Source: Sulfuriferula multivorans
GTDB lineage: Bacteria; Pseudomonadota; Gammaproteobacteria; Burkholderiales; Sulfuriferulaceae
Direction: 5' to 3'
NCBI RefSeq assembly: GCF_003851125.1
Contig: NZ_BGOW01000017.1
Location: 62,001-126,000, forward strand
Length of the DNA: 64,000 nucleotides
Positions 1-64,000 of the stretch are shown here, one piece after another (the stretch's first letter is position 1; the number at the start of each line of letters is the position of its first letter). The translations under genes were made by a program, and so were the position numbers. The notes under the pieces are model-generated. The model saw only the letters and a program-made list of their open reading frames with translations. It made no database searches and had not been told where the DNA came from.

Positions 1-673
1 AGTCGGCATATTCCTTCCAGATCACCGAGACGTTTTTAGTCACGCCGGCATTGTCCACCAGTATGGAGTTCTCGTTTTTCAGGCCTTCGGTGGCAGTCAG
101 CACCGCCTCGGACATCGACAGGCTGGCCTGGCGGTTGAACGCGGCAGAATCCTTGAGGTGGTTCAGCGTCGATTCAGCCTGGCTGACATCGTAGCCGCGC
201 GACAACAGGTTTTGCAGTGCCTTGGAGGCATCCGATACCGTAACCAGGCCATCGGCTGTTACCCGGCTGACGACTTTCTGCGCCTCGGCAATGCCCAGGC
301 CGGTGCTGTTGGCGACCGCCTCGAGGCCGCGATAGGCGGCTTCGGCGCGGCTGAATTCCTGCGTGGTATTACGCACGAAAGTGATCACCGCACCCACCGC
401 AAACGCGGCGGCGAGGCGGCTTTGCAGCGCCGTGACGGCCTCGCTGGTGCGGCTGATACCGGTACGCATCTCGGCGGTCGGATCGGGCAGCTTGATACGT
501 GCGGTATTGAGCAGACCGGCTTGCGTGGCGGCGATATCCTTACCCGCGCTGCCCATCTTCTGGCGCAGCTCACCGGTTTGCCGGTCTACCGCCTGGCGGG
601 TTTCCTCGATCGCCTTTTTGGCGCTACTGGCGTCGCCGGTAATCTTGATGCCGAAGATGATGTTACCGCTCAT
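1..673 (-). CDS. Phage tail tape measure protein (N-terminal 224 residues, runs off the left edge)
   Basis: The frame is open from an ATG at 673 to the window edge. The tape measure protein sets tail length and is packed in the tail lumen. The visible part starts MSGNIIFGIKITGD and has a helical, glutamine- and alanine-rich stretch, then a segment containing NSILVDNAGVTKNVS, which resembles the conserved N-terminal region of siphophage tape measure proteins. It lies directly after the tail assembly chaperone pair, the standard position, and its start overlaps the end of the frameshifted chaperone by 11 nt. No good ribosome binding site is seen, so translation is probably coupled to the chaperone. 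Confidence 0.85.
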   Translation of the reverse strand, partial: MSGNIIFGIKITGDASSAKKAIEETRQAVDRQTGELRQKMGSAGKDIAATQAGLLNTARIKLPDPTAEMRTGISRTSEAVTALQSRLAAAFAVGAVITFVRNTTQEFSRAEAAYRGLEAVANSTGLGIAEAQKVVSRVTADGLVTVSDASKALQNLLSRGYDVSQAESTLNHLKDSAAFNRQASLSMSEAVLTATEGLKNENSILVDNAGVTKNVSVIWKEYAD

Positions 674-1078
674 TTTTTTTACTCATCTGCTCGGTTGCCG
701 CGAGAAACAATCTCCACGGATAATCCAGTGCCTGGGCATGGCCGCCGCCGATCACGGCGCAGATCCACTCGTCCAGTTTTTTCAGGGTCAGCTGGCCGCC
801 GGAAAGATCCGCGCCAGCATGGTAAAAAAATCCGGGTTCAGCTCCCGGGCGGCGGCCTCGATGCGGCGTATCTCCGACGGCCGCAGTTGTTCCGCCTTGT
901 CCGCGGTCAGGTCGGACATCCAGTACAGATCCGGGATGCGCAGGCCGTCCATCAGCATGTGCGACAGCGCATCGACCTCGCCTTCGGTCTCGACGGCATG
1001 CTGCCAGGCGCGCACCTCACCCACTGTCATTTCGTGCACGGTGATGATCAGTCCATCCAGTTCGACGCGTTTGTTCAT
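663..1078 (-). CDS. Tail assembly chaperone, extended -1 frameshift product (gpGT type)
   Basis: The 96-residue upstream frame contains a U UUU UUU slippery heptamer (824-830). Slipping back one base there continues in an open frame of 53 more residues, containing QLTLKKLDEWICAV and ending at 663-665. The product would be about 138 residues and its end overlaps the tape measure start. In siphophages the short (G) and frameshifted (GT) chaperones coat the tape measure protein during tail assembly. The homopolymer, the open extension and the position just upstream of the tape measure gene all fit that model. The frameshift itself is inferred. Confidence 0.75.
788..1078 (-). CDS. Tail assembly chaperone, unshifted form (gpG type)
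   Basis: This is a 96-residue acidic, mainly helical protein starting MNKRVELDGLIITVHEMTVGE. It has no signal peptide or membrane segment. Its size, its place between tail structural genes and the tape measure gene, and the slippery site near its 3' end mark it as the short tail assembly chaperone. It would be made in excess over the frameshifted form that begins at the same ATG. Family assignment rests on context more than on a recognised domain. Confidence 0.75.
   Translation of the reverse strand: MNKRVELDGLIITVHEMTVGEVRAWQHAVETEGEVDALSHMLMDGLRIPDLYWMSDLTADKAEQLRPSEIRRIEAAARELNPDFFTMLARIFPAAS
824..830 (-). other. Slippery heptamer for -1 programmed frameshift
   Basis: On the minus strand seven T residues sit in register T|TTT|TTT after an Asp codon, followed by ACC. 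This is the X XXY YYZ pattern used for -1 frameshifting. The -1 frame is open for 53 codons, and the zero frame stops 12 codons downstream. Confidence 0.7.
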
Positions 1079-1080
1079 GG

Positions 1081-1419
1081 CTACTTTCTATTTTCTATGG
1101 GTTGCAACAGGCGCGCGGCGCGCGCCAGCTCGGCGTTATAGGCATTCAGGCAATGGTCTGTCTGCAAGGCATCCAGCACGCGTACCAGCCGGTGCCAGCG
1201 CGGGTCGGCGCGGTTATACCAGGCGCGCGCGGAGATGGTCTGGAACGGGCTGCCGCGCGACAGCGCATTCCACAGCAGGTCGATGGCGAGCAGGATATTG
1301 GCGCTGCGCGGGCCGGCATGGCGCGACACCAGCAGCAGCGCGGGCACCACGACCAGGCTGGGCAATAGGCACAGCGCGACCATGATCCAGATCACGGCGT
1401 TATCGAGGGTGCGGTTCAT
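1081..1419 (-). CDS. Phage membrane-anchored protein of unknown function
   Basis: A 112-residue protein with one strong hydrophobic segment near the N-terminus (about residues 9-31), then a basic, tryptophan-containing helical region (SARAWYNRADPRWHRLV). It sits in the tail operon two bases upstream of the tail chaperone gene. No family is recognised. A membrane anchor on a tail-operon protein is unusual. It could be an assembly factor or a moron product. Confidence 0.6.
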   Translation of the reverse strand: MNRTLDNAVIWIMVALCLLPSLVVVPALLLVSRHAGPRSANILLAIDLLWNALSRGSPFQTISARAWYNRADPRWHRLVRVLDALQTDHCLNAYNAELARAARLLQPIENRK

Positions 1420-1436
1420 ATTTTTTCCATTTTTAT

Positions 1437-1516
1437 TTGTCCACGAAAAGCACGAAAATCACGAAATAAAAACTGCTTTTTCCTTGTTCGTGCTTTTCGT
1501 GTCTTTCGTGGACAGA
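1437..1516. repeat. Dispersed imperfect palindrome of CACGAAA/TTTCGTG units
   Basis: The left arm has CCACGAAAAGCACGAAAATC and the right arm has its near reverse complement ending TTTCGTGGACA. Similar elements occur at 6808-6886 and 54285-54407, so this is a dispersed chromosomal repeat that also entered the prophage. It lies between two minus-strand tail-operon genes and would fold into a long hairpin in the transcript. Confidence 0.75.
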
Positions 1517-1533
1517 TGTTTCGGGTTTGCGCA

Positions 1534-1824
1534 TCAGCGTTTCACCCGCACCGGCAGCAATGCCTCGATGCTCCATTTATCCAGCCCGCTGACGCCATTG
1601 GCCTCGAAAAAATAATTGGTCATATCGACCCCGGCACGGATGCGCTGGTACACCACCGCGCCGACGATCTGCGCGGCGCCGTCCAGCACCGCGGCGGGGC
1701 TGGCATCGACCCCGGCCACGACGGTGATGGCGATGGTGGCGCTATCGATGCTGGTGGTCAGGCGCGAGAAATCGAACTCCAGCGCGAACGCTTCGGACGG
1801 ATGTTTGGGGCGGAATTCGGTCAT
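1534..1824 (-). CDS. Phage tail-operon protein of unknown function
   Basis: A 96-residue soluble protein starting MTEFRPKHPSEAFALEFDFS, apparently beta-rich. Its start overlaps the stop of the LamG fibre gene (ATGA), so the two are translationally coupled. It resembles small structural or accessory proteins near tail tips, but no named family is recognised. The repeat at 1437-1516 follows it. Confidence 0.6.
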   Translation of the reverse strand: MTEFRPKHPSEAFALEFDFSRLTTSIDSATIAITVVAGVDASPAAVLDGAAQIVGAVVYQRIRAGVDMTNYFFEANGVSGLDKWSIEALLPVRVKR

Positions 1825-3524
1825 GCGATGGCCCTGTAGCTGCGTGCCGGCGCCACCGCCTGGTAGTTGCGCGATGCGGCGACGGCGATGTAATCGGGAT
1901 GGGGTTTAATCAGGCCGTTACCGGCCAGCAGCCCGGCGGCCTGGGCGCTGGCCAGCGCGGCGCCGTCCAGGTTGACGCGCAGCGTGAGCGTGGCGGATGC
2001 GCTGCTGGCGGCAGCGGCGCTACCGGCCAGCGACGTGGCGCCGGTCACATCCAGCCCCGCGGCGGCCAGCGCCGCGACCAGCGCCGCGCCATCCAGATGC
2101 ACGCCGATATCCAGCCCGCCCGTTGCCATGCTGAGTGCCGCGGCGGATGAATTGACCGGCACGATCTGCGTCACATTGCCGGTGGCCGTGGCCAGCGTGA
2201 TAGCGGCTCCCGTCATCGGCACGCCGTGGTCCAGCGCGGCACTGGCGATGCTGACCGCCCCCGCATCGCCGGACAGGCTGGAGGCATTGATCACCGTCAG
2301 GCCCGCCGCGGCCAGCGCAGCGGCCAGCGCCGATCCCGCCAGGCTGAGATTGAGCGACACATCGGCCGTCGCGGTGGCATTGGCGGCAGCAGATCCGGAC
2401 AGCGGGTCGGCTTGACTCAGATCTGCGCCGGCAATCGCATTCGCCGCGGCGGATCCAGCCACCGGCGTCGCCTGCGTGATCCCCGCGCTGGCCAGCGCCT
2501 GCGCGATGGCCGCCACCGACAGCGGCACGGAGAGCGACAGCCCGCCCTGGGCATTGGCCGTCGCCGTGGCGGTACCGGCGAGCAGCGCACCTGCGGAGAC
2601 CGCCAGATCGGCTGCTGCTGTTGCACTGCCAAATGCATCGCCCGCCACCGGCTTGGCCATGCTGAGCGCGCCGGTCGCCGTGGCCACGCTGATACCGGCG
2701 GCGGTGAGGGGGACGGATTGGGAGAGTGACGCGCTGGCGGCGGCAGTGGCGGCGGCGGCGCCGGCGAGGTCGATGATGCCGGCGGTGTTGGCTACCAGAT
2801 ACAGGTCGCGCTGTTTGGGGCGCAGGAGCTGGTAGGGATTTTTAGCTAGCTGTGATATTTCAATTGCCGAGAGCGCCCTGGGCCAAAGAGCTACCAAATA
2901 AATCGGGTCGTTAAAAAACGAATTGGAGTCCCCTGCGTCTGCGCCTATTCTCGAATCCACAGGATTGGTATAGGCATTGCTGATGGATGTAGTGATTGCA
3001 GCGACCTGTACGCCATCAACAAAGAGCCGATGATCGGTGGAAGAGTAGCGCACGCCATGAATAACGTGGCGTTTTCCATCGTTAATAGCTGGCCCGGTTT
3101 CGATATTGAATATCGCTCCCGCGTCATTTCGAACAGTGAATCCAGCCTGATACGTTGCTGCACTAATACCAAAACCTAATTTTAAAATATCCGAGCCAGT
3201 GGCGGCTCTCTCACAATAAATCGAGCTACCGCTCCCACCGGGTACTTTGGTAGTAGATATAACCGCCATTACCGACCAAACAGGCTGGCCGCTGAGGATT
3301 TTAGTCGGACTAGCCTTGTAATAGGCTATCTGCGACGTGCCGTGAAACGCTCTACCGCCTACGCCGATTAGCGGTGTAATCCCGCCGATAGCAGCAGCAT
3401 CGTTGATCTGGGCGAAAACTTTGGATATGCCAACCGTAAGCGGATTCTCAGTATTTATCTCAACCGGGAAATCCGGGTTGAAATTCGCCAGTATCTGCGG
3501 GGCCGGAATAAAAAGCTGCGCCAC
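1821..3524 (-). CDS. Tail fibre/adhesin-like protein: LamG-type lectin fold plus alanine-rich repeats
   Basis: A 567-residue protein with a GTG start. Residues about 80-235 look like a LamG/concanavalin-type jelly roll (containing DGKRHVIHGVRYSS and HRLFVDGVQVA). From about residue 252 to 535 it is almost pure Ala/Gly/Ser/Leu/Thr in degenerate repeats of roughly 25-30 residues of the form L-x-G-x-A-A-x-A-x-A. A short tail containing SRNYQAVAPARSYRA follows. The likely role is host-surface binding by the virion. The repeats could form an extended shaft. No chaperone or peptidase domain is visible. Confidence 0.65.
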   Translation of the reverse strand: MAQLFIPAPQILANFNPDFPVEINTENPLTVGISKVFAQINDAAAIGGITPLIGVGGRAFHGTSQIAYYKASPTKILSGQPVWSVMAVISTTKVPGGSGSSIYCERAATGSDILKLGFGISAATYQAGFTVRNDAGAIFNIETGPAINDGKRHVIHGVRYSSTDHRLFVDGVQVAAITTSISNAYTNPVDSRIGADAGDSNSFFNDPIYLVALWPRALSAIEISQLAKNPYQLLRPKQRDLYLVANTAGIIDLAGAAAATAAASASLSQSVPLTAAGISVATATGALSMAKPVAGDAFGSATAAADLAVSAGALLAGTATATANAQGGLSLSVPLSVAAIAQALASAGITQATPVAGSAAANAIAGADLSQADPLSGSAAANATATADVSLNLSLAGSALAAALAAAGLTVINASSLSGDAGAVSIASAALDHGVPMTGAAITLATATGNVTQIVPVNSSAAALSMATGGLDIGVHLDGAALVAALAAAGLDVTGATSLAGSAAAASSASATLTLRVNLDGAALASAQAAGLLAGNGLIKPHPDYIAVAASRNYQAVAPARSYRAIA

Positions 3525-3529
3525 GGCTA

Positions 3530-3970
3530 TTACCTAGCCGCTATTTCAGTGATCGGCTGGACTCCAACTGCGGTACACACCATTGGCGACATGAGCAATT
3601 GCCCCTGTCCGTTGGCCGGGATCGTGGTGCCATTGTCCTGCGACCACTGCATATAAACATTGATGTTACCGGCAGGCGTGGCTGTGCTGATGTTGGCCTG
3701 TAAGGTGCCATCAAACTGCATTCCCTGGGTGGTTCCTACGCCACCGCCGCCGAGGTTGGAGGTGTCAATCCACGCGCTTGCCACGTATGCGCCAGATGCC
3801 AGGCTATTGCCTGATGTGGTGGCCAGTGGCGTGACAATTGCCGTGTCAGAAATCACGCCAGTCGCGGTCAAAATCTGCTTGAATCGCCCGATCAGAGTGA
3901 GTGTGTCGGTCGCGCCGAAGGCCACTCCAGTGGAATTTTGTGCTACGAATCGTACGTATAGAGGTAGCAT
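3530..3970 (-). CDS. Phage structural protein of unknown function
   Basis: A 146-residue protein rich in Thr, Gly, Ala and Ser with beta-type periodicity (for example VNVYMQWSQDNGT-like segments), as in tail or fibre components. It lies between the fibre gene (5 nt away) and the 150-residue gene upstream (2 nt away), so it belongs to the tail operon. No specific family is recognised. Confidence 0.6.
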   Translation of the reverse strand: MLPLYVRFVAQNSTGVAFGATDTLTLIGRFKQILTATGVISDTAIVTPLATTSGNSLASGAYVASAWIDTSNLGGGGVGTTQGMQFDGTLQANISTATPAGNINVYMQWSQDNGTTIPANGQGQLLMSPMVCTAVGVQPITEIAAR

Positions 3971-3972
3971 GA

Positions 3973-4425
3973 TTAACGCCCCATCGCGTGTTGTACGTCA
4001 ATCGGCTGCACCGATGCACCGGAACCCCACAACACTTCTGCGCGGCTCCCGATCCGGGATGTCGCTGCGGTGATAGATGCAGTGGGCAAGTACGTCGGGA
4101 AATCCATAGACAGCGCAGAAAGCAGCCCAAGTACAGTTGCGTCCAGCGTCACTACAGTCACCCCGATAATCAGATTGAGCATCGGCGTCCACTTGGCTTG
4201 CAGCGCAGTAGTAGCGCCGCTCAGCGCCATTACAACCGGCGCAATCAGCAGCGCAAACGTGTCGTGCGAGATGGACGGCAGGCTGATCGTTGCCGCACCT
4301 GGGCCTGTCAGCGCATTGATCAGCGCCGCACATTCGTTGTCATTGCCAGCTGTGACGTACGGCGCATAGCCGAGCGCCATCGGATCGGTGGTCAGCTCGG
4401 TATTGAGTTGGGCATCGCTGAGCAT
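3973..4425 (-). CDS. Phage tail-operon protein of unknown function
   Basis: A 150-residue protein starting MLSDAQLNTELTTDPMALGY. A longer frame starts upstream, but its extra residues are a basic run that overlaps the previous gene out of phase, so the ATG at 4425 is preferred. The start resembles a common phage protein type beginning with MxDxxLxxELxxDP. The middle is hydrophobic and alanine-rich. The function is unknown. Confidence 0.6.
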   Translation of the reverse strand: MLSDAQLNTELTTDPMALGYAPYVTAGNDNECAALINALTGPGAATISLPSISHDTFALLIAPVVMALSGATTALQAKWTPMLNLIIGVTVVTLDATVLGLLSALSMDFPTYLPTASITAATSRIGSRAEVLWGSGASVQPIDVQHAMGR

Positions 4426-4429
4426 GATC

Positions 4430-4939
4430 TTAGTTATCGATCTGGAACGTGGCCGCACCGGCCGCGAACGACACCGCATCGCCGGTATTGATGGTTTTGC
4501 TGATGGTCAGCGCGGCGTAGATCCAGAGGTTCCCGGCCGTCGCCGCGTCGGTGATGCCCCAGCACACCACGGTGCCCCAGCCTGCGGTCGGCGTCGGGAA
4601 CGTGATCACGGCGTTGTTGCTGGTGGTGCCGCCGGTACCGCTCGATGCCACGGTGCTGCCGGCGGCCTGCGTGCCGGCCCAGGCGGCGAGCCCGGCGGTG
4701 ACCGCCACGCGCGCATAGCTGCCGCCGGTGACTTCGGTACCGGCCGTGCTGTCGGTCGGGCAGACGGTATAGAGCGCCACATACCAGGTGACGGGGGTAC
4801 CGATGGCCTGGGCGCGCAGCGTGGCGTCGACGATCTTGTTTTCGGCGAAATCGGTCAGCGCGGCGGCGGATGCCCAGCTCGGGAACGCCAGCGCAAAGGC
4901 CAGCAGTGCGGCGGTAAAGATGCGGTTGAGTTGTTTCAT
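4430..4939 (-). CDS. Phage tail/fibre-type protein carrying an N-terminal signal peptide
   Basis: A 169-residue protein. Residues 1-26 form a textbook secretion signal (MKQLNR, a hydrophobic core, then SWASAAA). The rest matches a phage tail/fibre domain style with YVALYT, TEVTGGSYARVAV and ITFPTPTAGWGTV. The start has a good ribosome site (AAGGACT, 8 nt). A Sec signal on a presumed virion protein is odd. Either it was captured by fusion or the protein is exported. Confidence 0.7.
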   Translation of the reverse strand: MKQLNRIFTAALLAFALAFPSWASAAALTDFAENKIVDATLRAQAIGTPVTWYVALYTVCPTDSTAGTEVTGGSYARVAVTAGLAAWAGTQAAGSTVASSGTGGTTSNNAVITFPTPTAGWGTVVCWGITDAATAGNLWIYAALTISKTINTGDAVSFAAGAATFQIDN

Positions 4940-4970
4940 GTCCAGAGTCCTTAGTGGTTAGGTTGAGTAC

Positions 4971-5759
4971 TTAAGCCGCCTGGCCGTCGATGTAGATCGC
5001 CTGGTAGCCGGTGCGCTTGAGGATCTCGATCTCGAACTGCAGGCTGGCGTAGGCCGGGTTCTCGCCGCCGCCTTTGAGCTTGAAGCTGCCGGTGGGCTTG
5101 AGGCTGACGCGCGGCATGTAGATGTCGCGGTTGGCGCCGGTCAGGTTGTTGGCCAGGAAACGCAGCCCGCCGTTGATGCTGGCCGAGACGCCGGTGGCGA
5201 TCTGGCTGCGCGTGGCGATGGCCTTGGTATAGCTCACCAGGATGGTGTCATTGGCGAGGATGGTGCCACCCACCACCGGCAGGATGCGGCCGCGTACCAG
5301 GTCGAGCAGGTAATCGGTATTCAGCGCCTTGACCGTTGCGCCGACCTTGACGCTGACCGCGCTGATATTGCGCACGCCGGTCGGGTTGGCCAGCGACGCG
5401 CCGATCTGGTAATGCAGGCCGGGAGTGACCGGGCCGCTCGATTCGTCGACTATGCTGCCGGCCGCCTGTGCCAGCGTGCTGATGCCGCCCGCGAAAAACA
5501 GCGCGATGTTGTCGTTGCTCATGTCGTCGACGGTGAGCGTCAATTTGCGGTCGATCTTGTAGGGCAGGCTGAAATCTTTTTCCACCACGTTGGTGTCGCT
5601 GTCGTAGTGGTCAAGCACGGTGCTTTGCACGCTGATCTCGCCGCCCGGCGTATTGCCGAAATAACGCTCGCCGGTCAGCACGCCGGAAGTGTTTTCCTTG
5701 TCGAAATACACCTCGCCGGAAAAGACGGAATAGGATTTGGTGAACGTGTTCAGCGGCAT
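4971..5759 (-). CDS. Major tail tube protein
   Basis: A 262-residue protein of the size and style of siphovirus tail tube proteins. It starts MPLNTFTKSYSVFSGEVYF, has beta-rich segments, and is placed between the DUF1834-like gene and the tail accessory genes. Tube subunits stack as hexamers around the tape measure. The absence of a sheath gene next to it points to a non-contractile tail of B3/D3112 type. A strong ribosome site (GAAGGAG) precedes the ATG. Confidence 0.7.
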   Translation of the reverse strand: MPLNTFTKSYSVFSGEVYFDKENTSGVLTGERYFGNTPGGEISVQSTVLDHYDSDTNVVEKDFSLPYKIDRKLTLTVDDMSNDNIALFFAGGISTLAQAAGSIVDESSGPVTPGLHYQIGASLANPTGVRNISAVSVKVGATVKALNTDYLLDLVRGRILPVVGGTILANDTILVSYTKAIATRSQIATGVSASINGGLRFLANNLTGANRDIYMPRVSLKPTGSFKLKGGGENPAYASLQFEIEILKRTGYQAIYIDGQAA

Positions 5760-5760
5760 G

Positions 5761-6195
5761 TCATGCTCCTTCGGTGATCAAATAGGTTTCAAAACGCAGC
5801 GGGTAATAGCCGAACGATGCGGAGAAGCCCGGTTTGGGTGCGCTGGCGCGGCGCAGCGCGGTAAATTCGGCGGATGGCCGCCAGCCCAGCATCAGCGCGA
5901 TCAGCTCGGCGAGCAGCGGCCCGGCGGCATCCTGCACGCCGGCGCCGGTGGCCTGGCCGCGCCGGTTGCGCACCGCCAGCACCAGCAGCCAGTGCTGCTG
6001 CACCAGCTGCGATTCGTTCTGCCCGGCGATGCCGGCCGGGGTATCGCCGTCGTAAATCACGAACAGCGCCAAATCTTTAGCCGTCTTGGCATCCAGATCG
6101 GCGATGTCGGTGATGGCTTTCACATCCAGCTGCGGCAGATTGGCGCGCACATGCGCCTCGATCAGCGCGCCGGCGGCGAGGTAGTCGGCGATCAC
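5761..6195 (-). CDS. DUF1834 family phage protein (Mu gp37-like)
   Basis: A 144-residue protein beginning with a GTG that overlaps the stop of the previous gene. It reads MIADYLAAGALIEAHVRANLP, then an alpha/beta core typical of DUF1834 head-tail connector/terminator proteins. It follows the DUF1320 gene as in Mu (gp36-gp37), which supports the assignment. The role is probably at the head-tail joint. Confidence 0.75.
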   Translation of the reverse strand: MIADYLAAGALIEAHVRANLPQLDVKAITDIADLDAKTAKDLALFVIYDGDTPAGIAGQNESQLVQQHWLLVLAVRNRRGQATGAGVQDAAGPLLAELIALMLGWRPSAEFTALRRASAPKPGFSASFGYYPLRFETYLITEGA

Positions 6196-6602
6196 AGTTC
6201 AATCCCGCCGAAAATACTGGGGTTGGCGACGTACTGCACCGCGCCCGGCGCCTGCTGGCCGACCGAATCCGGGCCGAGGCTGGCAACACCGTTGGCGACG
6301 TTGGTCAAAAATTTGATGGCCGATTTGTAGCGGTCGGCGATTTCCTGCGGGGCGGCATCCTTGTACAGCAGGTAGCGCGCCATCTCGCGGTTGAAGCGCT
6401 TGAGCACCGACGGCGCCGGGCTCATCGGCAGGGTGTAGCGCCCCACCAGGTAGCTATCGATCTCGGCGGCGGCATCGTCCAGCGCGGTGGCGAGCACGGC
6501 CGCATCCACCGCGCCGAGCGGCGGATCGGCACGGTCGGTCAGCTGGATGATCTCCAGCGAGCCGAACGCATCGACCATTTCCGCCTGAGTCGTATAGGCC
6601 AT
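6192..6602 (-). CDS. DUF1320 family phage protein (Mu gp36-like head-tail connector)
   Basis: A 136-residue protein starting MAYTTQAEMVDAFGSLEIIQL, with AAAEIDSYLVGRYTLPM and MARYLLYKD, the hallmark pattern of DUF1320. Family members act as head completion or adaptor proteins. It is placed after the capsid gene and before the DUF1834 gene, as in Mu. Confidence 0.85.
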   Translation of the reverse strand: MAYTTQAEMVDAFGSLEIIQLTDRADPPLGAVDAAVLATALDDAAAEIDSYLVGRYTLPMSPAPSVLKRFNREMARYLLYKDAAPQEIADRYKSAIKFLTNVANGVASLGPDSVGQQAPGAVQYVANPSIFGGIEL

Positions 6603-6604
6603 GA

Positions 6605-6790
6605 TTACTCGGCAGCGTCGGTGTCAGGGTGATGAATCACGCCCTGCTCGCGCAGTTTGGCGATCATCTCCTCATCGTCCAGCTCGACCGTGTCGCCGAC
6701 GGCGTAGAGCACGCCGTCATGGTTGAGCGGGGACAGCACCTGGTGGCCGGTCGGCGCAGCGGCATCGGGTTTGGTTTTCTTGGCAGCCAT
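6605..6790 (-). CDS. Small phage head-operon protein
   Basis: A 61-residue protein starting MAAKKTKPDAAAPTG, chosen because a GGAGAAC ribosome site lies just upstream. An upstream in-frame start would run into the palindromic repeat. The second half reads DGVLYAVGDTVELDDEEM, a small beta-type domain common after capsid genes in Mu-like phages. The function is unknown. Confidence 0.65.
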   Translation of the reverse strand: MAAKKTKPDAAAPTGHQVLSPLNHDGVLYAVGDTVELDDEEMIAKLREQGVIHHPDTDAAE

Positions 6791-6807
6791 GTTGTTCTCC
6801 TGTTTGT

Positions 6808-6886
6808 TTATCCACGAAAAACACGAACGGCACGAACAATGCAAAAACGATTTTCTTTCGTGATTTTCGTGTTTTTCGTGGACAGA
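6808..6886. repeat. Second CACGAAA-type dispersed palindrome
   Basis: The left arm reads TCCACGAAAAACACGAACGG and the right arm TTTTCGTGTTTTTCGTGGAC. It belongs to the same family as 1437-1516 and 54285-54407. It sits in the 100-nt gap between the capsid gene and the next head gene and could form a hairpin that modulates the capsid transcript. Confidence 0.75.
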
Positions 6887-6893
6887 TTGTTTA

Positions 6894-7838
6894 TTAAGCG
6901 ACAGCGGCAGAGATCAGGTAACCGGCAGACGCACCGGCGATCACCGGGCTGACTTCGTCGGTGACCGGGTAGATCCACGATTTGGCATTGCGGTCCTGGT
7001 ACGCCTGTTCGACGATCGGGTAACCGCGCAGCCGGTAGGTGTAGCCGAACGTCGGCAGGCCCATGTCGTTGATGCCGCCGATGTCGGTGTAGGCGATGAC
7101 TACCGACTTGCCCCACACGTCGGCCATCGCGCCGGCGTCGTTTTCATAAATCGCATCGCCGACCACCACGCGCGCCACGCCGAACATCTGGGCCAGCAGC
7201 TCGGGGGTGGCGGTATCGCGGCCGGTGTACTTGATGCGGTCGATCACCTTGGGGTGGTTGCGCAGCTTGGCGAATACCGATGCGCCCATCACCACGGTGT
7301 TGGGGCGTTTGCCGATCAGCGCGCGCACCGCGTCCTTGGCGGTTTCCATGTCGGCGGCCGGGTCGGACACGCCGGTGGCGAAATCGCTCCACTGCGCGGT
7401 ACCGGCCAGCGTGATCTTGTTGGCGGCGGCATAGTTGGCGGCGGTGGTGGCCAGATCGGCCTGGGATTTTTCCAGGCGCAGCGCGATGATGTTCTGTACT
7501 TTATTGACCGCGCCGATGCCCAGGTTGATGCCCGGCACCGCGGCGGCCTCCTCCATCAGCTCATACGGCACCATGCCCTCGAGCGAGTGCGACTCCAGCG
7601 CATAGCTGCCCGAGTCGTGGCCGAACTGCACGCGCTTGGTGTTGGCGCCCGGCACGCGGCCAGTGGCGTAGAGGCGGAAATCTTCCTTGCGGAACGACAG
7701 GATCTTGCCGCCGCGCTGGCCGACGGCCACCGACGGAAACAGGTTCATGCCGACCATCTCGGAATTTTTGTAGCCCTGGGCGGCGGTGGTCAGGATCGGG
7801 TCGATCACGCGGGCCTGGGCGGGGGTCATTTGGGGCAT
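6894..7838 (-). CDS. Major capsid protein
   Basis: A 314-residue protein starting MPQMTPAQARVIDPILTTAA, with NLFPSVAVGQRGGKILSFR, an N-terminal region typical of HK97-fold capsid proteins of B3/D3112-like transposable phages. It lies after the protease/scaffold and decoration genes, in the standard head order. It is the shell subunit of the procapsid. The reading rests on family style and order, not on a structure. Confidence 0.8.
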   Translation of the reverse strand: MPQMTPAQARVIDPILTTAAQGYKNSEMVGMNLFPSVAVGQRGGKILSFRKEDFRLYATGRVPGANTKRVQFGHDSGSYALESHSLEGMVPYELMEEAAAVPGINLGIGAVNKVQNIIALRLEKSQADLATTAANYAAANKITLAGTAQWSDFATGVSDPAADMETAKDAVRALIGKRPNTVVMGASVFAKLRNHPKVIDRIKYTGRDTATPELLAQMFGVARVVVGDAIYENDAGAMADVWGKSVVIAYTDIGGINDMGLPTFGYTYRLRGYPIVEQAYQDRNAKSWIYPVTDEVSPVIAGASAGYLISAAVA

Positions 7839-7867
7839 TTTGAATCTCCTTAATTAAGCGGGGTGAA

Positions 7868-8212
7868 TCAGGCGTTGGGCAGCAGCAGCACTTCGACCAG
7901 CTGGCCGACGGCGGTGGCGGCCTGCAGCGCAATGGCAACTTTTGCACCGGCGGTCACCCAGGTGATCGCCTTGCCGGCGGCATCGGATTTGAGCGTGGCA
8001 CCCAGCGCAAACGCGGCGCCAGCAGTGACGACAGCGGTGCCGATCGCGTCCACCGGTACCTTGTCAGCGGCGACGCCTGCGGTGCGCGCCACGCCGAGGG
8101 TCGCGGCATCGGCACCGGCCGTAGCACCGGCTGGCGTGACGAAGGTATTCGCCGCGACAGTGCCGGTCAGGGTGACAGGCAGGGTTAACAGGGCAATGGC
8201 TTGTGCGCTCAT
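7868..8212 (-). CDS. Capsid decoration/cement protein (DUF2190-like)
   Basis: A 114-residue Ala/Thr/Val/Gly-rich protein starting MSAQAIALLTLPVTLTGTV, with the low-complexity beta style of DUF2190 phage cement proteins. It is encoded between scaffold and capsid genes, the usual place for a head stabilisation protein. Its start overlaps the 3' end of the protease gene by 4 nt. Confidence 0.65.
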   Translation of the reverse strand: MSAQAIALLTLPVTLTGTVAANTFVTPAGATAGADAATLGVARTAGVAADKVPVDAIGTAVVTAGAAFALGATLKSDAAGKAITWVTAGAKVAIALQAATAVGQLVEVLLLPNA

Positions 8213-8712
8213 TTTGCAGCTCCTTTGGTAACCGCCTGCACGGCGGTGAGGTAATCGGTTTTGTTGGCGGCGGCGTAGGCCAGCGTCTGGCGGTGGATCT
8301 CCATCTGGCCGGGATCGGTGCCGTAGCCGTCCGGCGCGGCGAATGCGGCGGTATCGGCGTCATCGCCTGCAGCGCTGTGCTCGGCAAACGACACCTGCTC
8401 CGGCAGGCGCACCAGGAAACTCCGGAACCAGTCGATTGCAGGCAGCGATTTGGCGTCGCCGCCCTCGCCGAACGCGATCACGCCGGTGTCGTCGGGGCCG
8501 TCCATGTACGCCACCACCGCCAGGCGGTCGGCGGGCAGCAGGCGGCCGCGTGTGATCAGCCCATCGACAAATGAAACATTCTCGGCATGGCGGGTTTCGG
8601 CACGCAGGCGCGCCATCTCGGCGGTCGCCTCGGAAAATTCAGCTTCCCTGGCGCGCAGGGCGGCGTTGTCCGCCTCCAGTTGCGCCAGGCGCTGGCGGTC
8701 AGCGTCGGTCAT
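8209..8712 (-). CDS. Overlapping in-frame scaffold protein (Mu gpZ-like)
   Basis: Inside the protease gene an ATG at 8712 is preceded by AGGAGAT at 8719-8725 with a 6-nt spacer. It would start a 167-residue protein (MTDADRQRLAQLEADNAALR) that is the whole coiled-coil scaffold part. Mu and lambda use the same nested arrangement to make excess scaffold from the 3' end of the protease gene. Translation from this site is inferred. Confidence 0.7.
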   Translation of the reverse strand: MTDADRQRLAQLEADNAALRAREAEFSEATAEMARLRAETRHAENVSFVDGLITRGRLLPADRLAVVAYMDGPDDTGVIAFGEGGDAKSLPAIDWFRSFLVRLPEQVSFAEHSAAGDDADTAAFAAPDGYGTDPGQMEIHRQTLAYAAANKTDYLTAVQAVTKGAAK

Positions 8713-9372
8713 CGGTGTATCTCCTGTGGTGGATTCGCCTTGCGGCGCGGAAAAAGCGGGTTGCGGTGTATCGGCGGGATCGTCGGGTTGTGCGGCGGCG
8801 GCCGTCAGGCTATCGACCTGGTAGCCGGGGATCACCTGGTCCGCGGTGGCCAGGTCGAATTTTTCGATCATCCAGTCGCGCAGGCTGCGGAACAGGCTGG
8901 CGACCGGATAAGCGGGCGCATCGGCGAACTCGACGGTGACCAGGTCGGCATCGTCATCGGCGAACTCGACTTGCTTGAGGCCGCGAATGGCCGGGGCGGC
9001 CGCGCCGAGAAAACCGATGTGCTTGAGGTAATAGGCGCCCGGTACCGGATTGCGCGGATGCGCCGGCGGGAAAAACGACCCCGACACGTGGCGGTAGCGT
9101 TTGGCGCGCACCAGGTCGGCGAACTGCGCCTCGACATCCACCGGCTGCGCGTGCAGGCCGTCGGCGTCGGATGCGACCTTGTCCACCCAGCCGTAAGCGG
9201 GCGCATCCAGCTGCGGATGCCCGACCACGATCGGCGCGCGGTACACGGCCGGATCGTAGGCCACGGCGGCGGCATCCAGATCGGCCTGGCTGAATTCGAT
9301 GGCGCGCCCGGCCATGTCGGTGTGACGCCCGGCGCGGAAAAAATGAATCGGTTTGAGTTGTGTATTAGCCAT
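8209..9372 (-). CDS. Phage head maturation protease with C-terminal scaffold (Mu gpI-like)
   Basis: A 387-residue protein starting MANTQLKPIHFFRAGRHTDM. Residues 1-200 form the protease part (QADLDAAAVAYDP, VGHPQLDAPAYGWV). The rest is an acidic, coiled-coil scaffold. Mu gpI cleaves the scaffold and itself during head assembly. No ribosome site is evident before the ATG. A palindrome at 9407-9422 lies 34 nt upstream, probably the activator site of this late operon. In Mu the gene follows G; here G is 23 kb away on the other strand. Confidence 0.85.
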   Translation of the reverse strand: MANTQLKPIHFFRAGRHTDMAGRAIEFSQADLDAAAVAYDPAVYRAPIVVGHPQLDAPAYGWVDKVASDADGLHAQPVDVEAQFADLVRAKRYRHVSGSFFPPAHPRNPVPGAYYLKHIGFLGAAAPAIRGLKQVEFADDDADLVTVEFADAPAYPVASLFRSLRDWMIEKFDLATADQVIPGYQVDSLTAAAAQPDDPADTPQPAFSAPQGESTTGDTPMTDADRQRLAQLEADNAALRAREAEFSEATAEMARLRAETRHAENVSFVDGLITRGRLLPADRLAVVAYMDGPDDTGVIAFGEGGDAKSLPAIDWFRSFLVRLPEQVSFAEHSAAGDDADTAAFAAPDGYGTDPGQMEIHRQTLAYAAANKTDYLTAVQAVTKGAAK

Positions 9373-9406
9373 GACCCGATGATGGGGCCATGCGCGCGGC
9401 AGGTAT

Positions 9407-9422
9407 TTTAGCCGCGGCTAAA
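9407..9422. promoter_or_regulatory. Late-promoter palindrome upstream of protease operon
   Basis: The 16-mer TTTAGCCGCGGCTAAA is a perfect palindrome. It ends exactly 34 nt before the protease ATG. A matching 16-mer lies exactly 34 nt before the lysozyme ATG (22604-22619), and the downstream sequences are also similar (an AT-CCT/CCGCGCGC block). It is probably the binding site of the Mor/C-type activator (21820-22176). Confidence 0.7.
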
Positions 9423-9455
9423 ACCGGATGCGGGGGAAAGGATGGGGGGCTGCGG

Positions 9456-9522
9456 GTAGGGCGCAATCGTTATTGCGCCGCATGAACATCCGGCGCAATG
9501 CCCGTTGGTTATTGCGCCCTAC
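9456..9522. repeat. REP/MITE-like palindromic element, copy A
   Basis: A 67-bp element bounded by GTAGGGCGCAAT and its complement ATTGCGCCCTAC, with inner arms. It is almost identical, in reverse orientation, to 17332-17399. Related copies lie at 20773-20810 and 24148-24219. It is intergenic, between the late promoter and the small membrane-protein genes. The rest of the 9373-9666 gap shows no convincing gene. Confidence 0.85.
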
Positions 9523-9666
9523 GCACGATCTTGCAAAATGCTACCACACCTGCGCCCGCGAATGGCGCGCAGAATGTTTCCTACGACGCAGGGAGCGATT
9601 TATTTCGCGCGGGTGAGGGTCAGTGTGGGCGGGGCGGAAATAATCGCCTGTGGCGCGTTATTTTGG

Positions 9667-9876
9667 TCAGCGGTTATAGCGCCACCAGATCAGCGCGAAC
9701 AATACCAGCAAGAGCCCCGCACCCAACATGGGCAGATCACTGATGCCGCCGATGATCAGGCTCAGCAGAATGGCACCAATAACCTGGAATACGGCAATGG
9801 ATTCGCGCGTTTTCTCCTGGCGGATGCCACGTGCCATTGCATCGGATATTTTTTTATCCTGATCGTCGTTTTGCAT
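9667..9876 (-). CDS. Small two-helix membrane protein
   Basis: A 69-residue protein with a charged N-terminus (MQNDDQDKKISDAMARGIRQEKT) and two hydrophobic helices (about residues 28-44 and 48-65). It is last in a leftward run that starts with the repressor gene, so it may be made in the lysogen. Small membrane proteins in this position often alter superinfection. No family is recognised and no function is claimed. Confidence 0.55.
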   Translation of the reverse strand: MQNDDQDKKISDAMARGIRQEKTRESIAVFQVIGAILLSLIIGGISDLPMLGAGLLLVLFALIWWRYNR

Positions 9877-9893
9877 TTTCTCCCCTTTCCGGT

Positions 9894-10262
9894 TTATTCC
9901 GGTTTCCCCACTGACAGCACGGTGCCGTCCGGGCTGATCACCGCCTCGGCATGATCGAAGATCAACGCGCCGAATGCATTTTTGCCGCGAAACTTGACGC
10001 CCATCAGCAGGTAGCTGCCATGATCTTCATAATCCACAGCGACGCGCTGGAAACTGTCCGGGTCGAGCATGCTGGATTGGATCTGCGCCTGCACCTGGTA
10101 ATAGGCGTTATCGAGCACGTGCTGGACCTGGGCAGCACGCGCCTGCGCCGGGGTGAGCGGCGGCGGTGGTGGCTCAGGAAACAGCGCCAGCTTGATCCAT
10201 CCTACCAGCACAGCACCCAATAAGACCCCAAATATGATTTTCATCTGTATTTTATTTGGCAT
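9894..10262 (-). CDS. Membrane-anchored periplasmic-type protein
   Basis: A 122-residue protein with an N-terminal membrane anchor (about residues 9-27), a proline run (PEPPPPPL), then a soluble domain that should be periplasmic. A ribosome site AAGGGGAG precedes the ATG. It follows the repressor and the 81-residue gene on the same strand. It may be a lysogenic-conversion gene. No domain is recognised. Confidence 0.55.
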   Translation of the reverse strand: MPNKIQMKIIFGVLLGAVLVGWIKLALFPEPPPPPLTPAQARAAQVQHVLDNAYYQVQAQIQSSMLDPDSFQRVAVDYEDHGSYLLMGVKFRGKNAFGALIFDHAEAVISPDGTVLSVGKPE

Positions 10263-10281
10263 TTTCTACTCCCCTTAAAAA

Positions 10282-10527
10282 TCATTCTCCCGGATTCCGC
10301 ACCCGCTCGCTCAGCGCATCCGCCAGCACGTGCACCAGGCTCAGCGTGAACAACGGATTGCGGTGTGACTCGCCCGCGGTATCCATGATGAACTTGCGCT
10401 GTTTGAGCTGCGCCACATACGCGAATCCGTAGACATCGCCCTTGCGGGCTTTGCTCAGCAGGAATTCCAGCGCCTCGACGACATCCGCAGAGGTATGGCT
10501 GGGCGCCAGCGTGAACGGTTTTCTCAT
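10282..10527 (-). CDS. Hypothetical protein in repressor operon
   Basis: An 81-residue soluble protein starting MRKPFTLAPSHTSADVVEAL. Its ATG overlaps the repressor stop (ATGA), so the two should be co-translated. The content looks like a small helical bundle. No family is recognised. Confidence 0.6.
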   Translation of the reverse strand: MRKPFTLAPSHTSADVVEALEFLLSKARKGDVYGFAYVAQLKQRKFIMDTAGESHRNPLFTLSLVHVLADALSERVRNPGE

Positions 10528-11063
10528 GCCGCATCGTCCTTGCGTTTTTTACCGGGCGCGGGCTTCATCTCATCACCGAATTCCACCGGGCCGGTGCGTG
10601 GGCCGGTGTATTCGTCACTGAACTCCACCACGGATTTGCGCGTGCGCAGCGCGGGCTTGGCCTCGGCGGCCTGCTGGTAGGCCAGCGCGGCGCTTGTCGC
10701 CTTAAGTGCCGCCTGCCCTTCCGGTGGCGCATGCCGGAAATTCTCCAGCAGCGCCTCTTCCTCCGGCGTGACGTATTCCACGATGTAGCCTGCGCGCGTT
10801 TCTTCAACGGCCAGCGCACCGGCACGCAAGCCAGTGAGGATGTATTGCACGTCGGCACCAGCTGCGGCGATTGCTGACAAATATGCCGCATCCGGCATTC
10901 GTTCACCCTTCTCGTAATTGATTTGGCTCATCTTGGTTACACCTGCAATTTCTCCTATAGCAGGCTGACTTAAAGCCAATCGCTGACGCTCTTCCTTCAA
11001 TCGCTCACCAATAGTCAAAATATTTTTACCATATCTCTTGACAAGTAAACGAACGTTTACCAT
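10524..11063 (-). CDS. XRE-family phage repressor
   Basis: About 179 residues from the ATG at 11063; a TTG at 11018 (giving LTIGERLKEER) is an alternative start. Residues 18-75 form a helix-turn-helix (GERLKEERQRLALSQPAIGE, YEKGERMPDA). The C-terminal half is polar and ends in a basic stretch. It is transcribed away from the transposase operon. The likely operator is the palindrome at 11045-11060 in the early promoter. It is the best candidate for the lysogeny (c) repressor. The start is uncertain because the operator overlaps the longest coding version. Confidence 0.75.
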   Translation of the reverse strand: MVNVRLLVKRYGKNILTIGERLKEERQRLALSQPAIGEIAGVTKMSQINYEKGERMPDAAYLSAIAAAGADVQYILTGLRAGALAVEETRAGYIVEYVTPEEEALLENFRHAPPEGQAALKATSAALAYQQAAEAKPALRTRKSVVEFSDEYTGPRTGPVEFGDEMKPAPGKKRKDDAA

Positions 11064-11066
11064 ACT
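11038..11066 (+). promoter_or_regulatory. Early promoter with repressor-type operator in its spacer
   Basis: TTGACA (11038-11043), a 17-nt spacer and CATACT (11061-11066) form a sigma-70-type promoter pointing at the transposase operon. The spacer contains GTAAACGAACGTTTAC (11045-11060), a palindrome with 7-bp arms. A repressor bound there would block RNA polymerase. A related half-site (AACGTTC) follows at 11074-11080. Confidence 0.65.
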
Positions 11067-11110
11067 TAAATCCAACGTTCATTCGCGTATCACCTTAGGA
11101 CAAATGAAAT

Positions 11111-11431
11111 CTACCTCTTGCCACCCTCGATCAAACCCAAAAACCAGTCTGGCTTTGCCGCGCTATCAGGCGATGGCGGCTTATCGGATGGCTCAACTCC
11201 AAGCCGAGCGTACTTCGCGATCAGTTGTGCGCCGCGCGTGTCGTGCTGTTCAGAAGGCAATTCATCGAGTGCTGAGCGCATCTGGCTTGCAAGCTCATCA
11301 AGGGGGATCGCGCCGGTGAACAGCAATAGCGCTATCAGCCTGTCCATGAGCTTTTCCAATGGGTCGGACACCTCCTGGCGAACCATGTCCGCCATCAGGT
11401 CGATCAGGATTTCACGTTCTTCTTGTTCCAC
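11111..11431 (-). CDS. Hypothetical acidic protein upstream of the repressor
   Basis: A 106-residue protein from a GTG at 11431 with the ribosome site AGGAGGG (11439-11445) at a 7-nt spacing. A TTG two codons upstream is too close to that site. The protein reads VEQEEREILIDLMADMV and looks like a genuine helical, charged protein. The plus-strand frame over the same DNA is proline/serine-rich and has no such signal. It lies between the early promoter and the first rightward gene, so early transcription runs antisense through it. The function is unknown. Confidence 0.55.
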   Translation of the reverse strand: MEQEEREILIDLMADMVRQEVSDPLEKLMDRLIALLLFTGAIPLDELASQMRSALDELPSEQHDTRGAQLIAKYARLGVEPSDKPPSPDSAAKPDWFLGLIEGGKR

Positions 11432-11467
11432 TTTCAATCCCTCCTAACCATGAAAAAGGAGCCCCTC

Positions 11468-11671
11468 ATGAATTCCGAAGCCGCCAAACAGCGCATCCGT
11501 GCGCAAGGCATCACCATCACCGAATGGGCATGCCGCGAAGGCTATCCGCGCGTGGATGTGTATCGCGTGCTCAATGGGCAGTACAAAGGCCATTACGGTA
11601 AAGCCCATGAAATCGCCGTCAAGCTCGGCCTCAAAGCCAACCCCGATGATGCCCTGCGCAACGCCGCCTGA
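11468..11671 (+). CDS. Small DNA-binding regulatory protein, first rightward early gene
   Basis: A 67-residue protein (MNSEAAKQRIRAQGITITEW) with the ribosome site AAGGAG 6 nt before the ATG. The pattern VYRVLNGQYKGHYGKAHEIA resembles short phage HTH proteins found before transposase genes in Mu-like phages, in the position of Mu ner. A Ner-like role is inferred from position; it is not a clear Ner sequence. Confidence 0.65.
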   Translation: MNSEAAKQRIRAQGITITEWACREGYPRVDVYRVLNGQYKGHYGKAHEIAVKLGLKANPDDALRNAA

Positions 11672-11690
11672 CCCCCACCGGAGACTCATC

Positions 11691-11894
11691 ATGCTCACCA
11701 TCCTCACTCACCCGCATGCCATCACCGCCGTGGTGCTGGCCTCATTTAACCAGCCCGACCGCGCCTACATCAACCGCGAGCTGGCCCGCTCCGGCTGCCC
11801 GCGCAGCCTGTACACCACCGCCTGCATCCTGCAGGCCGCGATGAAATTCGAGCAGGCCAATGTAGCGCCGGTGCAGCTGGTGGCTCAGCAATGA
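11691..11894 (+). CDS. Hypothetical early protein
   Basis: A 67-residue protein (MLTILTHPHAITAVVLASFN) preceded by CCGGAG. It has no clear membrane segment beyond a short apolar stretch and no recognised domain. It follows the DNA-binding gene by 19 nt in the early operon. Confidence 0.55.
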   Translation: MLTILTHPHAITAVVLASFNQPDRAYINRELARSGCPRSLYTTACILQAAMKFEQANVAPVQLVAQQ

Positions 11895-11917
11895 TTTCAT
11901 TTTACCTGACGAAAATT

Positions 11918-11950
11918 GTTTGCATAGACGCAAACACCGGGTTTGTTTGC
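11918..11950. promoter_or_regulatory. Repeated GTTTGC/GCAAAC sites
   Basis: GTTTGC-N6-GCAAAC (11918-11935) is a palindrome with 6-bp arms, and a third GTTTGC follows at 11945-11950. The cluster lies in the only non-coding gap (11895-11970) between early genes, just before the HTH-type gene. It may be an operator for one of the early regulators. Confidence 0.4.
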
Positions 11951-11970
11951 GCCACCCTCCAAACCGGGGC

Positions 11971-12453
11971 ATGCAAATGACCCGGCGCAATTGGAAGCGC
12001 TGCCAGCCCACCTCGCTGCGGCACGCCATCGAGCTGTGCAAAGACCACGCCAAGGAAGTGCGCAACCTGTCGGTGGAGCGCATCGCCGAGCTGATGGGCG
12101 AGGAATCGCACTGGACCGTGTACGGCTGGCTGCGCGACGGCGCCATGCCGCTGCGCAAGGTGGCCGCCTATGAAAACGTATGCCGCTGCGACTACATCAC
12201 GCGCTGGATGGCGCACAGCGCCGGCAAGATGCTGATCGACATCCCCAACGGGCGCCTGACCGATGCCACCGACGTGCACGCCCTGCAAGGGCTGCTCAAC
12301 GGCGCGGTGGGTGCGCTGATCGCATTCGCCCAGGGGCAGAGCGAGGCCAACCAGGTAATGGGCGAGGTCACCCACGCGATGGAGGGCCTGGCCTGGCATC
12401 GCGCCAACGTCGCCAAGGCGCAACAACCCGAACTGGAGCTGAATCATGAGTGA
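11971..12453 (+). CDS. Phage early regulatory-type protein
   Basis: About 160 residues from ATG 11971 (MQMTRRNWKRCQPTSLRHAI). An upstream in-frame start would place coding over the operator-like repeats. The segment IAELMGEESHWTVYGWLRDG suggests a helix-turn-helix, followed by a helical C-terminal region. It overlaps the next gene by 8 nt. It is probably a DNA-binding accessory protein of transposition or early control. Confidence 0.55.
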   Translation: MQMTRRNWKRCQPTSLRHAIELCKDHAKEVRNLSVERIAELMGEESHWTVYGWLRDGAMPLRKVAAYENVCRCDYITRWMAHSAGKMLIDIPNGRLTDATDVHALQGLLNGAVGALIAFAQGQSEANQVMGEVTHAMEGLAWHRANVAKAQQPELELNHE

Positions 12454-12757
12454 ACCCAAATACAGCGTGGGCGCTGCCGTAAAAGTGCTCAAGGTGATGG
12501 ACTGCCTGTTCGGCCATGAGGCCGATGGGCTGGCCAACAAGGATATCGCCGAGCGCGCCAGGATTTCACCCAGCGACGTGACGCGCTACATGAGCACACT
12601 GGAGGAATTCGGCTACGCCGAGCGCATCCCGGTGACCGGACGCTGGCGCATCAGCCCGCGCCTGGGGCAAAAGGCCATGCAAGTGCTCGCCAATATGGAC
12701 AGTACGCATCGCCGCATCGATGAGACCAAAAACCGTTTGACCCGCGAACCCAACTAA
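12446..12757 (+). CDS. IclR-type winged-helix protein
   Basis: A 103-residue protein whose residues about 8-75 match the IclR-type HTH pattern (AVKVLKVMDCLFGHEADGL, IAERARISPSDVTRYM). It lacks the IclR effector domain, so it is a stand-alone DNA-binding module. It is coupled to the preceding gene by overlap. Confidence 0.7.
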   Translation: MSEPKYSVGAAVKVLKVMDCLFGHEADGLANKDIAERARISPSDVTRYMSTLEEFGYAERIPVTGRWRISPRLGQKAMQVLANMDSTHRRIDETKNRLTREPN

Positions 12758-12769
12758 AAAGGACGAGAC

Positions 12770-13744
12770 ATGACCTCCGGACGTAAACCCCTGCCCCCCG
12801 CCAAAGACGAAGTCGTGATCTTCAATGAAGAAGCATTGGCCGAGAATGCTGCAGAACAGAGTGTGCTTGACCAACTTGTGCCACGTATGAGCGAAGAGCG
12901 CGACCTGATGAATCAGATGCTTGGTCAGGTGCAGATGGCGCGCTCAATCAGCAAATTTGCCGACGTCGTCAGTTTGACGAAGCTGGCTCATATCAAGGAA
13001 ACCAAGATGTACCGTGCCTTAGCGGGGAAAAAGGCCATTGACCAGGACGGTAACGAAATTGCCGACATCGGCACTTGGGATGGATTTTGCCGGGCCATTG
13101 GATCGACAAGATCAACGGTTGACGAGGATTTAACCAATCTACGTATATTTGGCGAAGATGCTCTCAAGCAGCTCAATCAGGTCGGCGCTGGTTACAGAGA
13201 GCTACGCCAGCTGCGCAAGCTGCCCGACGATGAACGTACCGCGCTGGTCGAAGCCTCCAAGGACGGCGACAAGGAAGCGGTGATGGAGCTGATCGAGGAT
13301 CTGGTCACCCGCCACAACCGCGAAAAAGAACTCCTGCAGGACCAGCTCAAATCCAAGGAGGAGGAAATCAACGCCAAGGTGCGGCGCGAGAAAGACCTGA
13401 ACGACCAGAACCATGCGTTGCTCAAGAAGGTGATCCGCATCGAAGAGGCCACGCCGGATGAGGACTACGCCATGCTGGCAGGCGAACTGGCGCAGATGGT
13501 TTATAAAATACAGACCAGCCTGACCGGGCTGCGCGGGGGATTCAACAAACTCATCATCCGTGGGGATGAGGTCGGCATCGCGCATTATGACACCTTGGTC
13601 GGGCACGTGACGCAGCTGCACCGCGAGCTGAACGCGCTGCGCAGCCAATATAGCCTGCCCATCGAACCCGATAAAACCGACTCCGAACGCGCCTTCGAGT
13701 ATGCCGAGGCCGTCATCGCTGGCAATGCGCCCGTCATTAACTAA
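12770..13744 (+). CDS. Coiled-coil early protein upstream of the transposase
   Basis: A 324-residue highly charged protein. Residues about 1-140 contain a segment with IGTWDGFCRAIGSTRSTVDE that may bind DNA. Residues about 175-225 form a coiled coil (HNREKELLQDQLKSKEEEIN). The C-terminal part is helical. It is placed directly before the transposase (11 nt gap). No enzymatic motif is seen. Similar proteins occur next to transposase genes in Mu-like phages, but their role is not known to me. Confidence 0.6.
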   Translation: MTSGRKPLPPAKDEVVIFNEEALAENAAEQSVLDQLVPRMSEERDLMNQMLGQVQMARSISKFADVVSLTKLAHIKETKMYRALAGKKAIDQDGNEIADIGTWDGFCRAIGSTRSTVDEDLTNLRIFGEDALKQLNQVGAGYRELRQLRKLPDDERTALVEASKDGDKEAVMELIEDLVTRHNREKELLQDQLKSKEEEINAKVRREKDLNDQNHALLKKVIRIEEATPDEDYAMLAGELAQMVYKIQTSLTGLRGGFNKLIIRGDEVGIAHYDTLVGHVTQLHRELNALRSQYSLPIEPDKTDSERAFEYAEAVIAGNAPVIN

Positions 13745-13754
13745 GGGGACGGCG

Positions 13755-15512
13755 ATGCCACCCAGCCCACAACAGACCCAGCTCGCCGTGGCCTATGCCC
13801 AGCGCCTGCTCGATGCGCCGACCAAGGGGCGCGGCGCGATCATCGACGAGGCCAGCCAGGCGCTGGGCGTATCGCGCCCGACCTGCTACCGCTGGCTCAA
13901 GGATTTTGTGCTGAATGGTCGCAAGCGTCGTGCCGATGCGGGCAGCCTGGCGCTGCCCGAGGGCGAGGCACAAGTGATCTCGACCTATCTGGCCGAAGGC
14001 TACCGCAAGAACGCCAAGAAGCTGGTGAGCGTGGACCGCGCGCTGTCCGATCTGCGCGTCAATGGCCTGATCCGCGCCGATGCGGTGGACGAGCAAACCG
14101 GCGAAGTGCGGGCGCTGTGCGCCTCGACCGTGCACCGCGCGTTGCGCAGCTACGGCCTGCACCCCGAACAGATCCGCCGCGCCACGCCGCACGTGAGCCT
14201 GATGACCGAGCACCCCAACGAGCTGTGGCAGGTGGATGCCTCGGTGTGCGTGGTATTTTACCTGCCGCAGGGCGGCGCGATGATCGAGGAAATCGACCAG
14301 GCGGTGCATTACAAGAACAAGCCGGAGAACATCAAGGGCATCGAGCAGTGCCGGGTGATCCGCTATGTCGGCACCGACCACTGTTCGGGCACGGTGCGCT
14401 GGCGCTATTACCCGCACTCCGAAACCGGCGAGCACACGGTGCGCTTTGTGGCCTGGATGATGGGGCGCGAGCGCCCGGCCAGCGACCCGTTCCACGGCCG
14501 CCCCAAGCATTTGATGGTGGACCCCGGCGCGACCAGCGCCGGGCTGGTAAAGCGCTTTTGCCAGCGCATGGGCATCAGCCTGATCGTCAACAAGGCGCAC
14601 AATCCGCGCGCCAAGGGCCAGGTGGAGTGCGCCAACAACCTGGTGGAGTGCGAGTTCGAGGGCGGCCTCAAAAACCGCCGCGCCGATATCCGCAGCATCG
14701 ACCAGCTCAATACCTTGGCCGAGCAGTACCAGATCTGGTGGAACGCTACCGCCATCCATACCCGCCACCACGAAACCCGCTTCGGCAACTGGACCCGTAT
14801 CAGCGCCGCGCAGCTGATCAAGACGCCGGCCGAGGTGATCCTGCTGGAGCTGGCCACCAATGAGCCGGTGGAGCGCAAGGTGCAGGGTGATATGACGGTC
14901 GAATTCAAAGGCCAGCGCTGGGAAGTCACCAGCGTGCCCGGTGTGATGGTGGGCGAAAAGCTCAGGGTGCACTGGCATCCGTTTATCGACAACACCGCGA
15001 TGGCGGTGATCGAAGATGCCGAAGGCGAGCAGCATGTCGCGCTGACGCAGGTCACCACCAATGCCAACGGCTTCCCCAGCAACGCACGGCGCATCGGCGA
15101 ATACCGCGCGCGTCCCGATACCCGGCTGGAGACCAACCGCAAGATGTTGGCGCGTATCGCCACCGGTGAAGCCGTGCTCGACACCGCAGAAAAGCTGCGC
15201 AATCGCAAGGATTACATCCCCATGCAGGGCCGCGTCAACCCCTACAAACAGGCCGAAGAAGCCGACCTGCTGGATTACCTGCCCAAGCGCAGCACCGAGC
15301 TGGCTATCAACCGGCCAGTGTTTGTGGCGCCCCTGCTCACCCACACCCAAGCCGCCCTGCGCCTGGTGCGCAGCGGCGTGGCGATGTCGCCGGAGCGCAA
15401 CGCGCTGCTGCGCCAGTGGTATGCCGACGGCATCCCCGAGGACGAGCTGAACATGATTGCGCTGCGGCTGAACGAACAGGATGGCGATGGGCGGATGGCC
15501 CGCGCCGTGTAA
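13755..15512 (+). CDS. DDE transposase (MuA/Tn552 type)
   Basis: 585 residues from the ATG after AAGGGG. An N-terminal HTH (QALGVSRPTCYRWL) precedes an rve-type catalytic core. The acidic triad is visible as D161 (LWQVDAS), D256 (HLMVDPG) and E291 (KGQVE), a DD(34)E spacing. A C-terminal Mu-type beta-barrel and helical tail follow. It cuts and joins phage ends for lysogenic integration and replicative transposition, working with the ATPase encoded downstream. A large minus-strand frame over this gene is a codon-bias shadow. Confidence 0.93.
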   Translation: MPPSPQQTQLAVAYAQRLLDAPTKGRGAIIDEASQALGVSRPTCYRWLKDFVLNGRKRRADAGSLALPEGEAQVISTYLAEGYRKNAKKLVSVDRALSDLRVNGLIRADAVDEQTGEVRALCASTVHRALRSYGLHPEQIRRATPHVSLMTEHPNELWQVDASVCVVFYLPQGGAMIEEIDQAVHYKNKPENIKGIEQCRVIRYVGTDHCSGTVRWRYYPHSETGEHTVRFVAWMMGRERPASDPFHGRPKHLMVDPGATSAGLVKRFCQRMGISLIVNKAHNPRAKGQVECANNLVECEFEGGLKNRRADIRSIDQLNTLAEQYQIWWNATAIHTRHHETRFGNWTRISAAQLIKTPAEVILLELATNEPVERKVQGDMTVEFKGQRWEVTSVPGVMVGEKLRVHWHPFIDNTAMAVIEDAEGEQHVALTQVTTNANGFPSNARRIGEYRARPDTRLETNRKMLARIATGEAVLDTAEKLRNRKDYIPMQGRVNPYKQAEEADLLDYLPKRSTELAINRPVFVAPLLTHTQAALRLVRSGVAMSPERNALLRQWYADGIPEDELNMIALRLNEQDGDGRMARAV

Positions 15513-15519
15513 ATAAAAC

Positions 15520-15573
15520 GGGCCGGTGTACGAGACCGGCCCTGTTTGCAACACCCCCGCGAGGGGGATTTTT
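15520..15573 (+). terminator. Two hairpins between transposase and ATPase genes
   Basis: The first hairpin has 8-bp arms (15520-15527 and 15535-15542). The second is CCCCC-GCGA-GGGGG followed by ATTTTT (15554-15573), a typical intrinsic terminator. They would lower expression of the ATPase and all later early genes relative to the transposase, unless readthrough or antitermination occurs. The following gap holds only a possible 19-codon leader (15596-15655). Confidence 0.6.
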
Positions 15574-15674
15574 AGCAACCCGATTGGAGATCGATATGCG
15601 AAAACTCATTTTATCACACCCCTGCGGAGCTTGTCATGAGCCAGCCCGCATTTAGACATCAGGAGCTGGAATAC

Positions 15675-16844
15675 ATGCCGCTCAAACTCAAGTCGATCAT
15701 GGCGCGCGCCAACCTGAGCCAGCATGATCTGGTCAAGCGTATGCCCGCCGGGCTGCGCGGCCCCACCTGCAGGCCGACGGTGAGCCGCATTCTCAACTGG
15801 GACGAATGGCCGGTGAACATCGACCGCGACAGCATCGTCGAGGCGGTGGAAGCGCTGCTGCGCGAGGCGCATGTATCCGAGGCCGACATCGCCCAGGCCT
15901 GGCAGCCGGACAGCCCGGAAGTGCGCTACCTGCATCCCAAATTCAAAAGCAAACCACCCTTAGGAGACGACCCGATGATCCACCGCAAGGAAGCACTGAC
16001 TGAGCAGGCCCGCAAACACTGGCGCTTATTCAAAGACCCGTTCACCGACGATATCAACGCGCCCGAGGATGTGTTCCTGGCCGATGACCAGCGCTATGTG
16101 CGCGAGGTGATGTACAGCGCGGCGCGGCACGGGCGCTTTGTCGCCATCGTGGGCGAATCGGGCAGCGGCAAGACCACGCTGCGGCGCGACATGATCGACC
16201 GCATCCGGCGCGAGCGCCTGCCGATCCAGGTGATCCAGCCGCGCACCATCGACAAGAACACGCTCACCGCCGGGGCGATCTGCGATGCCATCGTGCTGGA
16301 CATGCAGCCGCACGCCAAGCTGCGCCGCACCCTGGAAGGCAAGGCGCGCGAGGTCGAACGGCTGCTGACCGAATCGAGCCAGGGCGGCTACAGCCACGTG
16401 CTGATGATCGAGGAATCGCACGACCTGTCGGTGTCGACGCTGAAATTCCTCAAGCGGTTCTGGGAGCTGGAAGACGGTTTCAAAAAGTTGCTGGCCATCA
16501 TCCTGATCGGCCAGCCGGAGATGAAAAACCGCCTCGACGAACGCAACTTCGAAGTGCGCGAAGTGGTGCGCCGCTGCGAGCTGGTCGAGCTGCTGCCGCT
16601 GGACGGCAAGCTGGAAGAATACCTGACCCACAAGCTGCAGCGTGCCGGGGTGGATTACGCCAAGGTGTTCGCGCCCGGCGCCGCCGATGCCGCGCTGGCC
16701 AAGCTGATCCAGAAAGTCGGCAAGCACGACTACGTGAGCATGGCGTATCCGCTCGAAGTCAATAATTTAACCACGCGCGCGCTGAACGCCGCCGCCGCCA
16801 TCGGTGCCACCAGCATCGACGCGGACCTGATCAAGGAGCTGTGA
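15675..16844 (+). CDS. MuB-like AAA+ target-selection ATPase
   Basis: 389 residues from ATG 15675 (AGGAG 9 nt upstream). The N-terminal region (LKLKSIMARANLSQHDLVKR) is a helix-turn-helix. The AAA core has Walker A GESGSGKT at residues 160-167 and a Walker B-like LMIEESHD. It resembles the MuB/ExeA/TniB family, which binds DNA as filaments, brings target DNA to the transposase and gives target immunity. It overlaps the next gene. Confidence 0.87.
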   Translation: MPLKLKSIMARANLSQHDLVKRMPAGLRGPTCRPTVSRILNWDEWPVNIDRDSIVEAVEALLREAHVSEADIAQAWQPDSPEVRYLHPKFKSKPPLGDDPMIHRKEALTEQARKHWRLFKDPFTDDINAPEDVFLADDQRYVREVMYSAARHGRFVAIVGESGSGKTTLRRDMIDRIRRERLPIQVIQPRTIDKNTLTAGAICDAIVLDMQPHAKLRRTLEGKAREVERLLTESSQGGYSHVLMIEESHDLSVSTLKFLKRFWELEDGFKKLLAIILIGQPEMKNRLDERNFEVREVVRRCELVELLPLDGKLEEYLTHKLQRAGVDYAKVFAPGAADAALAKLIQKVGKHDYVSMAYPLEVNNLTTRALNAAAAIGATSIDADLIKEL

Positions 16845-17041
16845 TGGATAACCCGATACAAACCAATCGACGCCGTACCGAGATGAGCGAACTGCGCCGC
16901 CTGCTGGCGCTGGGCCGGGTGCTGGCGATGCTGGCCCAGCAATCCAATGATGAAACGCTGGCCGAACTCGGCGCGGCATGGGATCGCGAGCTGATGCGGT
17001 TACATTCCAACCAGCCTATTCAACCCTCCAGGGAGAACTGA
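16844..17041 (+). CDS. Hypothetical early protein
   Basis: A 65-residue helical protein (MDNPIQTNRRRTEMSELRRL), starting at the overlap with the ATPase stop. It has a leucine-rich helix but no domain I can name. It is part of the early operon. Confidence 0.5.
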   Translation: MDNPIQTNRRRTEMSELRRLLALGRVLAMLAQQSNDETLAELGAAWDRELMRLHSNQPIQPSREN

Positions 17042-17042
17042 T

Positions 17043-17345
17043 ATGCCTGCCACCCATCGCATCACCGACGACATCCACGACGGCGCCAACTGCCACGTAT
17101 ACGACAGCCTGCGCATCGCCAACCAGGCGCTGAAACTGCTCGACCACGACGGCTACACCGTCATCGATATGCGGATCGGCACGCGCAACCCGAAAATCTG
17201 GATCGCCGAGGCCCAGCGCGCCACGCGCGAAATGGACGGCGTGGTGTGCAAAACCGAGACCGTCGGCCAGCGCCGTTGCGAGGATTATTTCGCGCCGCGT
17301 TACGGCTGCGAGATCCACTGGCAACAAAACAGTAGGGCGCAATAA
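17043..17345 (+). CDS. Hypothetical early protein whose 3' end lies in a repeat element
   Basis: A 100-residue protein (MPATHRITDDIHDGANCHVY), preceded by GGGAG. Residues about 20-95 look like a small alpha/beta domain. The last codons and the stop (AGG GCG CAA TAA) come from the palindromic element at 17332-17399, so insertion of that element replaced the original C-terminus. The function is unknown. Confidence 0.55.
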   Translation: MPATHRITDDIHDGANCHVYDSLRIANQALKLLDHDGYTVIDMRIGTRNPKIWIAEAQRATREMDGVVCKTETVGQRRCEDYFAPRYGCEIHWQQNSRAQ

Positions 17346-17399
17346 CCAACGGGCATTGCGCCGGATATTTCATGCGGCGCAATAACGATTGCGCCCTAC
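17332..17399. repeat. REP/MITE-like palindromic element, copy B
   Basis: A 68-bp element, nearly identical to the reverse complement of 9456-9522. It starts GTAGGGCGCAATAACCAACG and ends GCGCCCTAC. It supplies the stop codon of the upstream gene and ends 26 nt before the next start. Confidence 0.85.
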
Positions 17400-17425
17400 C
17401 AATTACCCACTATTAGGAGATACCA

Positions 17426-18007
17426 ATGAGCGAACAACACAAATCACTGCGCGACGAGATCCTGTTCGTGCTGGGCCGCGCCAGCGCGCCGCTGAACACC
17501 GGCGAGATCTACGAGCGCTGCCAGCTGGCCGAGGAGGTCAAAGCTGTCGCCAATGCCGTGTGGGGATTGCGCACGGCCGGCAAGATCGAGCTGATCGATG
17601 CGCCCGGCCGCAAGGCTTACAAACTGGCGGACGGTACCAAGGTACCCGCGCCGGCGGGGCAGGCCGGGCGGCCCAAGGCGGCGGAACCTGTCGTCGGCGG
17701 TATCAATATCAATAACCAGTTGCCGGTGACCGAGAGCGATCCAGCGTTCGATCGCGTCGTGCACCAAGCCGAGCAGGCAGTAAAAATCGCCAATGCTATC
17801 CAGCATGACGTGGCATTTGTCGCGGCCAAAGCCATCCCGGCGTTCCTGCTCAAGCCCGAGCCGATCAAAGTGCCCCACCCGCCGCGCTTCCTGGTCGACG
17901 ACGCCGGCGCGCTGGAGATCGAGGACGACGACACCACGCTGCGCATGGAAGCCCGCGACGTCAAGCGCCTGCTCAAGTTCCTGACAGCCGTAAAGGAATT
18001 GGCATGA
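17426..18007 (+). CDS. Winged-helix early protein
   Basis: A 193-residue protein with an N-terminal winged-helix-like region (LRDEILFVLGRASAPLNTGE, VANAVWGLRTAGKIEL). A flexible Ala/Pro linker and a C-terminal part with an acidic patch (LEIEDDDTTL) follow. It is likely DNA-binding. It overlaps the next gene by 4 nt. Confidence 0.6.
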   Translation: MSEQHKSLRDEILFVLGRASAPLNTGEIYERCQLAEEVKAVANAVWGLRTAGKIELIDAPGRKAYKLADGTKVPAPAGQAGRPKAAEPVVGGININNQLPVTESDPAFDRVVHQAEQAVKIANAIQHDVAFVAAKAIPAFLLKPEPIKVPHPPRFLVDDAGALEIEDDDTTLRMEARDVKRLLKFLTAVKELA

Positions 18008-18198
18008 GCAGCATCGCCAGCATCCGCATTTCGATGGGATGGGTCGACCCCAGCAATCGCGAGAAATGCGCCAACTGCAAATGGGTGCGCGAGGACAATC
18101 CTTCGTCCGGACGCACGTTCCCGACCTGGTACTGCACCAAGGGCAATTTCCTGACCCCGGCCAATGCGACGTGCCACAACTGGACGCTGCAGAAATGA
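18004..18198 (+). CDS. Small four-cysteine protein
   Basis: A 64-residue protein with Cys22, Cys25, Cys44 and Cys57 (KCANCKW, TWYCTKG), a probable zinc-binding knuckle. Its end overlaps the HNH gene (ATGA). The function is unknown. Confidence 0.6.
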   Translation: MSSIASIRISMGWVDPSNREKCANCKWVREDNPSSGRTFPTWYCTKGNFLTPANATCHNWTLQK

Positions 18199-18833
18199 AA
18201 AGGAAGCCCTGGACATCAGAACAGGACGCGCTATTACGCGCCCGCTATCCGCATGAAAAAACCGAACGCCTGGTTGAGGCGCTGGGCCACAGCATCGCAT
18301 CCATTTACCAAAGGGCCGCGAATCTCGGGCTGCGCAAAACGCCGGCATTCCTCGCCAGCCCGGATGCCCGGCGCCTGGATGGGAAGATCGGCGCGGCGGG
18401 ACGGTTAAAGAAAGGCCACGTACCCTGGAACAAAGGCATGAAGGGACTGCAGATGGGCGGCGTAGCCACGCAGTTCAAACCCGGCCACCGGGGCGGGAAA
18501 GCGGTCGATCTGTATCAGCCGATCGGCGCCGAGCGCATCAGCAAGGACGGCTACCTGCAGCGCAAGATCAATGACGACATGCCGCTGCAAAAGCGCTGGC
18601 GCGGCGTCCATATCCTCGTCTGGGAAGCGGCCAACGGCCCGCTGCCGGCAGGCCACGCAGTGACTTTCAAGGATGGCAACAAATCCAATATCACGCTGGA
18701 CAACCTGGAGCTGCTCACCCGCGCCCAGCTCATGGCCAGGAACACCATCCACAACCTGCCGGAGGAGCTGCGCGACGTGATCCGGCTCAACGGCGTCATC
18801 AGGAGAAAGATCAATGGCACACGACATCAATGA
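18195..18833 (+). CDS. HNH endonuclease
   Basis: 212 residues from ATG 18195. The N-terminus resembles a Myb/SANT-like DNA-binding region (PWTSEQDALLRARYPHEKTE). The C-terminal HNH_3-type motif is visible around residues 135-185 (GVHILVWEAANGPLPAGHAV, NITLDNLELLT). It may be a free-standing homing-type nuclease or one acting in phage DNA metabolism. It overlaps both neighbours. Confidence 0.8.
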   Translation: MKRKPWTSEQDALLRARYPHEKTERLVEALGHSIASIYQRAANLGLRKTPAFLASPDARRLDGKIGAAGRLKKGHVPWNKGMKGLQMGGVATQFKPGHRGGKAVDLYQPIGAERISKDGYLQRKINDDMPLQKRWRGVHILVWEAANGPLPAGHAVTFKDGNKSNITLDNLELLTRAQLMARNTIHNLPEELRDVIRLNGVIRRKINGTRHQ

Positions 18834-19053
18834 ACTGCGCAAACACCTGTTTGCGACTATCGAAGCGCTGAATGACAAGGATAAACCGATGGACATCGAG
18901 CGGGCTCACGCAGTCGCTGAAATCGCGCAGACGATCATCAACAGCGCCAAAGTTGAAGTGCAATACGCGGCAGCGAGCGGCGCAAAGGTCAGCAATTTTA
19001 TTGGGCTCGATGCACCGAAAAACGGTGTGACCACTCACAGGTTGGGCAACTGA
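18814..19053 (+). CDS. Hypothetical early protein
   Basis: A 79-residue helical protein (MAHDINELRKHLFATIEALN) that overlaps the HNH gene by 20 nt and touches the next start. The pattern with ERAHAVAEIAQTIINSAKVE is common in small phage proteins of unknown role. Confidence 0.6.
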   Translation: MAHDINELRKHLFATIEALNDKDKPMDIERAHAVAEIAQTIINSAKVEVQYAAASGAKVSNFIGLDAPKNGVTTHRLGN

Positions 19054-19601
19054 TGAGAGTCGGCTGCCCCAACTGCGGCGCCGAGACCAGCCTGGACGCG
19101 CTGATCCAGCATGACGCGGCGCGCACTGCGCTGATCGAGGCGCTGGGTCTGTCGGTGCCGCTCGGCAAATTGCTGATCCAGTACCTCGGCCTGTTCCGCC
19201 CGGCCAAACGCCAGTTGACGATGGACCGTGTGGCCAGCTTGCTGGCGGAGCTGGCGCCGCAGATCCATGCCGCGCGCATCAGCCACAACGGCAGCGTGTA
19301 CGCGGCGCCTGTTGAGGTGTGGCGCACGGCGCTGGAGCAGATGGTGGCCGGGCGCGACAAGCTGAGCCTGCCGCTCAAATCGCACGGCTACCTGCTGGCG
19401 ATCATCGCCGGGCAGGCCAACAGCCAGGCGGCGCGCAGCGAGAGCCAGAACAACCGCCAGCGCGCCGGCATCACGCCGGTGGCGCAGCACGCCTCGCACC
19501 GGCCATTCAAGGCCGCCGAGGCCGGCGCGCAATCGAGCCCGGAAACCGCCGCCGCCGCATTGGCGCAGGCCAAATCACTGATCAAGGGAGGCAAACCATG
19601 A
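19053..19601 (+). CDS. Zinc-finger-type early protein
   Basis: A 182-residue protein with an N-terminal CPNCG knuckle (Cys5, Cys8). A helical region and a low-complexity, probably disordered C-terminal third follow. It is likely nucleic-acid-binding. It lies in the early operon, overlapping its neighbours by a few bases. Confidence 0.6.
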   Translation: MRVGCPNCGAETSLDALIQHDAARTALIEALGLSVPLGKLLIQYLGLFRPAKRQLTMDRVASLLAELAPQIHAARISHNGSVYAAPVEVWRTALEQMVAGRDKLSLPLKSHGYLLAIIAGQANSQAARSESQNNRQRAGITPVAQHASHRPFKAAEAGAQSSPETAAAALAQAKSLIKGGKP

Positions 19602-19915
19602 AAACCCAAAACGACCTGCTCGGCGTGCTGTCGCGCCACATCGGCCGCGAGCGTGCCGCCGGTGCCGCCGCGCTGGCGCGCGAGCTGGGCATCGACACGC
19701 GCCAGCTGCGCAAGCTGGTATCGGAGCTGCGCCTGGAGGGCATCGCGGTGTGCGCCCATCCGCGCGACGGCTACTACATCGCCGAGACGGTGGAGGAGCT
19801 GGAAGAGACCTGCCAGTTCCTGCACGCCCGATCCATGCACGCGCTGACGCTGGAATCGCGCCTGCGCAAAATCCCGCTGTCCGACCTGATCGGCCAGCTC
19901 CACCTACGCACTTAG
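19598..19915 (+). CDS. Winged-helix early protein
   Basis: 105 residues from ATG 19598 (GGGAGG upstream). The segment ALARELGIDTRQLRKLVSEL and the following AVCAHPRDGYYIAETVEEL form a winged helix of the kind seen in phage early regulators. The target is unknown. Confidence 0.65.
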   Translation: MKTQNDLLGVLSRHIGRERAAGAAALARELGIDTRQLRKLVSELRLEGIAVCAHPRDGYYIAETVEELEETCQFLHARSMHALTLESRLRKIPLSDLIGQLHLRT

Positions 19916-19924
19916 GAGCACACC

Positions 19925-20155
19925 ATGACCTGGACCAAGACCGCAGAGAAACAACCCATGCCACTGCACGACGTGCTGATCGCGCACGTGTGCGAAATCG
20001 ACGACGAGCCGATTGTCGAGATCGCATTCCTCAGCAAAACCGGCCAGTGGCGCATCAGCAACGCCGCCGCCACGCCGATCGCACCGCCGCCGTTCTGGCA
20101 GTTCAAGCCCGCGTTGCCGCTGGCCTTGCAGCCGATGCAGCAGGAGGCCGCATGA
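19925..20155 (+). CDS. Hypothetical early protein (DUF551-like style)
   Basis: A 76-residue protein starting MTWTKTAEKQPMPLHDVLIA. The W...-P motif, followed by a beta-strand pattern and FWQFKPALPL near the end, resembles short DUF551-type phage proteins. That likeness is tentative. It overlaps gam by 4 nt. Confidence 0.55.
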   Translation: MTWTKTAEKQPMPLHDVLIAHVCEIDDEPIVEIAFLSKTGQWRISNAAATPIAPPPFWQFKPALPLALQPMQQEAA

Positions 20156-20658
20156 GCAAGCGCATCAAGGCCAAAGCCAGCACCTACGTGCCGCAGTCGC
20201 AGGACGATTGCGCGGCCGATATCCGCCGCATCGGCGACCTGAGCCGCGAGCTGCTGCGCGGCACGACGGCGATGAACGACGAGATCGCCGCCATCACCGA
20301 GCGCTACCAGCCGCTGCTGGACACCCTCAAAACGCAGATCGAACCGCTGCAGGCCGGCGTGCAGACCTGGTGCGAGGCGCACCGCATGGAGCTGACCCGC
20401 GACGGCAAGGTGAAGAGCGCCAATTTCACCACCGGCGAGGTGCAGTGGCGCAGCCGTCCGCCCAGCGTATCGGTGCGCGGCGCGGAGGCGGTGATCGAGG
20501 TGTTGAAACGGCTCGGTCTGGCGCGCTTCGTGCGGACCAAGGAAGAGATCAACAAGGATGCGATTTTGAACGAACCCGCCGCGCTGCAGGGCGTGGCCGG
20601 GATCAGCATCAACAGCGGTATCGAGGATTTCGTGATCACGCCGTTCGAGGCGCAATAG
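20152..20658 (+). CDS. gam: Gam host-nuclease inhibitor
   Basis: 168 residues with AGGAGG before the ATG. The helical hairpin region (ITERYQPLLDTLKTQIEPLQ) and VRTKEEINKDAILNEP match the Mu Gam family, Ku-like proteins that bind double-strand DNA ends and protect them from exonucleases. Its place in the early operon fits. The following 160 nt hold no convincing gene. Confidence 0.85.
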   Translation: MSKRIKAKASTYVPQSQDDCAADIRRIGDLSRELLRGTTAMNDEIAAITERYQPLLDTLKTQIEPLQAGVQTWCEAHRMELTRDGKVKSANFTTGEVQWRSRPPSVSVRGAEAVIEVLKRLGLARFVRTKEEINKDAILNEPAALQGVAGISINSGIEDFVITPFEAQ

Positions 20659-20772
20659 ATTCATAACCCCAGGCGCAGGTGGGGATGTAACCACGCCAGC
20701 CGGTGCGGAAACCGCAAAGGGCCGCCTCCACGCAGTACAAATAGGCCGCCGTGAACCGGCACCACGAATTTA

Positions 20773-20810
20773 GTAGGGCGCAATAACCAACGGGCATTGC
20801 ACCGGATGTT
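20773..20810. repeat. REP/MITE-like element, half copy C
   Basis: It begins GTAGGGCGCAATAACCAACG and continues as in copies B and D, but stops after the first arm. It lies just upstream of the gene at 20823 and seems to have lost its second arm. Confidence 0.75.
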
Positions 20811-20822
20811 AAGGAAAAAACA

Positions 20823-21029
20823 ATGTGTGAATGCAGAGCAAAAATCAACGAAGCCATCGCACCGAAAAACGGCCGTATTGCAACGGTTATGAGGATAAGC
20901 AAGGACATGGCCCATCTATCCAGCCATTTGGTCGTGGCGGTGGAAAAGATCGACAAGACAAAACGCAAACCCGTCCCGCTGGTGGTGGCAAACTATTGCC
21001 CGTTTTGCGGCGAGAAGGATGCAGGCTGA
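20823..21029 (+). CDS. Small cysteine-rich protein
   Basis: A 68-residue protein with CEC at residues 2-4 and CPFCG at 59-63, a probable zinc ribbon. AAGGAAAAAAC precedes the ATG. It lies in the early operon and its function is unknown. Confidence 0.6.
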   Translation: MCECRAKINEAIAPKNGRIATVMRISKDMAHLSSHLVVAVEKIDKTKRKPVPLVVANYCPFCGEKDAG

Positions 21030-21045
21030 GGCCAGGGAGAACATC

Positions 21046-21429
21046 ATGCCAGCACTCAATTTCAAAGCCGAATTCGCCGATGCGGTCAAGCGCCTGGAAA
21101 AGCGCCAGACCATCCGCGCACGCGGCAAGCGTAAGCCGCCGCGTGTAGGCGATCCGCTGATGCTCTATACCGGCATGCGGCAGGCTGGCTGCAGAAAGCT
21201 GCTGGATGCTGTCTGTATTGCCATTGATGGTATCAGCATCAGTACCCGGAGCAAGACTGTGCAGATGCCTTATATGTTGGAAAATGGGGAGTCGATGTGG
21301 GCATTACTGCCAGACCATGAGATCGAGGCACTGGCAAAGGCCGATGGCTTCGCTTCTGCGGATGCGTTTTTTGCCTGGTTTGGCAAGACGTATGGCGACA
21401 GCTTCAGCGGCTATGTGATCAAGTGGTAA
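21046..21429 (+). CDS. ASCH-domain-like protein
   Basis: 127 residues from ATG 21046, preceded by GGGAGA. The start MPALNFKAEFADAVKRLEKR followed by QTIRARGKRKPPRVGDPLML is the hallmark of the ASCH/PUA-like fold, which binds RNA or nucleotides. Phage ASCH proteins are of unknown or varied function. It is encoded just before gemA. Confidence 0.7.
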   Translation: MPALNFKAEFADAVKRLEKRQTIRARGKRKPPRVGDPLMLYTGMRQAGCRKLLDAVCIAIDGISISTRSKTVQMPYMLENGESMWALLPDHEIEALAKADGFASADAFFAWFGKTYGDSFSGYVIKW

Positions 21430-21436
21430 TGCAGCC

Positions 21437-21835
21437 ATGACTACTACCAACCCACGCACCAAAGAGCTCGCCGCCATCCACGTGGCCAAGCGCGACCTGC
21501 GCCTGACCGACGAGGAATACCGCGACATCCTGTTCGTGGTGGCGCGGGTGAAATCGGCGTCGGACCTGGACCATGCCGGGCGCCGCCTGGTGCTGGACCA
21601 TTTCCGCAGCCGCGGTGCATTGGGCGGCAAGTCGTGGAAGCGCACGCCGGACGATCCGATGCTGAACAAGCTCAAATCGCTGTGGCTGGAATTGCACACG
21701 GCGGGCAGGGTCAACCACGTGGACGGGCTGGATGCGTGGGTCAAGCGCACCACCCGGGTATCCAGCCCGCGCTGGCTGAACAGCAAACAGATGACCACCT
21801 GTATCGAGGCATTGAAAAAATGGCTGAAGCGCTGA
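21437..21835 (+). CDS. GemA/gp16 family regulatory protein (DUF1018)
   Basis: 132 residues, with LAAIHVAKRDLRLTDEEYRD and LGGKSWKRTPDDPMLNKLKS, clear signatures of the Mu gp16/GemA family. Mu GemA modulates host gene expression and DNA topology. It lies directly before the Mor-type gene, as in Mu, with overlapping ends. Confidence 0.85.
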   Translation: MTTTNPRTKELAAIHVAKRDLRLTDEEYRDILFVVARVKSASDLDHAGRRLVLDHFRSRGALGGKSWKRTPDDPMLNKLKSLWLELHTAGRVNHVDGLDAWVKRTTRVSSPRWLNSKQMTTCIEALKKWLKR

Positions 21836-22176
21836 TCAACGCCGAACCGGACAATTATCCGGAGATCCTAAGCGATGCGGCGATTCAGATCGCCGAGGCG
21901 CTGATGGCGCACGGCCTGGATGAGTCGGCGGCAGGCGAGATCGCCGACGCGGCGGCCGAGCGCATGCGCACCCACTGGGCCGGACAGCTGGTGTATATCC
22001 CATCGGGCCAGCAATACGAGATCGGCCTGCGCGACGCGCAAATCCTGGGCGAATTCAACGGCCGCAACCACAGCCAGCTGGCGCGCAAGTACGGGCTGAA
22101 CATCACCTACATCTACCGGATCGTGAAGCGGCGCATCGCCGAGGAGCGAGATAGGCGGCAGGGGAATTTGATTTAG
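21820..22176 (+). CDS. Mor/C-type transcription activator of late genes
   Basis: 118 residues. The Mor pattern is clear: an acidic helical N-terminal half, QLVYIPSGQQYEIGLRDAQI, then FNGRNHSQLARKYGLNITYI with a C-terminal HTH and a basic end. Mor and C bind dyad sites as dimers and activate promoters lacking a good -35 box. The palindrome at 22604-22619 and its twin at 9407-9422 are the likely targets. Only one such activator is seen, so it may do the work of both Mor and C. Confidence 0.87.
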   Translation: MAEALINAEPDNYPEILSDAAIQIAEALMAHGLDESAAGEIADAAAERMRTHWAGQLVYIPSGQQYEIGLRDAQILGEFNGRNHSQLARKYGLNITYIYRIVKRRIAEERDRRQGNLI

Positions 22177-22227
22177 GAGAGGAAAGACGAGGGCGGTTCC
22201 AAGCCCTCCAACGTTTGAATTAACCGG

Positions 22228-22246
22228 CTGGCCGTCTTTCGGCCAG
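22228..22246 (+). other. Hairpin in the gap after the activator gene
   Basis: CTGGCCG, a 5-nt loop and CGGCCAG form a stable stem. There is no T-tract, so it is a weak terminator candidate or an mRNA stabiliser. The gap 22177-22289 holds nothing else recognisable. Confidence 0.35.
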
Positions 22247-22289
22247 TCCGGGTTGAATGATTTGTTGGGCACTGGCCGGAGAGGAAATT

Positions 22290-22550
22290 ATGAACACGAA
22301 CCAACTTGCAGCAGCGCTACGAAACAAAGCGGAAGAGGTGCGCGAAGTAGGCGATGAGACACAACACGATCAGTTGATGCGCGATTCCTCATACCTATTG
22401 CGCGTGCTGGCCAATGTAGTTGATGGGATGCCGTTGGCCAAAGCTTTTGGCTCGCCCGGCGACTGGGGATACGACACACAGATTGGACAAGCACTGGCCA
22501 TGCCTGCGGTGCCCAAAACCACCATAGACACCTCCCCAATGGTGGTGTAG
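22290..22550 (+). CDS. Hypothetical protein before the lysis promoter
   Basis: An 86-residue protein (MNTNQLAAALRNKAEEVREV) with GGAGAGGAAATT before the ATG. It is a helical protein with a polar, Pro/Thr-rich tail. It lies between the activator gene and the late lysis promoter. No family is recognised. Confidence 0.55.
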   Translation: MNTNQLAAALRNKAEEVREVGDETQHDQLMRDSSYLLRVLANVVDGMPLAKAFGSPGDWGYDTQIGQALAMPAVPKTTIDTSPMVV

Positions 22551-22603
22551 AAAAATATACCATATAAATTTTTATAACCAGTAAGTCAGGGCCTGAATCC
22601 AGA

Positions 22604-22619
22604 TTTAGACCCGTCTAAA
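22604..22619. promoter_or_regulatory. Late-promoter palindrome upstream of lysozyme
   Basis: TTTAGACCCGTCTAAA has 7-bp arms. It lies exactly 34 nt before the lysozyme ATG. It matches 9407-9422 in arms, length and distance to the gene. No -35 box is obvious; CAATACT (22641-22647) could be the -10. It is the probable target of the Mor-type protein. Confidence 0.7.
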
Positions 22620-22653
22620 ATCCCTCCCGCGCGCGCAGGCCAATACTGGCTGC

Positions 22654-23115
22654 ATGAGACGCGCATCCGATTCGATCATCCAGTTTATCCAGGCCGAGGG
22701 CAACGAGGGTTTTCGCGCCCGCCCCTATAACGACGGCGGCGGGGTGATGACGATCGGTCATGGCCATGTGATCCGCAAGCACGAAAAATTGCCTGTCCCG
22801 ATGACCCGCGCGCAGGCGGATTTGCTGATGCGCAACGACCTTGCGCCGGTTGAAATTTATCTCTCGGCCATCGACACCAACCTGCCCGTGCCGCTGACCG
22901 GCAACCAGTTCGACGGGCTGTGCTCGCTGGTATTCAACATCGGCCTGGACCAGTTCGAAGATTCCACGCTGCTGAAAAAACTGCGCCGCGGCGACATGGC
23001 CGGTGCCGCCAGCCAGTTCAACTGCTGGATCTACGACAACAAAAAGAAAATCGCCGGGCTGGTCACACGCCGCGCTGCCGAGCGCGCCATTTTCGAATCG
23101 AAAGATGATGGCTGA
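22654..23115 (+). CDS. Phage lysozyme (GH24 endolysin)
   Basis: 153 residues. The T4-type catalytic triad is visible as E18 (NEGFRARPYND), D27 and T33 (MTIGHGH). No signal or anchor segment is present, so it needs a holin for release. It is the first gene after the late palindrome. No ribosome site is evident, and the ATG may be very close to the transcription start. It overlaps the next gene. Confidence 0.9.
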   Translation: MRRASDSIIQFIQAEGNEGFRARPYNDGGGVMTIGHGHVIRKHEKLPVPMTRAQADLLMRNDLAPVEIYLSAIDTNLPVPLTGNQFDGLCSLVFNIGLDQFEDSTLLKKLRRGDMAGAASQFNCWIYDNKKKIAGLVTRRAAERAIFESKDDG

Positions 23116-23350
23116 GCATGATCCCGGCCGCTATGTATTCACCCGCCGTATCTGCGTGCGCATCCGCGGCCGCGTGCATGCCTGCCATATCGACGATGCC
23201 TCGGCGCAGGGGGATGCGGTAACGATGGGCGCAGCGTGCGCGTTGCGCGACCTGTATGGCGAGCTGGGCGTGTCCGTCGAGCCGACGTTCGATGTCAATT
23301 ATTCAACCACTTATTGCGAGGCCGGCGATGACGGATGCGATGCCCAATAA
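23108..23350 (+). CDS. Hypothetical lysis-cassette protein
   Basis: An 80-residue protein (MAEHDPGRYVFTRRICVRIR) with several cysteines and no hydrophobic anchor. It is encoded between lysozyme and the holin-like gene, overlapping both. The function is unknown. Confidence 0.6.
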   Translation: MAEHDPGRYVFTRRICVRIRGRVHACHIDDASAQGDAVTMGAACALRDLYGELGVSVEPTFDVNYSTTYCEAGDDGCDAQ

Positions 23351-23537
23351 AAAGCCCTGGTGGCATAGCAAGACGCTGTGGTTCAACGCCGCCGCCGCCG
23401 CGCTGGTAGCGCTGGAGGCCAACACCAACCTGCTGCAGCCGTACCTGCCGGTCAATTTTTACAGCGCGCTGGCCGTGGCCATGCCGATCGTCAACGCGGT
23501 GCTGCGCATCGTCACCACGCAGGGGCTGAGCAAATGA
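23328..23537 (+). CDS. Holin-like membrane protein
   Basis: A 69-residue protein with a polar N-terminus (NKKPWWHSKTLWFN) and two hydrophobic segments (about residues 19-30 and 42-62). Size, topology and position after lysozyme suggest a holin. Holins have little sequence conservation, so this is by context. Confidence 0.6.
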   Translation: MTDAMPNKKPWWHSKTLWFNAAAAALVALEANTNLLQPYLPVNFYSALAVAMPIVNAVLRIVTTQGLSK

Positions 23538-24139
23538 TGGCGCCAGGCCTGCCCACGGCGAGGGCGACGGTGATTTTATGGCTGTTGCTGGCGGCGGCTG
23601 CCGGCGTGGCGATCCTGCTCGGCTGGATGCTGTTCATGCGCTCGGTGCTACCGCCCGCGCCGGTCAATGTCTCGGTCCCGGCGGTGGCGGCAGGCGAGAT
23701 CCGCGCCATTCCCAAAACCGCTGTGGCCATCCGGGCGCCGGTCAAGGTCTACCGCGGCGGCGCGCCGCTCAAGCGCCGCCTGAATCTGCCGCAGCCCGTC
23801 GCGGACAATGCGGCGCAGCAGGTGATCGCGGCCAGCCAGGTGCGTGCCGACGACCATCCGCAGACCATCACCACGCTGATCAATACCGAGACCGGCGACA
23901 GCGAGACCTATGTGCGGCGCGACCCGCTGCCGTGGCTGGCATGGGATGCGCGCGGCGAGGCGGCGATGTATGTGGGCATCCAACGCGGCGGCCCGGCACT
24001 GCGCCTTGAAGCGCGTCAGGGCATGGTGCAGATCAAGGCATTGCATGTCGGGGTGATCGGCTCGGTGGACCAGCCGCTGGGCGGCGCGCCGCGCGATACG
24101 GATTATTTCATCGGCGCCGGAGTGTGGGCGAAATGGTGA
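23534..24139 (+). CDS. Membrane-anchored lysis-region protein
   Basis: A 201-residue protein with one transmembrane segment (about residues 12-34) and a C-terminal region that should be periplasmic. It overlaps the holin-like gene (ATGA). It could serve in lysis, as a spanin or antiholin, but it lacks the coiled-coil style of an Rz protein. The function is unknown. Confidence 0.5.
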   Translation: MMAPGLPTARATVILWLLLAAAAGVAILLGWMLFMRSVLPPAPVNVSVPAVAAGEIRAIPKTAVAIRAPVKVYRGGAPLKRRLNLPQPVADNAAQQVIAASQVRADDHPQTITTLINTETGDSETYVRRDPLPWLAWDARGEAAMYVGIQRGGPALRLEARQGMVQIKALHVGVIGSVDQPLGGAPRDTDYFIGAGVWAKW

Positions 24140-24147
24140 TCGCTGGC

Positions 24148-24219
24148 GTAGGGCGCAATAACCAACGGGCATTGCGCCGGATGCATGCGGTGCAATGCGC
24201 TGCGCTTATTGCACCCTAC
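24148..24219. repeat. REP/MITE-like palindromic element, copy D
   Basis: A 72-bp element that starts like copies B and C and ends GCACCCTAC. It lies 8 nt after the stop of the preceding gene and 14 nt before the zinc-finger gene. Confidence 0.85.
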
Positions 24220-24233
24220 GTGGGGCTGGTCTG

Positions 24234-24425
24234 ATGGATATATTCGACCGTGCCCAGGAAGTCGAGGAAAAAGAGCGCGCTGCCTGCCTGGACTGGGCAC
24301 GCAACCGGCCATCGATGCTGCCGTCCGGGCATTGCTACAACTGCGACGAGGATCTGGCTGCAGGAAAATTATTTTGCGATGCGGATTGCCGCGACGACTA
24401 TCAAAAACGCACGGGACGAAAATAA
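24234..24425 (+). CDS. TraR/DksA-type zinc-finger protein
   Basis: 63 residues with Cys34, Cys37, Cys48 and Cys52 (CYNCDEDLAAGKLFCDADC), the short TraR/DksA-like finger common in Mu-like phages before gp25. Such proteins may modulate RNA polymerase. It touches the next gene. Confidence 0.75.
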   Translation: MDIFDRAQEVEEKERAACLDWARNRPSMLPSGHCYNCDEDLAAGKLFCDADCRDDYQKRTGRK

Positions 24426-24754
24426 TGGATTACAAAGGCTGGATCGACACGCTGCAATTCCTGATCATGAGCGCGGTGGGCGTATGGATGTACCTGGAGC
24501 GCAAAAACGACAAGGCGCACGAGCGCATCACCGCGCTGGAAACGGTGCTGGAAAACAATATCGCCCGGCATGCCGATCGGCTGATGAAGATCGAAACGCA
24601 GATCGAAGGCCTGCCCAGCCAGAACGATATCGGCAAAGTCTACGAACGCGTGCAGAGCATCGACCAGCGCATCAGCCACATCGAGGGCCAGTTCGTCGGC
24701 AGCAACCATACGCTGAACCTGATCCACGAATATCTGATGAAAGAAAAATCATGA
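24425..24754 (+). CDS. DUF2730 family protein (Mu gp25-like)
   Basis: A 109-residue protein with an N-terminal membrane segment (LQFLIMSAVGVWMYLE) and a coiled coil thereafter. This matches DUF2730, found before gp26/gp27 in Mu-like phages. The function is unknown. Confidence 0.75.
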   Translation: MDYKGWIDTLQFLIMSAVGVWMYLERKNDKAHERITALETVLENNIARHADRLMKIETQIEGLPSQNDIGKVYERVQSIDQRISHIEGQFVGSNHTLNLIHEYLMKEKS

Positions 24755-25050
24755 AGCCGTTTACCCAGCACGTGGCCGAGGACCGCCGCCTGATGATCCT
24801 GCGCATCCTGTCCGAATCGGGCGAGTACCGGGCGAATATCTACCTGATCCAGCGCATGCTGGCCAACGTCGGCCACGCGGTCAGCGGCGACATGCTGCGC
24901 GACGATCTGGCTTGGCTGGAGCAGCACGGCCTGGTGGAGGTCACCACCACCGCCGGGCTGGAAATCCCCAGCCTGATCAGCCGCGGGCTGGATGCCGCGC
25001 TGGGCCGCACGCGCGTGCCCGGCGTGGCGCGCCCGATGCCGGAGGCATGA
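24751..25050 (+). CDS. Mu gp26-like winged-helix phage protein
   Basis: A 99-residue protein; RRLMILRILSESGEYRANIY and LRDDLAWLEQHGLVEV form an ArsR-like winged helix. It lies between the gp25-like and gp27-like genes, as in Mu, with overlapping ends. Confidence 0.75.
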   Translation: MKPFTQHVAEDRRLMILRILSESGEYRANIYLIQRMLANVGHAVSGDMLRDDLAWLEQHGLVEVTTTAGLEIPSLISRGLDAALGRTRVPGVARPMPEA

Positions 25051-25568
25051 TGGCGCGCCCGTCGAGCGTCAAGCGGCTGGACCCGAGCGTGCGCGCCGCG
25101 GTGGACGATGCGATCCGCGAGGGCCGCGCGACCATCGAGGATATCGTCGCGCTGCTGCGCAACCTGGGCGCCGATATCAGCCGCAGCGCGGTGGGCAGAT
25201 ACAAACAACAGGCCGAGTCGCAAATGGCGCGCTACCGCGAAGCGCAGGAGGTGGCCAAGGTGTGGATCGGGCGGCTGGAATCTGATCCGGAGGGCGATGT
25301 GGGGCGGCTGCTGCCGGAAATGCTGCGCGCGGTCGCGTTCCAGCAGCTTGCCGGGCTGGAGGATGGCCAGGTGGATAGCAAGGAAATCGCGTTGCTCGCC
25401 CGCGCTATCAAAGATGCGGCCGGGGCGACCAAAACCAGCGTGGAAGCCGAGCGCCTGCGCCGCGAAATGCGCGACGCATTGCGCAAGGTGGAGACGGCGG
25501 CGGAGACGGTAAGCCGCGATCCGGCAGCCCTGAAACGTGCCATTGCGGCGGCGTATGGACTCCTCTGA
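25050..25568 (+). CDS. DUF3486 family protein (Mu gp27-like, small terminase)
   Basis: 172 residues (MARPSSVKRLDPSVRAAVDD), with an HTH-like region and a helical C-terminal region. DUF3486 proteins are the small terminase subunit candidates of Mu-like phages. GGAGG lies 4 nt before the chosen ATG. It overlaps the large terminase gene. Confidence 0.8.
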   Translation: MARPSSVKRLDPSVRAAVDDAIREGRATIEDIVALLRNLGADISRSAVGRYKQQAESQMARYREAQEVAKVWIGRLESDPEGDVGRLLPEMLRAVAFQQLAGLEDGQVDSKEIALLARAIKDAAGATKTSVEAERLRREMRDALRKVETAAETVSRDPAALKRAIAAAYGLL

Positions 25569-26940
25569 GATCACCCTCTATCCGTATCAGCGCGCCTGGC
25601 TGGAAGACCCGGCGCGCTTTGCCGTGGGCATGTTCGCGCGCCAGACCGGTAAAACGTTTACCACCACGCTGGCAGTGGTGCTGGATACGGTGCGCGCCGA
25701 GTTGGACGGCAAGCGCACGCGCTGGATCATCCTGTCGCGCGGCGAGCGCCAGGCGCGCGAGGCGATGGAGGCCGGAGTCAAGTTGCACCTGGCGGCCATC
25801 GGCACGGTTTTTCAGGCACACGAATACGAGTGGGAGCCAGGCATCAACGCGCTGGAAGTCACGCTGCCGGGCGGGTCGCGCATCACCGCCCTGCCCGCCA
25901 ACCCGGATACGGCGCGCGGTTTCTCGGCCAACGTGATGCTGGACGAGTTCGCGTTTCATGCCGATAGCCGGAAAATCTGGACGGCGCTGTTTCCGGTGAT
26001 CTCGGCGGGCTGGAAGTTGCGCGTGGTATCCACTCCGAACGGCAAGGGCAACAAATTTTACGAGCTGATGACGGACAAGGCGCTGGACGGCATCTGGAGC
26101 CGCCATACAGTGGATATTTACCAGGCTGTCGCGGACGGCCTGCCGCGCGACATCGAGGCGCTGCGCCTGGGTATCAACGATCCGGATGCGTGGGCGCAGG
26201 AATACGAGCTCAAATGGCTGGACGAGGCATCCGCCTGGCTGCCGTACGAGCTGATCGACGGCTGCGAGCATGCCGGCGCGGGGCTGCCCGATCATTACAG
26301 CGGTGGACCGTGTTTTATCGGCATTGATATCGCCGCGCGAAACGACCTGTTTGTGATCGCGGTGCTCGAGGCCGTGGGTGACGTGCTGTGGTGCCGCGAG
26401 ATGATCGTGCGCCGCCGCATCAAATTTGCCGAGCAGGATGTATTGCTGGATGAGGTGATGCGGCGCTACCGGGTGGTGCGCGTGGCGATGGACCAGACCG
26501 GCATGGGCGAGAAGCCGGTCGAGGACGCGCAGCGCCGTCACGGCCAGCTGCGCGTGGAGGGCGTGCTGTTCAGCGCGGCGCGCAAACTGGATATGGCCAC
26601 GGCGCTGAAAGAGCGCATGGAGGATCATACCCTGCGCCTGCCGATGGGCGACGCGCTGTTGCGTGCCGACCTGCATGCGATCAAAAAACAGGTGGGCGTC
26701 ACCGGCATACCGCGCCTGTTGGCCGATGGCGATACCGACGGCCATGCCGACCGGTTCTGGGCGCTGGCGCTGGCCTGCGCGGCCGGATCCGGGCCGGTAG
26801 TGCAGATCGATTTCCAGTCCGCCGGCAGCCGCGCCGGCAACATCCTCGGCGATGCTGGCCTGGGCGGATTCAGCCAGGCCGATATCACCCGCACCGGCTG
26901 GGGTACGGTGAGCGGCAACCACGATTTTACGGGATTCTAA
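25555..26940 (+). CDS. Terminase large subunit (Mu gp28-like)
   Basis: 461 residues from ATG 25555. The ATPase has a Walker A-like ARQTGKT (residues 28-34) and a Walker B NVMLDE (D130, E131). The nuclease half shows FIGIDIAARNDLFVIAVLE and AMDQTGMG with acidic residues. It pumps phage DNA into the procapsid, and in Mu-like phages it cuts host DNA flanking the prophage. The portal gene follows 1 nt later. Confidence 0.92.
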   Translation: MDSSEITLYPYQRAWLEDPARFAVGMFARQTGKTFTTTLAVVLDTVRAELDGKRTRWIILSRGERQAREAMEAGVKLHLAAIGTVFQAHEYEWEPGINALEVTLPGGSRITALPANPDTARGFSANVMLDEFAFHADSRKIWTALFPVISAGWKLRVVSTPNGKGNKFYELMTDKALDGIWSRHTVDIYQAVADGLPRDIEALRLGINDPDAWAQEYELKWLDEASAWLPYELIDGCEHAGAGLPDHYSGGPCFIGIDIAARNDLFVIAVLEAVGDVLWCREMIVRRRIKFAEQDVLLDEVMRRYRVVRVAMDQTGMGEKPVEDAQRRHGQLRVEGVLFSAARKLDMATALKERMEDHTLRLPMGDALLRADLHAIKKQVGVTGIPRLLADGDTDGHADRFWALALACAAGSGPVVQIDFQSAGSRAGNILGDAGLGGFSQADITRTGWGTVSGNHDFTGF

Positions 26941-26941
26941 T

Positions 26942-28444
26942 ATGGCCACCAAACCACTGATGCAGGAAATCGCCACGTCTCTGGACGGGCGCGACATCAC
27001 GCGCGGATTCATCGACCCGCTGCGCGTGCAGATGCCCGACGACACGGTGCTGATGCAGCGCGGGGGCGGCGATTACACGCTGTACCGCGAGGTGTTGCGC
27101 GACGATCACGTCAAATCGTCGCTGACCCAGCGCATCCACTCGGTGATTGCGCGGCCGTGGGAGGTGCGCCCCGGCGGAAAACGCGCGATCGACAAGGCGG
27201 CGTCGGATTTTTTGAGCGAGCAGGTGCAGGCGCTGAACTGGGACAGCATTACCGAAAAAATGCTCTACGGCGTGTTTTATGGCCATGCGGTCAGCGAGGT
27301 GCTGTGGGGCATCGACAATAACCGGCTGATCATTGCCGATATCAAGGTCCGCGACCGGCGCCGTTTCGGCTACGACGGCGCCGGGCGGCTGCGCATGCGC
27401 ACGATGGCGAATTACGACGGCGAGCTGCTGCCGGACCGTAAATTCTGGCACTTTTCCACCGGCGCGGATCACGATGATGCTCCCTATGGGCTGGGCCTGG
27501 CGCACTGGCTGTACTGGCCGGTGTGGCTGAAACGCAACGGACTGAAATTCTGGGCAGTGTTTCTGGAGAAATTCGGCCAGCCAACGGCGGTGGGGAAATT
27601 TCCGGCCGGTACGTCGGACACCGACCAGAACAAGCTGCTGGCCGCGCTGCAGGCGATCCAGCGCGATTCCGCGATCATTTTTCCCGACGGCATGCAGGCC
27701 GAGCTGCTCGAGGCGACGCGATCCGGTACCGCGGATCACAAGGAATTCACCGCGATGCTGAATTCGGCCATCATGATCATCACCATCGGCCAGACCGCGA
27801 CCACGCAGGGAACGCCGGGCAAGCTCGGCAATAACAAGGAACAGGCCGAGGTGCGCAAGGACATCTCCAAGGCCGATGCGGATCTGGTGTGCATGTCATT
27901 CAACGACACGATCGCGAGGTGGTTGACCGAATACAATTTCCCCGGCGCCGCGCTGCCGCAACTGTGGCGCATCATGGACGATGAGGAAAACCTCGATACG
28001 CGCGCGACGCGCGACGAGACCATCGCCAAGATCGGCTTCAAGCCCACGTTGAAATATATTACCGATACCTATGGTGGGGAATGGACCGAGCAAACACCGC
28101 CTGCGCCGCTGCCAGCGTTACCGGTACCGGCTGTTCCAGCACCGCCAGCAGCCCAGTTCGCTGCCGATGTAGCTGCCAACCCGACGCCGATCGATCCGCT
28201 GACCGAGCGCATGGCCGTGGAGGCTGCACCGGCATTTGGCGATCTGCTCAACCAGATCCGCCTGTATGTCGAATCGGCCGAGAGCATGGAACAGCTGCGC
28301 GACTGGTTGCTGACCAGCTACGGCGATCTGGATACCGGGCAGCTGCAGCAGGTGATGGCGATCGGATTCGCCAGCGCGGATCTGGCCGGCCGATTTGATG
28401 TCGCCAATGAAGACAAACTTATTTCAACAGGAGAAATACCATGA
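26942..28444 (+). CDS. Portal protein, DUF935 (Mu gp29-like)
   Basis: 500 residues. LREDDHV-type sequence (REVLRDDHVKSSLTQRI), KMLYGVFYGHAVSEVLW and GTPGKLGNNKEQAEVR match the DUF935 portal family. It forms the DNA entry channel at one capsid vertex. Its stop overlaps the first gene of the CRISPR-like module (ATGA), which also has AGGAGA upstream, so its translation leads directly into that module. In Mu the next gene is F. Confidence 0.92.
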   Translation: MATKPLMQEIATSLDGRDITRGFIDPLRVQMPDDTVLMQRGGGDYTLYREVLRDDHVKSSLTQRIHSVIARPWEVRPGGKRAIDKAASDFLSEQVQALNWDSITEKMLYGVFYGHAVSEVLWGIDNNRLIIADIKVRDRRRFGYDGAGRLRMRTMANYDGELLPDRKFWHFSTGADHDDAPYGLGLAHWLYWPVWLKRNGLKFWAVFLEKFGQPTAVGKFPAGTSDTDQNKLLAALQAIQRDSAIIFPDGMQAELLEATRSGTADHKEFTAMLNSAIMIITIGQTATTQGTPGKLGNNKEQAEVRKDISKADADLVCMSFNDTIARWLTEYNFPGAALPQLWRIMDDEENLDTRATRDETIAKIGFKPTLKYITDTYGGEWTEQTPPAPLPALPVPAVPAPPAAQFAADVAANPTPIDPLTERMAVEAAPAFGDLLNQIRLYVESAESMEQLRDWLLTSYGDLDTGQLQQVMAIGFASADLAGRFDVANEDKLISTGEIP

Positions 28445-29775
28445 GCATCGCAGCTACATTTGATTTTCTGCGCCGTGCCGCGCAGACCGCCACGATCCGC
28501 ACCGGGCGCGGTTTCGCCGATTTCCTGACCTCGCGCATCGTGCAGGCGACCACCGAACCATCCTTGCTGGCGGCGATGGAGCGTTTGCTAAAAAGCCTGG
28601 GTAGTGACATCAGCTATATCGGCGGCGAGAAAATGGCGCGATTCATGGCTGCTGCCGGGGGCGTCGAGGCCCCCGGGCTGCTCAGCTGGTTGCGCGCCTA
28701 TCCAAACATGGCGGCCATGATTGCATTGCTGCGCAACGATGATGATTATGCGGCTGCACTGGCGAGCATCCAGCTGCCTGCTGCCCAGGTGGGCGACCGC
28801 GGTAGCGCGCCACCATCACGTCCCTGGCAGATCGGTATCAGCGCAATTTGCACCAGCCCATTGGCGCATGGCGCCGACGGCAAAGCCGGCAATGCCACCC
28901 TGTTCCGGCGCCAGCAGGTACTCAGCACCACGGGGCAGGTGCTCGATCTGCCCTTCTACGCCGGCAATGCCGTGCGCGGGCAACTGCGCGACATCCTGGC
29001 GGATCACTTCATCGGCGCGCTCGGCCTGACAGTCAGCCGGGTGCGTCCGCCGCTGGCATTGTGGTTTTTCCATGCGCTGTATGCCGGCGGCGTGCTGGAG
29101 GAGGGCGGCGGCGATGCGATCAAGGCGGTCGGCAACGAGCTGGGCAATAACGGCACCTTGCGCACCGAGGGCGTGCACCGGCTACGCGATCATCTACCTG
29201 CGCTGTCTCTGCTGGGCGTGGCGCTCGGCAATCGGGTGCTGCCGGGCCGTCTGTATGCCGGCGATCTGCGGCCGCGTTGCCGCGAGTGGGGAAACGGCGC
29301 GATCGATGCCGCCGAGCTGATGGAGTGGACGTTCCTGACGCGCCGCGAGGACCACGAGGATCACGCCGACAACCACAGCATGATCGCCAATACGGAATGC
29401 CTGCGCACCGGCACGGTGCTGGAAGGCGGCATCGACCTGGATACTCATGCCGGCGATCTGGAGCGCAGCGCGCTGGGTTGCGGGCTGGCGCTGCTACAGC
29501 AGCGCGGGCTGCTCGGCGCGGAAAACCGGCGCGGCCTGGGCAGAGTGGACATGGCCATCAGCGGCGCGCCCGATCCGGCGCTGTATCTGGACTGGCTGGC
29601 CGCTGAAAAGCCGCGCATCCTTGATTACCTGGCCGGCATCCATGCCACGGATACCAGCGGCAACGATGCGATTCTGGGCGCGCAGCGCGCCGCCAAATCC
29701 AAACCCAAAGGCAAGCCGGCGAAGGCGGCGGTTGCGCCTGAACCGTTCCAGGATGATTCGCTGGCTGGCCTGTAA
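28441..29775 (+). CDS. csf2: Csf2 (Cas7-type) CRISPR effector subunit with an extra helical N-terminal domain
   Basis: 444 residues; AGGAGA 6 nt before the ATG. Residues 1-115 are helical and small-subunit-like, possibly a fused Cas11. Residues about 127-400 look like Csf2: GNAVRGQLRD (175-184), a segment with MIANTECLRTGTVLEGGIDL (314-333), and a Gly-rich GAENRRGLGRVDM (359-371). The C-terminus is a Lys/Ala-rich linker. In type IV complexes Csf2 copies coat the guide RNA as the filament backbone. It is coupled to the portal gene upstream and to csf1 downstream (TAATG). The assignment comes from motifs and neighbours, not from a database search. Confidence 0.78.
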   Translation: MSIAATFDFLRRAAQTATIRTGRGFADFLTSRIVQATTEPSLLAAMERLLKSLGSDISYIGGEKMARFMAAAGGVEAPGLLSWLRAYPNMAAMIALLRNDDDYAAALASIQLPAAQVGDRGSAPPSRPWQIGISAICTSPLAHGADGKAGNATLFRRQQVLSTTGQVLDLPFYAGNAVRGQLRDILADHFIGALGLTVSRVRPPLALWFFHALYAGGVLEEGGGDAIKAVGNELGNNGTLRTEGVHRLRDHLPALSLLGVALGNRVLPGRLYAGDLRPRCREWGNGAIDAAELMEWTFLTRREDHEDHADNHSMIANTECLRTGTVLEGGIDLDTHAGDLERSALGCGLALLQQRGLLGAENRRGLGRVDMAISGAPDPALYLDWLAAEKPRILDYLAGIHATDTSGNDAILGAQRAAKSKPKGKPAKAAVAPEPFQDDSLAGL

Positions 29776-30440
29776 TGCACGCGGTCGACCTGATCTATTC
29801 CGCACTGGATCCGGATAATCCGGAATATCCGGTATTGCCGGGCGATCCGGTCGATGGTATCTGCTGTATCACCGGACAGAGCGGCCCATGCCTGCCGCGC
29901 AAATCGCTGCTCGGCCCGAGCTTCACCACCGGCGATTTGCTGGCATTGCCGGGCGGCACTCAGGTCGGCGTTGCCGCCTATGTCGCGCTCAAATACAAAT
30001 GGGAGCGCATGGGCGCGTGGATCTGCGATGGCAAAACCTTCCGGCGCCTCGATCGCCAGGGCGTGCGGGCTGCCGTGCTGGGCGCAGTACCCAAGCGGCC
30101 CTGGGCCGGATTTGCAACAACCAGCTATAAAAAGCATGGCGCGCTGCTGGCGCCGGTCAATAACCGCGATCGAAATGTCTGGCTGTGGAACGTGGAGCAT
30201 ATCGATTGCTCCGACCGCGAGCAGGTCGTCGAATTGTGGGATGCTCTGAATGCGGCGCTGCGCGCGGGCATCGGCCGCACGGTCATCGAGTCCCTGGATT
30301 GCCCGGCGTGGCTGCTGGAACGCATCGGCCTGGACGTATGGCTGGCATTCGTGCGCTGGGCGCGGCCTCATCACAAGAGCGGTCTGTACCGGTTTCTGAC
30401 GTATCTGCTGCCGAGCCAGGAGGAGCTGAAAAGTGCGTGA
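29775..30440 (+). CDS. csf1: Csf1-like type IV CRISPR protein
   Basis: 221 residues. Near residue 30 there is a cysteine cluster (GICCITGQSGPCLP), where Csf1 proteins carry a zinc finger. Only Cys30, Cys31, Cys39 and Cys84 are candidate ligands, so the finger looks incomplete. The part KHGALLAPVNNRDRNVWLW and following helices have the style of Csf1, the type IV counterpart of the Cas8 large subunit. It overlaps csf2 by 1 nt and the CysH-like gene by 8 nt. Confidence 0.7.
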   Translation: MHAVDLIYSALDPDNPEYPVLPGDPVDGICCITGQSGPCLPRKSLLGPSFTTGDLLALPGGTQVGVAAYVALKYKWERMGAWICDGKTFRRLDRQGVRAAVLGAVPKRPWAGFATTSYKKHGALLAPVNNRDRNVWLWNVEHIDCSDREQVVELWDALNAALRAGIGRTVIESLDCPAWLLERIGLDVWLAFVRWARPHHKSGLYRFLTYLLPSQEELKSA

Positions 30441-31131
30441 TGCGCTTTATCGCAAAGTCCATGCGCATCGGTACCGGCGCGCGATCGATGATGCCCATGC
30501 GGTGATCGTCCGGGCGCTGCAACAGGCTGGCGATGCCATCGTGGCTATCGGGGTATCCGGTGGCAAAGACAGCGTGGCAATGTGCCACCTGGTGGCCCAG
30601 CATTGCCGGCCGCTCATCATCTACAACGATTCGGGCCTCGAAATGCCGGAGAGCCTGGACATGGTGCGCGCCGTTGCGGAGCGGTTGGAGCTGGAAATCC
30701 ATATCGCCCGGGGCGATGCCGTCGCTTTGCAAGCGGCGGGATTGCGTAACTACGATGCCATTCTCGAGCCGGTACAGCGTGCCATAAGAGAGCGCGGTGT
30801 CGCTCTGGAGTTTGTCGGGCTACGCCGTTGCGAGAGCCGCCACCGGCGTATGCTGATCGGCCGCTATGGCCCGGTGCATCAGTCTATACGCTGGGGCTGC
30901 CTGGTGGCATGGCCGATGCGCAACTGGAGCAGCGGCGATGTGTTTGCCTATCTGGACGAGTACGGATTGCCCGTGCATCCGGCCTATTTGCGCTATGCGG
31001 GTATCGATCGGGACGCCATCCGCGTGTCGTGGGCATATGACCCGGACCGCCACGAGGACGGTGATGCGGAATATGTCCGCCAGTGGTATCCGGCGCTTTT
31101 TCGCCAGTTGCGAGACAAGGGATTGCTATGA
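30433..31131 (+). CDS. CysH-like PP-loop protein of the type IV-B module
   Basis: 232 residues from a GTG with AGGAG 8 nt upstream. The PP-loop SGGKDS (42-47) and YNDSGLEMPES place it in the PAPS reductase/ATP pyrophosphatase family. The C-terminal ECGLH-type motif with the catalytic cysteine of true PAPS reductases is missing, so sulfate reduction is unlikely. CysH-like genes accompany type IV-B loci, and their role there is unknown. The close packing between csf1 and csf3 supports a shared function. Confidence 0.85.
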   Translation: MRDALYRKVHAHRYRRAIDDAHAVIVRALQQAGDAIVAIGVSGGKDSVAMCHLVAQHCRPLIIYNDSGLEMPESLDMVRAVAERLELEIHIARGDAVALQAAGLRNYDAILEPVQRAIRERGVALEFVGLRRCESRHRRMLIGRYGPVHQSIRWGCLVAWPMRNWSSGDVFAYLDEYGLPVHPAYLRYAGIDRDAIRVSWAYDPDRHEDGDAEYVRQWYPALFRQLRDKGLL

Positions 31132-31769
31132 GTGACAATTTAAAAATCACGATCACGCTGGATGGCACCGGCCTGTACTACGACCCATCCGAGCCTATCC
31201 ACATCGACGCGCTGATTGCGTGGGCGCTGGCGCCGATCCAGGCGACGCAACGCAATCTGAGCCGGGATGATTTGCCGGAAGCGTTGCGCCTGCCTATTTC
31301 CAAGCGCAGCGCCGGGAATACCTGGGTATACGCCGCTTCCGCCCTGTTTCCGGAGGGCGAAACTGCGGAGACATTTACCCACTGGCGCAAGCGTTTCCGC
31401 GTCGGGCGCGCCGAGCTGACGCGCGGATCGCCCAATCTGACCAACAGCACCTACCGCGACTGGAACATGCCGATGCCATTGCTGCTCACGCATCGGATGA
31501 TCGGCTATGCCATCGGAGACCGGCGCGATTTGATTAAATTGCTGCGCCGTATTCCGGCCCTCGGCAAAAAGCGCGCACACGGCCACGGCCGCATTACTGG
31601 CGTAGAGATCGAGCGTGTGGACTATGATTGGTCGATGACCTGCGAGGGTCGCGCCATGCGCTGGTTACCAGACCCGTCCGGCACGCGCCTGGTGCGCCCG
31701 CAGCCACCGTATTGGAACCCGCATGAGAGGGTGAATTGTTGTGAAGTGGGTGATTTATGGACAGCATAG
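31128..31769 (+). CDS. csf3: Csf3 (Cas5-type) CRISPR effector subunit
   Basis: 213 residues. A RAMP-style N-terminal strand (LKITITLDGTGLYYDP), the region MPLLLTHRMIGYAIGDRRDL and a Gly-rich loop GKKRAHGHGRITG (146-158) fit Csf3, the Cas5-like subunit expected to hold the 5' handle of the guide. It overlaps the CysH-like gene by 4 nt and the F gene by 13 nt, so the module ends inside the head operon without its own terminator. Confidence 0.75.
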   Translation: MSDNLKITITLDGTGLYYDPSEPIHIDALIAWALAPIQATQRNLSRDDLPEALRLPISKRSAGNTWVYAASALFPEGETAETFTHWRKRFRVGRAELTRGSPNLTNSTYRDWNMPMPLLLTHRMIGYAIGDRRDLIKLLRRIPALGKKRAHGHGRITGVEIERVDYDWSMTCEGRAMRWLPDPSGTRLVRPQPPYWNPHERVNCCEVGDLWTA

Positions 31770-32509
31770 GCTACGATCCGCGCCTGCCGTTCACCGAGCA
31801 GATCGCGTTTTTTCTGGGTAAATCCACCAATCTGATCCCCACCAAACGCTGGACCGATCTGCTCAAAGCCCAGCACGACCGCGCATTCATGGTCGCCGGC
31901 GCGATGAAAGCGGATCTGCTGGCGGATCTGTACGAGGCCGTTGAGCAGGCCATCGGCCTGGGCACCGGCATCGGCGAATTCCGCAAGGCGTTCGACGCGA
32001 CGGTGCAAAAAAACGGCTGGGACTATACCGGCGAGCGCAACTGGCGCACGCGGGTGATTTACCAGACCAATATCAGCACCAGTTATGCCGCCGGGCGGCT
32101 GGTGCAGCTCAAGGATGGCGGTTTCAAATACTGGATGTACAAGCATTCCGATTCGGTCATGCACCCGCGCCCGCTGCACCTGAGCTGGAATGGCATCACC
32201 CTGCCTGCCGGGGATGCCTGGTGGAAAACGCATTACCCGCCCAATGGCTGGGGCTGCCAGTGCCGGATCATCGGCGTGCGCAATGCGGCCGGCGCCAAAC
32301 GCCTGGGCGGCAATATCGTGGATACGGCACCTGATGACGGCGTGGTGCCGGGCACCGATCGGCCGAAGGGAATCGATCTGGGCTGGGATTACCAGCCTGG
32401 CGCGACGGTAGTGGATGATCTGCGCAAGCAGCTATCATCCAGGCTGGCCAGCCTGCCCGCGCAAATTGCAGATGCCCTCAAAAAAGACCTGCAGGGGCCA
32501 TCCAAATGA
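31757..32509 (+). CDS. Phage head morphogenesis protein F (Mu gp30-like)
   Basis: 250 residues. RTRVIYQTNISTSYAAGRL, HPRPLHLSWNGITLPAGDAW and NGWGCQCRI are hallmarks of the Mu F/SPP1 gp7 minor head protein family. It is shorter than Mu F at the C-terminus. It follows csf3 with a 13-nt overlap and overlaps G by 4 nt. Confidence 0.9.
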   Translation: MDSIGYDPRLPFTEQIAFFLGKSTNLIPTKRWTDLLKAQHDRAFMVAGAMKADLLADLYEAVEQAIGLGTGIGEFRKAFDATVQKNGWDYTGERNWRTRVIYQTNISTSYAAGRLVQLKDGGFKYWMYKHSDSVMHPRPLHLSWNGITLPAGDAWWKTHYPPNGWGCQCRIIGVRNAAGAKRLGGNIVDTAPDDGVVPGTDRPKGIDLGWDYQPGATVVDDLRKQLSSRLASLPAQIADALKKDLQGPSK

Positions 32510-33024
32510 TCACCATTATTGCGGATGATAAAGCGGTCATCGAGGCGCTGAACCAGCTGCGTGCCAGGACATCGCACATGCTGCCGCTGATGCAGGATAT
32601 CGGCGAGCTGCTGAGCGAGACGACCAAGCGGCGATTTGATACCTCGACTGCGCCGGATGGGACACGCTGGGCGGTGAATAGCGAGGTGACGATCCTCAGA
32701 TACCTGGGTGATAATAAGGGTAGCTACACGAAGGCCGGAAATCTATCTAAAGCTGGCAAGCAGCGTTCAGGTTCAAAACGCCCATTGATTGGGTTGACCG
32801 GAACATTGCAAAGTACGATCGATTATGATGCGCAGAATGACTCTGTGGTGATCGGCAGCCCTAAAAAATACGCAGCTACCCAGCATTTCGGTGCCAAAAA
32901 ACACGAGTTCAAAGGTGTGGCGCCGTGGGGAGATATCCCCGCCCGTACGATATTTGGCGTTAGCTCCAGCGACCATAATTCGCTGTTGGAGCTAATCAAC
33001 GAGTATCTCGACCCGGCATCGTAA
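32506..33024 (+). CDS. Phage virion morphogenesis protein (Mu gpG/gp31-like)
   Basis: 172 residues. ETTKRRFDTSTAPDGTRW, GLTGTLQSTIDY and AATQHFGAKKH fit the phage virion morphogenesis family (tail completion/head-tail joining). The 3' half is less GC-rich than the neighbouring late genes. It is the last gene of the head operon; in Mu the protease would come next. Confidence 0.87.
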   Translation: MITIIADDKAVIEALNQLRARTSHMLPLMQDIGELLSETTKRRFDTSTAPDGTRWAVNSEVTILRYLGDNKGSYTKAGNLSKAGKQRSGSKRPLIGLTGTLQSTIDYDAQNDSVVIGSPKKYAATQHFGAKKHEFKGVAPWGDIPARTIFGVSSSDHNSLLELINEYLDPAS

Positions 33025-33053
33025 AAATATTTTCAATTATTTGCAAAAAGTGC

Positions 33054-33082
33054 TTGTGTGTAGGGCAAATATGCCCTAACAT
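33054..33082 (+). promoter_or_regulatory. Promoter with a 16-bp palindrome in its spacer (candidate acr-type operon)
   Basis: TTGTGT (33054-33059), a 17-nt spacer and TAACAT (33077-33082). The palindrome AGGGCA-AATA-TGCCCT (33062-33077) fills the spacer and touches the -10 box. A protein bound there would shut the promoter, as Aca proteins do at anti-CRISPR promoters. Confidence 0.6.
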
Positions 33083-33160
33083 TTAATCACTGGAGCAAAC
33101 AATTGCACCAGCCTGATCCAGCCCAGGAGCGGCTCGGAACCAAGATAGAGGTAATAGATC

Positions 33161-33430
33161 ATGAGCGACTTAACCTACAACGGCATCAACCTGACACTCA
33201 CCTCGGACGCTGACTATAGTAATCGTTTATTGCCAGGTGGATATGTCAACTACCATGAGGCGAGCGCTGGTGAGGCATACGACTTTGAGATGCAAGCCAC
33301 TGCAACCGATGAGGCTGGCAACAGCTACCTCGTCTACTGGATATACGAGGGCGTCAAAGGAGATGATGACCGTCCATTAGACTGGTACGACTACAGCTCA
33401 GACGAGATTGACCGGATAGAGGTGCAATAA
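33161..33430 (+). CDS. Small, very acidic protein (candidate anti-CRISPR or moron product)
   Basis: 89 residues with many Asp and Glu and few Lys or Arg, rich in Tyr and Trp. It starts MSDLTYNGINLTLTSDADYS and ends with DWYDYSSDEIDRIEV. It is the first gene behind its own repressible-looking promoter, in the position after G. The charge resembles DNA-mimic proteins. No family is recognised, so the anti-CRISPR idea is based on position and architecture only. Confidence 0.6.
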   Translation: MSDLTYNGINLTLTSDADYSNRLLPGGYVNYHEASAGEAYDFEMQATATDEAGNSYLVYWIYEGVKGDDDRPLDWYDYSSDEIDRIEVQ

Positions 33431-33437
33431 GGCAACC

Positions 33438-33457
33438 CAGGCCGCTTCGGCGGCCTG
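33438..33457 (+). terminator. UUCG hairpin after the acidic gene
   Basis: CAGGCCGC-TTCG-GCGGCCTG is a perfect 8-bp stem with a stable tetraloop. It lacks a T-tract. It may attenuate or stabilise the transcript so that the acidic protein is made in excess of the two downstream genes. Confidence 0.5.
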
Positions 33458-33476
33458 ACATGACATGGAGATCATT

Positions 33477-33719
33477 ATGCGTACAACAGTAATCATCACA
33501 AAACGCGGCGAAGGCTACATCAGCACCGTGTCCGGGCAGTTCGGAGGCGGTCATCAGGGTGCCCGGTGTGGACTTACTCCTTATGAGGCCGCATCAGCAG
33601 CAGCCCGATATATGATCGAGTATGCGCAATCAAATCCGGATGGTGGCGATCTGATGGCGCCAGCCGAAGTGCTCGATCTGGTGCCTGAGCATTTGAGGGC
33701 AATCAAAGCGTATGGTTAA
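33477..33719 (+). CDS. Hypothetical small protein in the same operon
   Basis: 80 residues with GGAG 6 nt before the ATG. It reads MRTTVIITKRGEGYISTVSG, a beta-strand-rich start, then a helical half (EAASAAARYMIEYAQ). It overlaps the next gene by 8 nt. No family is recognised. Confidence 0.6.
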   Translation: MRTTVIITKRGEGYISTVSGQFGGGHQGARCGLTPYEAASAAARYMIEYAQSNPDGGDLMAPAEVLDLVPEHLRAIKAYG

Positions 33720-33993
33720 TCAAAATCTGATCGAATCATGGCTCGCCGTGATGATGATCCCCGGCATGACCACGGCTCAGGCGATCCGTGACCTAAACGA
33801 CGAGCTGGGCACGCTCTACACAGCTCAGGATTTTGGCAAGTTCCGCCGGGGTTCTCGACCAATCCCCCAACCGATGCAGGATTACATGCTCCGGTGTGCG
33901 ATCGGCTATGCGATCGGCCAGTCTGGAGTCAGCATCGACGATGATTTGCTGGATGGGATTGTCGATCGGCTCGTTCCCCCAAAGCGCCGCTGA
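33712..33993 (+). CDS. Small possible DNA-binding protein (candidate Aca-like regulator)
   Basis: 93 residues; TTAQAIRDLNDELGTLYTAQ followed by DFGKFRRGSRPIPQPMQDYM looks like a helix-turn-helix with a recognition helix ending in a basic patch. It is the last gene of the operon whose promoter carries a palindrome, which is where an autoregulator (Aca) would be. The HTH reading is tentative. Confidence 0.55.
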   Translation: MVNQNLIESWLAVMMIPGMTTAQAIRDLNDELGTLYTAQDFGKFRRGSRPIPQPMQDYMLRCAIGYAIGQSGVSIDDDLLDGIVDRLVPPKRR

Positions 33994-34311
33994 TTTCTGC
34001 CTGTTTTTTTGTTTCTCTGTGCGAAAATGTTTTTTATTTTTTTGTTTTCTTTTTCCCGCTTAATCCTTAAATATCTCGCGTAATCCCATTAAATATCTCA
34101 CTCCCCCTCATGGCACCCCACCGTACCGGCCCTGCGGGCTACCCTCGAATTGCCGGGAAAGCCGGGCGGCTGCGGAACTCGCGCTGCGCGCTCAGACAGT
34201 CCTCGCCGACTACCCCCGGCTTGATCGGCAAATCGAGGCGGCGCAGAAGGGGATAAAACCGGATTAGGGTTCAATTGTTATTGCACCCTGCGTTTTTCAA
34301 CTTTCTGTTAA
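33994..34311. other. Non-coding right edge of the prophage and junction to the host
   Basis: No convincing gene is present. The first 60 nt are T-rich. Then come two direct repeats (34061-34102), a GC-rich stretch with short inverted motifs, and a degenerate REP-like half-element (34266-34290, TTATTGCACCCTGCG). The exact phage-host junction cannot be read from one sequence. No 5-bp target duplication can be shown without the other end. Confidence 0.5.
34061..34102. repeat. Pair of direct repeats, possible transposase end sites
   Basis: TAATCCTTAAATATCTC (34061-34077) and TAATCCCATTAAATATCTC (34081-34099) repeat at a distance of about 20 nt. Mu-type phage ends carry repeated transposase binding sites of about this size. 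Only two units are present and the terminal dinucleotide is not certain. Confidence 0.5.
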
Positions 34312-35220
34312 ATGGATCAAATCGTGCGCATGCTTGCCCTGAAAATTGACGTTGACACCTACCGCGGCACCCGCGAAGGCGTACCGCAACTGGTGCGGAT
34401 GCTGCAGGCCCATCAGGCCGGCGCGACTTTTCTGTTCAGCCTCGGACCCGATCATACGGGGCGGGCGCTGCGCCGGGCGTTCCGCCCCGGCTTCATGAAA
34501 AAGGTGTCGCGTACTTCGGTGCTGGAGCACTACGGCCTGAAGACGCTGCTCTACGGCACGCTGCTGCCGGGGCCGGACATCGGCCGCAAGTGCGCCGACA
34601 TATTGCGCAGCGTGCGTGATGCCGGTTTCGAGACCGGCATTCATACCTTCGACCACGTCAAATGGCAGGATTATGTGGCGAGCAAGGACGCCGCATGGAC
34701 GCAGCGCGAAATGGCGCGTGCGATGCAGCGTTACACGGAAATCTTCGGCCAGCCCGCTCCTACCCACGGTGCGGCAGGCTGGCAGATGAACGACGCTGCG
34801 TTCGTGCAGGAACAGCAATGGGGCATGGCGTATTGTTCCGATTCGCGCGGCACCCATCCTTTCATCCCGCTGCTGACGAATGGTCAAACCAGCTGCCCGC
34901 AACTGCCCACCACGCTGCCCACGCTGGATGAACTGATCGGCGCCGACGGCGTGGATACCGAAAATGTCGCCGACGCCGTGCTGGCGATGACCCAGGCTGA
35001 TTCACCTACCGGCCATGTCTATACCCTGCATGCGGAACTCGAAGGCATGAAACTCGCACCCGTGTTTGAACGCCTGCTCGCCGGCTGGCAACGCCAGGGC
35101 TACACACTGGTTTCAATGGCGGATTATTTCGCTGCGCTGGATGTGGCCGCCTTGCCGCGTCTTGCGGTCAGCCTGCGAGAAATCCCGGGCCGCTCGGGCA
35201 CGCTTGCAGTGCAGGGCTGA
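34312..35220 (+). CDS. arnD: ArnD deformylase (polysaccharide deacetylase family)
   Basis: 302 residues. The NodB-type fold is visible (ALKIDVDTYRGTREGVPQL with catalytic Asp, and FETGIHTFDHVKWQDY with the metal-binding His pair). ArnD removes the formyl group from undecaprenyl-phosphate Ara4FN at the inner membrane so that L-Ara4N can be moved to lipid A. The arnT-like gene follows, which supports it. It is the first host gene after the prophage, so its native promoter may have been separated by the insertion. Confidence 0.85.
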   Translation: MDQIVRMLALKIDVDTYRGTREGVPQLVRMLQAHQAGATFLFSLGPDHTGRALRRAFRPGFMKKVSRTSVLEHYGLKTLLYGTLLPGPDIGRKCADILRSVRDAGFETGIHTFDHVKWQDYVASKDAAWTQREMARAMQRYTEIFGQPAPTHGAAGWQMNDAAFVQEQQWGMAYCSDSRGTHPFIPLLTNGQTSCPQLPTTLPTLDELIGADGVDTENVADAVLAMTQADSPTGHVYTLHAELEGMKLAPVFERLLAGWQRQGYTLVSMADYFAALDVAALPRLAVSLREIPGRSGTLAVQG

Positions 35221-35256
35221 TGCGGGACAATTAAGCAAACTGTAAGTCAGGTCAGT

Positions 35257-35262
35257 TATAAT
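35257..35262 (+). promoter_or_regulatory. Possible -10 box upstream of arnT
   Basis: TATAAT lies in the 131-nt gap between arnD and the arnT-like gene. No good -35 box at 17 nt is seen (TTAAGC is about 20 nt away), so this is only a weak promoter call. Confidence 0.35.
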
Positions 35263-35351
35263 CCGCCCCGTCCGGAAATAATTCAGCTGAAACAAACTCA
35301 GCATTTTCTCCGGATGCACTGCCGCCCATAAAAAAACAACTGAGCAAATTC

Positions 35352-37037
35352 ATGGCAAACAACATTCAGCCTGACCGGCTTGCAAGCAGTGGGCTGAATC
35401 AGGGCATCGAATCCCCCCGTTTACATATCTCTTTTGGCTGGTTTCTGCTGCTGGCAACGGCGTATGTATTACCGGGCCTGATCGGGCACGACCCCTGGAA
35501 GCAGGATGAAACCTACGTCTTCGACATCCTCTACCAAATGTTGAGCCGTCATGACTGGATCGTGCCGCACCTGGCAGGCGAGCCTTTCATGGAAAAACCG
35601 CCGCTGTATTACTGGCTGGGTGCGGCGCTGGCTCGCATTTTTTCAGGCTTGCTGCCGCTGTATGACGGCGCGCGTCTGGCCACCGGCGTATTCATGGCGA
35701 TCACTTTCCTGTTTGCAGGGCTGACGGCGCGACATGCCTGGGGAACGGGACATGGCCGCTACGCCGTGCTGGTGCTGATGAGCTGCTTTGGCCTGCTCTA
35801 CGAGAGTCACATCATGATCACCGATGTGCCGATGCTGGCCGGATTTTCCATCGCCAGTTACGGCTTTATCCTGAGCCGCGCGCGCCCGCTGGCGGCGGGC
35901 ATCTGGCTTGGTGTCGGTGTCGGCGTCGGCTTTCTCGGCAAGGGCGTGCTGGTTCCGGGTGCGGTCGGCGTAACCGCGCTGCTGCTGCCGCTGTTATTTC
36001 AAAACTGGCGCAGCAAAACCTACGCGCGCAGCCTGGGCGTGGCGTTTGTGGTCGCGTTGCCGTGGCTGCTGATCTGGCCGATTGCCCTGTATCTGCGCGA
36101 CCCGCATCAGTTTTACGTGTGGTTCTGGCTCAATAACGTCGGCCGCTATCTGGGCTTTTCGGTTGCCGAACTGGGCGCCAACAACGAGCCCTGGTTCTGG
36201 CCGGAAACGCTGCTGTGGTTCGCCTTCCCGGCCTCGTTGCTGGCGCTGGCGAGTGTGTGGCAACGGCGTCATGAGATTCGCCGCAGCGCGCCGCTGCAAT
36301 TGGGTCTGGTCAGCTTTGGCGTGTATCTGACGGTGCTGCTGACTTCAGCTTCGGCCCGCACGTCTTACGGCCTGCCCATGCTGGCGGCGCTGGCGCTGCT
36401 GGCAGCCCCGCAGGCGGCGACGCTGCCCGCTGCTCTGAGCCGCTGGCTCGATTGGGGCGCGCGGCTGTTTTTCGGTACGCTGGCGGCGCTGTTCTGGGGC
36501 GTCTGGGGCAGCATGATCGCCACCGGCCACGCGCCTCACTGGACGTTCCTCACGCGCGTGTTGCCCGCCGATTTCGTCATGCCGTTTCTGCCGCTGGCGG
36601 TCGGTGTCGCGGCCGTGGCGACGCTGGTCTGGCTCGCCGCCTGGTATGGCCTGCCGCGCCTGCAAGAGCGCGCCATCGTGAGTTTTGTCGCCGGACTGAC
36701 GCTGTGCTGGCTGTTGTTTGCCACACTGTGGCTACCGTGGCTGGACAACGCCAAAAGCTACCGCAGCGTATTTGTGGCAATGCAACCGAATTTGCCTGTA
36801 CAGCACAACTGTGTAGCAAGCATCGGCCTGGGCGAATCGGAGCGCGGCATGCTGGATTATTTTCTCGGCGTGCAAACGCTGCGCCGTGAAATTCACCCTG
36901 ACATTGATTGCGACGTAGTACTGGTGGAAGGCTCGGCGGATACGCCGCCCGGCCTGCCTGGGCCGGCTTGGCACCAGGCATGGCAGGGTGGGCGGCCCGG
37001 AGATAACAAGGAGCATTTCTGGCTGTTCGTACGCTGA
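35352..37037 (+). CDS. arnT: ArnT-like lipid A glycosyltransferase (GT39/PMT family)
   Basis: 561 residues with about a dozen hydrophobic segments. The N-terminal catalytic loop is clear (GHDPWKQDETYVFDILYQML, MEKPPLYYWLGAALA). ArnT moves L-Ara4N from undecaprenyl phosphate to lipid A in the periplasmic leaflet, lowering the negative charge. The C-terminal soluble part is shorter than in enterobacteria. The substrate is inferred from arnD; another GT39 sugar is possible. Confidence 0.8.
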   Translation: MANNIQPDRLASSGLNQGIESPRLHISFGWFLLLATAYVLPGLIGHDPWKQDETYVFDILYQMLSRHDWIVPHLAGEPFMEKPPLYYWLGAALARIFSGLLPLYDGARLATGVFMAITFLFAGLTARHAWGTGHGRYAVLVLMSCFGLLYESHIMITDVPMLAGFSIASYGFILSRARPLAAGIWLGVGVGVGFLGKGVLVPGAVGVTALLLPLLFQNWRSKTYARSLGVAFVVALPWLLIWPIALYLRDPHQFYVWFWLNNVGRYLGFSVAELGANNEPWFWPETLLWFAFPASLLALASVWQRRHEIRRSAPLQLGLVSFGVYLTVLLTSASARTSYGLPMLAALALLAAPQAATLPAALSRWLDWGARLFFGTLAALFWGVWGSMIATGHAPHWTFLTRVLPADFVMPFLPLAVGVAAVATLVWLAAWYGLPRLQERAIVSFVAGLTLCWLLFATLWLPWLDNAKSYRSVFVAMQPNLPVQHNCVASIGLGESERGMLDYFLGVQTLRREIHPDIDCDVVLVEGSADTPPGLPGPAWHQAWQGGRPGDNKEHFWLFVR

Positions 37038-37047
37038 CGCCAACGGG

Positions 37048-39363
37048 CTATTTGTTGCGCAGCGCGCGCGCCAGCGCATCCGCCATGGCACCGCCTGCCG
37101 GAGCGGGTACGGCTGCCTGTCGCACCTGTTTCGGCGTGGCTTTGGATTCAGACTTATCGCGCGCAGCTGGTGCCGCGTCTCCGAGCCGCATGGTCAGCGC
37201 CACGCGCTTGCGCTGCACATCCACTTCAACCACCTTCACCTTCACCACATCGCCGGCCTTGACCACGCTGTGCGGGTCTTTGACAAACTTGTCGGCCAGC
37301 GCGGAGATATGCACCAGGCCGTCCTGATGCACACCCACGTCAACGAATGCGCCGAAGTTGGTCACATTGGTGACCACGCCTTCGAGCACCATGCCGGGCT
37401 GTAAATCCTTGAGGTCTTCGACGCCTTCTTTGAAGATGGCGGCTTTGAACGCCGGGCGCGGATCGCGGCCGGGCTTTTCCATTTCGCGCAGGATGTCCTG
37501 CACGGTGGGCAGACCAAAGCGCTCGTCGGTGTAGCGATTTGCATCCACCGCATTGAATACACCGCTCTGACCAATCAGCGCACGGCTGTCGGGCTTGCCA
37601 TCCAGACGCGCCAGCAGGTCGCTGAGGATGCGCTGCGCCAGCGGGTAGGCTTCCGGGTGGACGGCGCTGGCATCGAGCGGGTTGTCGCCGCGCACGCGCA
37701 GGAATCCCGCCGCCTGCTCGAAGGTTTTCGCACCCAGGCGCGGCACCTGCTTTAACGCTTCGCGGCTGGAGAACGCACCGTGCACGTCGCGGTAGGCCAC
37801 GATGTTTTCGGCGAGCGCGGCGGATAGCCCGGAAATGCGCGCCAGCAGCGGCACCGAGGCCATGTTCACATCCACGCCCACGGCATTCACGCAGTCTTCT
37901 ACCACTGCATCCAGGCTTTTGGCGAGTTTGAACTGGCTGACATCGTGCTGGTACTGGCCGACGCCGATGGATTTCGGGTCTATTTTCACCAGCTCTGCCA
38001 ACGGGTCCTGCAGACGCCGCGCGATGGACACTGCGCCGCGCAGGCTGACGTCAAGCTGCGGAAATTCGCGCGCGGCGAATTCCGAGGCGGAGTACACCGA
38101 CGCGCCGGCTTCCGATACCACGATTTTGCTGAGCTTGAGTTCGGGATGCTTGCCGATCAATTCGGCAGCCAGCTTGTCGGTCTCGCGCGAAGCGGTGCCA
38201 TTGCCGATACTGATTAATTGCGCGCCGTGCTTGTGTGCCAGCAGCGCCAGCATGTGCAACGCGCCGTCCCAGTCGTTGCGCGGGACGTGCGGATAAATGG
38301 TGGCGGTGTCGAGCAGCTTGCCGGTCGCATCCACCACCGCCACCTTGACGCCGGTACGCAGGCCGGGATCGAGACCGATGGTCGCGCGCGGGCCGGCCGG
38401 TGCAGCCAGTAACAGGTCATGCAGGTTGCGTGCGAACACGCGGATAGCTTCTTCCTCGGCGCGCTCGCGCAAGCTTCCCAGCAAATCCAGTTCAAGATGC
38501 AGCGAGAGCTTCACGCGCCAGGTCCAGCGCACCGTATCGGCCAGCCATTTGTCGGCAGCGCGTCCCTGGCTGGTAATGCCGAAGCGCCTGGCGATCATGC
38601 CTTCGCACGGATTGGAGGTGGCGGCCTCATCCAGGTCTTCAGGTAATTTCAGCGCCACCCGCAGCATGTCTTCGTTGCGCCCGCGGAACAGCGCCAGCGC
38701 GCGATGCGGCGGCACCGCTTTCAGTGGCTCGCGATAATCGAAGTAATCGCGGAATTTTGCGCCTGCTTCCTCTTTGCCTTCCGCCACGCTGGATACCAAT
38801 ATGCCGTTTTCTTCGAGATGCGCGCGTAGTTGGCCCAGCAGCACGGCATCTTCGGCAAAGCGTTCCATCAGGATGTGGCGCGCACCTTCCAAGGCAGCCT
38901 TGGTGTCGGCGACCCCCTTATCGGCATCCACATAGCGAGCGGCTTCCGTTTCCGGCACCCGCGCCGGGTCGTTCAACAAACTCTCTGCGAGTGGCTCCAG
39001 CCCCGACTCTTTGGCAATCTGTGCTTTAGTGCGGCGCTTCTGCTTGTAAGGCAGGTAAAGGTCTTCCAGCAATTGCTTGGTATCGGCGTGGGAAATTTGG
39101 TTTTGCAGTTCCGGCGTCAGCTTGCCCTGCTCGGCAATGCTGGCAAGGATGCTGCCGCGCCGCTCTTCCAGCTCGCGCAGATAGCCCAGGCGTTGCTCCA
39201 GATTGCGCATCTGGGTGTCATCCAGTCCGCCGGTGGCTTCCTTGCGATAGCGCGAAATAAACGGCACTGTGGCGCCTTCATCGAGCAGGGCGATAGCGGC
39301 AGCAACCTGGTTGGGACGGGCGTTGAGCTCAGTAGCGATGCGGTGTTCTATGGATGGCAGCAT
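37048..39363 (-). CDS. tex: Tex RNA-binding transcription accessory protein
   Basis: 771 residues from ATG 39363 ([20 protein letters not shown]). A longer frame exists upstream, but this start fits the family. Order: Tex N-terminal helical domain (residues 1-190), YqgF-like core (around [18 protein letters not shown]), helix-hairpin-helix ([20 protein letters not shown]) and a C-terminal S1 domain ([20 protein letters not shown]). Tex binds nucleic acid and affects transcription. It is transcribed toward arnT, divergent from hslO. Confidence 0.95.
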
Positions 39364-39467
39364 GCGGGACAATGACAAATGAAAGCCTGTAACTATGCAG
39401 AAAGCACGCTTGGCTGGCAAGGTATAATCACGAAACCTCTGTGGCAAAACGTTTTTTAATACTATCC

Positions 39468-40346
39468 ATGTCCACTACCGATATCCTCACCCGTTTCCTG
39501 TTTGAATCCGCCCCGGTGCGCGGCGAGCTGGTCAGCCTCGACGCCACCTGGCAGGAAGTGCTGAAGCACGCAGCTTACCCGCTGCCGCTACAAACCCTGC
39601 TGGGCGAACTGATGGCCGCCGCTGCACTGCTGAGCGCAATCCTAAAATTCGACGGCAGCATGATTCTGCAAATGCATGGCAGCGGCGCGGTCAAGCTGGT
39701 GGTGGTGGAAGCCACTTCCGACCGTACCCTGCGCGCCACGGCCAAATGGGAAGGCGAAGTGCCGGCAGGCGGTTTCGATGTTGTGCTGGGTGAAGGCCGC
39801 TTCGTGATCACACTCGACCAATCCGCCAGCGGCAAACAGAATTATCAGGGCATCGTGCCACTGACCGGCGCGAGCGTGGCCGAGGCACTGATGCACTATA
39901 TGCAAAGTTCCGAACAGCTCGACACCCAAATCCACCTGGCCGCCAATAACCAGCGCGCCGCCGGCATGTTGATCCAGCGCCTGCCGGGGGTGGAAACCAC
40001 CGATGCGGATGCCTGGAATCGCGCCGTGCATCTGGCATCCACGCTTAAGCCGGAAGAGTTGCTGAGCTTGCCGGCCGACGTCATCCTGCAGCGCCTGTTT
40101 CATGAAGAAGACGTACGCGTGTTCGAAGCCGAACTGGTCAGCTTTCGCTGCACCTGCTCGCGCGAACGGGTGGGCGGGATGCTGAAAATGCTGGGCCGCG
40201 AAGAAGTGGAGGCGGCATTGGCCGAGCGCGGCGAGATTGAAGTACGCTGCGAATTCTGCAACCGCCAATACCGGTTTGATCCGGTGGACGCTGCACAGTT
40301 GTTTGTGGCGGTGCCGCCGGTGCCGGCGCCGCAAATCAAACATTGA
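39468..40346 (+). CDS. hslO: Hsp33 redox-regulated chaperone
   Basis: 292 residues from ATG 39468. The C-terminal zinc centre CTCSRERV...CEFCNRQY carries the four cysteines that sense oxidation and activate the holdase. The N-terminal domain has the Hsp33 style ([20 protein letters not shown]). TATAAT at 39423-39428 may be its -10 box. corA follows 11 nt downstream. Confidence 0.95.
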
Positions 40347-40357
40347 GGTCAACAGTC

Positions 40358-41449
40358 ATGTTCAAACCCCGTCGCGACTCCCATCACCGCCCGCGCAAGC
40401 AGCGCGCCAAAAAAGCCGGCCTGCCGCCCGGTTCGCTGGTACATCTGGGCGAAGTGAAAACGGCGGCACCGACGCTGTCGCTGATCGAATACGACGACGG
40501 CGGACTGGCGGAAGTGAAGTTTGCCGATACGGCAGCCTGGCAGGCCCATTCATCCCGGTACGCCACGCATTGGCTCAATCTGCACGGCTTGCACGACACC
40601 GCGCTGCTGCGCGAAATCGGCACGCGTTACGGGCTGCATCCGCTGGTGCTGGAAGACATTCTCAACACCGACCAGCGTCCCAAGGCCGAATCCTACGGCG
40701 AGTATCTGTATGTGGTAGCGCGCTATATAAGCTATGACGCCGACAGCCTGAATGTGAGTTCGGATCAGGTAAGCCTGGTATTGATGCGCAACGCAGTGCT
40801 GAGTTTTCAGGAACGTCCGAGCGGCACCTTCGAGCCGGTGCGCGAACGCCTGCGCAGCGAGCGCGGGCAGATACGCAAGCTGGGCGCTGACTATCTGGCT
40901 TACGCCCTGCTCGATGCGATTGTGGACCAGTATTTCATCGTGCTGGAACAGTTGAGCGAACGCACCGAAGAACTGGAAGACGCGCTGCTGGAAAAACCCA
41001 CCCAGGAATCGCTGCAAACCCTGCACAAACTGCGCCGCGCTACGCATAACCTGCGCCGCGCGGTGTGGCCGCTGCGCGAAGTGCTGAATACGCTGATCCG
41101 CAACGAAGAAGGTTTTTTCCAGCCCGGTACCGGCCTGTATTTGCGCGATGTCTACGACCATACTGTGCACATCGTCGAATCCATCGAAGCATTGCGCGAT
41201 CTACAGGCGGGGATGCTGGATGTTTACCTGTCCAGCCTGAGCAACCGCTTCAACGTCGAGCTGCGTGCATTGACGGTCATCACCACGCTGTTCATGCCGG
41301 CTGCGCTGGTGGCGGGGATTTTCGGCATGAACTTCAAGCATATGCCGTGGCTGGATCTGCCGCATGGCTTTGCGCTGGCGATGGGTCTGATGGGCAGTAT
41401 CGCGCTGGTGATGGTGGCCATATTCTGGCGGCGCAATTGGCTGCGCTGA
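40358..41449 (+). CDS. corA: CorA magnesium/cobalt transporter
   Basis: 363 residues. The long N-terminal cytoplasmic domain is followed by two C-terminal membrane helices with the pore signature GMN (GIFGMNFKHMPWL). It forms a pentameric Mg2+ channel in the inner membrane. The basic N-terminal extension (RRDSHHRPRKQRAKK) is longer than in E. coli CorA. recQ starts within its last codons. Confidence 0.93.
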   Translation: MFKPRRDSHHRPRKQRAKKAGLPPGSLVHLGEVKTAAPTLSLIEYDDGGLAEVKFADTAAWQAHSSRYATHWLNLHGLHDTALLREIGTRYGLHPLVLEDILNTDQRPKAESYGEYLYVVARYISYDADSLNVSSDQVSLVLMRNAVLSFQERPSGTFEPVRERLRSERGQIRKLGADYLAYALLDAIVDQYFIVLEQLSERTEELEDALLEKPTQESLQTLHKLRRATHNLRRAVWPLREVLNTLIRNEEGFFQPGTGLYLRDVYDHTVHIVESIEALRDLQAGMLDVYLSSLSNRFNVELRALTVITTLFMPAALVAGIFGMNFKHMPWLDLPHGFALAMGLMGSIALVMVAIFWRRNWLR

Positions 41450-43236
41450 ACGCGCTTTCCCTGCTTCACACGGTATTCGGCTACCCGGCGTTTCGCGGAC
41501 GCCAGGCCGAAGTGGTCGAACAGGTGGCGAACGGCGGCGACGCACTGGTGCTGATGCCCACCGGCGGCGGCAAATCGCTGTGCTACCAGATTCCCGCGCT
41601 GCTGCGCGAAGGCACCGGCGTGGTGGTGTCGCCGCTGATTGCGCTGATGCACGACCAGGTGGCGGCGCTGCGCGAAGCCGGCGTACGCGCCGCCTATCTG
41701 AATTCCGCACTGTCGGCGCAGCAGGCCGCTGCAGTAGAGCAAACCTTCCTGCGCGGTGAGTGGGATCTGCTCTATGTCGCGCCGGAACGGCTGGTCACGC
41801 CGCGTTTTCTGGATTTGCTCGGACGTGCAAAACTCGCGCTGTTCGCAATTGACGAGGCGCATTGCGTATCGCAATGGGGCCATGATTTCCGCCCGGAATA
41901 CATCCAGCTGTCGCTGCTGCACGAGCGTTTTCCCGAGGTGCCGCGCATCGCGCTCACCGCCACCGCCGACGCGCAAACCCGCGCCGAGATTGTCACCCGC
42001 CTGCAACTGGAGGACGCGCGCCAGTTCGTCTCCAGCTTCGACCGCCCCAACATCCGCTACCAGATCGTGGAGAAAGCCGACCCGCGCAAGCAGCTGCTCG
42101 ACTTTATCCAGGCCGAGCATCGCGGCGACGCAGGTATCGTGTATTGCCTGTCGCGCAAGAAGGTGGAAGAAACTGCGGCCTGGCTGGAAAAACAGGGGAT
42201 CCGCGCCCTGCCCTACCACGCCGGCATGGACGTGCAGACCCGCCAGCGCAATCAGGATGCCTTTCTGCGTGAAGACGGCATCGTCATGGCCGCAACCATT
42301 GCATTCGGCATGGGCATCGACAAGCCCGACGTGCGTTTCGTGGCGCATCTCGACCTGCCCAAAAGCATCGAAGGTTATTACCAGGAAACCGGCCGCGCCG
42401 GGCGCGACGGGCAACCCGCCGACGCGTGGATGACCTACGGCCTCACCGATGTGGTACAGCAGCGGCGCATGATCGAGTCCGGCGACGCCGACCCGCAGTT
42501 CAAGCGCGTCGGGCTGGCCAAGCTCGACGCCTTGCTGGCCATGTGCGAGGCCACCACCTGCCGCCGCGTGCGCCTGCTCAACTATTTCGGCGAGGATGCC
42601 GAAGCATGCGGCAACTGCGACGTGTGCATCAGCCCGCCGGCTACCTGGGATGGCACCGTCGCCGCGCAAAAAGCATTGTCCGCCGTGTATCGCACCGGCA
42701 GCCGCTTCGGCGCGGTGCACCTGATCGATGTGCTATGCGGCCACGCCACCGACAAGGTGCAACAATGGGGGCACGACAAACTCACGGTATTCGGCGTGGG
42801 TGCGGAAATGGACGAAAAAGGCTGGCGCGCGGTGTTTCGCCAGCTCGTCGCGCAGGGCTTGATAGGCGTGGATCACGACGCCTTCGGCGCACTTACCCTG
42901 ACCGACAAAAGCCGCGCAGTGCTCAAAGGCCAGCAGCAGGTGTGGATGCGCCAGGAAATCGCTGGCAAAACCGCACGCAAATCGCGCCGCCCCATCGCCG
43001 CGCCGGAAAACCCGGTGGACGACGCACTGTTCGAAAAACTGCGGGTGTGGCGCCAGGCCGCCGCACGCGAGCATAACGTCCCGGCCTATGTCATTTTTCA
43101 CGACGCCACTTTGGCGCAGATTGCACAATTTCGCCCGGTCACGCTGGACCAACTGGGCAGCGTTTCCGGCGTCGGCGCGCGCAAGCTGGAGGCTTATGGC
43201 GCGAGCATACTGGAAGTGGTGAATGCGACGGAATAG
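41437..43236 (+). CDS. recQ: RecQ ATP-dependent DNA helicase
   Basis: About 599 residues. The likely start is a TTG at 41437 inside the end of corA; no ATG is near. Motifs: PTGGGKSLCYQ (I), DEAHC (II), FGMGIDKPDVRFV (V), QETGRAGRDG (VI), the zinc-binding cysteines (NYFGEDAEACGNCDVC), the RQC winged helix and a C-terminal HRDC domain. RecQ unwinds recombination intermediates. It is coupled with corA. Confidence 0.95.
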   Translation: MAALNALSLLHTVFGYPAFRGRQAEVVEQVANGGDALVLMPTGGGKSLCYQIPALLREGTGVVVSPLIALMHDQVAALREAGVRAAYLNSALSAQQAAAVEQTFLRGEWDLLYVAPERLVTPRFLDLLGRAKLALFAIDEAHCVSQWGHDFRPEYIQLSLLHERFPEVPRIALTATADAQTRAEIVTRLQLEDARQFVSSFDRPNIRYQIVEKADPRKQLLDFIQAEHRGDAGIVYCLSRKKVEETAAWLEKQGIRALPYHAGMDVQTRQRNQDAFLREDGIVMAATIAFGMGIDKPDVRFVAHLDLPKSIEGYYQETGRAGRDGQPADAWMTYGLTDVVQQRRMIESGDADPQFKRVGLAKLDALLAMCEATTCRRVRLLNYFGEDAEACGNCDVCISPPATWDGTVAAQKALSAVYRTGSRFGAVHLIDVLCGHATDKVQQWGHDKLTVFGVGAEMDEKGWRAVFRQLVAQGLIGVDHDAFGALTLTDKSRAVLKGQQQVWMRQEIAGKTARKSRRPIAAPENPVDDALFEKLRVWRQAAAREHNVPAYVIFHDATLAQIAQFRPVTLDQLGSVSGVGARKLEAYGASILEVVNATE

Positions 43237-43290
43237 AGCTTGGGGAAACCCGACATGACACCCACTCCGGAGTACATGTTTTTGCGCGGA

Positions 43291-43467
43291 TTATTGATCC
43301 TCACTGTGCTTCAACAAACGCTTCAACGCCGCGCGTTGCGCGCCGTTATCCTTGCCGTGGGCGCCGCCTCGCTTGCCGCGCAACGCCAATGCCGCCGTGT
43401 TGCGCGGTTTCTGCTGCGGCAGCTGGAACACCATTTTCTGGCGGGTATTCAGAGTTTTGTTAGCCAT
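43291..43467 (-). CDS. Small basic hypothetical protein
   Basis: 58 residues (MANKTLNTRQKMVFQLPQQK), strongly basic, without hydrophobic segments. I recall similar short proteins next to housekeeping genes in betaproteobacteria, but I cannot name a family. It is encoded just after msrA on the same strand. No strong ribosome site is seen, so the call is moderate. Confidence 0.45.
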   Translation of the reverse strand: MANKTLNTRQKMVFQLPQQKPRNTAALALRGKRGGAHGKDNGAQRAALKRLLKHSEDQ

Positions 43468-43468
43468 T

Positions 43469-44041
43469 TTATTCTGGCTCAAGCGTACGGCTTTTGTCCG
43501 GAAAAACCTGCAGGAATTTTCCCAGTTTCGGCGCTACCACAAACTGGCAATAGGGCTGCTGCGTGTGATTGCGGAAATATTCCTGGTGATATGCCTCGGC
43601 TGGATAAAAGGTCGTGACCGGACTGATTTCCGTGACAATCGGATTTTCCCAGGTCTGCCGCGCCGTCAAATCCGCCACCATTTTTTCGGCTGCTGCCCGT
43701 TGCTCGGGTGTGTGGTAAAAAATCGCCGAACGATACTGCGTGCCGCGGTCATTACCCTGACGATTCAGCGTGGTCGGATCGTGTATGGTAAAAAACACTT
43801 CCAGCAGCGTTTCCAGCTTCAATTCTGCCGGGTCGAATTCAATCTGCACCACCTCCGCGTGGCCTGTTCTTCCTGTGCAAATATCCTCATAGCTGGGATT
43901 ATCGAGATGACCGCCCATATAACCCGAAGTCACCTTGCGCACCCCCTGCAGGCGTTCATATACCGCCTCGAGACACCAGAAACAACCGCCAGCAAGCGTG
44001 ATGGCGGACAAAGCGGGCGCAGCAGATGGATTGGACGTCAT
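43469..44041 (-). CDS. msrA: Peptide methionine sulfoxide reductase A
   Basis: 190 residues. The active site GCFWC lies at residues 19-23, and GYMGGHLDNPSYEDICTG and TRQTWENPI-type conserved blocks follow. It reduces the S-epimer of methionine sulfoxide in proteins. No fused MsrB is present. It is transcribed away from the K+ channel gene. Confidence 0.95.
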   Translation of the reverse strand: MTSNPSAAPALSAITLAGGCFWCLEAVYERLQGVRKVTSGYMGGHLDNPSYEDICTGRTGHAEVVQIEFDPAELKLETLLEVFFTIHDPTTLNRQGNDRGTQYRSAIFYHTPEQRAAAEKMVADLTARQTWENPIVTEISPVTTFYPAEAYHQEYFRNHTQQPYCQFVVAPKLGKFLQVFPDKSRTLEPE

Positions 44042-44158
44042 GGCGCTTCCTTTTTTGGTGGTGCAGAATACAAAGAGTACGAATTTAAACTTCCCGAGCA
44101 GAAAATGAAAGCATGAATAATGTGCTTCCAGACACTGATGATAAAGATATGCTGATCC

Positions 44159-44968
44159 ATGCTCAATGAACCCATTTTCCTGTTCGGTATGGCAGGGCCG
44201 TCACCACATGACAATCCACGTACGCTAAGCTGGAGAGCACGGCTGCACTGGCCGATGTTCTTCATCACCCTGCTCACCATCCCGGCCTTTTATCTGGAAC
44301 TGGCCGCGCCGACGCCGGCTATCGGCAATGCCGGGCGGTCTTTGTACGGCATCGTCGCACTCGCCTATGCGGCACACCTGATCATGATGCTCGCACTCAG
44401 CCATGCACGCACGGTCTATCTGCGCCGCAACTGGGTGGATGTGCTGGTGATGCTGGGGGTCGCGCTGAGTCAGGTTGCCGGTTCGCTTGGTACCTGGTCG
44501 GGTGTGGAGTGGGTGTTGCGCATGACGCTTGCCGCCTTGGTGCTGCTGCGCCTGATGGGATATCTGCGCGGCCTGTTTACCCTGAAAGGGGTGATACCCA
44601 TTGTGTTTATCGGTATTGCCACGCTGATGATGTCAGGCGCGGGGTTTTACTGGCTGGAACCCGGCATTCACAGCTACGCCGACGGCTTGTGGCTGGCTTT
44701 TACCACCGGCGCCACCGTGGGGTATGGCGACGTCGTGCCGCGGACAGCCGCCGGCAAGGTGTTCGCCGTGTTCGTGGTGTTGCTGGGCTATGCGATATTT
44801 TCTCTGGTGACGGCAAGTATCGCCGCATTTTTCATGGATGAGGATGAACGGCAGATGCGCCGCGAGATGCATCACGATATCAGAGCGCTGCGCGGAGAAA
44901 TCGAAGCCCTGCGCGCGGAATTGCGCGCCAGTGAAGCCGGGCGGAAGTCGGCACCTTGCACAAAATAA
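44159..44968 (+). CDS. Voltage-gated-type potassium channel
   Basis: 269 residues with about six membrane segments. The selectivity filter TTGATVGYGDV lies at about residues 182-192, followed by the last helix and a C-terminal coiled coil (IRALRGEIEALRAELRAS). The arrangement is that of a Kch/Kv-like tetrameric channel without an RCK domain. A perfect terminator follows. Confidence 0.85.
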   Translation: MLNEPIFLFGMAGPSPHDNPRTLSWRARLHWPMFFITLLTIPAFYLELAAPTPAIGNAGRSLYGIVALAYAAHLIMMLALSHARTVYLRRNWVDVLVMLGVALSQVAGSLGTWSGVEWVLRMTLAALVLLRLMGYLRGLFTLKGVIPIVFIGIATLMMSGAGFYWLEPGIHSYADGLWLAFTTGATVGYGDVVPRTAAGKVFAVFVVLLGYAIFSLVTASIAAFFMDEDERQMRREMHHDIRALRGEIEALRAELRASEAGRKSAPCTK

Positions 44969-44980
44969 GATGCTCATAAA

Positions 44981-45004
44981 AAAGCCGGCTCGACAGCCGG
45001 CTTT
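44981..45004. terminator. Bidirectional intrinsic terminator
   Basis: AAAGCCGGCT-CGAC-AGCCGGCTTT has 10-bp perfect arms with A- and T-rich ends. It lies between the channel gene (plus) and the lipoprotein gene (minus), which converge on it. Confidence 0.9.
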
Positions 45005-45025
45005 CCCAGGCATCCGAAGCGCTAC

Positions 45026-45289
45026 TCACTTCTTCATTGCATCCTTGGCGCCAGCGACCGCACCTTTGGCAGCACCTTCAACGACTTCTGCAGCGTTTTT
45101 GGCGGCATCCCTGGTTGCATCCACCGCATGGCCCGCAGCATCCGCTGCTTTGTCGGCCGCCGCCCTGGCATCCGCGGCGGCAGCATTGGCAGCGTCTGTA
45201 GTCGGTGTGGGAGGCTCATTTTTCTTGCTGCAGGCGGTCAGGGCCAGGACCATCATCGCGGCAATTAACAGGGAACGGCTCATCATCAT
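45026..45289 (-). CDS. Small alanine-rich lipoprotein
   Basis: An 87-residue protein. The signal peptide ends in the lipobox LTAC (Cys at residue 20). The mature part is an Ala/Asp/Lys-rich helix (AADARAAADKAADAAGHAVD), similar in style to small outer-membrane Lpp-like proteins. The function is unknown. Confidence 0.75.
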   Translation of the reverse strand: MMMSRSLLIAAMMVLALTACSKKNEPPTPTTDAANAAAADARAAADKAADAAGHAVDATRDAAKNAAEVVEGAAKGAVAGAKDAMKK

Positions 45290-45324
45290 CTCCAGTTTGT
45301 AATTTTAACCATGAAAAATTCTGC

Positions 45325-45350
45325 TCGCATTTCCATCCATGGAAATGCGA
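45325..45350. repeat. 26-bp palindrome upstream of glyA
   Basis: TCGCATTTCCAT-CC-ATGGAAATGCGA has 12-bp arms. It lies in the 206-nt gap between the divergent lipoprotein and glyA genes. It may be an operator or a transcript hairpin. No riboswitch that I can recognise is present in this gap. Confidence 0.5.
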
Positions 45351-45495
45351 ATGGACAAACGAAAAAAATTCGCCTGTTCATGAATTATACTCATGCTTTC
45401 CATGAGATCCGGTATAGGTGCCGGTTTTTTCTACACATTTTCCATGTCATGGCATGATAAAATGCGCGACTCGATTGTCCACAGGATGCCTACCG

Positions 45496-46740
45496 ATGTT
45501 TAACCCTCAGCACACACTTGCCCAAACCGACCCCGATCTCTGGAAAGCCATGGAGGCGGAACGCGGTCGCCAGGAAGACCACATCGAGCTGATTGCCTCG
45601 GAAAACTACACCAGTCCGGCGGTGATGGAGGCCCAGGGCTCGGTGCTGACCAACAAATACGCGGAAGGCTACCCCGGCAAGCGCTACTACGGCGGCTGCG
45701 AATACGTGGATATCGCCGAACAGCTGGCAATTGACCGGATCAAGAAATTATTCGGCGCGGAGGCCGCCAACGTGCAGCCGAATTCAGGCTCGCAAGCCAA
45801 TCAGGCGGTATTCCTGGCCTTCCTCAAGCCGGGCGACACCATCATGGGCATGAGCCTGGCCGAAGGCGGCCACCTCACCCACGGCATGGCGCTCAACATG
45901 TCGGGCAAGTGGTTCAACGCGGTGGCCTACGGCCTGAACGAAAAAGAAGAAATCGATTATCCGCGCATGGAAGCGCTTGCGCGCGAGCACAAGCCCAAGC
46001 TCATCATCGCCGGCGCTTCGGCCTATTCCCTGCATATCGACTTCGAGCGCTTTGCCAAAATAGCCAAGGAAATCGGTGCGATTTTCATGGTGGATATGGC
46101 GCACTATGCCGGGCTGATTGCGGCGGGCGTGTATCCCAACCCGGTGCCGCACGCGGATGTGGTGACCTCCACCACGCACAAGACGCTGCGCGGTCCGCGC
46201 GGCGGCATTATCCTGATGAAAGCCGAACACGAAAAGGCGATCAATTCCGCCATCTTCCCGGGCTTGCAGGGCGGCCCGCTGATGCATGTGATCGCCGGCA
46301 AAGCGGTGGCATTCAAGGAAGCCATGGGCAAGGACTTCAAGTTGTATCAGGAGCAGGTGGTCGACAATGCGCGCGTAATGGCGAAGGTGCTGCAGGAACG
46401 CGGCCTGCGCATTGTTTCCGGCCGTACCGATTCGCACCTGTTTCTGGTCGACCTGCAACCCAAGAACCTCACCGGCAAGGAGGCAGAAGCCGTTCTCGGA
46501 CGGGCGCACATCACGGTCAACAAAAACGCCATTCCCAATGATCCGCAAAAACCCTTCGTCACTTCCGGCATCCGTATCGGCACACCGGCGATGACCACAC
46601 GCGGTTTCAAGGAGCTGGAAGCCGAGGAGCTTGCGCATCTGATCGCCGACGTGCTCGATGCGCCGGCTGACGAAGCCGTCATCACGCGTGTGGCCTCTGC
46701 CGCGCAAGCCTTGTGCAAGCAATATCCGGTATATGGATGA
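45496..46740 (+). CDS. glyA: Serine hydroxymethyltransferase
   Basis: 414 residues from ATG 45496. [19 protein letters not shown] and the PLP-binding lysine K229 in [16 protein letters not shown] are present. It interconverts serine and glycine with tetrahydrofolate. The set glyA-nrdR-rib-nusB that follows is a common betaproteobacterial order. A longer in-frame upstream start was rejected because it lacks conservation. Confidence 0.97.
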
Positions 46741-46809
46741 ACTGCTGGCGGGTAGCCAAACCTGGCTGCACGCCGCTGACTATTACCTGACCGTTACGAA
46801 ACAGCCCTC

Positions 46810-47259
46810 ATGAAATGTCCGTTCTGCAGCGCGTTCGACTCCCAGGTCGTGGATTCGCGCCTCTCCGAAGCCGGCGACTCGATTCGCCGGCGGCGCCGCT
46901 GCACGTCTTGCGACAAACGCTTTACCACCTACGAAACCATAGAGCTGCGCCTGCCGCAGGTGGTCAAAAGCAATGGCGTGCGTCAGGAATTCAGCCAGGA
47001 AAAACTGCGCGAGGGCTTTCGCCGCGCGCTGCACAAGCGTCCGGTGCCAACCGAATATGTGGATGCGGCGATTGATCGTATTGTTAAACAAGTGTTGTCG
47101 CTGGGCGAGCGTGAAGTGCCTGCGCGCCAGATTGGCGGGATGGTGATGAACGAATTGAAACGCCTGGACAAGATCGCCTACATCCGCTTTGCTTCGGTAT
47201 ACAAAAGCTTCCAGGATGTGGACGATTTCCGCGACGTGCTCAAAGACTTCGACAAATAA
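46810..47259 (+). CDS. nrdR: NrdR ribonucleotide reductase repressor
   Basis: 149 residues. The zinc ribbon uses Cys3, Cys6, Cys31 and Cys34 (CPFC, CTSC), followed by an ATP-cone domain ([20 protein letters not shown]). It represses nrd genes according to the ATP/dATP state. ribD follows after 3 nt. Confidence 0.96.
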
Positions 47260-47262
47260 ACT

Positions 47263-48360
47263 GTGTTTTCGCAGACCGATTACATCCACATGGCACACGC
47301 GCTGCAGCTTGCTGAGCGCGGCCTGTACACCACCAGCCCGAATCCGCGCGTGGGCTGCGTCATTGTCAAGGATGGCGCCATGGTCGGCAGCGGCTGGCAC
47401 CAGCAGGCCGGACAGCCGCATGCCGAAATCCACGCGTTGCGCGAGGCCGGCGACGCGGCGCGCGGTGCCACGGTCTATGTCACGTTAGAGCCATGCAGCC
47501 ACCATGGCCGCACCCCGCCGTGTGCCGAGGCGTTGATCGCCGCAGGCGTGGCACGCGTCGTGGTCGCCATGCAGGATCCCAATCCGCAGGTGGCGGGCAA
47601 CGGCCTGGCGCTGCTGCAGAAGGCCGGCATAGCGACCGCCTGCGGCCTGCTCGAAGTGCAGGCACGTGAACTCAATGCGGGCTTTATCAAACGCATGGTC
47701 ATGGGGCATCCCTGGTTGCGCATCAAGACCGCCAGCTCGCTGGATGGCAAAACAGCGCTATCCGGCGGCGTCAGCAAATGGATTACCGGCGCGCCGGCGC
47801 GCCACGACGTGCACCGGCTGCGCGCGCGTTCATGCGCCATTCTGACCGGTATCGGCACAGTGCTGGCGGATGACCCGGCGCTGAATGTGCGCGATGTTGA
47901 AACCACACGCCAGCCGCTCAAGGTCATCGTCGATTCGCGTCTGCAAACCCCGGTGACGGCGAATATACTGAATGGCGCTCCGACCCTGATTGCCTGTGCC
48001 GAACCGGACGCCCGGCGTATCGCCGCCCTGGAAGCCGCCGGCGCAGAAATCCGCTGCCTGCCGGGTGATGCAGGACAGGTTGACCTGGGTGCGCTGTTGT
48101 CCATACTGGCGCAGCGCGGGATCAATGAAGTGATGACCGAAGCCGGTGCCACACTCAATGGCGCGTTGATTGCGGCGGGATTTGTGGACGAATGGGTGAT
48201 GTATATCGCCCCGCTATTGCTGGGCGACACGGCGCGCGGCCTGTTTGCGCTGCCCGAGCCGGCGCAGATGGAGGAACGCCGCAAACTGGTGCTGCGCGAC
48301 ATGCGGCTGGTCGGTACGGACATGCGCATCACCGCACAATTTGAGGTTAACGAGGCTTAA
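47263..48360 (+). CDS. ribD: RibD pyrimidine deaminase/reductase
   Basis: 365 residues from a GTG start. The deaminase domain has H53-A-E and the Cys78/Cys87 zinc site (LEPCSHHGRTPPC). The reductase domain begins near residue 150 (RIKTASSLDGKTALSGGVSK). It carries out the second and third steps of riboflavin synthesis. ribE follows 1 nt later. Confidence 0.96.
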   Translation: MFSQTDYIHMAHALQLAERGLYTTSPNPRVGCVIVKDGAMVGSGWHQQAGQPHAEIHALREAGDAARGATVYVTLEPCSHHGRTPPCAEALIAAGVARVVVAMQDPNPQVAGNGLALLQKAGIATACGLLEVQARELNAGFIKRMVMGHPWLRIKTASSLDGKTALSGGVSKWITGAPARHDVHRLRARSCAILTGIGTVLADDPALNVRDVETTRQPLKVIVDSRLQTPVTANILNGAPTLIACAEPDARRIAALEAAGAEIRCLPGDAGQVDLGALLSILAQRGINEVMTEAGATLNGALIAAGFVDEWVMYIAPLLLGDTARGLFALPEPAQMEERRKLVLRDMRLVGTDMRITAQFEVNEA

Positions 48361-48361
48361 G

Positions 48362-48958
48362 ATGTTTACAGGCATTATTCAGGCAGTCGGCAAGGTCGCG
48401 GCAGTGCAAGCCGGAAACGCCGATGCGCGTCTGCTGATCGACGCCGCCGATCTGGACTTGAGCGATGTGGCGCCGGGTGATTCCATTGCCTGCAATGGCG
48501 TGTGCCTAACCGTCGTAGCGCTGGATGCGGCGAGCTTTTCGGTAGACGTGTCGGCAGAGACTTTCCGCTGCACGGTGGGCTTTCCCGAACACAGCCTGGT
48601 CAATCTGGAAAAGGCGCTGCGCCTGGCCGATCGTCTGGGCGGCCACCTGGTATCCGGCCACGTCGACGGCGTCGGCGAAGTGCTGCGCTTCGATCCGGTG
48701 GGCGACTGCTTCGAACTGCTTATTCGCGCGCCCGGCGAACTGGCAAAATTCATCGTCACCAAAGGCTCGGTCACCGTCAACGGCGTCAGCCTCACCGTCA
48801 ATCGCGTTGACGGTGACCGCTTCAGCATCAACCTTATTCCGCATACGCTGGAACATACCAATCTGCATGCGCTCCAACCTGCCAGCCCAGTCAATCTGGA
48901 AGTGGACATGATGGCGCGCTACGCCGAACGCATCCTTAATTATCGAGACCAAACATGA
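48362..48958 (+). CDS. ribE: Riboflavin synthase alpha chain
   Basis: 198 residues, two lumazine-binding repeats. It starts [18 protein letters not shown], with [20 protein letters not shown] in repeat one and [20 protein letters not shown] in repeat two. It dismutates two lumazines to riboflavin. Its stop overlaps the next start (ATGA). Confidence 0.96.
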
Positions 48959-50046
48959 GCCTGAGCCCTATCGAAGACATCATCGCCGACCTGAAAGCCG
49001 GAAAAATGGTCGTACTGGTGGACGAGGAAGACCGCGAAAACGAGGGCGATCTGGTGATGGCAGCCGAATTTGCCACCCCTGAAGCAGTCAACTTCATGGC
49101 CACGCACGGACGCGGCCTGGTCTGCCTGACGCTGACCGACGAACGCTGCAAGCAACTGGGATTGCGCCAGATGGTGGCTGACAACCAGACGCCTTACAGC
49201 ACCGCGTTCACGGTCTCCATCGAAGCCGCCACCGGCGTGACGACGGGCATTTCCGCCGCCGACCGGGCGCTCACCATCCAGGCCGCCGTCGCCAAACACG
49301 CCAAGGCTACCGACATCATCCAGCCAGGCCATATTTTTCCGCTACGCGCGCAACCCGGCGGCGTGCTGATTCGCGCCGGCCACACCGAGGCAGGCTGCGA
49401 TCTGGCTGGACTGGCCGGACTGGAACCCGCCGCAGTAATTTGCGAAATCCTCAAGGATGACGGCACCATGGCGCGCCTGCCGGATTTGCTGGAATACGCC
49501 AAAATCCACGGACTGAAAATCGGCGCCATCGTCGATCTGATCCACTATCGCAGCCAGAATGAAAGCCTGCTGGAACGTGCAGGCAGCCGCACTATCGAGA
49601 CGGTTTACGGCGAATTCCAGCTCATCGCCTACCGCGAAAAAATCTCCGGTGCCGCACACCTGGCCCTGGTCAAAGGCGAAATCAATGCCGCCAGCGAAAC
49701 GCTGGTACGTGTCCACGAGCCGGTATCGGTGATGGATGTACTCGAAGTCGGCAGCCGCACCCACGCCTACAGCGTCAATCAGGCGCTGGCTAAAATTGCT
49801 GCGGTGGGTAAAGGCGTTGTCGTCCTGCTGCACCGCCCCGAGAGCGCAGCAGAATTGCTCACCCGCGCCCTGCCTGAAGCCGATGTCAAGCTTCCGCAAA
49901 AATGGGACGCACGCAATTACGGCATTGGTGCGCAGATATTGAAAGACATCGGCGTGGGCAAAATGCGCCTGCTGGCTACCCAGCGCAAAATGCCGTCGCT
50001 GGCGGGTTTCGACCTGGAAGTGACCGGCTACGATGAGAACGCTTAA
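48955..50046 (+). CDS. ribB: DHBP synthase with a degenerate GTP cyclohydrolase II-like domain (RibBX)
   Basis: 363 residues. The N-terminal DHBP synthase is complete ([44 protein letters not shown]). The C-terminal half aligns with RibA, but the zinc cysteines are missing: where RibA has a CLTGD...CDCG block, this protein reads [20 protein letters not shown]. So it should make DHBP only, and a separate RibA must exist elsewhere. ribH follows. Confidence 0.93.
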
Positions 50047-50108
50047 ACCCAACCCCATTGCATAGGCAATACATGCAATCCAAACAGGATTATCAGGAGA
50101 AATAAATC

Positions 50109-50576
50109 ATGGCAGGCTACGACAATATTCCCGAACTGGAACCCAATCTCGACGGCAGCGCTTTGCGCATCGGCATCGTCATGAGTCGCTTCAACATGGA
50201 CATTTGCGAAGGGCTGCTGGCGGCTTGCAGCGCCGCACTGATCAAACATGGCGTAAAAACCGGCAACATACTGCTTGCCACCGTGCCCGGCGCGCTGGAA
50301 ATCCCGCTGGCGCTGCGCAAAATGGCCATGAGCGGAAAATTCGACGCGCTGGTGGCGCTGGGCGCCGTGGTGCGCGGCGACACTTATCATTTCGAAGTGG
50401 TTTCCAATGAAATGGCCAACGGTATCGCACGCATCCAACTCGATACCGGCGTACCGATCGCCAACGGCGTGCTGACCACCGATACCGATCACCAGGCCAC
50501 CTCGCGCATGTCGGTAAAAGGCGCCGAAGCAGGCCAATGCGCGATCGAAATGGCCAACCTGCTCAAACAGCTATGA
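50109..50576 (+). CDS. ribH: 6,7-dimethyl-8-ribityllumazine synthase
   Basis: 155 residues. [34 protein letters not shown] and [19 protein letters not shown] are typical of the enzyme. It joins the ribityl pyrimidine with DHBP, the step before RibE. A good ribosome site (AGGAGAAATAAATC) precedes the ATG. nusB overlaps its end. Confidence 0.97.
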
Positions 50577-51010
50577 GCGGTAACCGCCGCAAGGCCCGCG
50601 AATTCGCCGTGCAGGGCGTGTATCAGTGGCTGCTCAACCATCAGCCGACCGCCGATATCGTCAAACAACTGCGCGACGATCCAGCGTACCGTAACATCGA
50701 CGAACAGATGTTCCTGGCGCTATTGAATGGTGTGGTTGACGAGGCCCCGGCATTGGACTTGCGACTCGCTGCCTACCTGGACCGCAAGCCCGCGGAACTG
50801 AGCCCGGTGGAACATGCCGTTCTGCTGCTGGGCGCGCAGGAGCTGTTGCATCATCTGGAAGTACCGTATCGCGTTGTCATCAACGAAGCAGTCGAACTTG
50901 CCAAGATATTTGGCGGCACCGATGGTCACAAATACGTCAACGGCGTGATGGATAAACTGGCTGCCGAGGCGCGTAGCGTGGAAGTGAGTGCGCCACGCCG
51001 CAAGCCCTGA
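50573..51010 (+). CDS. nusB: NusB transcription antitermination factor
   Basis: 145 residues. It starts [19 protein letters not shown] and has [20 protein letters not shown], the NusB signature. It works with NusE on rRNA antitermination. Coupling with ribH is common in proteobacteria. Confidence 0.96.
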
Positions 51011-51025
51011 TACGGGGTGCGTTTC

Positions 51026-51985
51026 ATGCCTTCCGAATTCGATCTGATCCAGCGCCATTTCAGCCGTACCGCCCAAAATGCGGTGCTGGGCGTGGGCGAC
51101 GATTGCGCATTGCTGCAGCCCGGCACGGGGATGCAACTGGCCGTATCCACCGATACGCTGGTTGCTGATGTGCATTTTTTTGCCGATGCCGATCCGCAAA
51201 AACTTGGCTGGAAATGTCTCGCCGTCAATCTTTCCGATCTCGCCGCAATGGGCGCGACGCCGCGTTGGGCAACACTGGCGCTGACGTTGCCGGAAGTTGA
51301 CGATGACTGGCTGGCTGCATTTGCCTCAGGGCTATATGACTGTGCCAACCAATTTGGCGTGAGCCTGGTGGGCGGAGATACCACGCACGGTGCATTGAGC
51401 CTCACCCTCACCATCATCGGCGAAGTGCCGCCCAACCAGGCACTGCGCCGCGACGGCGCCCGCCCAGGCGATGAAATCTGGGTATCCGGTACGCTGGGAG
51501 ACGCCGCGCTGGCACTGGCGGCGTTACAAGGCCGGGTCAATCTGACCGACGCCGATCTGGCCACTCTGGCCGCACGTCTGCATACGCCTGCGCCGCGTAT
51601 CGAACTGGGACTGGCATTACGTGGATTGGCGAGCAGCGCGATTGATGTGTCGGACGGCCTGCTGGCTGACCTGGGGCATATTTTGTCGCGCTCCGGTGTG
51701 GGCGCCGTGGTTGAATACGCGCACCTGCCATTGGGCGAAATCTTGCATGACTACACCGCGCACCCGGCATTTGATGACTGCGTACTGAGCGGAGGCGACG
51801 ACTACGAACTGTGTTTTACCGCACCCGCCGCACAGCATCAGGCGCTCGACCAAATCGCCGCTCGCCTCAACCTGCGCCTTACTGCCATCGGCAGCATTCT
51901 CGCCGAGCCCGGCCTGATCGTGCGCGATGCGCAAGGACAGCCGCTGGACATTCGCCGTACCGGTTATGACCACTTTGCCGCCTGA
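51026..51985 (+). CDS. thiL: Thiamine-monophosphate kinase
   Basis: 319 residues from ATG 51026; an upstream GTG is also possible. GVGDDCALL, STDTLVADVHF, NLSDLAAMGA and LVGGDTTHG are the metal- and nucleotide-binding motifs. It phosphorylates ThMP to thiamine diphosphate. pgpA starts within its last codons. Confidence 0.95.
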   Translation: MPSEFDLIQRHFSRTAQNAVLGVGDDCALLQPGTGMQLAVSTDTLVADVHFFADADPQKLGWKCLAVNLSDLAAMGATPRWATLALTLPEVDDDWLAAFASGLYDCANQFGVSLVGGDTTHGALSLTLTIIGEVPPNQALRRDGARPGDEIWVSGTLGDAALALAALQGRVNLTDADLATLAARLHTPAPRIELGLALRGLASSAIDVSDGLLADLGHILSRSGVGAVVEYAHLPLGEILHDYTAHPAFDDCVLSGGDDYELCFTAPAAQHQALDQIAARLNLRLTAIGSILAEPGLIVRDAQGQPLDIRRTGYDHFAA

Positions 51986-52454
51986 CTGGCGTTTCGTTAC
52001 CCGCCACCCGGCCCATTTTCTGGCTTTCGGTCTGGGCAGCGGTCTCGCTCCCAAGGCACCGGGCACGTTTGGCACGCTGGCAGCACTGCCGCTGTACTAT
52101 GCAATCGCCTGGTTTGCCACGCCGGCCGAGTTGTACCTCATCATCGCTATCGCAGCAGTCGGCGGCATCTGGATTTGCGGCAAAACCGGGCGCGATCTGG
52201 GCGTAGCGGATTACGGCGGCATCGTCTGGGATGAGATCGCCGCATTCTGGATCGTGCTCGCAGCCACCCCGCAAACGCCGCTGTGGGTCGCCGCCGCCTT
52301 TGGCCTGTTCCGCCTGTTCGATATCTGGAAGCCGTTGCCGATCAACTGGTTCGATGCGCATCTGAAAAACGGCTTCGGCGTCATGTTCGACGACTTGCTG
52401 GCGGCAGGCTACACTTTACTGGTACTGTTCCTCGCGCAAAAACTTCTGCCATGA
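51966..52454 (+). CDS. pgpA: Phosphatidylglycerophosphatase A
   Basis: 162 residues with several membrane segments. GLGSGLAPKAPGTFGTLAAL and WDEIAAFWIVL are the family blocks. It dephosphorylates PGP to phosphatidylglycerol in the inner membrane. The chosen ATG overlaps thiL by 20 nt. Confidence 0.94.
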   Translation: MTTLPPDWRFVTRHPAHFLAFGLGSGLAPKAPGTFGTLAALPLYYAIAWFATPAELYLIIAIAAVGGIWICGKTGRDLGVADYGGIVWDEIAAFWIVLAATPQTPLWVAAAFGLFRLFDIWKPLPINWFDAHLKNGFGVMFDDLLAAGYTLLVLFLAQKLLP

Positions 52455-52945
52455 GACCGACCGACGCAGAACTCTATCAACTGGCCGAACAAACCGGCCA
52501 GGCCCTCAGCCGGCGCGGCATCATGCTCGCCAGCGCCGAGTCCTGCACGGGCGGCTGGGTCGGCATGCTGGTTACCGCGGTGCCGGGCAGCTCGGCCTGG
52601 TATGAGCGCGGCTTCATCACCTACACCAATACCGCCAAGCACGACATGCTGGGGGTGCAAACCGCCACGCTGGAGACATTTGGCGCCGTATCCGAACCCA
52701 CCGTGCTGGAAATGGCGCAGGGTGCGCTCACCCATAGCCGCGCGCACATTGCCGTGGCCATCTCCGGCATCGCCGGGCCAGGCGGCGGCACCCCAAAAAA
52801 ACCGGTCGGTACCGTGTGCATCGCCTGGGCAATGCAGGACGGTACCCGCCTCACCACGACCTGCAGGCTTTCCGGCGACCGCGAAGAAATTCGCGCGCGC
52901 GCCGTGGCGGCCGCGTTGCGCGGCGTGATCGAGTTGCTGGACTAG
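52451..52945 (+). CDS. pncC: NMN amidohydrolase (PncC/CinA C-terminal domain)
   Basis: 164 residues. ASAESCTGGWVGMLVTAVPG and ISGIAGPGGGTPKKPVGTV match the CinA C-terminal family, deamidating NMN in pyridine nucleotide salvage. The N-terminal CinA domain is absent. It overlaps pgpA by 4 nt; recA follows after a repeat. Confidence 0.9.
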   Translation: MRPTDAELYQLAEQTGQALSRRGIMLASAESCTGGWVGMLVTAVPGSSAWYERGFITYTNTAKHDMLGVQTATLETFGAVSEPTVLEMAQGALTHSRAHIAVAISGIAGPGGGTPKKPVGTVCIAWAMQDGTRLTTTCRLSGDREEIRARAVAAALRGVIELLD

Positions 52946-52957
52946 ACAAAACAATTT

Positions 52958-53063
52958 GCCACGGAGGGCACAGAGTACACAGAGAAAGCCGGACCAAACC
53001 AGTGCGTACTATGGGTTGGTAGTTCGATTTGATTTTCTCTGTGTACTCTGTGATCTCTGTGGC
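52958..53063. repeat. Dispersed palindrome of the CACAGAG type
   Basis: The left arm is GCCACGGAGGGCACAGAGTA and the right arm its near complement, ending CTCTGTGGC. It lies in the pncC-recA gap. It resembles, in design but not sequence, the CACGAAA palindromes. Confidence 0.7.
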
Positions 53064-53118
53064 TAACGGGTGCCGACGGTTTATGCCATAATCCCGGACT
53101 AAATTTGAGGAAAAACAC

Positions 53119-54141
<1,023 letters not shown>

Positions 54142-54446
54142 TTAACAGCACGAACCTGGAAAAGCTTTATCCACCAGGGAAAATAAAGGCGAGAGGCAAA
54201 AAATATAGCCCGGCAATGGTCTTAAATTTTGCCTTTTGACTTTCCATTTTTGCCTTTTGCCTTCATCCTAAGAACGGCAATTTCTCCACGAAAAATACGA
54301 AATAAATCAATACATTGCATTCATTTAAGTCATTCACCCATTGGGTGATGATCTACAGCTTGTTATCGCTTTGAATATTTTTGTGCTTTTTGTGTTTTTC
54401 GTGGACAACTGCTTTTTCTAGGTTCATTGTTTTTTGCCTGGTTACA
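54142..54446. other. recA-recX intergenic region
   Basis: No gene is supported. It contains an AT-rich stretch, a direct repeat of TTTTGCCTTTTG-like motifs near 54228-54260, and the palindromic repeat at 54285-54407. Minus-strand frames here are by-products of the repeat. Confidence 0.6.
54285..54407. repeat. Third CACGAAA-type dispersed palindrome
   Basis: The left arm starts TCCACGAAAAATACGAAATA and the right arm ends TTTTCGTGGACA, with a longer, non-matching centre than the prophage copies. It shows that the repeat family is chromosomal as well as phage-borne. Confidence 0.7.
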
Positions 54447-54893
54447 ATGCCCAAGCCTCCGGAAAAATCCCTGCGCGCCCGCGCACTCGACGCGCTCTCC
54501 CGGCGCGAACATTCGCGCATGGAACTGATGCGCAAGCTTGCTCCGCACACCGACAACCCGGATGATCTCGCTACCCTGCTCGACGATCTGCAAACGCGCG
54601 GCTGGCTGTCCGACGCACGTTTCGCGGAACAGGTGGTCAATGCCAGACAAAGCCGTTACGGCAGCCGCAAACTTGCCTTCGAATTACGCGAAAAAGGCGT
54701 AGACGAAGACCTCATCAATGCCGCCCTGGTCAACCTGCACGACACCGAACTGGAACGCGCCCGCGCCGTCTGGGAGCGAAAATTCGGGCAGCCCCCTGCC
54801 AGCGCGCAGGAAAAAGCCAAGCAGGTACGCTTTCTGCAGAGCCGGGGGTTTAGATGGGATGTCATCCGAAAAATCCTGGGCAATATCGAATAG
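54447..54893 (+). CDS. recX: RecX regulator of RecA
   Basis: 148 residues from ATG 54447 (MPKPPEKSLRARALDALSRR). Helical repeats with LDDLQTRGWLSDARFAEQVV and SRYGSRKLAFELREKGVDED fit RecX, which limits RecA filament growth. A GGCCGG-AAT-CCGGCC hairpin follows at 54895-54909. The 283-nt gap after it holds no gene that I can support. Confidence 0.93.
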   Translation: MPKPPEKSLRARALDALSRREHSRMELMRKLAPHTDNPDDLATLLDDLQTRGWLSDARFAEQVVNARQSRYGSRKLAFELREKGVDEDLINAALVNLHDTELERARAVWERKFGQPPASAQEKAKQVRFLQSRGFRWDVIRKILGNIE

Positions 54894-55176
54894 CGGCCGG
54901 AATCCGGCCTCCACAGCCTTCGTAACCGGGCAGACATATGAATTTTTTATCATAATGTGCGCAAACAGACATACGCCTGTAACCAAACTCGGGAAAATGG
55001 TGTCCTAACAATTAATCGTCGTTTTGATTAGTGTGCATCGGTTTATCCATCTATTTCTTGCCCCTTCAAGACGCGATCGTGTTCCAAAGCCATCCTGGAG
55101 CCGTGTTTGGAAGAAATCACCTGTCCTGGCGACGGCTCATGGATAAACTGTAAAGTCACCAGGGTACGCTCAACGC

Positions 55177-56292
55177 ATGCATATCGCCGACGTCACCATG
55201 TTTTACACGCCAGCCAGTGGCGGCGTACGGACCTATCTCGAAGCCAAGCATCGCGGGTTGGCAGGATATGTCCAACACAGTCTGGTAGTGCCGGGGCCGC
55301 AACGCTCTCACAATGGATACGTCCATAACGTCGCAGCGCCGCGGATCCCGTTTGGTCATGACTACCGCTTTCCGTTACTGACAAAAAACTGGGTGGACAC
55401 CCTGACCCGGCTTCGCCCTGACCTCATCGAAGCGGGTGATCCCTACGTCACGGCGTGGGCTTGCCTGGAAGCCGGACAACGCCTGGGGGTACCGGTGGTC
55501 GGCTTTTATCACTCCGACTTGCCGCGCCTGGTGAACTCGCGCGTCGGGCACTGGACTGATCCGGTGCTGGATAACTACATATCCAGGCTTTACAGTCGGT
55601 TTGACCTCGTTCTGGCACCCAGCCAGGTAATGGCCGAGAAACTGCTCCGGCTGGGCGTGGAAAAAGTAAGGCTGCAACCGCTGGGCGTGGATACCACGCA
55701 ATTTCACCCTCGCCATCAGTACTTGCCTTTCAAGCAGACACTGGGCATTTCCGACGACGCTTACCTGCTCATCTTTGTCGGACGCGCCGCGCGCGAAAAA
55801 AACATCCCCCTGCTGCTCCGGACCATGAAACTGCTGGGTAAAAATTATCATTTGTTATTGGTGGGGCCGGGCATGCCGCGCGCGGTGCCGGAGAATGTCA
55901 GCGTGATTCATGAATATGTCCCGGCCGATCGGATCGCCCGCTATCTGGCCAGCAGCGATGCGCTGATTCATGCCGGCGATAATGAAACTTTCGGTCTGGT
56001 AGTGCTGGAGGCAATGGCGAGCGGGATTCCCGTCATCGGCACACGCAAGGGCGCGGTCGCCGAGCTGGTCGTGCCAGGTTGCGGCTTGCTGGCCGAAACG
56101 GTAAGCGCGCCGGCGCTGGCGGAAGCTGCACGCAACCTGTTTGCCAACGGCTATCATGGCATGGGACGTCTGGCCCGGAAACGTATCGAACAGTTTTATG
56201 GCTGGGATCAGATACTGGCTCAGTTGCTGAGGCAGTATCATGAACTAATCGGTTATACAGAGCGAAAGATAGAGGAAAGCCGTCGTGCCTGA
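55177..56292 (+). CDS. Family 4-type glycosyltransferase
   Basis: 371 residues, GT-B fold. The N-terminal GGVRTYLEAKHRGL and the C-terminal E-x7-E motif (NETFGLVVLEAMASGIPVIG) are clear. It is the first gene of a three-gene cassette with overlapping ends (glycosyltransferase, deacetylase-type protein, flippase-like membrane protein). It may act on a lipid or cell-surface glycan. The sugar is unknown. Confidence 0.9.
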   Translation: MHIADVTMFYTPASGGVRTYLEAKHRGLAGYVQHSLVVPGPQRSHNGYVHNVAAPRIPFGHDYRFPLLTKNWVDTLTRLRPDLIEAGDPYVTAWACLEAGQRLGVPVVGFYHSDLPRLVNSRVGHWTDPVLDNYISRLYSRFDLVLAPSQVMAEKLLRLGVEKVRLQPLGVDTTQFHPRHQYLPFKQTLGISDDAYLLIFVGRAAREKNIPLLLRTMKLLGKNYHLLLVGPGMPRAVPENVSVIHEYVPADRIARYLASSDALIHAGDNETFGLVVLEAMASGIPVIGTRKGAVAELVVPGCGLLAETVSAPALAEAARNLFANGYHGMGRLARKRIEQFYGWDQILAQLLRQYHELIGYTERKIEESRRA

Positions 56293-57037
56293 TCAACCTG
56301 CCAGCCTTGCCATGAATGTGGTCCTGCATGACGTGACGCCGGAAAGCTGGCCTGTTTATCAGGACTTCATCCACGCAGTGGATACCTTGGGACGCGTCCC
56401 TTTGACCTTGTTGGTGGTACCCGACTTCCACCACCAGTTCCACCTCGACCGTTTCCCGGATTTCAGAAACGCCATCGAGCAGCGCATTGCCCGTGGCGAT
56501 GAAGTCGTGCTGCATGGTTACTACCATCATGACGACAGCCCGTTACAGCCCAACCCGGTGAATTGGTTCATGCGCCGTATCTATACCCATGAAGGCGAGT
56601 TCTACAGCCTGGATGAGATGCATGCCCGGCAACGTCTGGAGCAGGGGCTGGAACTGTTCCACCGCTATCGCTGGCCGGTGGCCGGTTTCGTCGCGCCTGC
56701 GTGGCTGATGAGCCGGGGAACGCAAGCCGCTCTGCGTGGCTTGCCGTTGCGCTATACCAGCGACCTGAGCGGACTCATCCGCTTGCCGGACTGGCAGCGT
56801 CTGGACACGCCTACGCTGGTGTGGAGCTCGCGCAGCGCCTGGCGGCGCCGGGCCTCGCGTCACTGGAACCAGTTCCGTCTGAGGCAGAGCTTATCCAGCC
56901 CGCTGTTAAGGCTCGGGTTGCATCCCATCGATATGTGTTACCGCGAAGCCGTGCATTTCTGGCTGGAAACACTGGAGACACTGTTACCCACCCGCACTGC
57001 GCTAACCAAGGCGCAATGGGTGAATCGCTGCGCATGA
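56285..57037 (+). CDS. DUF2334 polysaccharide deacetylase-like protein
   Basis: 250 residues. NVVLHDVTPESWPVYQDFI, LVVPDFHHQ and GDEVVLHGYYHHD contain the Asp/His residues of a NodB-like metal site, as in DUF2334. It overlaps the glycosyltransferase gene by 8 nt. It probably deacetylates the product of its neighbour. Confidence 0.8.
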   Translation: MPDQPASLAMNVVLHDVTPESWPVYQDFIHAVDTLGRVPLTLLVVPDFHHQFHLDRFPDFRNAIEQRIARGDEVVLHGYYHHDDSPLQPNPVNWFMRRIYTHEGEFYSLDEMHARQRLEQGLELFHRYRWPVAGFVAPAWLMSRGTQAALRGLPLRYTSDLSGLIRLPDWQRLDTPTLVWSSRSAWRRRASRHWNQFRLRQSLSSPLLRLGLHPIDMCYREAVHFWLETLETLLPTRTALTKAQWVNRCA

Positions 57038-58068
57038 GGCGGTCCCTCTGGCTTATCGGGTTTGGTTTGATTCTGGGCCTGAGTATCCCGCTGCTATATG
57101 GCGGCAGCGGCCTGTTTCAGCGCCTGAGCAGCTTTCCGTTATCTCTGCTCGGCGTGGTGCTGACGATGATTTTTGTCGGCTGGAATTTCAACGCCGGGCG
57201 TTTGCGCCTGATGCTCTCCGGCATCGGCCATCCTATGGCTCAAAAACGTGCACTGGCCACCGTCATGGCTACCGAATTCGCCATTTGCGCCACCCCGGCG
57301 GGCAGCGGCGGCCCCCTCACCTACGTCTTCCTGCTGCGCCGCCATGGTGTATCCGGTAGCAGCGCCGCAGCCCTGTATGCGCTGGATATCCTGATGGACA
57401 TCCTGTTCTTTACCACCGCGGTGTTAGTCATCGCGCTCACCCTGTTCATCCACCCGCAACAATTACAGGTAGGCTGGCAGCTCGCTCTGCTGGCCGCATT
57501 ACTGTTTGGCGCCATGGTATTGGCATGGCTGGCGGCAAGACACTATCGCTCCACCTTGATGTGGGCAAGCCAAGGTTTGCGAAAATGGCACGTATCTCCT
57601 GCCCGGCGAAGACGCGTATTGCGCACGCTATTACGCTTTCGCCACGGCCTGCGCCTCACTCTGGCGATGTCGCGCGGACGCCTGTTCGCCATCTACCTGC
57701 TGTGCGTCGGCCACTGGCTGATGCGCTATAGCATTCTGTATGTGCTGATCGCCGGGATGGGCCGCCATATATCCTGGGCCTACAGCTTCCTCATCCAGAT
57801 GCTGGCGCTGACTGCCGGCCAGTTCACCATGCTGCCCGGTGGCAGCGGCGGGGTCGAGCTGAGCTTCACCGCGCTGCTTGCGCCGGTGCTCGATCACGCC
57901 ACCCTGGGCGCAGTCCTGCTGATGTGGCGCTTCACCACCTACTACTGGTACCTGATCGCAGGCGCGCCGGTCTTTGCCCTGTTCGCAGGCAAGGCGCTGT
58001 GGCAACATCTGGGAAATGGCGCCGCGAAACAAGCCGTGGCGGCTCAGGCAACATCGACACCATCCTGA
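57034..58068 (+). CDS. YbhN/UPF0104 flippase-like membrane protein
   Basis: 344 residues from ATG 57034 with about eight membrane segments. ATPAGSGGPLTYVFLLRRHG and MLPGGSGGVELSFTALLAP are repeats typical of the lysylphosphatidylglycerol synthetase membrane domain/UPF0104 family. It likely moves a lipid-linked compound. It overlaps the deacetylase gene by 4 nt. Confidence 0.8.
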   Translation: MRRSLWLIGFGLILGLSIPLLYGGSGLFQRLSSFPLSLLGVVLTMIFVGWNFNAGRLRLMLSGIGHPMAQKRALATVMATEFAICATPAGSGGPLTYVFLLRRHGVSGSSAAALYALDILMDILFFTTAVLVIALTLFIHPQQLQVGWQLALLAALLFGAMVLAWLAARHYRSTLMWASQGLRKWHVSPARRRRVLRTLLRFRHGLRLTLAMSRGRLFAIYLLCVGHWLMRYSILYVLIAGMGRHISWAYSFLIQMLALTAGQFTMLPGGSGGVELSFTALLAPVLDHATLGAVLLMWRFTTYYWYLIAGAPVFALFAGKALWQHLGNGAAKQAVAAQATSTPS

Positions 58069-58069
58069 T

Positions 58070-58087
58070 CAAGGCCTATAGGCCTTG
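58070..58087. terminator. Perfect palindrome after the flippase-like gene
   Basis: CAAGGCCTATAGGCCTTG lies 1 nt after the stop. It forms a hairpin and could end the cassette transcript, though no long T-tract follows. The remaining gap to 58286 holds no gene that I can support. Confidence 0.5.
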
Positions 58088-58286
58088 CTATTCATCTATA
58101 TCGCTTGCTGGCAAAATTGAACAATGTGCCCTATCGCTCCATGCTCGCTCCCTGGATATCCTGTCGTGGAAAACCCGTATCACGGCGCGAATGCGCTCGA
58201 GCAATTTGGGTGAATCCTGAGTAATGACCGGAGTTTTCATCCGTAGAATTTTGGCTTGCCCTAACAATTTATCGATGGAGATTCAT

Positions 58287-58592
58287 ATGAAAATGAATAC
58301 CTTATTAGTATCGTTAGCTTTGCTCGCCACTCAATCAGCGATTGCCGGAATGTGCCCGGATGGGACGCATGTTTCGGGGAATGATTGCACGATGACTCCA
58401 GATGGTTCCTACGTGAGTGGAAACAAAGTCACTATGGCACCCGATGGCTCTTACGTCGGCGGTGGCAAGACAACCATGGCACCCGATGGATCCTACGTAG
58501 GCGGTAGCAAATCGACTATGTGTCCTGATGGAACATTCGTTGGAGGCACCCGATGTGTGATGCAGCCCGATGGTTCTTACGCAGGCGGGTAA
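58287..58592 (+). CDS. Secreted protein of tandem PDGSYVGG-type repeats
   Basis: 101 residues. A signal peptide (MKMNTLLVSLALLATQSAIA) is followed by about six repeats of roughly 13-15 residues of the form (T/S)M-x-PDGSYV-x-G-x-(K/R). Cysteines occur in the first and later units (MCPDGTHVSGNDC, MCPDGTFVGGTRC). GGAG precedes the ATG at 6 nt. The function is unknown. Confidence 0.8.
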   Translation: MKMNTLLVSLALLATQSAIAGMCPDGTHVSGNDCTMTPDGSYVSGNKVTMAPDGSYVGGGKTTMAPDGSYVGGSKSTMCPDGTFVGGTRCVMQPDGSYAGG

Positions 58593-58726
58593 ATACGCGA
58601 GCGTCCAGACCAGAGCGGGGTATCCATTGTGTTAAGAAAAGGATTAATTTTGTATGCAAGATTCAGTTGTTCCGGGGCTATCGGATTTGTATCAGGCCAC
58701 AATGTTTGCCGGACTGAATTGCTGAC

Positions 58727-59602
58727 GTGAAACAACGCTTACGCGACCAGATACGCGGCCTCGACCCGGTGCGCGATCATCAGCGCATTGTCTATCTGGA
58801 TGTGTGTTTCGAGTTTCCTTTCGACACGACCCGCGCGCTGGAATTCGCTTTGTTCCGCACTTATTGCGTACCGGACATTTCCGCTTTGCTGGATCGTACC
58901 GGCGAATTCGGACGTTGCCCGCAGAAGCGCTACGACGACACCGATCTCATCATCAGTGAAATGATGGAATGGGGCTACGACAGCGCACGCGGAAGTGCGG
59001 CACTGGCGCGCATGAACCGGATTCACAGCCATTTCAGGATTGCCAACGAGGATTTTCTATACGTATTGTCCACCTTCGTGTTCGAGCCGATACGCTGGAA
59101 CGCGCGTTTCGGCTGGCGCACGATGTGTGAACAGGAACGCCTTGCGTTGTTTTATTTCTGGCGCGAAGTGGGTGAGCGTATGGGGATACGGGAGATACCG
59201 AAAACCTGTGCGGCATTCGAACGCTACAACGTGGAATATGAACACACGCATTTCATGTTTGCGGAGAGCAACCGCCGCATCGGTACCGCCACGCGCGAAC
59301 TGTTCGCCAGCTGGTTTCCCGCACTGTTACGGCCTGTTGTGAGACACGTCATTTATGCGTTGCTGGATGAGCCGGTGCGCCACGCCTTCGATTTTCCGAA
59401 GCCGCTGCCTGGGCTGCGTGCGACTGTTGTCGGTGCGCTCAGGTTGCGCGCGCTGGCGCTGCGTTTCATGCCGGCGCGGCGCCAACCACGGCTGCGTACG
59501 CAGATGACGCACCCCAGTTATCCTGCGGGTTACCAGCTGGACCAAATCGGCCCAGCGTATATGACGCAAGCCAAATCGCCTCCGAGTGATCCACAGGCAT
59601 GA
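58727..59602 (+). CDS. MpaB-type (DUF2236) oxygenase-like protein
   Basis: 291 residues from a GTG. ARMNRIHSHFRIANEDFLYV, TFVFEPIRWNARFGWR and EHTHFMFAESNRRI match the DUF2236/MpaB family of heme-dependent, latex-clearing-protein-like oxygenases. The histidines of these blocks may bind heme. The substrate is unknown. It is an orphan between the repeat-protein and bestrophin genes. Confidence 0.75.
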   Translation: MKQRLRDQIRGLDPVRDHQRIVYLDVCFEFPFDTTRALEFALFRTYCVPDISALLDRTGEFGRCPQKRYDDTDLIISEMMEWGYDSARGSAALARMNRIHSHFRIANEDFLYVLSTFVFEPIRWNARFGWRTMCEQERLALFYFWREVGERMGIREIPKTCAAFERYNVEYEHTHFMFAESNRRIGTATRELFASWFPALLRPVVRHVIYALLDEPVRHAFDFPKPLPGLRATVVGALRLRALALRFMPARRQPRLRTQMTHPSYPAGYQLDQIGPAYMTQAKSPPSDPQA

Positions 59603-59800
59603 AACGCCGCCGGTTTTTTCACGAGTAGTAGCAGCGCTCTGGGAGCAAACGTGACCGGCCTATTTTTTATTTAATGCACCTGTCTCCAGTGGAATCCACT
59701 CTTCCACAGCCTGCAACCGTGCGTCTGATCGAACGCCAGCCGAAAGCATCCGCAGAGCAAACGGGATCAGACTACGAGGTATTCATAGAGGAAAGTAATT

Positions 59801-60742
59801 ATGATTGTGCGTGATCGCCCATCCGGACTGCGTCTATTTTTCATTCTAAAAGGGTCGATTTTATCGAGGATATGGAAAGTCTTGCTGGTGAATACAGCGG
59901 TCGCCATTTTAGTGGCGATCGCTCATGGCTCGCTGTTCAACTACAAAATCATAGTGACCGCAATTCCGTTTACCTTGATCGGTCTGCCCTTGGCAATTTT
60001 TCTGGGTTTTCGCAATAACGCCGCTTATGACAGATATTGGGAAGGCAGGAAGCTATGGGGCAGACTGGTATCGGACACCCAGAATTTATCCAGGCAATGC
60101 CAGAATCTGATCCAGCAGCCGGCGCCCGTTAGTGCCAGCCTGGGATTAACCGATATACGCGTAAGGATGATTTATCGGGCTATCGCTTATGCGCATTCGC
60201 TCCGGGATCGGTTGCGCAACGCCAGGGAAGCGAGCGATTTGTCCGGCCTGCTTCAGGAGGAAGAGCGCAGACAGTTGGGGCAGTCTGCGAATGGTCCGAA
60301 TTTTCTGATGTTCCGGATGGGCGCAGACCTGGGCCAATGCGTCAGGGAAGGCCGAATCGAAGCGTGTCTGGCTGCTTCCATCGACGCTACCCTATCCTCT
60401 ATGGTGGTGGTGAATGCCGGTTGCGAGCGCATTAAAAATACGCCAATCCCGTTTTCTTATACCCTGCTATTGCATCGCACCGCCTATCTTTATTGTTTCC
60501 TCCTTCCTTTTGGCCTGGTCGACTCCATCGGGTTCATGACGCCATTCGTAGTGGCGATCGTCGCCTATACCTTTTTCGGCCTCGATGCGCTGGGTGACGA
60601 GATAGAGGAACCCTTTGGCCTGAGCGAAAACGATTTACCTCTTGACGCCCTATGCCGAACGATCGAGGTCAACCTGCGCGAATCCATCGGCGACGCAGTC
60701 AAACTACCAGCCCTGGCACCCGTGAATTATTGCCTGATGTAA
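59801..60742 (+). CDS. Bestrophin-family anion channel
   Basis: 313 residues. GFRNNAAYDRYWEGRKLWGR and the four hydrophobic segments, with PFGLVDSIGFMTPFVVAIV late in the protein, are the bestrophin (UPF0187) pattern. It forms pentameric channels. The 198-nt gap before it holds no recognisable gene. Confidence 0.88.
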   Translation: MIVRDRPSGLRLFFILKGSILSRIWKVLLVNTAVAILVAIAHGSLFNYKIIVTAIPFTLIGLPLAIFLGFRNNAAYDRYWEGRKLWGRLVSDTQNLSRQCQNLIQQPAPVSASLGLTDIRVRMIYRAIAYAHSLRDRLRNAREASDLSGLLQEEERRQLGQSANGPNFLMFRMGADLGQCVREGRIEACLAASIDATLSSMVVVNAGCERIKNTPIPFSYTLLLHRTAYLYCFLLPFGLVDSIGFMTPFVVAIVAYTFFGLDALGDEIEEPFGLSENDLPLDALCRTIEVNLRESIGDAVKLPALAPVNYCLM

Positions 60743-60774
60743 AGGTCAGTATTGCTGCCCCAGCAGAGAGGTAA

Positions 60775-62490
60775 TCAAACCTGGTTCAATTTGCTGTACG
60801 CAGTCAGCAGCCGCTGATGCATATCGCACCCTGACAATTCCATGCCCGGCGCCTGCAGACCAAAAAAGCGCTGTTCACCGCGCAACATGGCCTGGGCTTG
60901 TTTCAGGGTATCCGCACCGTAAAGCGTTTGCAGGCTGTCGCTGTAGCGTTCGGCGTCTTCCATCAATAGCAGGGCTTCGATGCAGCGATAAACCAGACGT
61001 CGAGCGGGATCGAGCTGTTCGAAGTGACGCACCCAGTGGCAGCCTGCGCGGATCGCCTCCTTATCGCCAATAGCCAGTGCCAGCAGCGTTTTCAACTCGC
61101 CCACACGCAGGTCTTTCCACAGCGTACCGGCATCGGCAACGAGGCCGATCAGCGCAGCGACAGGACGCTGGTCGTCGAGGGCGAGTTCGTCGAGCTGGTC
61201 CAGCAGTTCGCTGCATTCCTCGTCATCCAGTTGCGCCAGATGCAGGATGGCGTGGCGCAGCTGGTTGCCGACGCTGTTGTTGTTCCATTCCAGATCGTCG
61301 GTGGGATAGATTTCGGACATGCCCGGGACAATGATGCGGCAGGCATACACGCCCAGATCGGGGAAATCAGCGATATAGATATCGCGTTCCTCGGTATGGA
61401 TGAGCTCGCACAGCCAGGCGTATTCCTGCTCGGTGGTGCCGCTGAAGTTCCAGTCGGCAAACTCGTAATCGGGCGTGGCACGCAGAAATTCCCAGCTGAT
61501 GATGCCGCTGGAATCGACAAAGTGAATTTCCAGGTTTTGCGGATCGGCGATTTCTTCCAGGTCGAAACCCGGTTCTGGAAAGTCGCCCAGCGCATCCAGC
61601 GCGCGGCCTTGCAGCAGCTCGGTGAGCGCACGTTCCAGCGCAACCTCAAAGCGCGGATGCGCGCCAAAACTGGCGAAGCAGCCCTGGTCGCGCGGGTTGA
61701 GCAGGGTGACGTTCATCACCGGGTATTTCCCGCCCAGCGAGGCGTCCTTGACCAGGATGCCGAACCCGGCGGCGCGCAAGTCGCGGATGCCGGCCTCGAT
61801 TTTAGGATAGCGCGCGATGACGGCCTCCGGCACATCGGGCAGGCACAGGCCCTCGGTAATAATGCGGAACTTGACGTGGCGCTCGAAGATTTCAGACAAC
61901 GCCTGCACGCGCGCCTCGGCGGGAGAATTCCCCGCCGACATGCCGTTGCTGACATACAGGTTGCCGATAATATTGACCGGGAACCACAATGTGGCGCCGT
62001 CGCGTTGACGCTGGTAGGGCAACGCGCAAATACCGCGCGCGGCATTGCCGGAATTATGTTCCACCAGCACATGCGCCTTCACTGTTTCATCAGGGTTATA
62101 GAATGCCTGCAACTCGGCATCCAGCAAACCTTCCGGCCAGCGCTCGTCCTCGCTTAATGGAAACCATTTTTCCTGCGGGTAATGTACATATTCACGCTGA
62201 GCAATGGTTTCGCCCAGGTAGTAATGGGTCCAGAAATAATGGCAACCGAGACGTTCGAAATATTCGCCCAGCGCACTCGCCAGCGCGGCCTTTTGCGATG
62301 CGCCCTTGCCGTTGGTGAACAGGATCGGACAATCGCGGTCGCGAATGTGTACCGACCAGACATTGGCGATGGGATTGAGCCAGGAGCGCTCCTCGATATG
62401 GAAGCCCAACGCCTCCAGTTTGGCCTGCATGGACTGGATAGACGCTTCCAGTGAAGCGTCTTTGCCGGGAATGAAACTTTCTGTTTGCAT
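60775..62490 (-). CDS. ycaO: YcaO-domain protein, RimO-associated S12 methylthiotransferase accessory factor
   Basis: 571 residues from ATG 62490; a start at 62502 adds four. It is close to E. coli YcaO throughout: SFIPGKDASLEASIQSMQ, FTNGKGASQKAALASALGEY (nucleotide-binding), NIIGNLYVSNGMSAGN, FASFGAHPRFEVALERALTE. It ends with a TPR-like helical region. E. coli YcaO enhances RimO-mediated beta-methylthiolation of ribosomal S12. No peptide precursor gene is nearby, so a RiPP role is less likely. Confidence 0.9.
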   Translation of the reverse strand: MQTESFIPGKDASLEASIQSMQAKLEALGFHIEERSWLNPIANVWSVHIRDRDCPILFTNGKGASQKAALASALGEYFERLGCHYFWTHYYLGETIAQREYVHYPQEKWFPLSEDERWPEGLLDAELQAFYNPDETVKAHVLVEHNSGNAARGICALPYQRQRDGATLWFPVNIIGNLYVSNGMSAGNSPAEARVQALSEIFERHVKFRIITEGLCLPDVPEAVIARYPKIEAGIRDLRAAGFGILVKDASLGGKYPVMNVTLLNPRDQGCFASFGAHPRFEVALERALTELLQGRALDALGDFPEPGFDLEEIADPQNLEIHFVDSSGIISWEFLRATPDYEFADWNFSGTTEQEYAWLCELIHTEERDIYIADFPDLGVYACRIIVPGMSEIYPTDDLEWNNNSVGNQLRHAILHLAQLDDEECSELLDQLDELALDDQRPVAALIGLVADAGTLWKDLRVGELKTLLALAIGDKEAIRAGCHWVRHFEQLDPARRLVYRCIEALLLMEDAERYSDSLQTLYGADTLKQAQAMLRGEQRFFGLQAPGMELSGCDMHQRLLTAYSKLNQV

Positions 62491-62570
62491 AATGGTTTCC
62501 ATTAACGATCTAAAACGGCAATTCAATTTACCCAAGTAGTAGCTACCCAGGTTTTGCCTTTTGCATTTTG

Positions 62571-63971
62571 TCAGCGCCATTCACGCGGCAGGAAATAATC
62601 ACCATAGCCATCCTGCTCCAGCGGCACATCGATCACGCCGGGGGAAAGGGCATCGTGCCTGACGCCAGTCAGACCGGGGAAGGCAATGAGCAGTCCCACC
62701 ATCAGCAACTGGATCACCACAAATGGGATCGCCCCCCGATAAATGGCGCTGGTTCGAATCGATTTGGGGGCAACACTGCGCAGATAAAACAGCGCAAAAC
62801 CAAACGGCGGATGCATGAACGAAGTCTGCATATTAATGCCTATCAGCACCCCGAACCATATCAGATCAATTCCCAGCTTGTGCGCAACCGGCGCCAGCAG
62901 CGGGATGATGATGAAGGCAATCTCGAAAAAGTCGAGGAAGAACGCCAGCACAAATATCAGCAGATTGACCACGATCAAAAAGCCCAACGCACCACCGGGC
63001 AGGGCAGTGAGCAGATGTTCCACCCACAGATCGCCGTCCATGCCGCGAAACACCAGGCTGAACACGGTGGATCCGATCAGGATGAACACCACGAAACTGG
63101 TCAGTCGGGTGGTGGAATCCATAGCCTGTTTGAGCAGATCGAGGCTGAGGCGGCGCTTGATCAGCGCCAGCGCCAGCGCGCCGCTGGCTCCCATGGCCCC
63201 GCCTTCGGTAGGCGTAGCCCAGCCCAGGAAGATGGTGCCGAGCACCAGGAATATGAGCAGTAGCGGTGGCAGCAATGACGCCCCAACACGTCGCAGTAAA
63301 GCACGCCCACGCAAGGTACGCGCACCGCGCGGCAACGCCGGTGCAGCAGCGGGTTTGACCAGGGTGATGAGCAGCACAAAGGCTATATACAACCCGGTCA
63401 GCACCAGGCTGGGTACCAGCGCGCCCTTGTACAGATCGCCCACTGATATGCCCAACTGGTCGGCCAGCACGATCAGTACCAGACTCGGCGGAATGATCTG
63501 CGCCAGCGTACCGGATGCGGCAATCACGCCGGCCGCCAGGCGCTGGTCGTAACCATAGCGCATCATGATGGGCAGCGAGATCAGCCCCATGGCGATGACC
63601 GAAGCCGCCACCACGCCCGTCGTCGCCCCCAGCAAAGCGCCGACAAGAATCACCGCATAGGCCAGGCCGCCGCGCAGATTGCCAAATAGCTGCCCGACGG
63701 TTTCCAGCAGGTCTTCGGCCATGCCGCTGCGTTCCAGTACCAGGCCCATGAAGGTGAAAAACGGGATCGCCAGCAGGGTCTGGTTGGCGATGATGCCGAG
63801 CACGCGCTCGGGCAACGCCTGCATCAGGGAAATATCGAAAAAGCCGTAATGGATACCCATCAGCGCAAACAGCAGGCCATTGGCGGCGAGCGAGAACGCC
63901 ACCGGATAGCCCAGCAGCAGGAAGATCACCAGGCCGGCAAACATCAGCGGCGCCATGAGCTCCATGCTCAT
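62571..63971 (-). CDS. TRAP transporter large permease (DctM type)
   Basis: 466 residues with about twelve membrane segments. GLVLERSGMAEDLLETVGQL, NLRGGLAYAVILVGALLGA and QTSFMHPPFGFALFYLRSV are typical. It is the membrane subunit driving sodium- or proton-coupled uptake of organic acids captured by a periplasmic binding protein. The partner genes lie right of the window. The substrate is unknown. Confidence 0.92.
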   Translation of the reverse strand: MSMELMAPLMFAGLVIFLLLGYPVAFSLAANGLLFALMGIHYGFFDISLMQALPERVLGIIANQTLLAIPFFTFMGLVLERSGMAEDLLETVGQLFGNLRGGLAYAVILVGALLGATTGVVAASVIAMGLISLPIMMRYGYDQRLAAGVIAASGTLAQIIPPSLVLIVLADQLGISVGDLYKGALVPSLVLTGLYIAFVLLITLVKPAAAPALPRGARTLRGRALLRRVGASLLPPLLLIFLVLGTIFLGWATPTEGGAMGASGALALALIKRRLSLDLLKQAMDSTTRLTSFVVFILIGSTVFSLVFRGMDGDLWVEHLLTALPGGALGFLIVVNLLIFVLAFFLDFFEIAFIIIPLLAPVAHKLGIDLIWFGVLIGINMQTSFMHPPFGFALFYLRSVAPKSIRTSAIYRGAIPFVVIQLLMVGLLIAFPGLTGVRHDALSPGVIDVPLEQDGYGDYFLPREWR

Positions 63972-64000
63972 CACATCTGCTCCAGCGGCGCTTCCTGTGC
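63971..64000 (-). CDS. Partial upstream gene, probably the TRAP small permease (DctQ type)
   Basis: The last nine codons (reading AQEAPLEQM) and stop of a minus-strand frame overlap the DctM start by one base. DctQ normally precedes DctM. Too little is visible to identify it by sequence. Confidence 0.45.
   Translation of the reverse strand, partial: AQEAPLEQM

Follow-up and report, generated by a model that had tools for sequence, protein, structure and literature searches.

A candidate anti-CRISPR operon with an AcrIF5-like protein and a conserved leader RNA in a Mu-like prophage

How a prophage can live in a cell whose own CRISPR array carries spacers against it is the question raised by this locus. 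The window, a 64-kb stretch of DNA (C17:62001–126000) from a genome of 3.6 Mb in 87 contigs, contains a Mu-like prophage that is also present as a viral contig of 43,058 bases; the phage type is given by gene G (PF05069) and an F-like gene upstream of it. The explanation favored here, with a probability of roughly 0.75, is that small genes downstream of G form an anti-CRISPR operon, which lets the prophage live in a host that targets it. A candidate operon of this kind had already been proposed in the preliminary description of the DNA, and it is now supported by three independent lines: the fold and sequence of its second product (B84), which resemble those of the inhibitor AcrIF5; the site and gene order, which are those of an acr operon in phage JBD5; and self-targeting by the type I-C system of the host.

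The self-targeting is seen directly in the genome. A search by Cas1 gave a single match, within a type I-C operon in which cas3, cas5, cas8c, cas7c, cas4, cas1, and cas2 are all open; Cas1c, Cas7c, most of Cas8c, Cas4c, and Cas2c were typed by PADLOC, and cas3 and cas5 were assigned by eye. A HicBA-like toxin–antitoxin pair, also assigned by eye, lies between cas7 and cas4 (L043:16855–17486, minus strand). In the array, 41 repeats enclose 40 spacers; a BLAST comparison of the whole array with the whole genome gave, among the 40 of 45 candidates that were scored, eight places outside the array. All of them are in the prophage, and they match eight spacers, seven of which align over the full spacer. 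The five protospacers with no or one mismatch (Table 1) are all immediately preceded by TTC, the usual PAM of type I-C systems. The remaining matches belong to spacers 19 (four mismatches) and 20 (three mismatches), flanked by TTT and GTC rather than TTC, and to spacer 24, whose match spans just 24 bases. In spacer 25, targeting may be weakened by the mismatch, which lies close to the PAM. Within the array (L043:11816–14713), spacers 36, 37, and 40, which are among those with the best prophage matches, lie near the cas2 end, and spacer 40 is the very end next to cas2; this arrangement suggests recent acquisition against this phage or a very similar one. Open cas genes, spacers matching a resident element, and a fitting PAM are thus found together, and a cell that targets itself in this way should die unless its CRISPR system is inhibited or inactive. 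In Xanthomonas albilineans, the same logic led to AcrIC11 and AcrIF12Xal, as described in PMC10810201.

Table 1. Positions in the window of the operon, its control elements, and the prophage protospacers.
Feature	Position	Strand	Basis and remarks
Gene G (virion morphogenesis)	32506–33024	+	Pfam PF05069, 82 bits; marks the insertion site
Candidate core promoter TTGTGT, 17-base spacer, TAACAT	33054–33082	+	Read from the sequence; weak
Perfect inverted repeat TAGGGCA-AATA-TGCCCTA, candidate operator inside the promoter spacer	33061–33078		Repeat search
Conserved leader RNA, 3′ end on the first gene's start codon	33110–33163	+	Sister-operon comparison, covariation
Leader stems	33112–33115/33124–33127 and 33139–33141/33150–33152	+	Second stem overlaps the ribosome-binding site
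A89, acidic protein of 89 aa, candidate second Acr or DNA mimic	33161–33430	+	ORF, pI 4.05
Hairpin AGGCCGC-TTCG-GCGGCCT in the A89/B84 gap	33440–33457	+	By eye; perfect seven-pair stem
B84, AcrIF5-like protein of 80 aa (or 84 aa)	33477–33719	+	Fold and sequence comparison
C93, 93 aa, encoded at the operon end; positional candidate for an Aca-like regulator	33712–33993	+	ORF
Protospacer of spacer 40	5624–5657	−	BLAST; 0 mismatches, 5′ TTC
Protospacer of spacer 36	20240–20273	−	BLAST; 1 mismatch (position 31), 5′ TTC
Protospacer of spacer 37	22516–22549	−	BLAST; 0 mismatches, 5′ TTC
Protospacer of spacer 25, portal gene	27220–27253	−	BLAST; 1 mismatch (position 4, PAM-adjacent), 5′ TTC
Protospacer of spacer 27, portal gene	28236–28270	−	BLAST; 1 mismatch (last, PAM-distal position), 5′ TTC

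Downstream of G, three consecutive ORFs are found on the plus strand (A89, B84, and C93), in agreement with the small operon that had been reported directly after this gene. As had also been reported, the first of them codes for a strongly acidic protein: the pI of A89 is the lowest among the 79 ORFs selected in the window, with 19 D/E against 4 K/R. The emphasis that the preliminary description placed on this acidic protein has had to shift, since the operon call stands, but the recognizable Acr homologue is the second gene, B84. The frame of B84 extends over 33465–33719 (84 aa), and the start used in its homologues is the ATG at 33477, which gives 80 aa. C93 begins eight bases before the end of B84, and the hairpin between A89 and B84 is not followed by a run of T. 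The operon thus groups small genes at a site where Mu-like phages are known to carry acr genes. Relatives of G are present in 52 of 50,697 phage records, five of which were opened for their neighborhood. In JBD25, ThpS-P1, and Fc02 the protease gene I directly follows G, as the protease does in the related viral contig L042, whereas three genes lie between G and I in RS1 and four small genes follow G in JBD5. Because the junction is empty in some phages and filled in others, G/I is regarded as an insertion site for extra genes. The order in JBD5 is G, AcrIE1, a 139-aa gene, AcrIF5, Aca1, and then I; the 139-aa gene is presumably AcrIF3, and AcrF3 is listed at its position in one record. The expected location between G and the protease holds in JBD5 but not in the present prophage, whose protease I lies at 8209–9372 on the opposite strand.

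Several other features of the prophage were observed. The protease, scaffold, and capsid genes occupy 6894–9372 of the minus strand, and the block at 12770–33993 is on the plus strand, so that the protease-to-tail part is inverted relative to the early-to-G part; one breakpoint is close to where the protease gene starts and the other immediately follows the operon, which is on the G side. This inversion could stem from an intramolecular transposition event, and the resulting block order may have left the phage defective. Just past the operon, at 34068–34101, the sequence TAAATATCTCRC occurs twice as direct copies 22 bases apart, possibly as transposase end sites. Host-like genes, recognized by eye, begin near 34312, and arn-like genes (lipid A aminoarabinose), also by eye, flank the prophage at 34312–37037 and C17:44272–50360; the prophage seems to be inserted inside an arn cluster. 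Between the portal gene and the F-like gene (28441–31769) there are type IV-like cas genes, namely Csf2, a weak Csf1, a CysH-like PAPS reductase, and Csf3, whereas portal and F adjoin each other in the related contig L042. According to a review, CysH occurs in subtype IV-B, and type IV systems are found in some prophages (PMC11656645). The phage thus appears to combine an anti-CRISPR operon with type IV Cas proteins.

By its predicted fold and its sequence, B84 looks like a distant, divergent relative of AcrIF5. An AlphaFold model of B84 (built from 13 sequences; pLDDT 91) was compared with the PDB by Foldseek, and AcrIF5 chains (7F45, 7EQG) took ranks 1–4 with an E-value of 1e-4 and TM scores of 0.78/0.81, the next unrelated chain having an E-value of 0.068. 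VIA-align superposed the model on AcrIF5 over 74 residues with a Z-score of 12.2 (rmsd 1.8, 26% identity); the next unrelated chain scored 5.6. The AcrIF5 of JBD5, which is the AcrIF5 of the PDB, was aligned with B84 by hhalign at an E-value of 4e-6 (probability 87; 33% identity over 45 columns), in the same register as the fold match. The profile score of 13.7 bits was reached by none of 5000 shuffles (4650 scored, best 9.2), and the best of 435 background ORFs scored 4.9 bits. An open profile search of the PDB placed AcrIF5 only at rank 2 (E 0.42), and sequence alone is therefore insufficient to settle the relationship; what has been found is likeness of the predicted fold over the whole protein, together with sequence similarity beyond chance. 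Nineteen other viral contigs contain relatives of B84 that are 57–84% identical over 76 residues or more, and L071 adds a partial match; in bacterial genomes, a scan gave a Nitrosomonas MAG (L029, 76%) and, in Cephaloticoccus (L030), a truncated copy. There were none in annotated phages or plasmids, and two fragments in 368 other genomes of the class were left out of the counts. A tblastn search with JBD5 AcrIF5 recovered close copies only, in 24 of 50,697 phage records, 23 of which are Pseudomonas phages; the B84 branch would thus extend this family to 20 further viral contigs, including a partial one. In PMC13131331, AcrIF5 is described as an inhibitor of type I-F that locks DNA-bound Cascade and blocks Cas3 recruitment.

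The two other proteins are less easily placed. As with B84, no match was found for A89 or C93 in PHROGs, Pfam, PADLOC, or NCBIfam. Relatives of A89 occur in Paenibacillus phage BN12 and in three other viral contigs, beside differing genes; no acr or aca label was present among their neighbors in the one annotated record, and the neighbors in the contigs read were unlabeled. It has no relatives in plasmids, and among 18 genomes of the family it was found in its own genome only; two weak matches within long frames, in 369 genomes of the class, were left out of the counts. A model of A89 (pLDDT 86) gave no PDB match at E ≤ 0.001 in a fold search. A match to a repeated lectin in the single-sequence PDB search had an E-value of 9e-4 summed over four stretches, the best single one being 5.6, and was attributed to chance. 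Many AcrIC proteins, the DNA mimic AcrIF2 among them, are described as highly acidic in PMC7913775, which also notes that some inhibit two subtypes. A89 is probably a second inhibitor and perhaps a DNA mimic.

Relatives of C93 were found in four Halomonas plasmids and four further genomes of the class, and none in annotated phages or viral contigs. No HTH family or structure matched C93 or the six relatives tested, and the single-sequence PDB search gave a best E-value of 1.3; a match between the profile of its relatives and phosphoglycerate mutase in the PDB (E 0.024) was judged to be chance. When C93 was compared with Aca1 and two HTH proteins, the similarity was not significant (for Aca1, the score was matched by 14 of 2000 shuffles, with an hhalign E-value of 0.15). 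C93 is thus a candidate regulator by its position, and of the acr–aca pairing first suggested for the operon, the acr half is upheld through B84, but no test identified C93 as an HTH protein. Genes with an HTH- or ribbon-helix-helix-like look are found downstream of B84 in L029, L033/L055, L057, L067, and L068 (about 190 bases beyond B84 in L068); a Pfam scan of four of them gave matches above the curated cut-off in L067 (HicB) and L068 (HTH_23) and below it in L029 and L057. The promoter and palindrome of the preliminary description were likewise retained in part. The two boxes are present, TTGTGT starting at 33054 and TAACAT at 33077, but they are a poor sigma70 match, absent from the consensus scan list, and the sister operons have better promoters in the alignment. 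The inverted repeat in the spacer is perfect, but its length alone is within chance: of 100 shuffled windows, 11 held one or more matches when as many as two mismatches were allowed, and when the upstream stretch was shuffled 200 times, the arms reached 7 bases in 17 cases.

The unexpected part of the operon is a leader element, the anti-CRISPR nature of the operon itself being a well supported prediction. In sister operons, the same stretch precedes the first start codon although the first genes differ. A pattern search found this leader in nine viral contigs, all with B84; seven had inspired the pattern, and L031 and L033 were new. Among ten loci, both sides changed in six of seven pairs and 98.6% of cells pair, with a covariation score of 0.71 against 0.23 for shuffled alignments (reached by 0 of 500) and at most 0.21 for slid versions, in stems that had been picked by eye on the same sequences. 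Compensatory changes across loci are thus present in the proposed stems. RNAalifold agrees on the second stem only and pairs the region around the first hairpin otherwise; the 4-base stem with an AUCC-type loop is preferred because all four of its pairs covary. Single-sequence folding gave no strong z-score in the eight leaders tested (−1.8 for the window), so that the case for the structure rests on covariation.

A covariance model built from these ten loci was run on 38 sources. There are 22 distinct B84 loci (the window, L052–L071, and L029, with L071 partial), 14 of which gave a match with an E-value of 1.2e-5 or better whose end coincides with the first gene's start codon; four of the 14 (L056, L059, L061, and L065) were outside the training set. 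Two weak matches are correctly placed, in L063 (E 0.019) and L058 (E 0.064). By the model, the leader is absent from L054, L057 (which has only 177 bases upstream), L067, L068, and L070, and no match at E ≤ 1 was obtained in 14 sources without B84 or in L030. Some other matches were left out: that of L071 (E 3e-5), which overlaps the B84 remnant, and those at 1833 in L063, 7088 in L059, and 38362 in the window (E 0.12 to 0.93). A second, weaker copy in L052 (3685–3726, E 0.005) ends on a start codon further down the operon; it was left out of the count, and the element may be repeated within one operon. In 368 other genomes of the class, five matches with E-values of 2e-4 to 5e-3 were found among the best 15 candidates scored per genome, which is about chance level at the per-genome limit of 0.01. 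The 16 first genes preceded by the leader are mostly unrelated, only three of 120 pairs being alike at E ≤ 0.01, and some loci have an additional small gene separating B84 from the first gene.

In Rfam, nothing overlaps the leader of the window at E ≤ 10, and no family reached its gathering score on the leaders of ten sister loci; a literature search found nothing that joins a riboswitch or leader with anti-CRISPR. Judged from the literature and Rfam searches alone, the element is taken as undescribed. The leader probably controls translation, its structure being backed by covariation. Since the last genes differ among the operons and B84 is shared, B84 is one candidate for its reader. Aca2 reportedly binds RNA as well and controls translation; a literature search on Aca2, RNA-binding, and translation found nothing.

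Taken together, the favored mechanism would be as follows. The operon, inserted at the G/protease site and probably transcribed from its own promoter, would produce three small proteins. By analogy with AcrIF5, B84 would most likely bind the type I Cascade and keep Cas3 from degrading the target, and A89 would act as a second inhibitor, perhaps by mimicking DNA. C93 would probably act as the repressor, with the palindrome between the promoter boxes as its target, and the leader RNA before the first start codon would probably add a control of translation. In this way, the operon would protect the prophage from a type I-C array with five near-perfect spacers and probably explains the joint survival of the prophage and the CRISPR-bearing cell. 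Counting against this is that AcrIF5 is known as an inhibitor of type I-F, whereas the single Cas1 of the host belongs to type I-C; we know of no AcrIF5 activity on type I-C.

In a second version, the operon is indeed anti-CRISPR, but A89, as an acidic DNA mimic, inhibits the type I-C system and B84 acts on type I-F or another system in other hosts. The assignment of AcrIF5 to type I-F in PMC13131331, the extreme pI of A89 in the window, and the acidity of many AcrIC proteins in PMC7913775, the DNA mimic AcrIF2 among them, speak for this version, but the A89 model lacks a PDB match at the threshold used and the neighbors of its relatives carry no acr or aca label in the annotated record and are unlabeled in the contigs; it is a serious contender at somewhat under even odds. 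A wider reading, which we consider tentative and rather doubtful, is that the leader marks a class of anti-defense operons in unrelated phages, in which hairpins lie over the starts of differing inhibitors, the AcrIF5-like protein or a common host factor is the reader, and this branch of AcrIF5 is active on type I-C.

The remaining alternatives take the protection away from the operon. A silent or inactive type I-C system, in which self-targeting is tolerated and the operon is irrelevant to it, would have a precedent in cas gene mutation, a known escape from self-targeting (PMC10810201); all seven cas genes are open, however, the spacer at the cas2 end is one of the two perfect prophage matches, as if recently acquired, and an AcrIF5 homologue is present, all of which makes a silent system unlikely. 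Protection might also come from another locus, either a mobile element or the type IV Cas proteins of the phage, leaving the operon as a general anti-defense moron. The prophage does carry type IV cas genes, but the similarity to AcrIF5 and the JBD5-like site and order point to the operon, and we regard this as quite improbable. Finally, the genes would be ordinary morons unrelated to CRISPR if the AcrIF5 match were a coincidence of a small alpha/beta fold. Small folds do recur, and the open profile search gave an E-value of only 0.42; this is nevertheless very hard to reconcile with the gap between the Z-scores of AcrIF5 and of the next unrelated chain, with a collinear sequence similarity that no shuffle attained, and with the same genomic site and order. 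The significance of the operon lies partly in the fact that a candidate Acr occurs here together with a self-targeting type I-C system whose genes are open, so that the prediction can be put to a direct test. In addition, a leader that precedes 16 first genes, most of them unrelated to one another (14 matches are clear and two weak), is a possible search tool for new inhibitors, and, if the operons do form a leader-marked class, the leader would be a bait for unknown anti-defense genes.

The closest known counterpart of B84 is AcrIF5 of JBD5 (PDB 7EQG, 7F45), with which it shares the fold, the length (80 aa in B84 and 79 aa in AcrIF5), and a collinear C-terminal half. Both are products of the penultimate gene, which overlaps the last one (Aca1 in JBD5 and C93 here), and both operons lie at the site between G and protease I of a Mu-like phage. 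They differ in sequence, with about 26–33% identity, and in the host, that of B84 having a type I-C system and no second Cas1. As a whole, the acrIE1–acrIF3–acrIF5–aca1 operon of JBD5 has in common with the present one its site, the short gene overlap, the position of the last (regulator) gene, and palindromes, seen by eye, upstream of the first gene. On the other hand, its first gene is a different one, C93 is not clearly Aca1-like, and the leader covariance model has no match in JBD5 (L072), unlike in the B84 operon. A further counterpart is provided by acr promoters under Aca control. As a rule, according to PMC9410906, Aca operators are palindromes inside the core promoter, with the regulator gene in the operon; the repeat at 33061–33078 fits this position, although C93 belongs to no HTH family recognized here. 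Finally, the work on X. albilineans described in PMC10810201 involves other Acr families, whose activity has been shown there and is predicted for the B84 operon; the two cases resemble each other in that several type I self-targeting spacers are tolerated beside endogenous Acrs, which in the present prophage would be the products of the operon after G.
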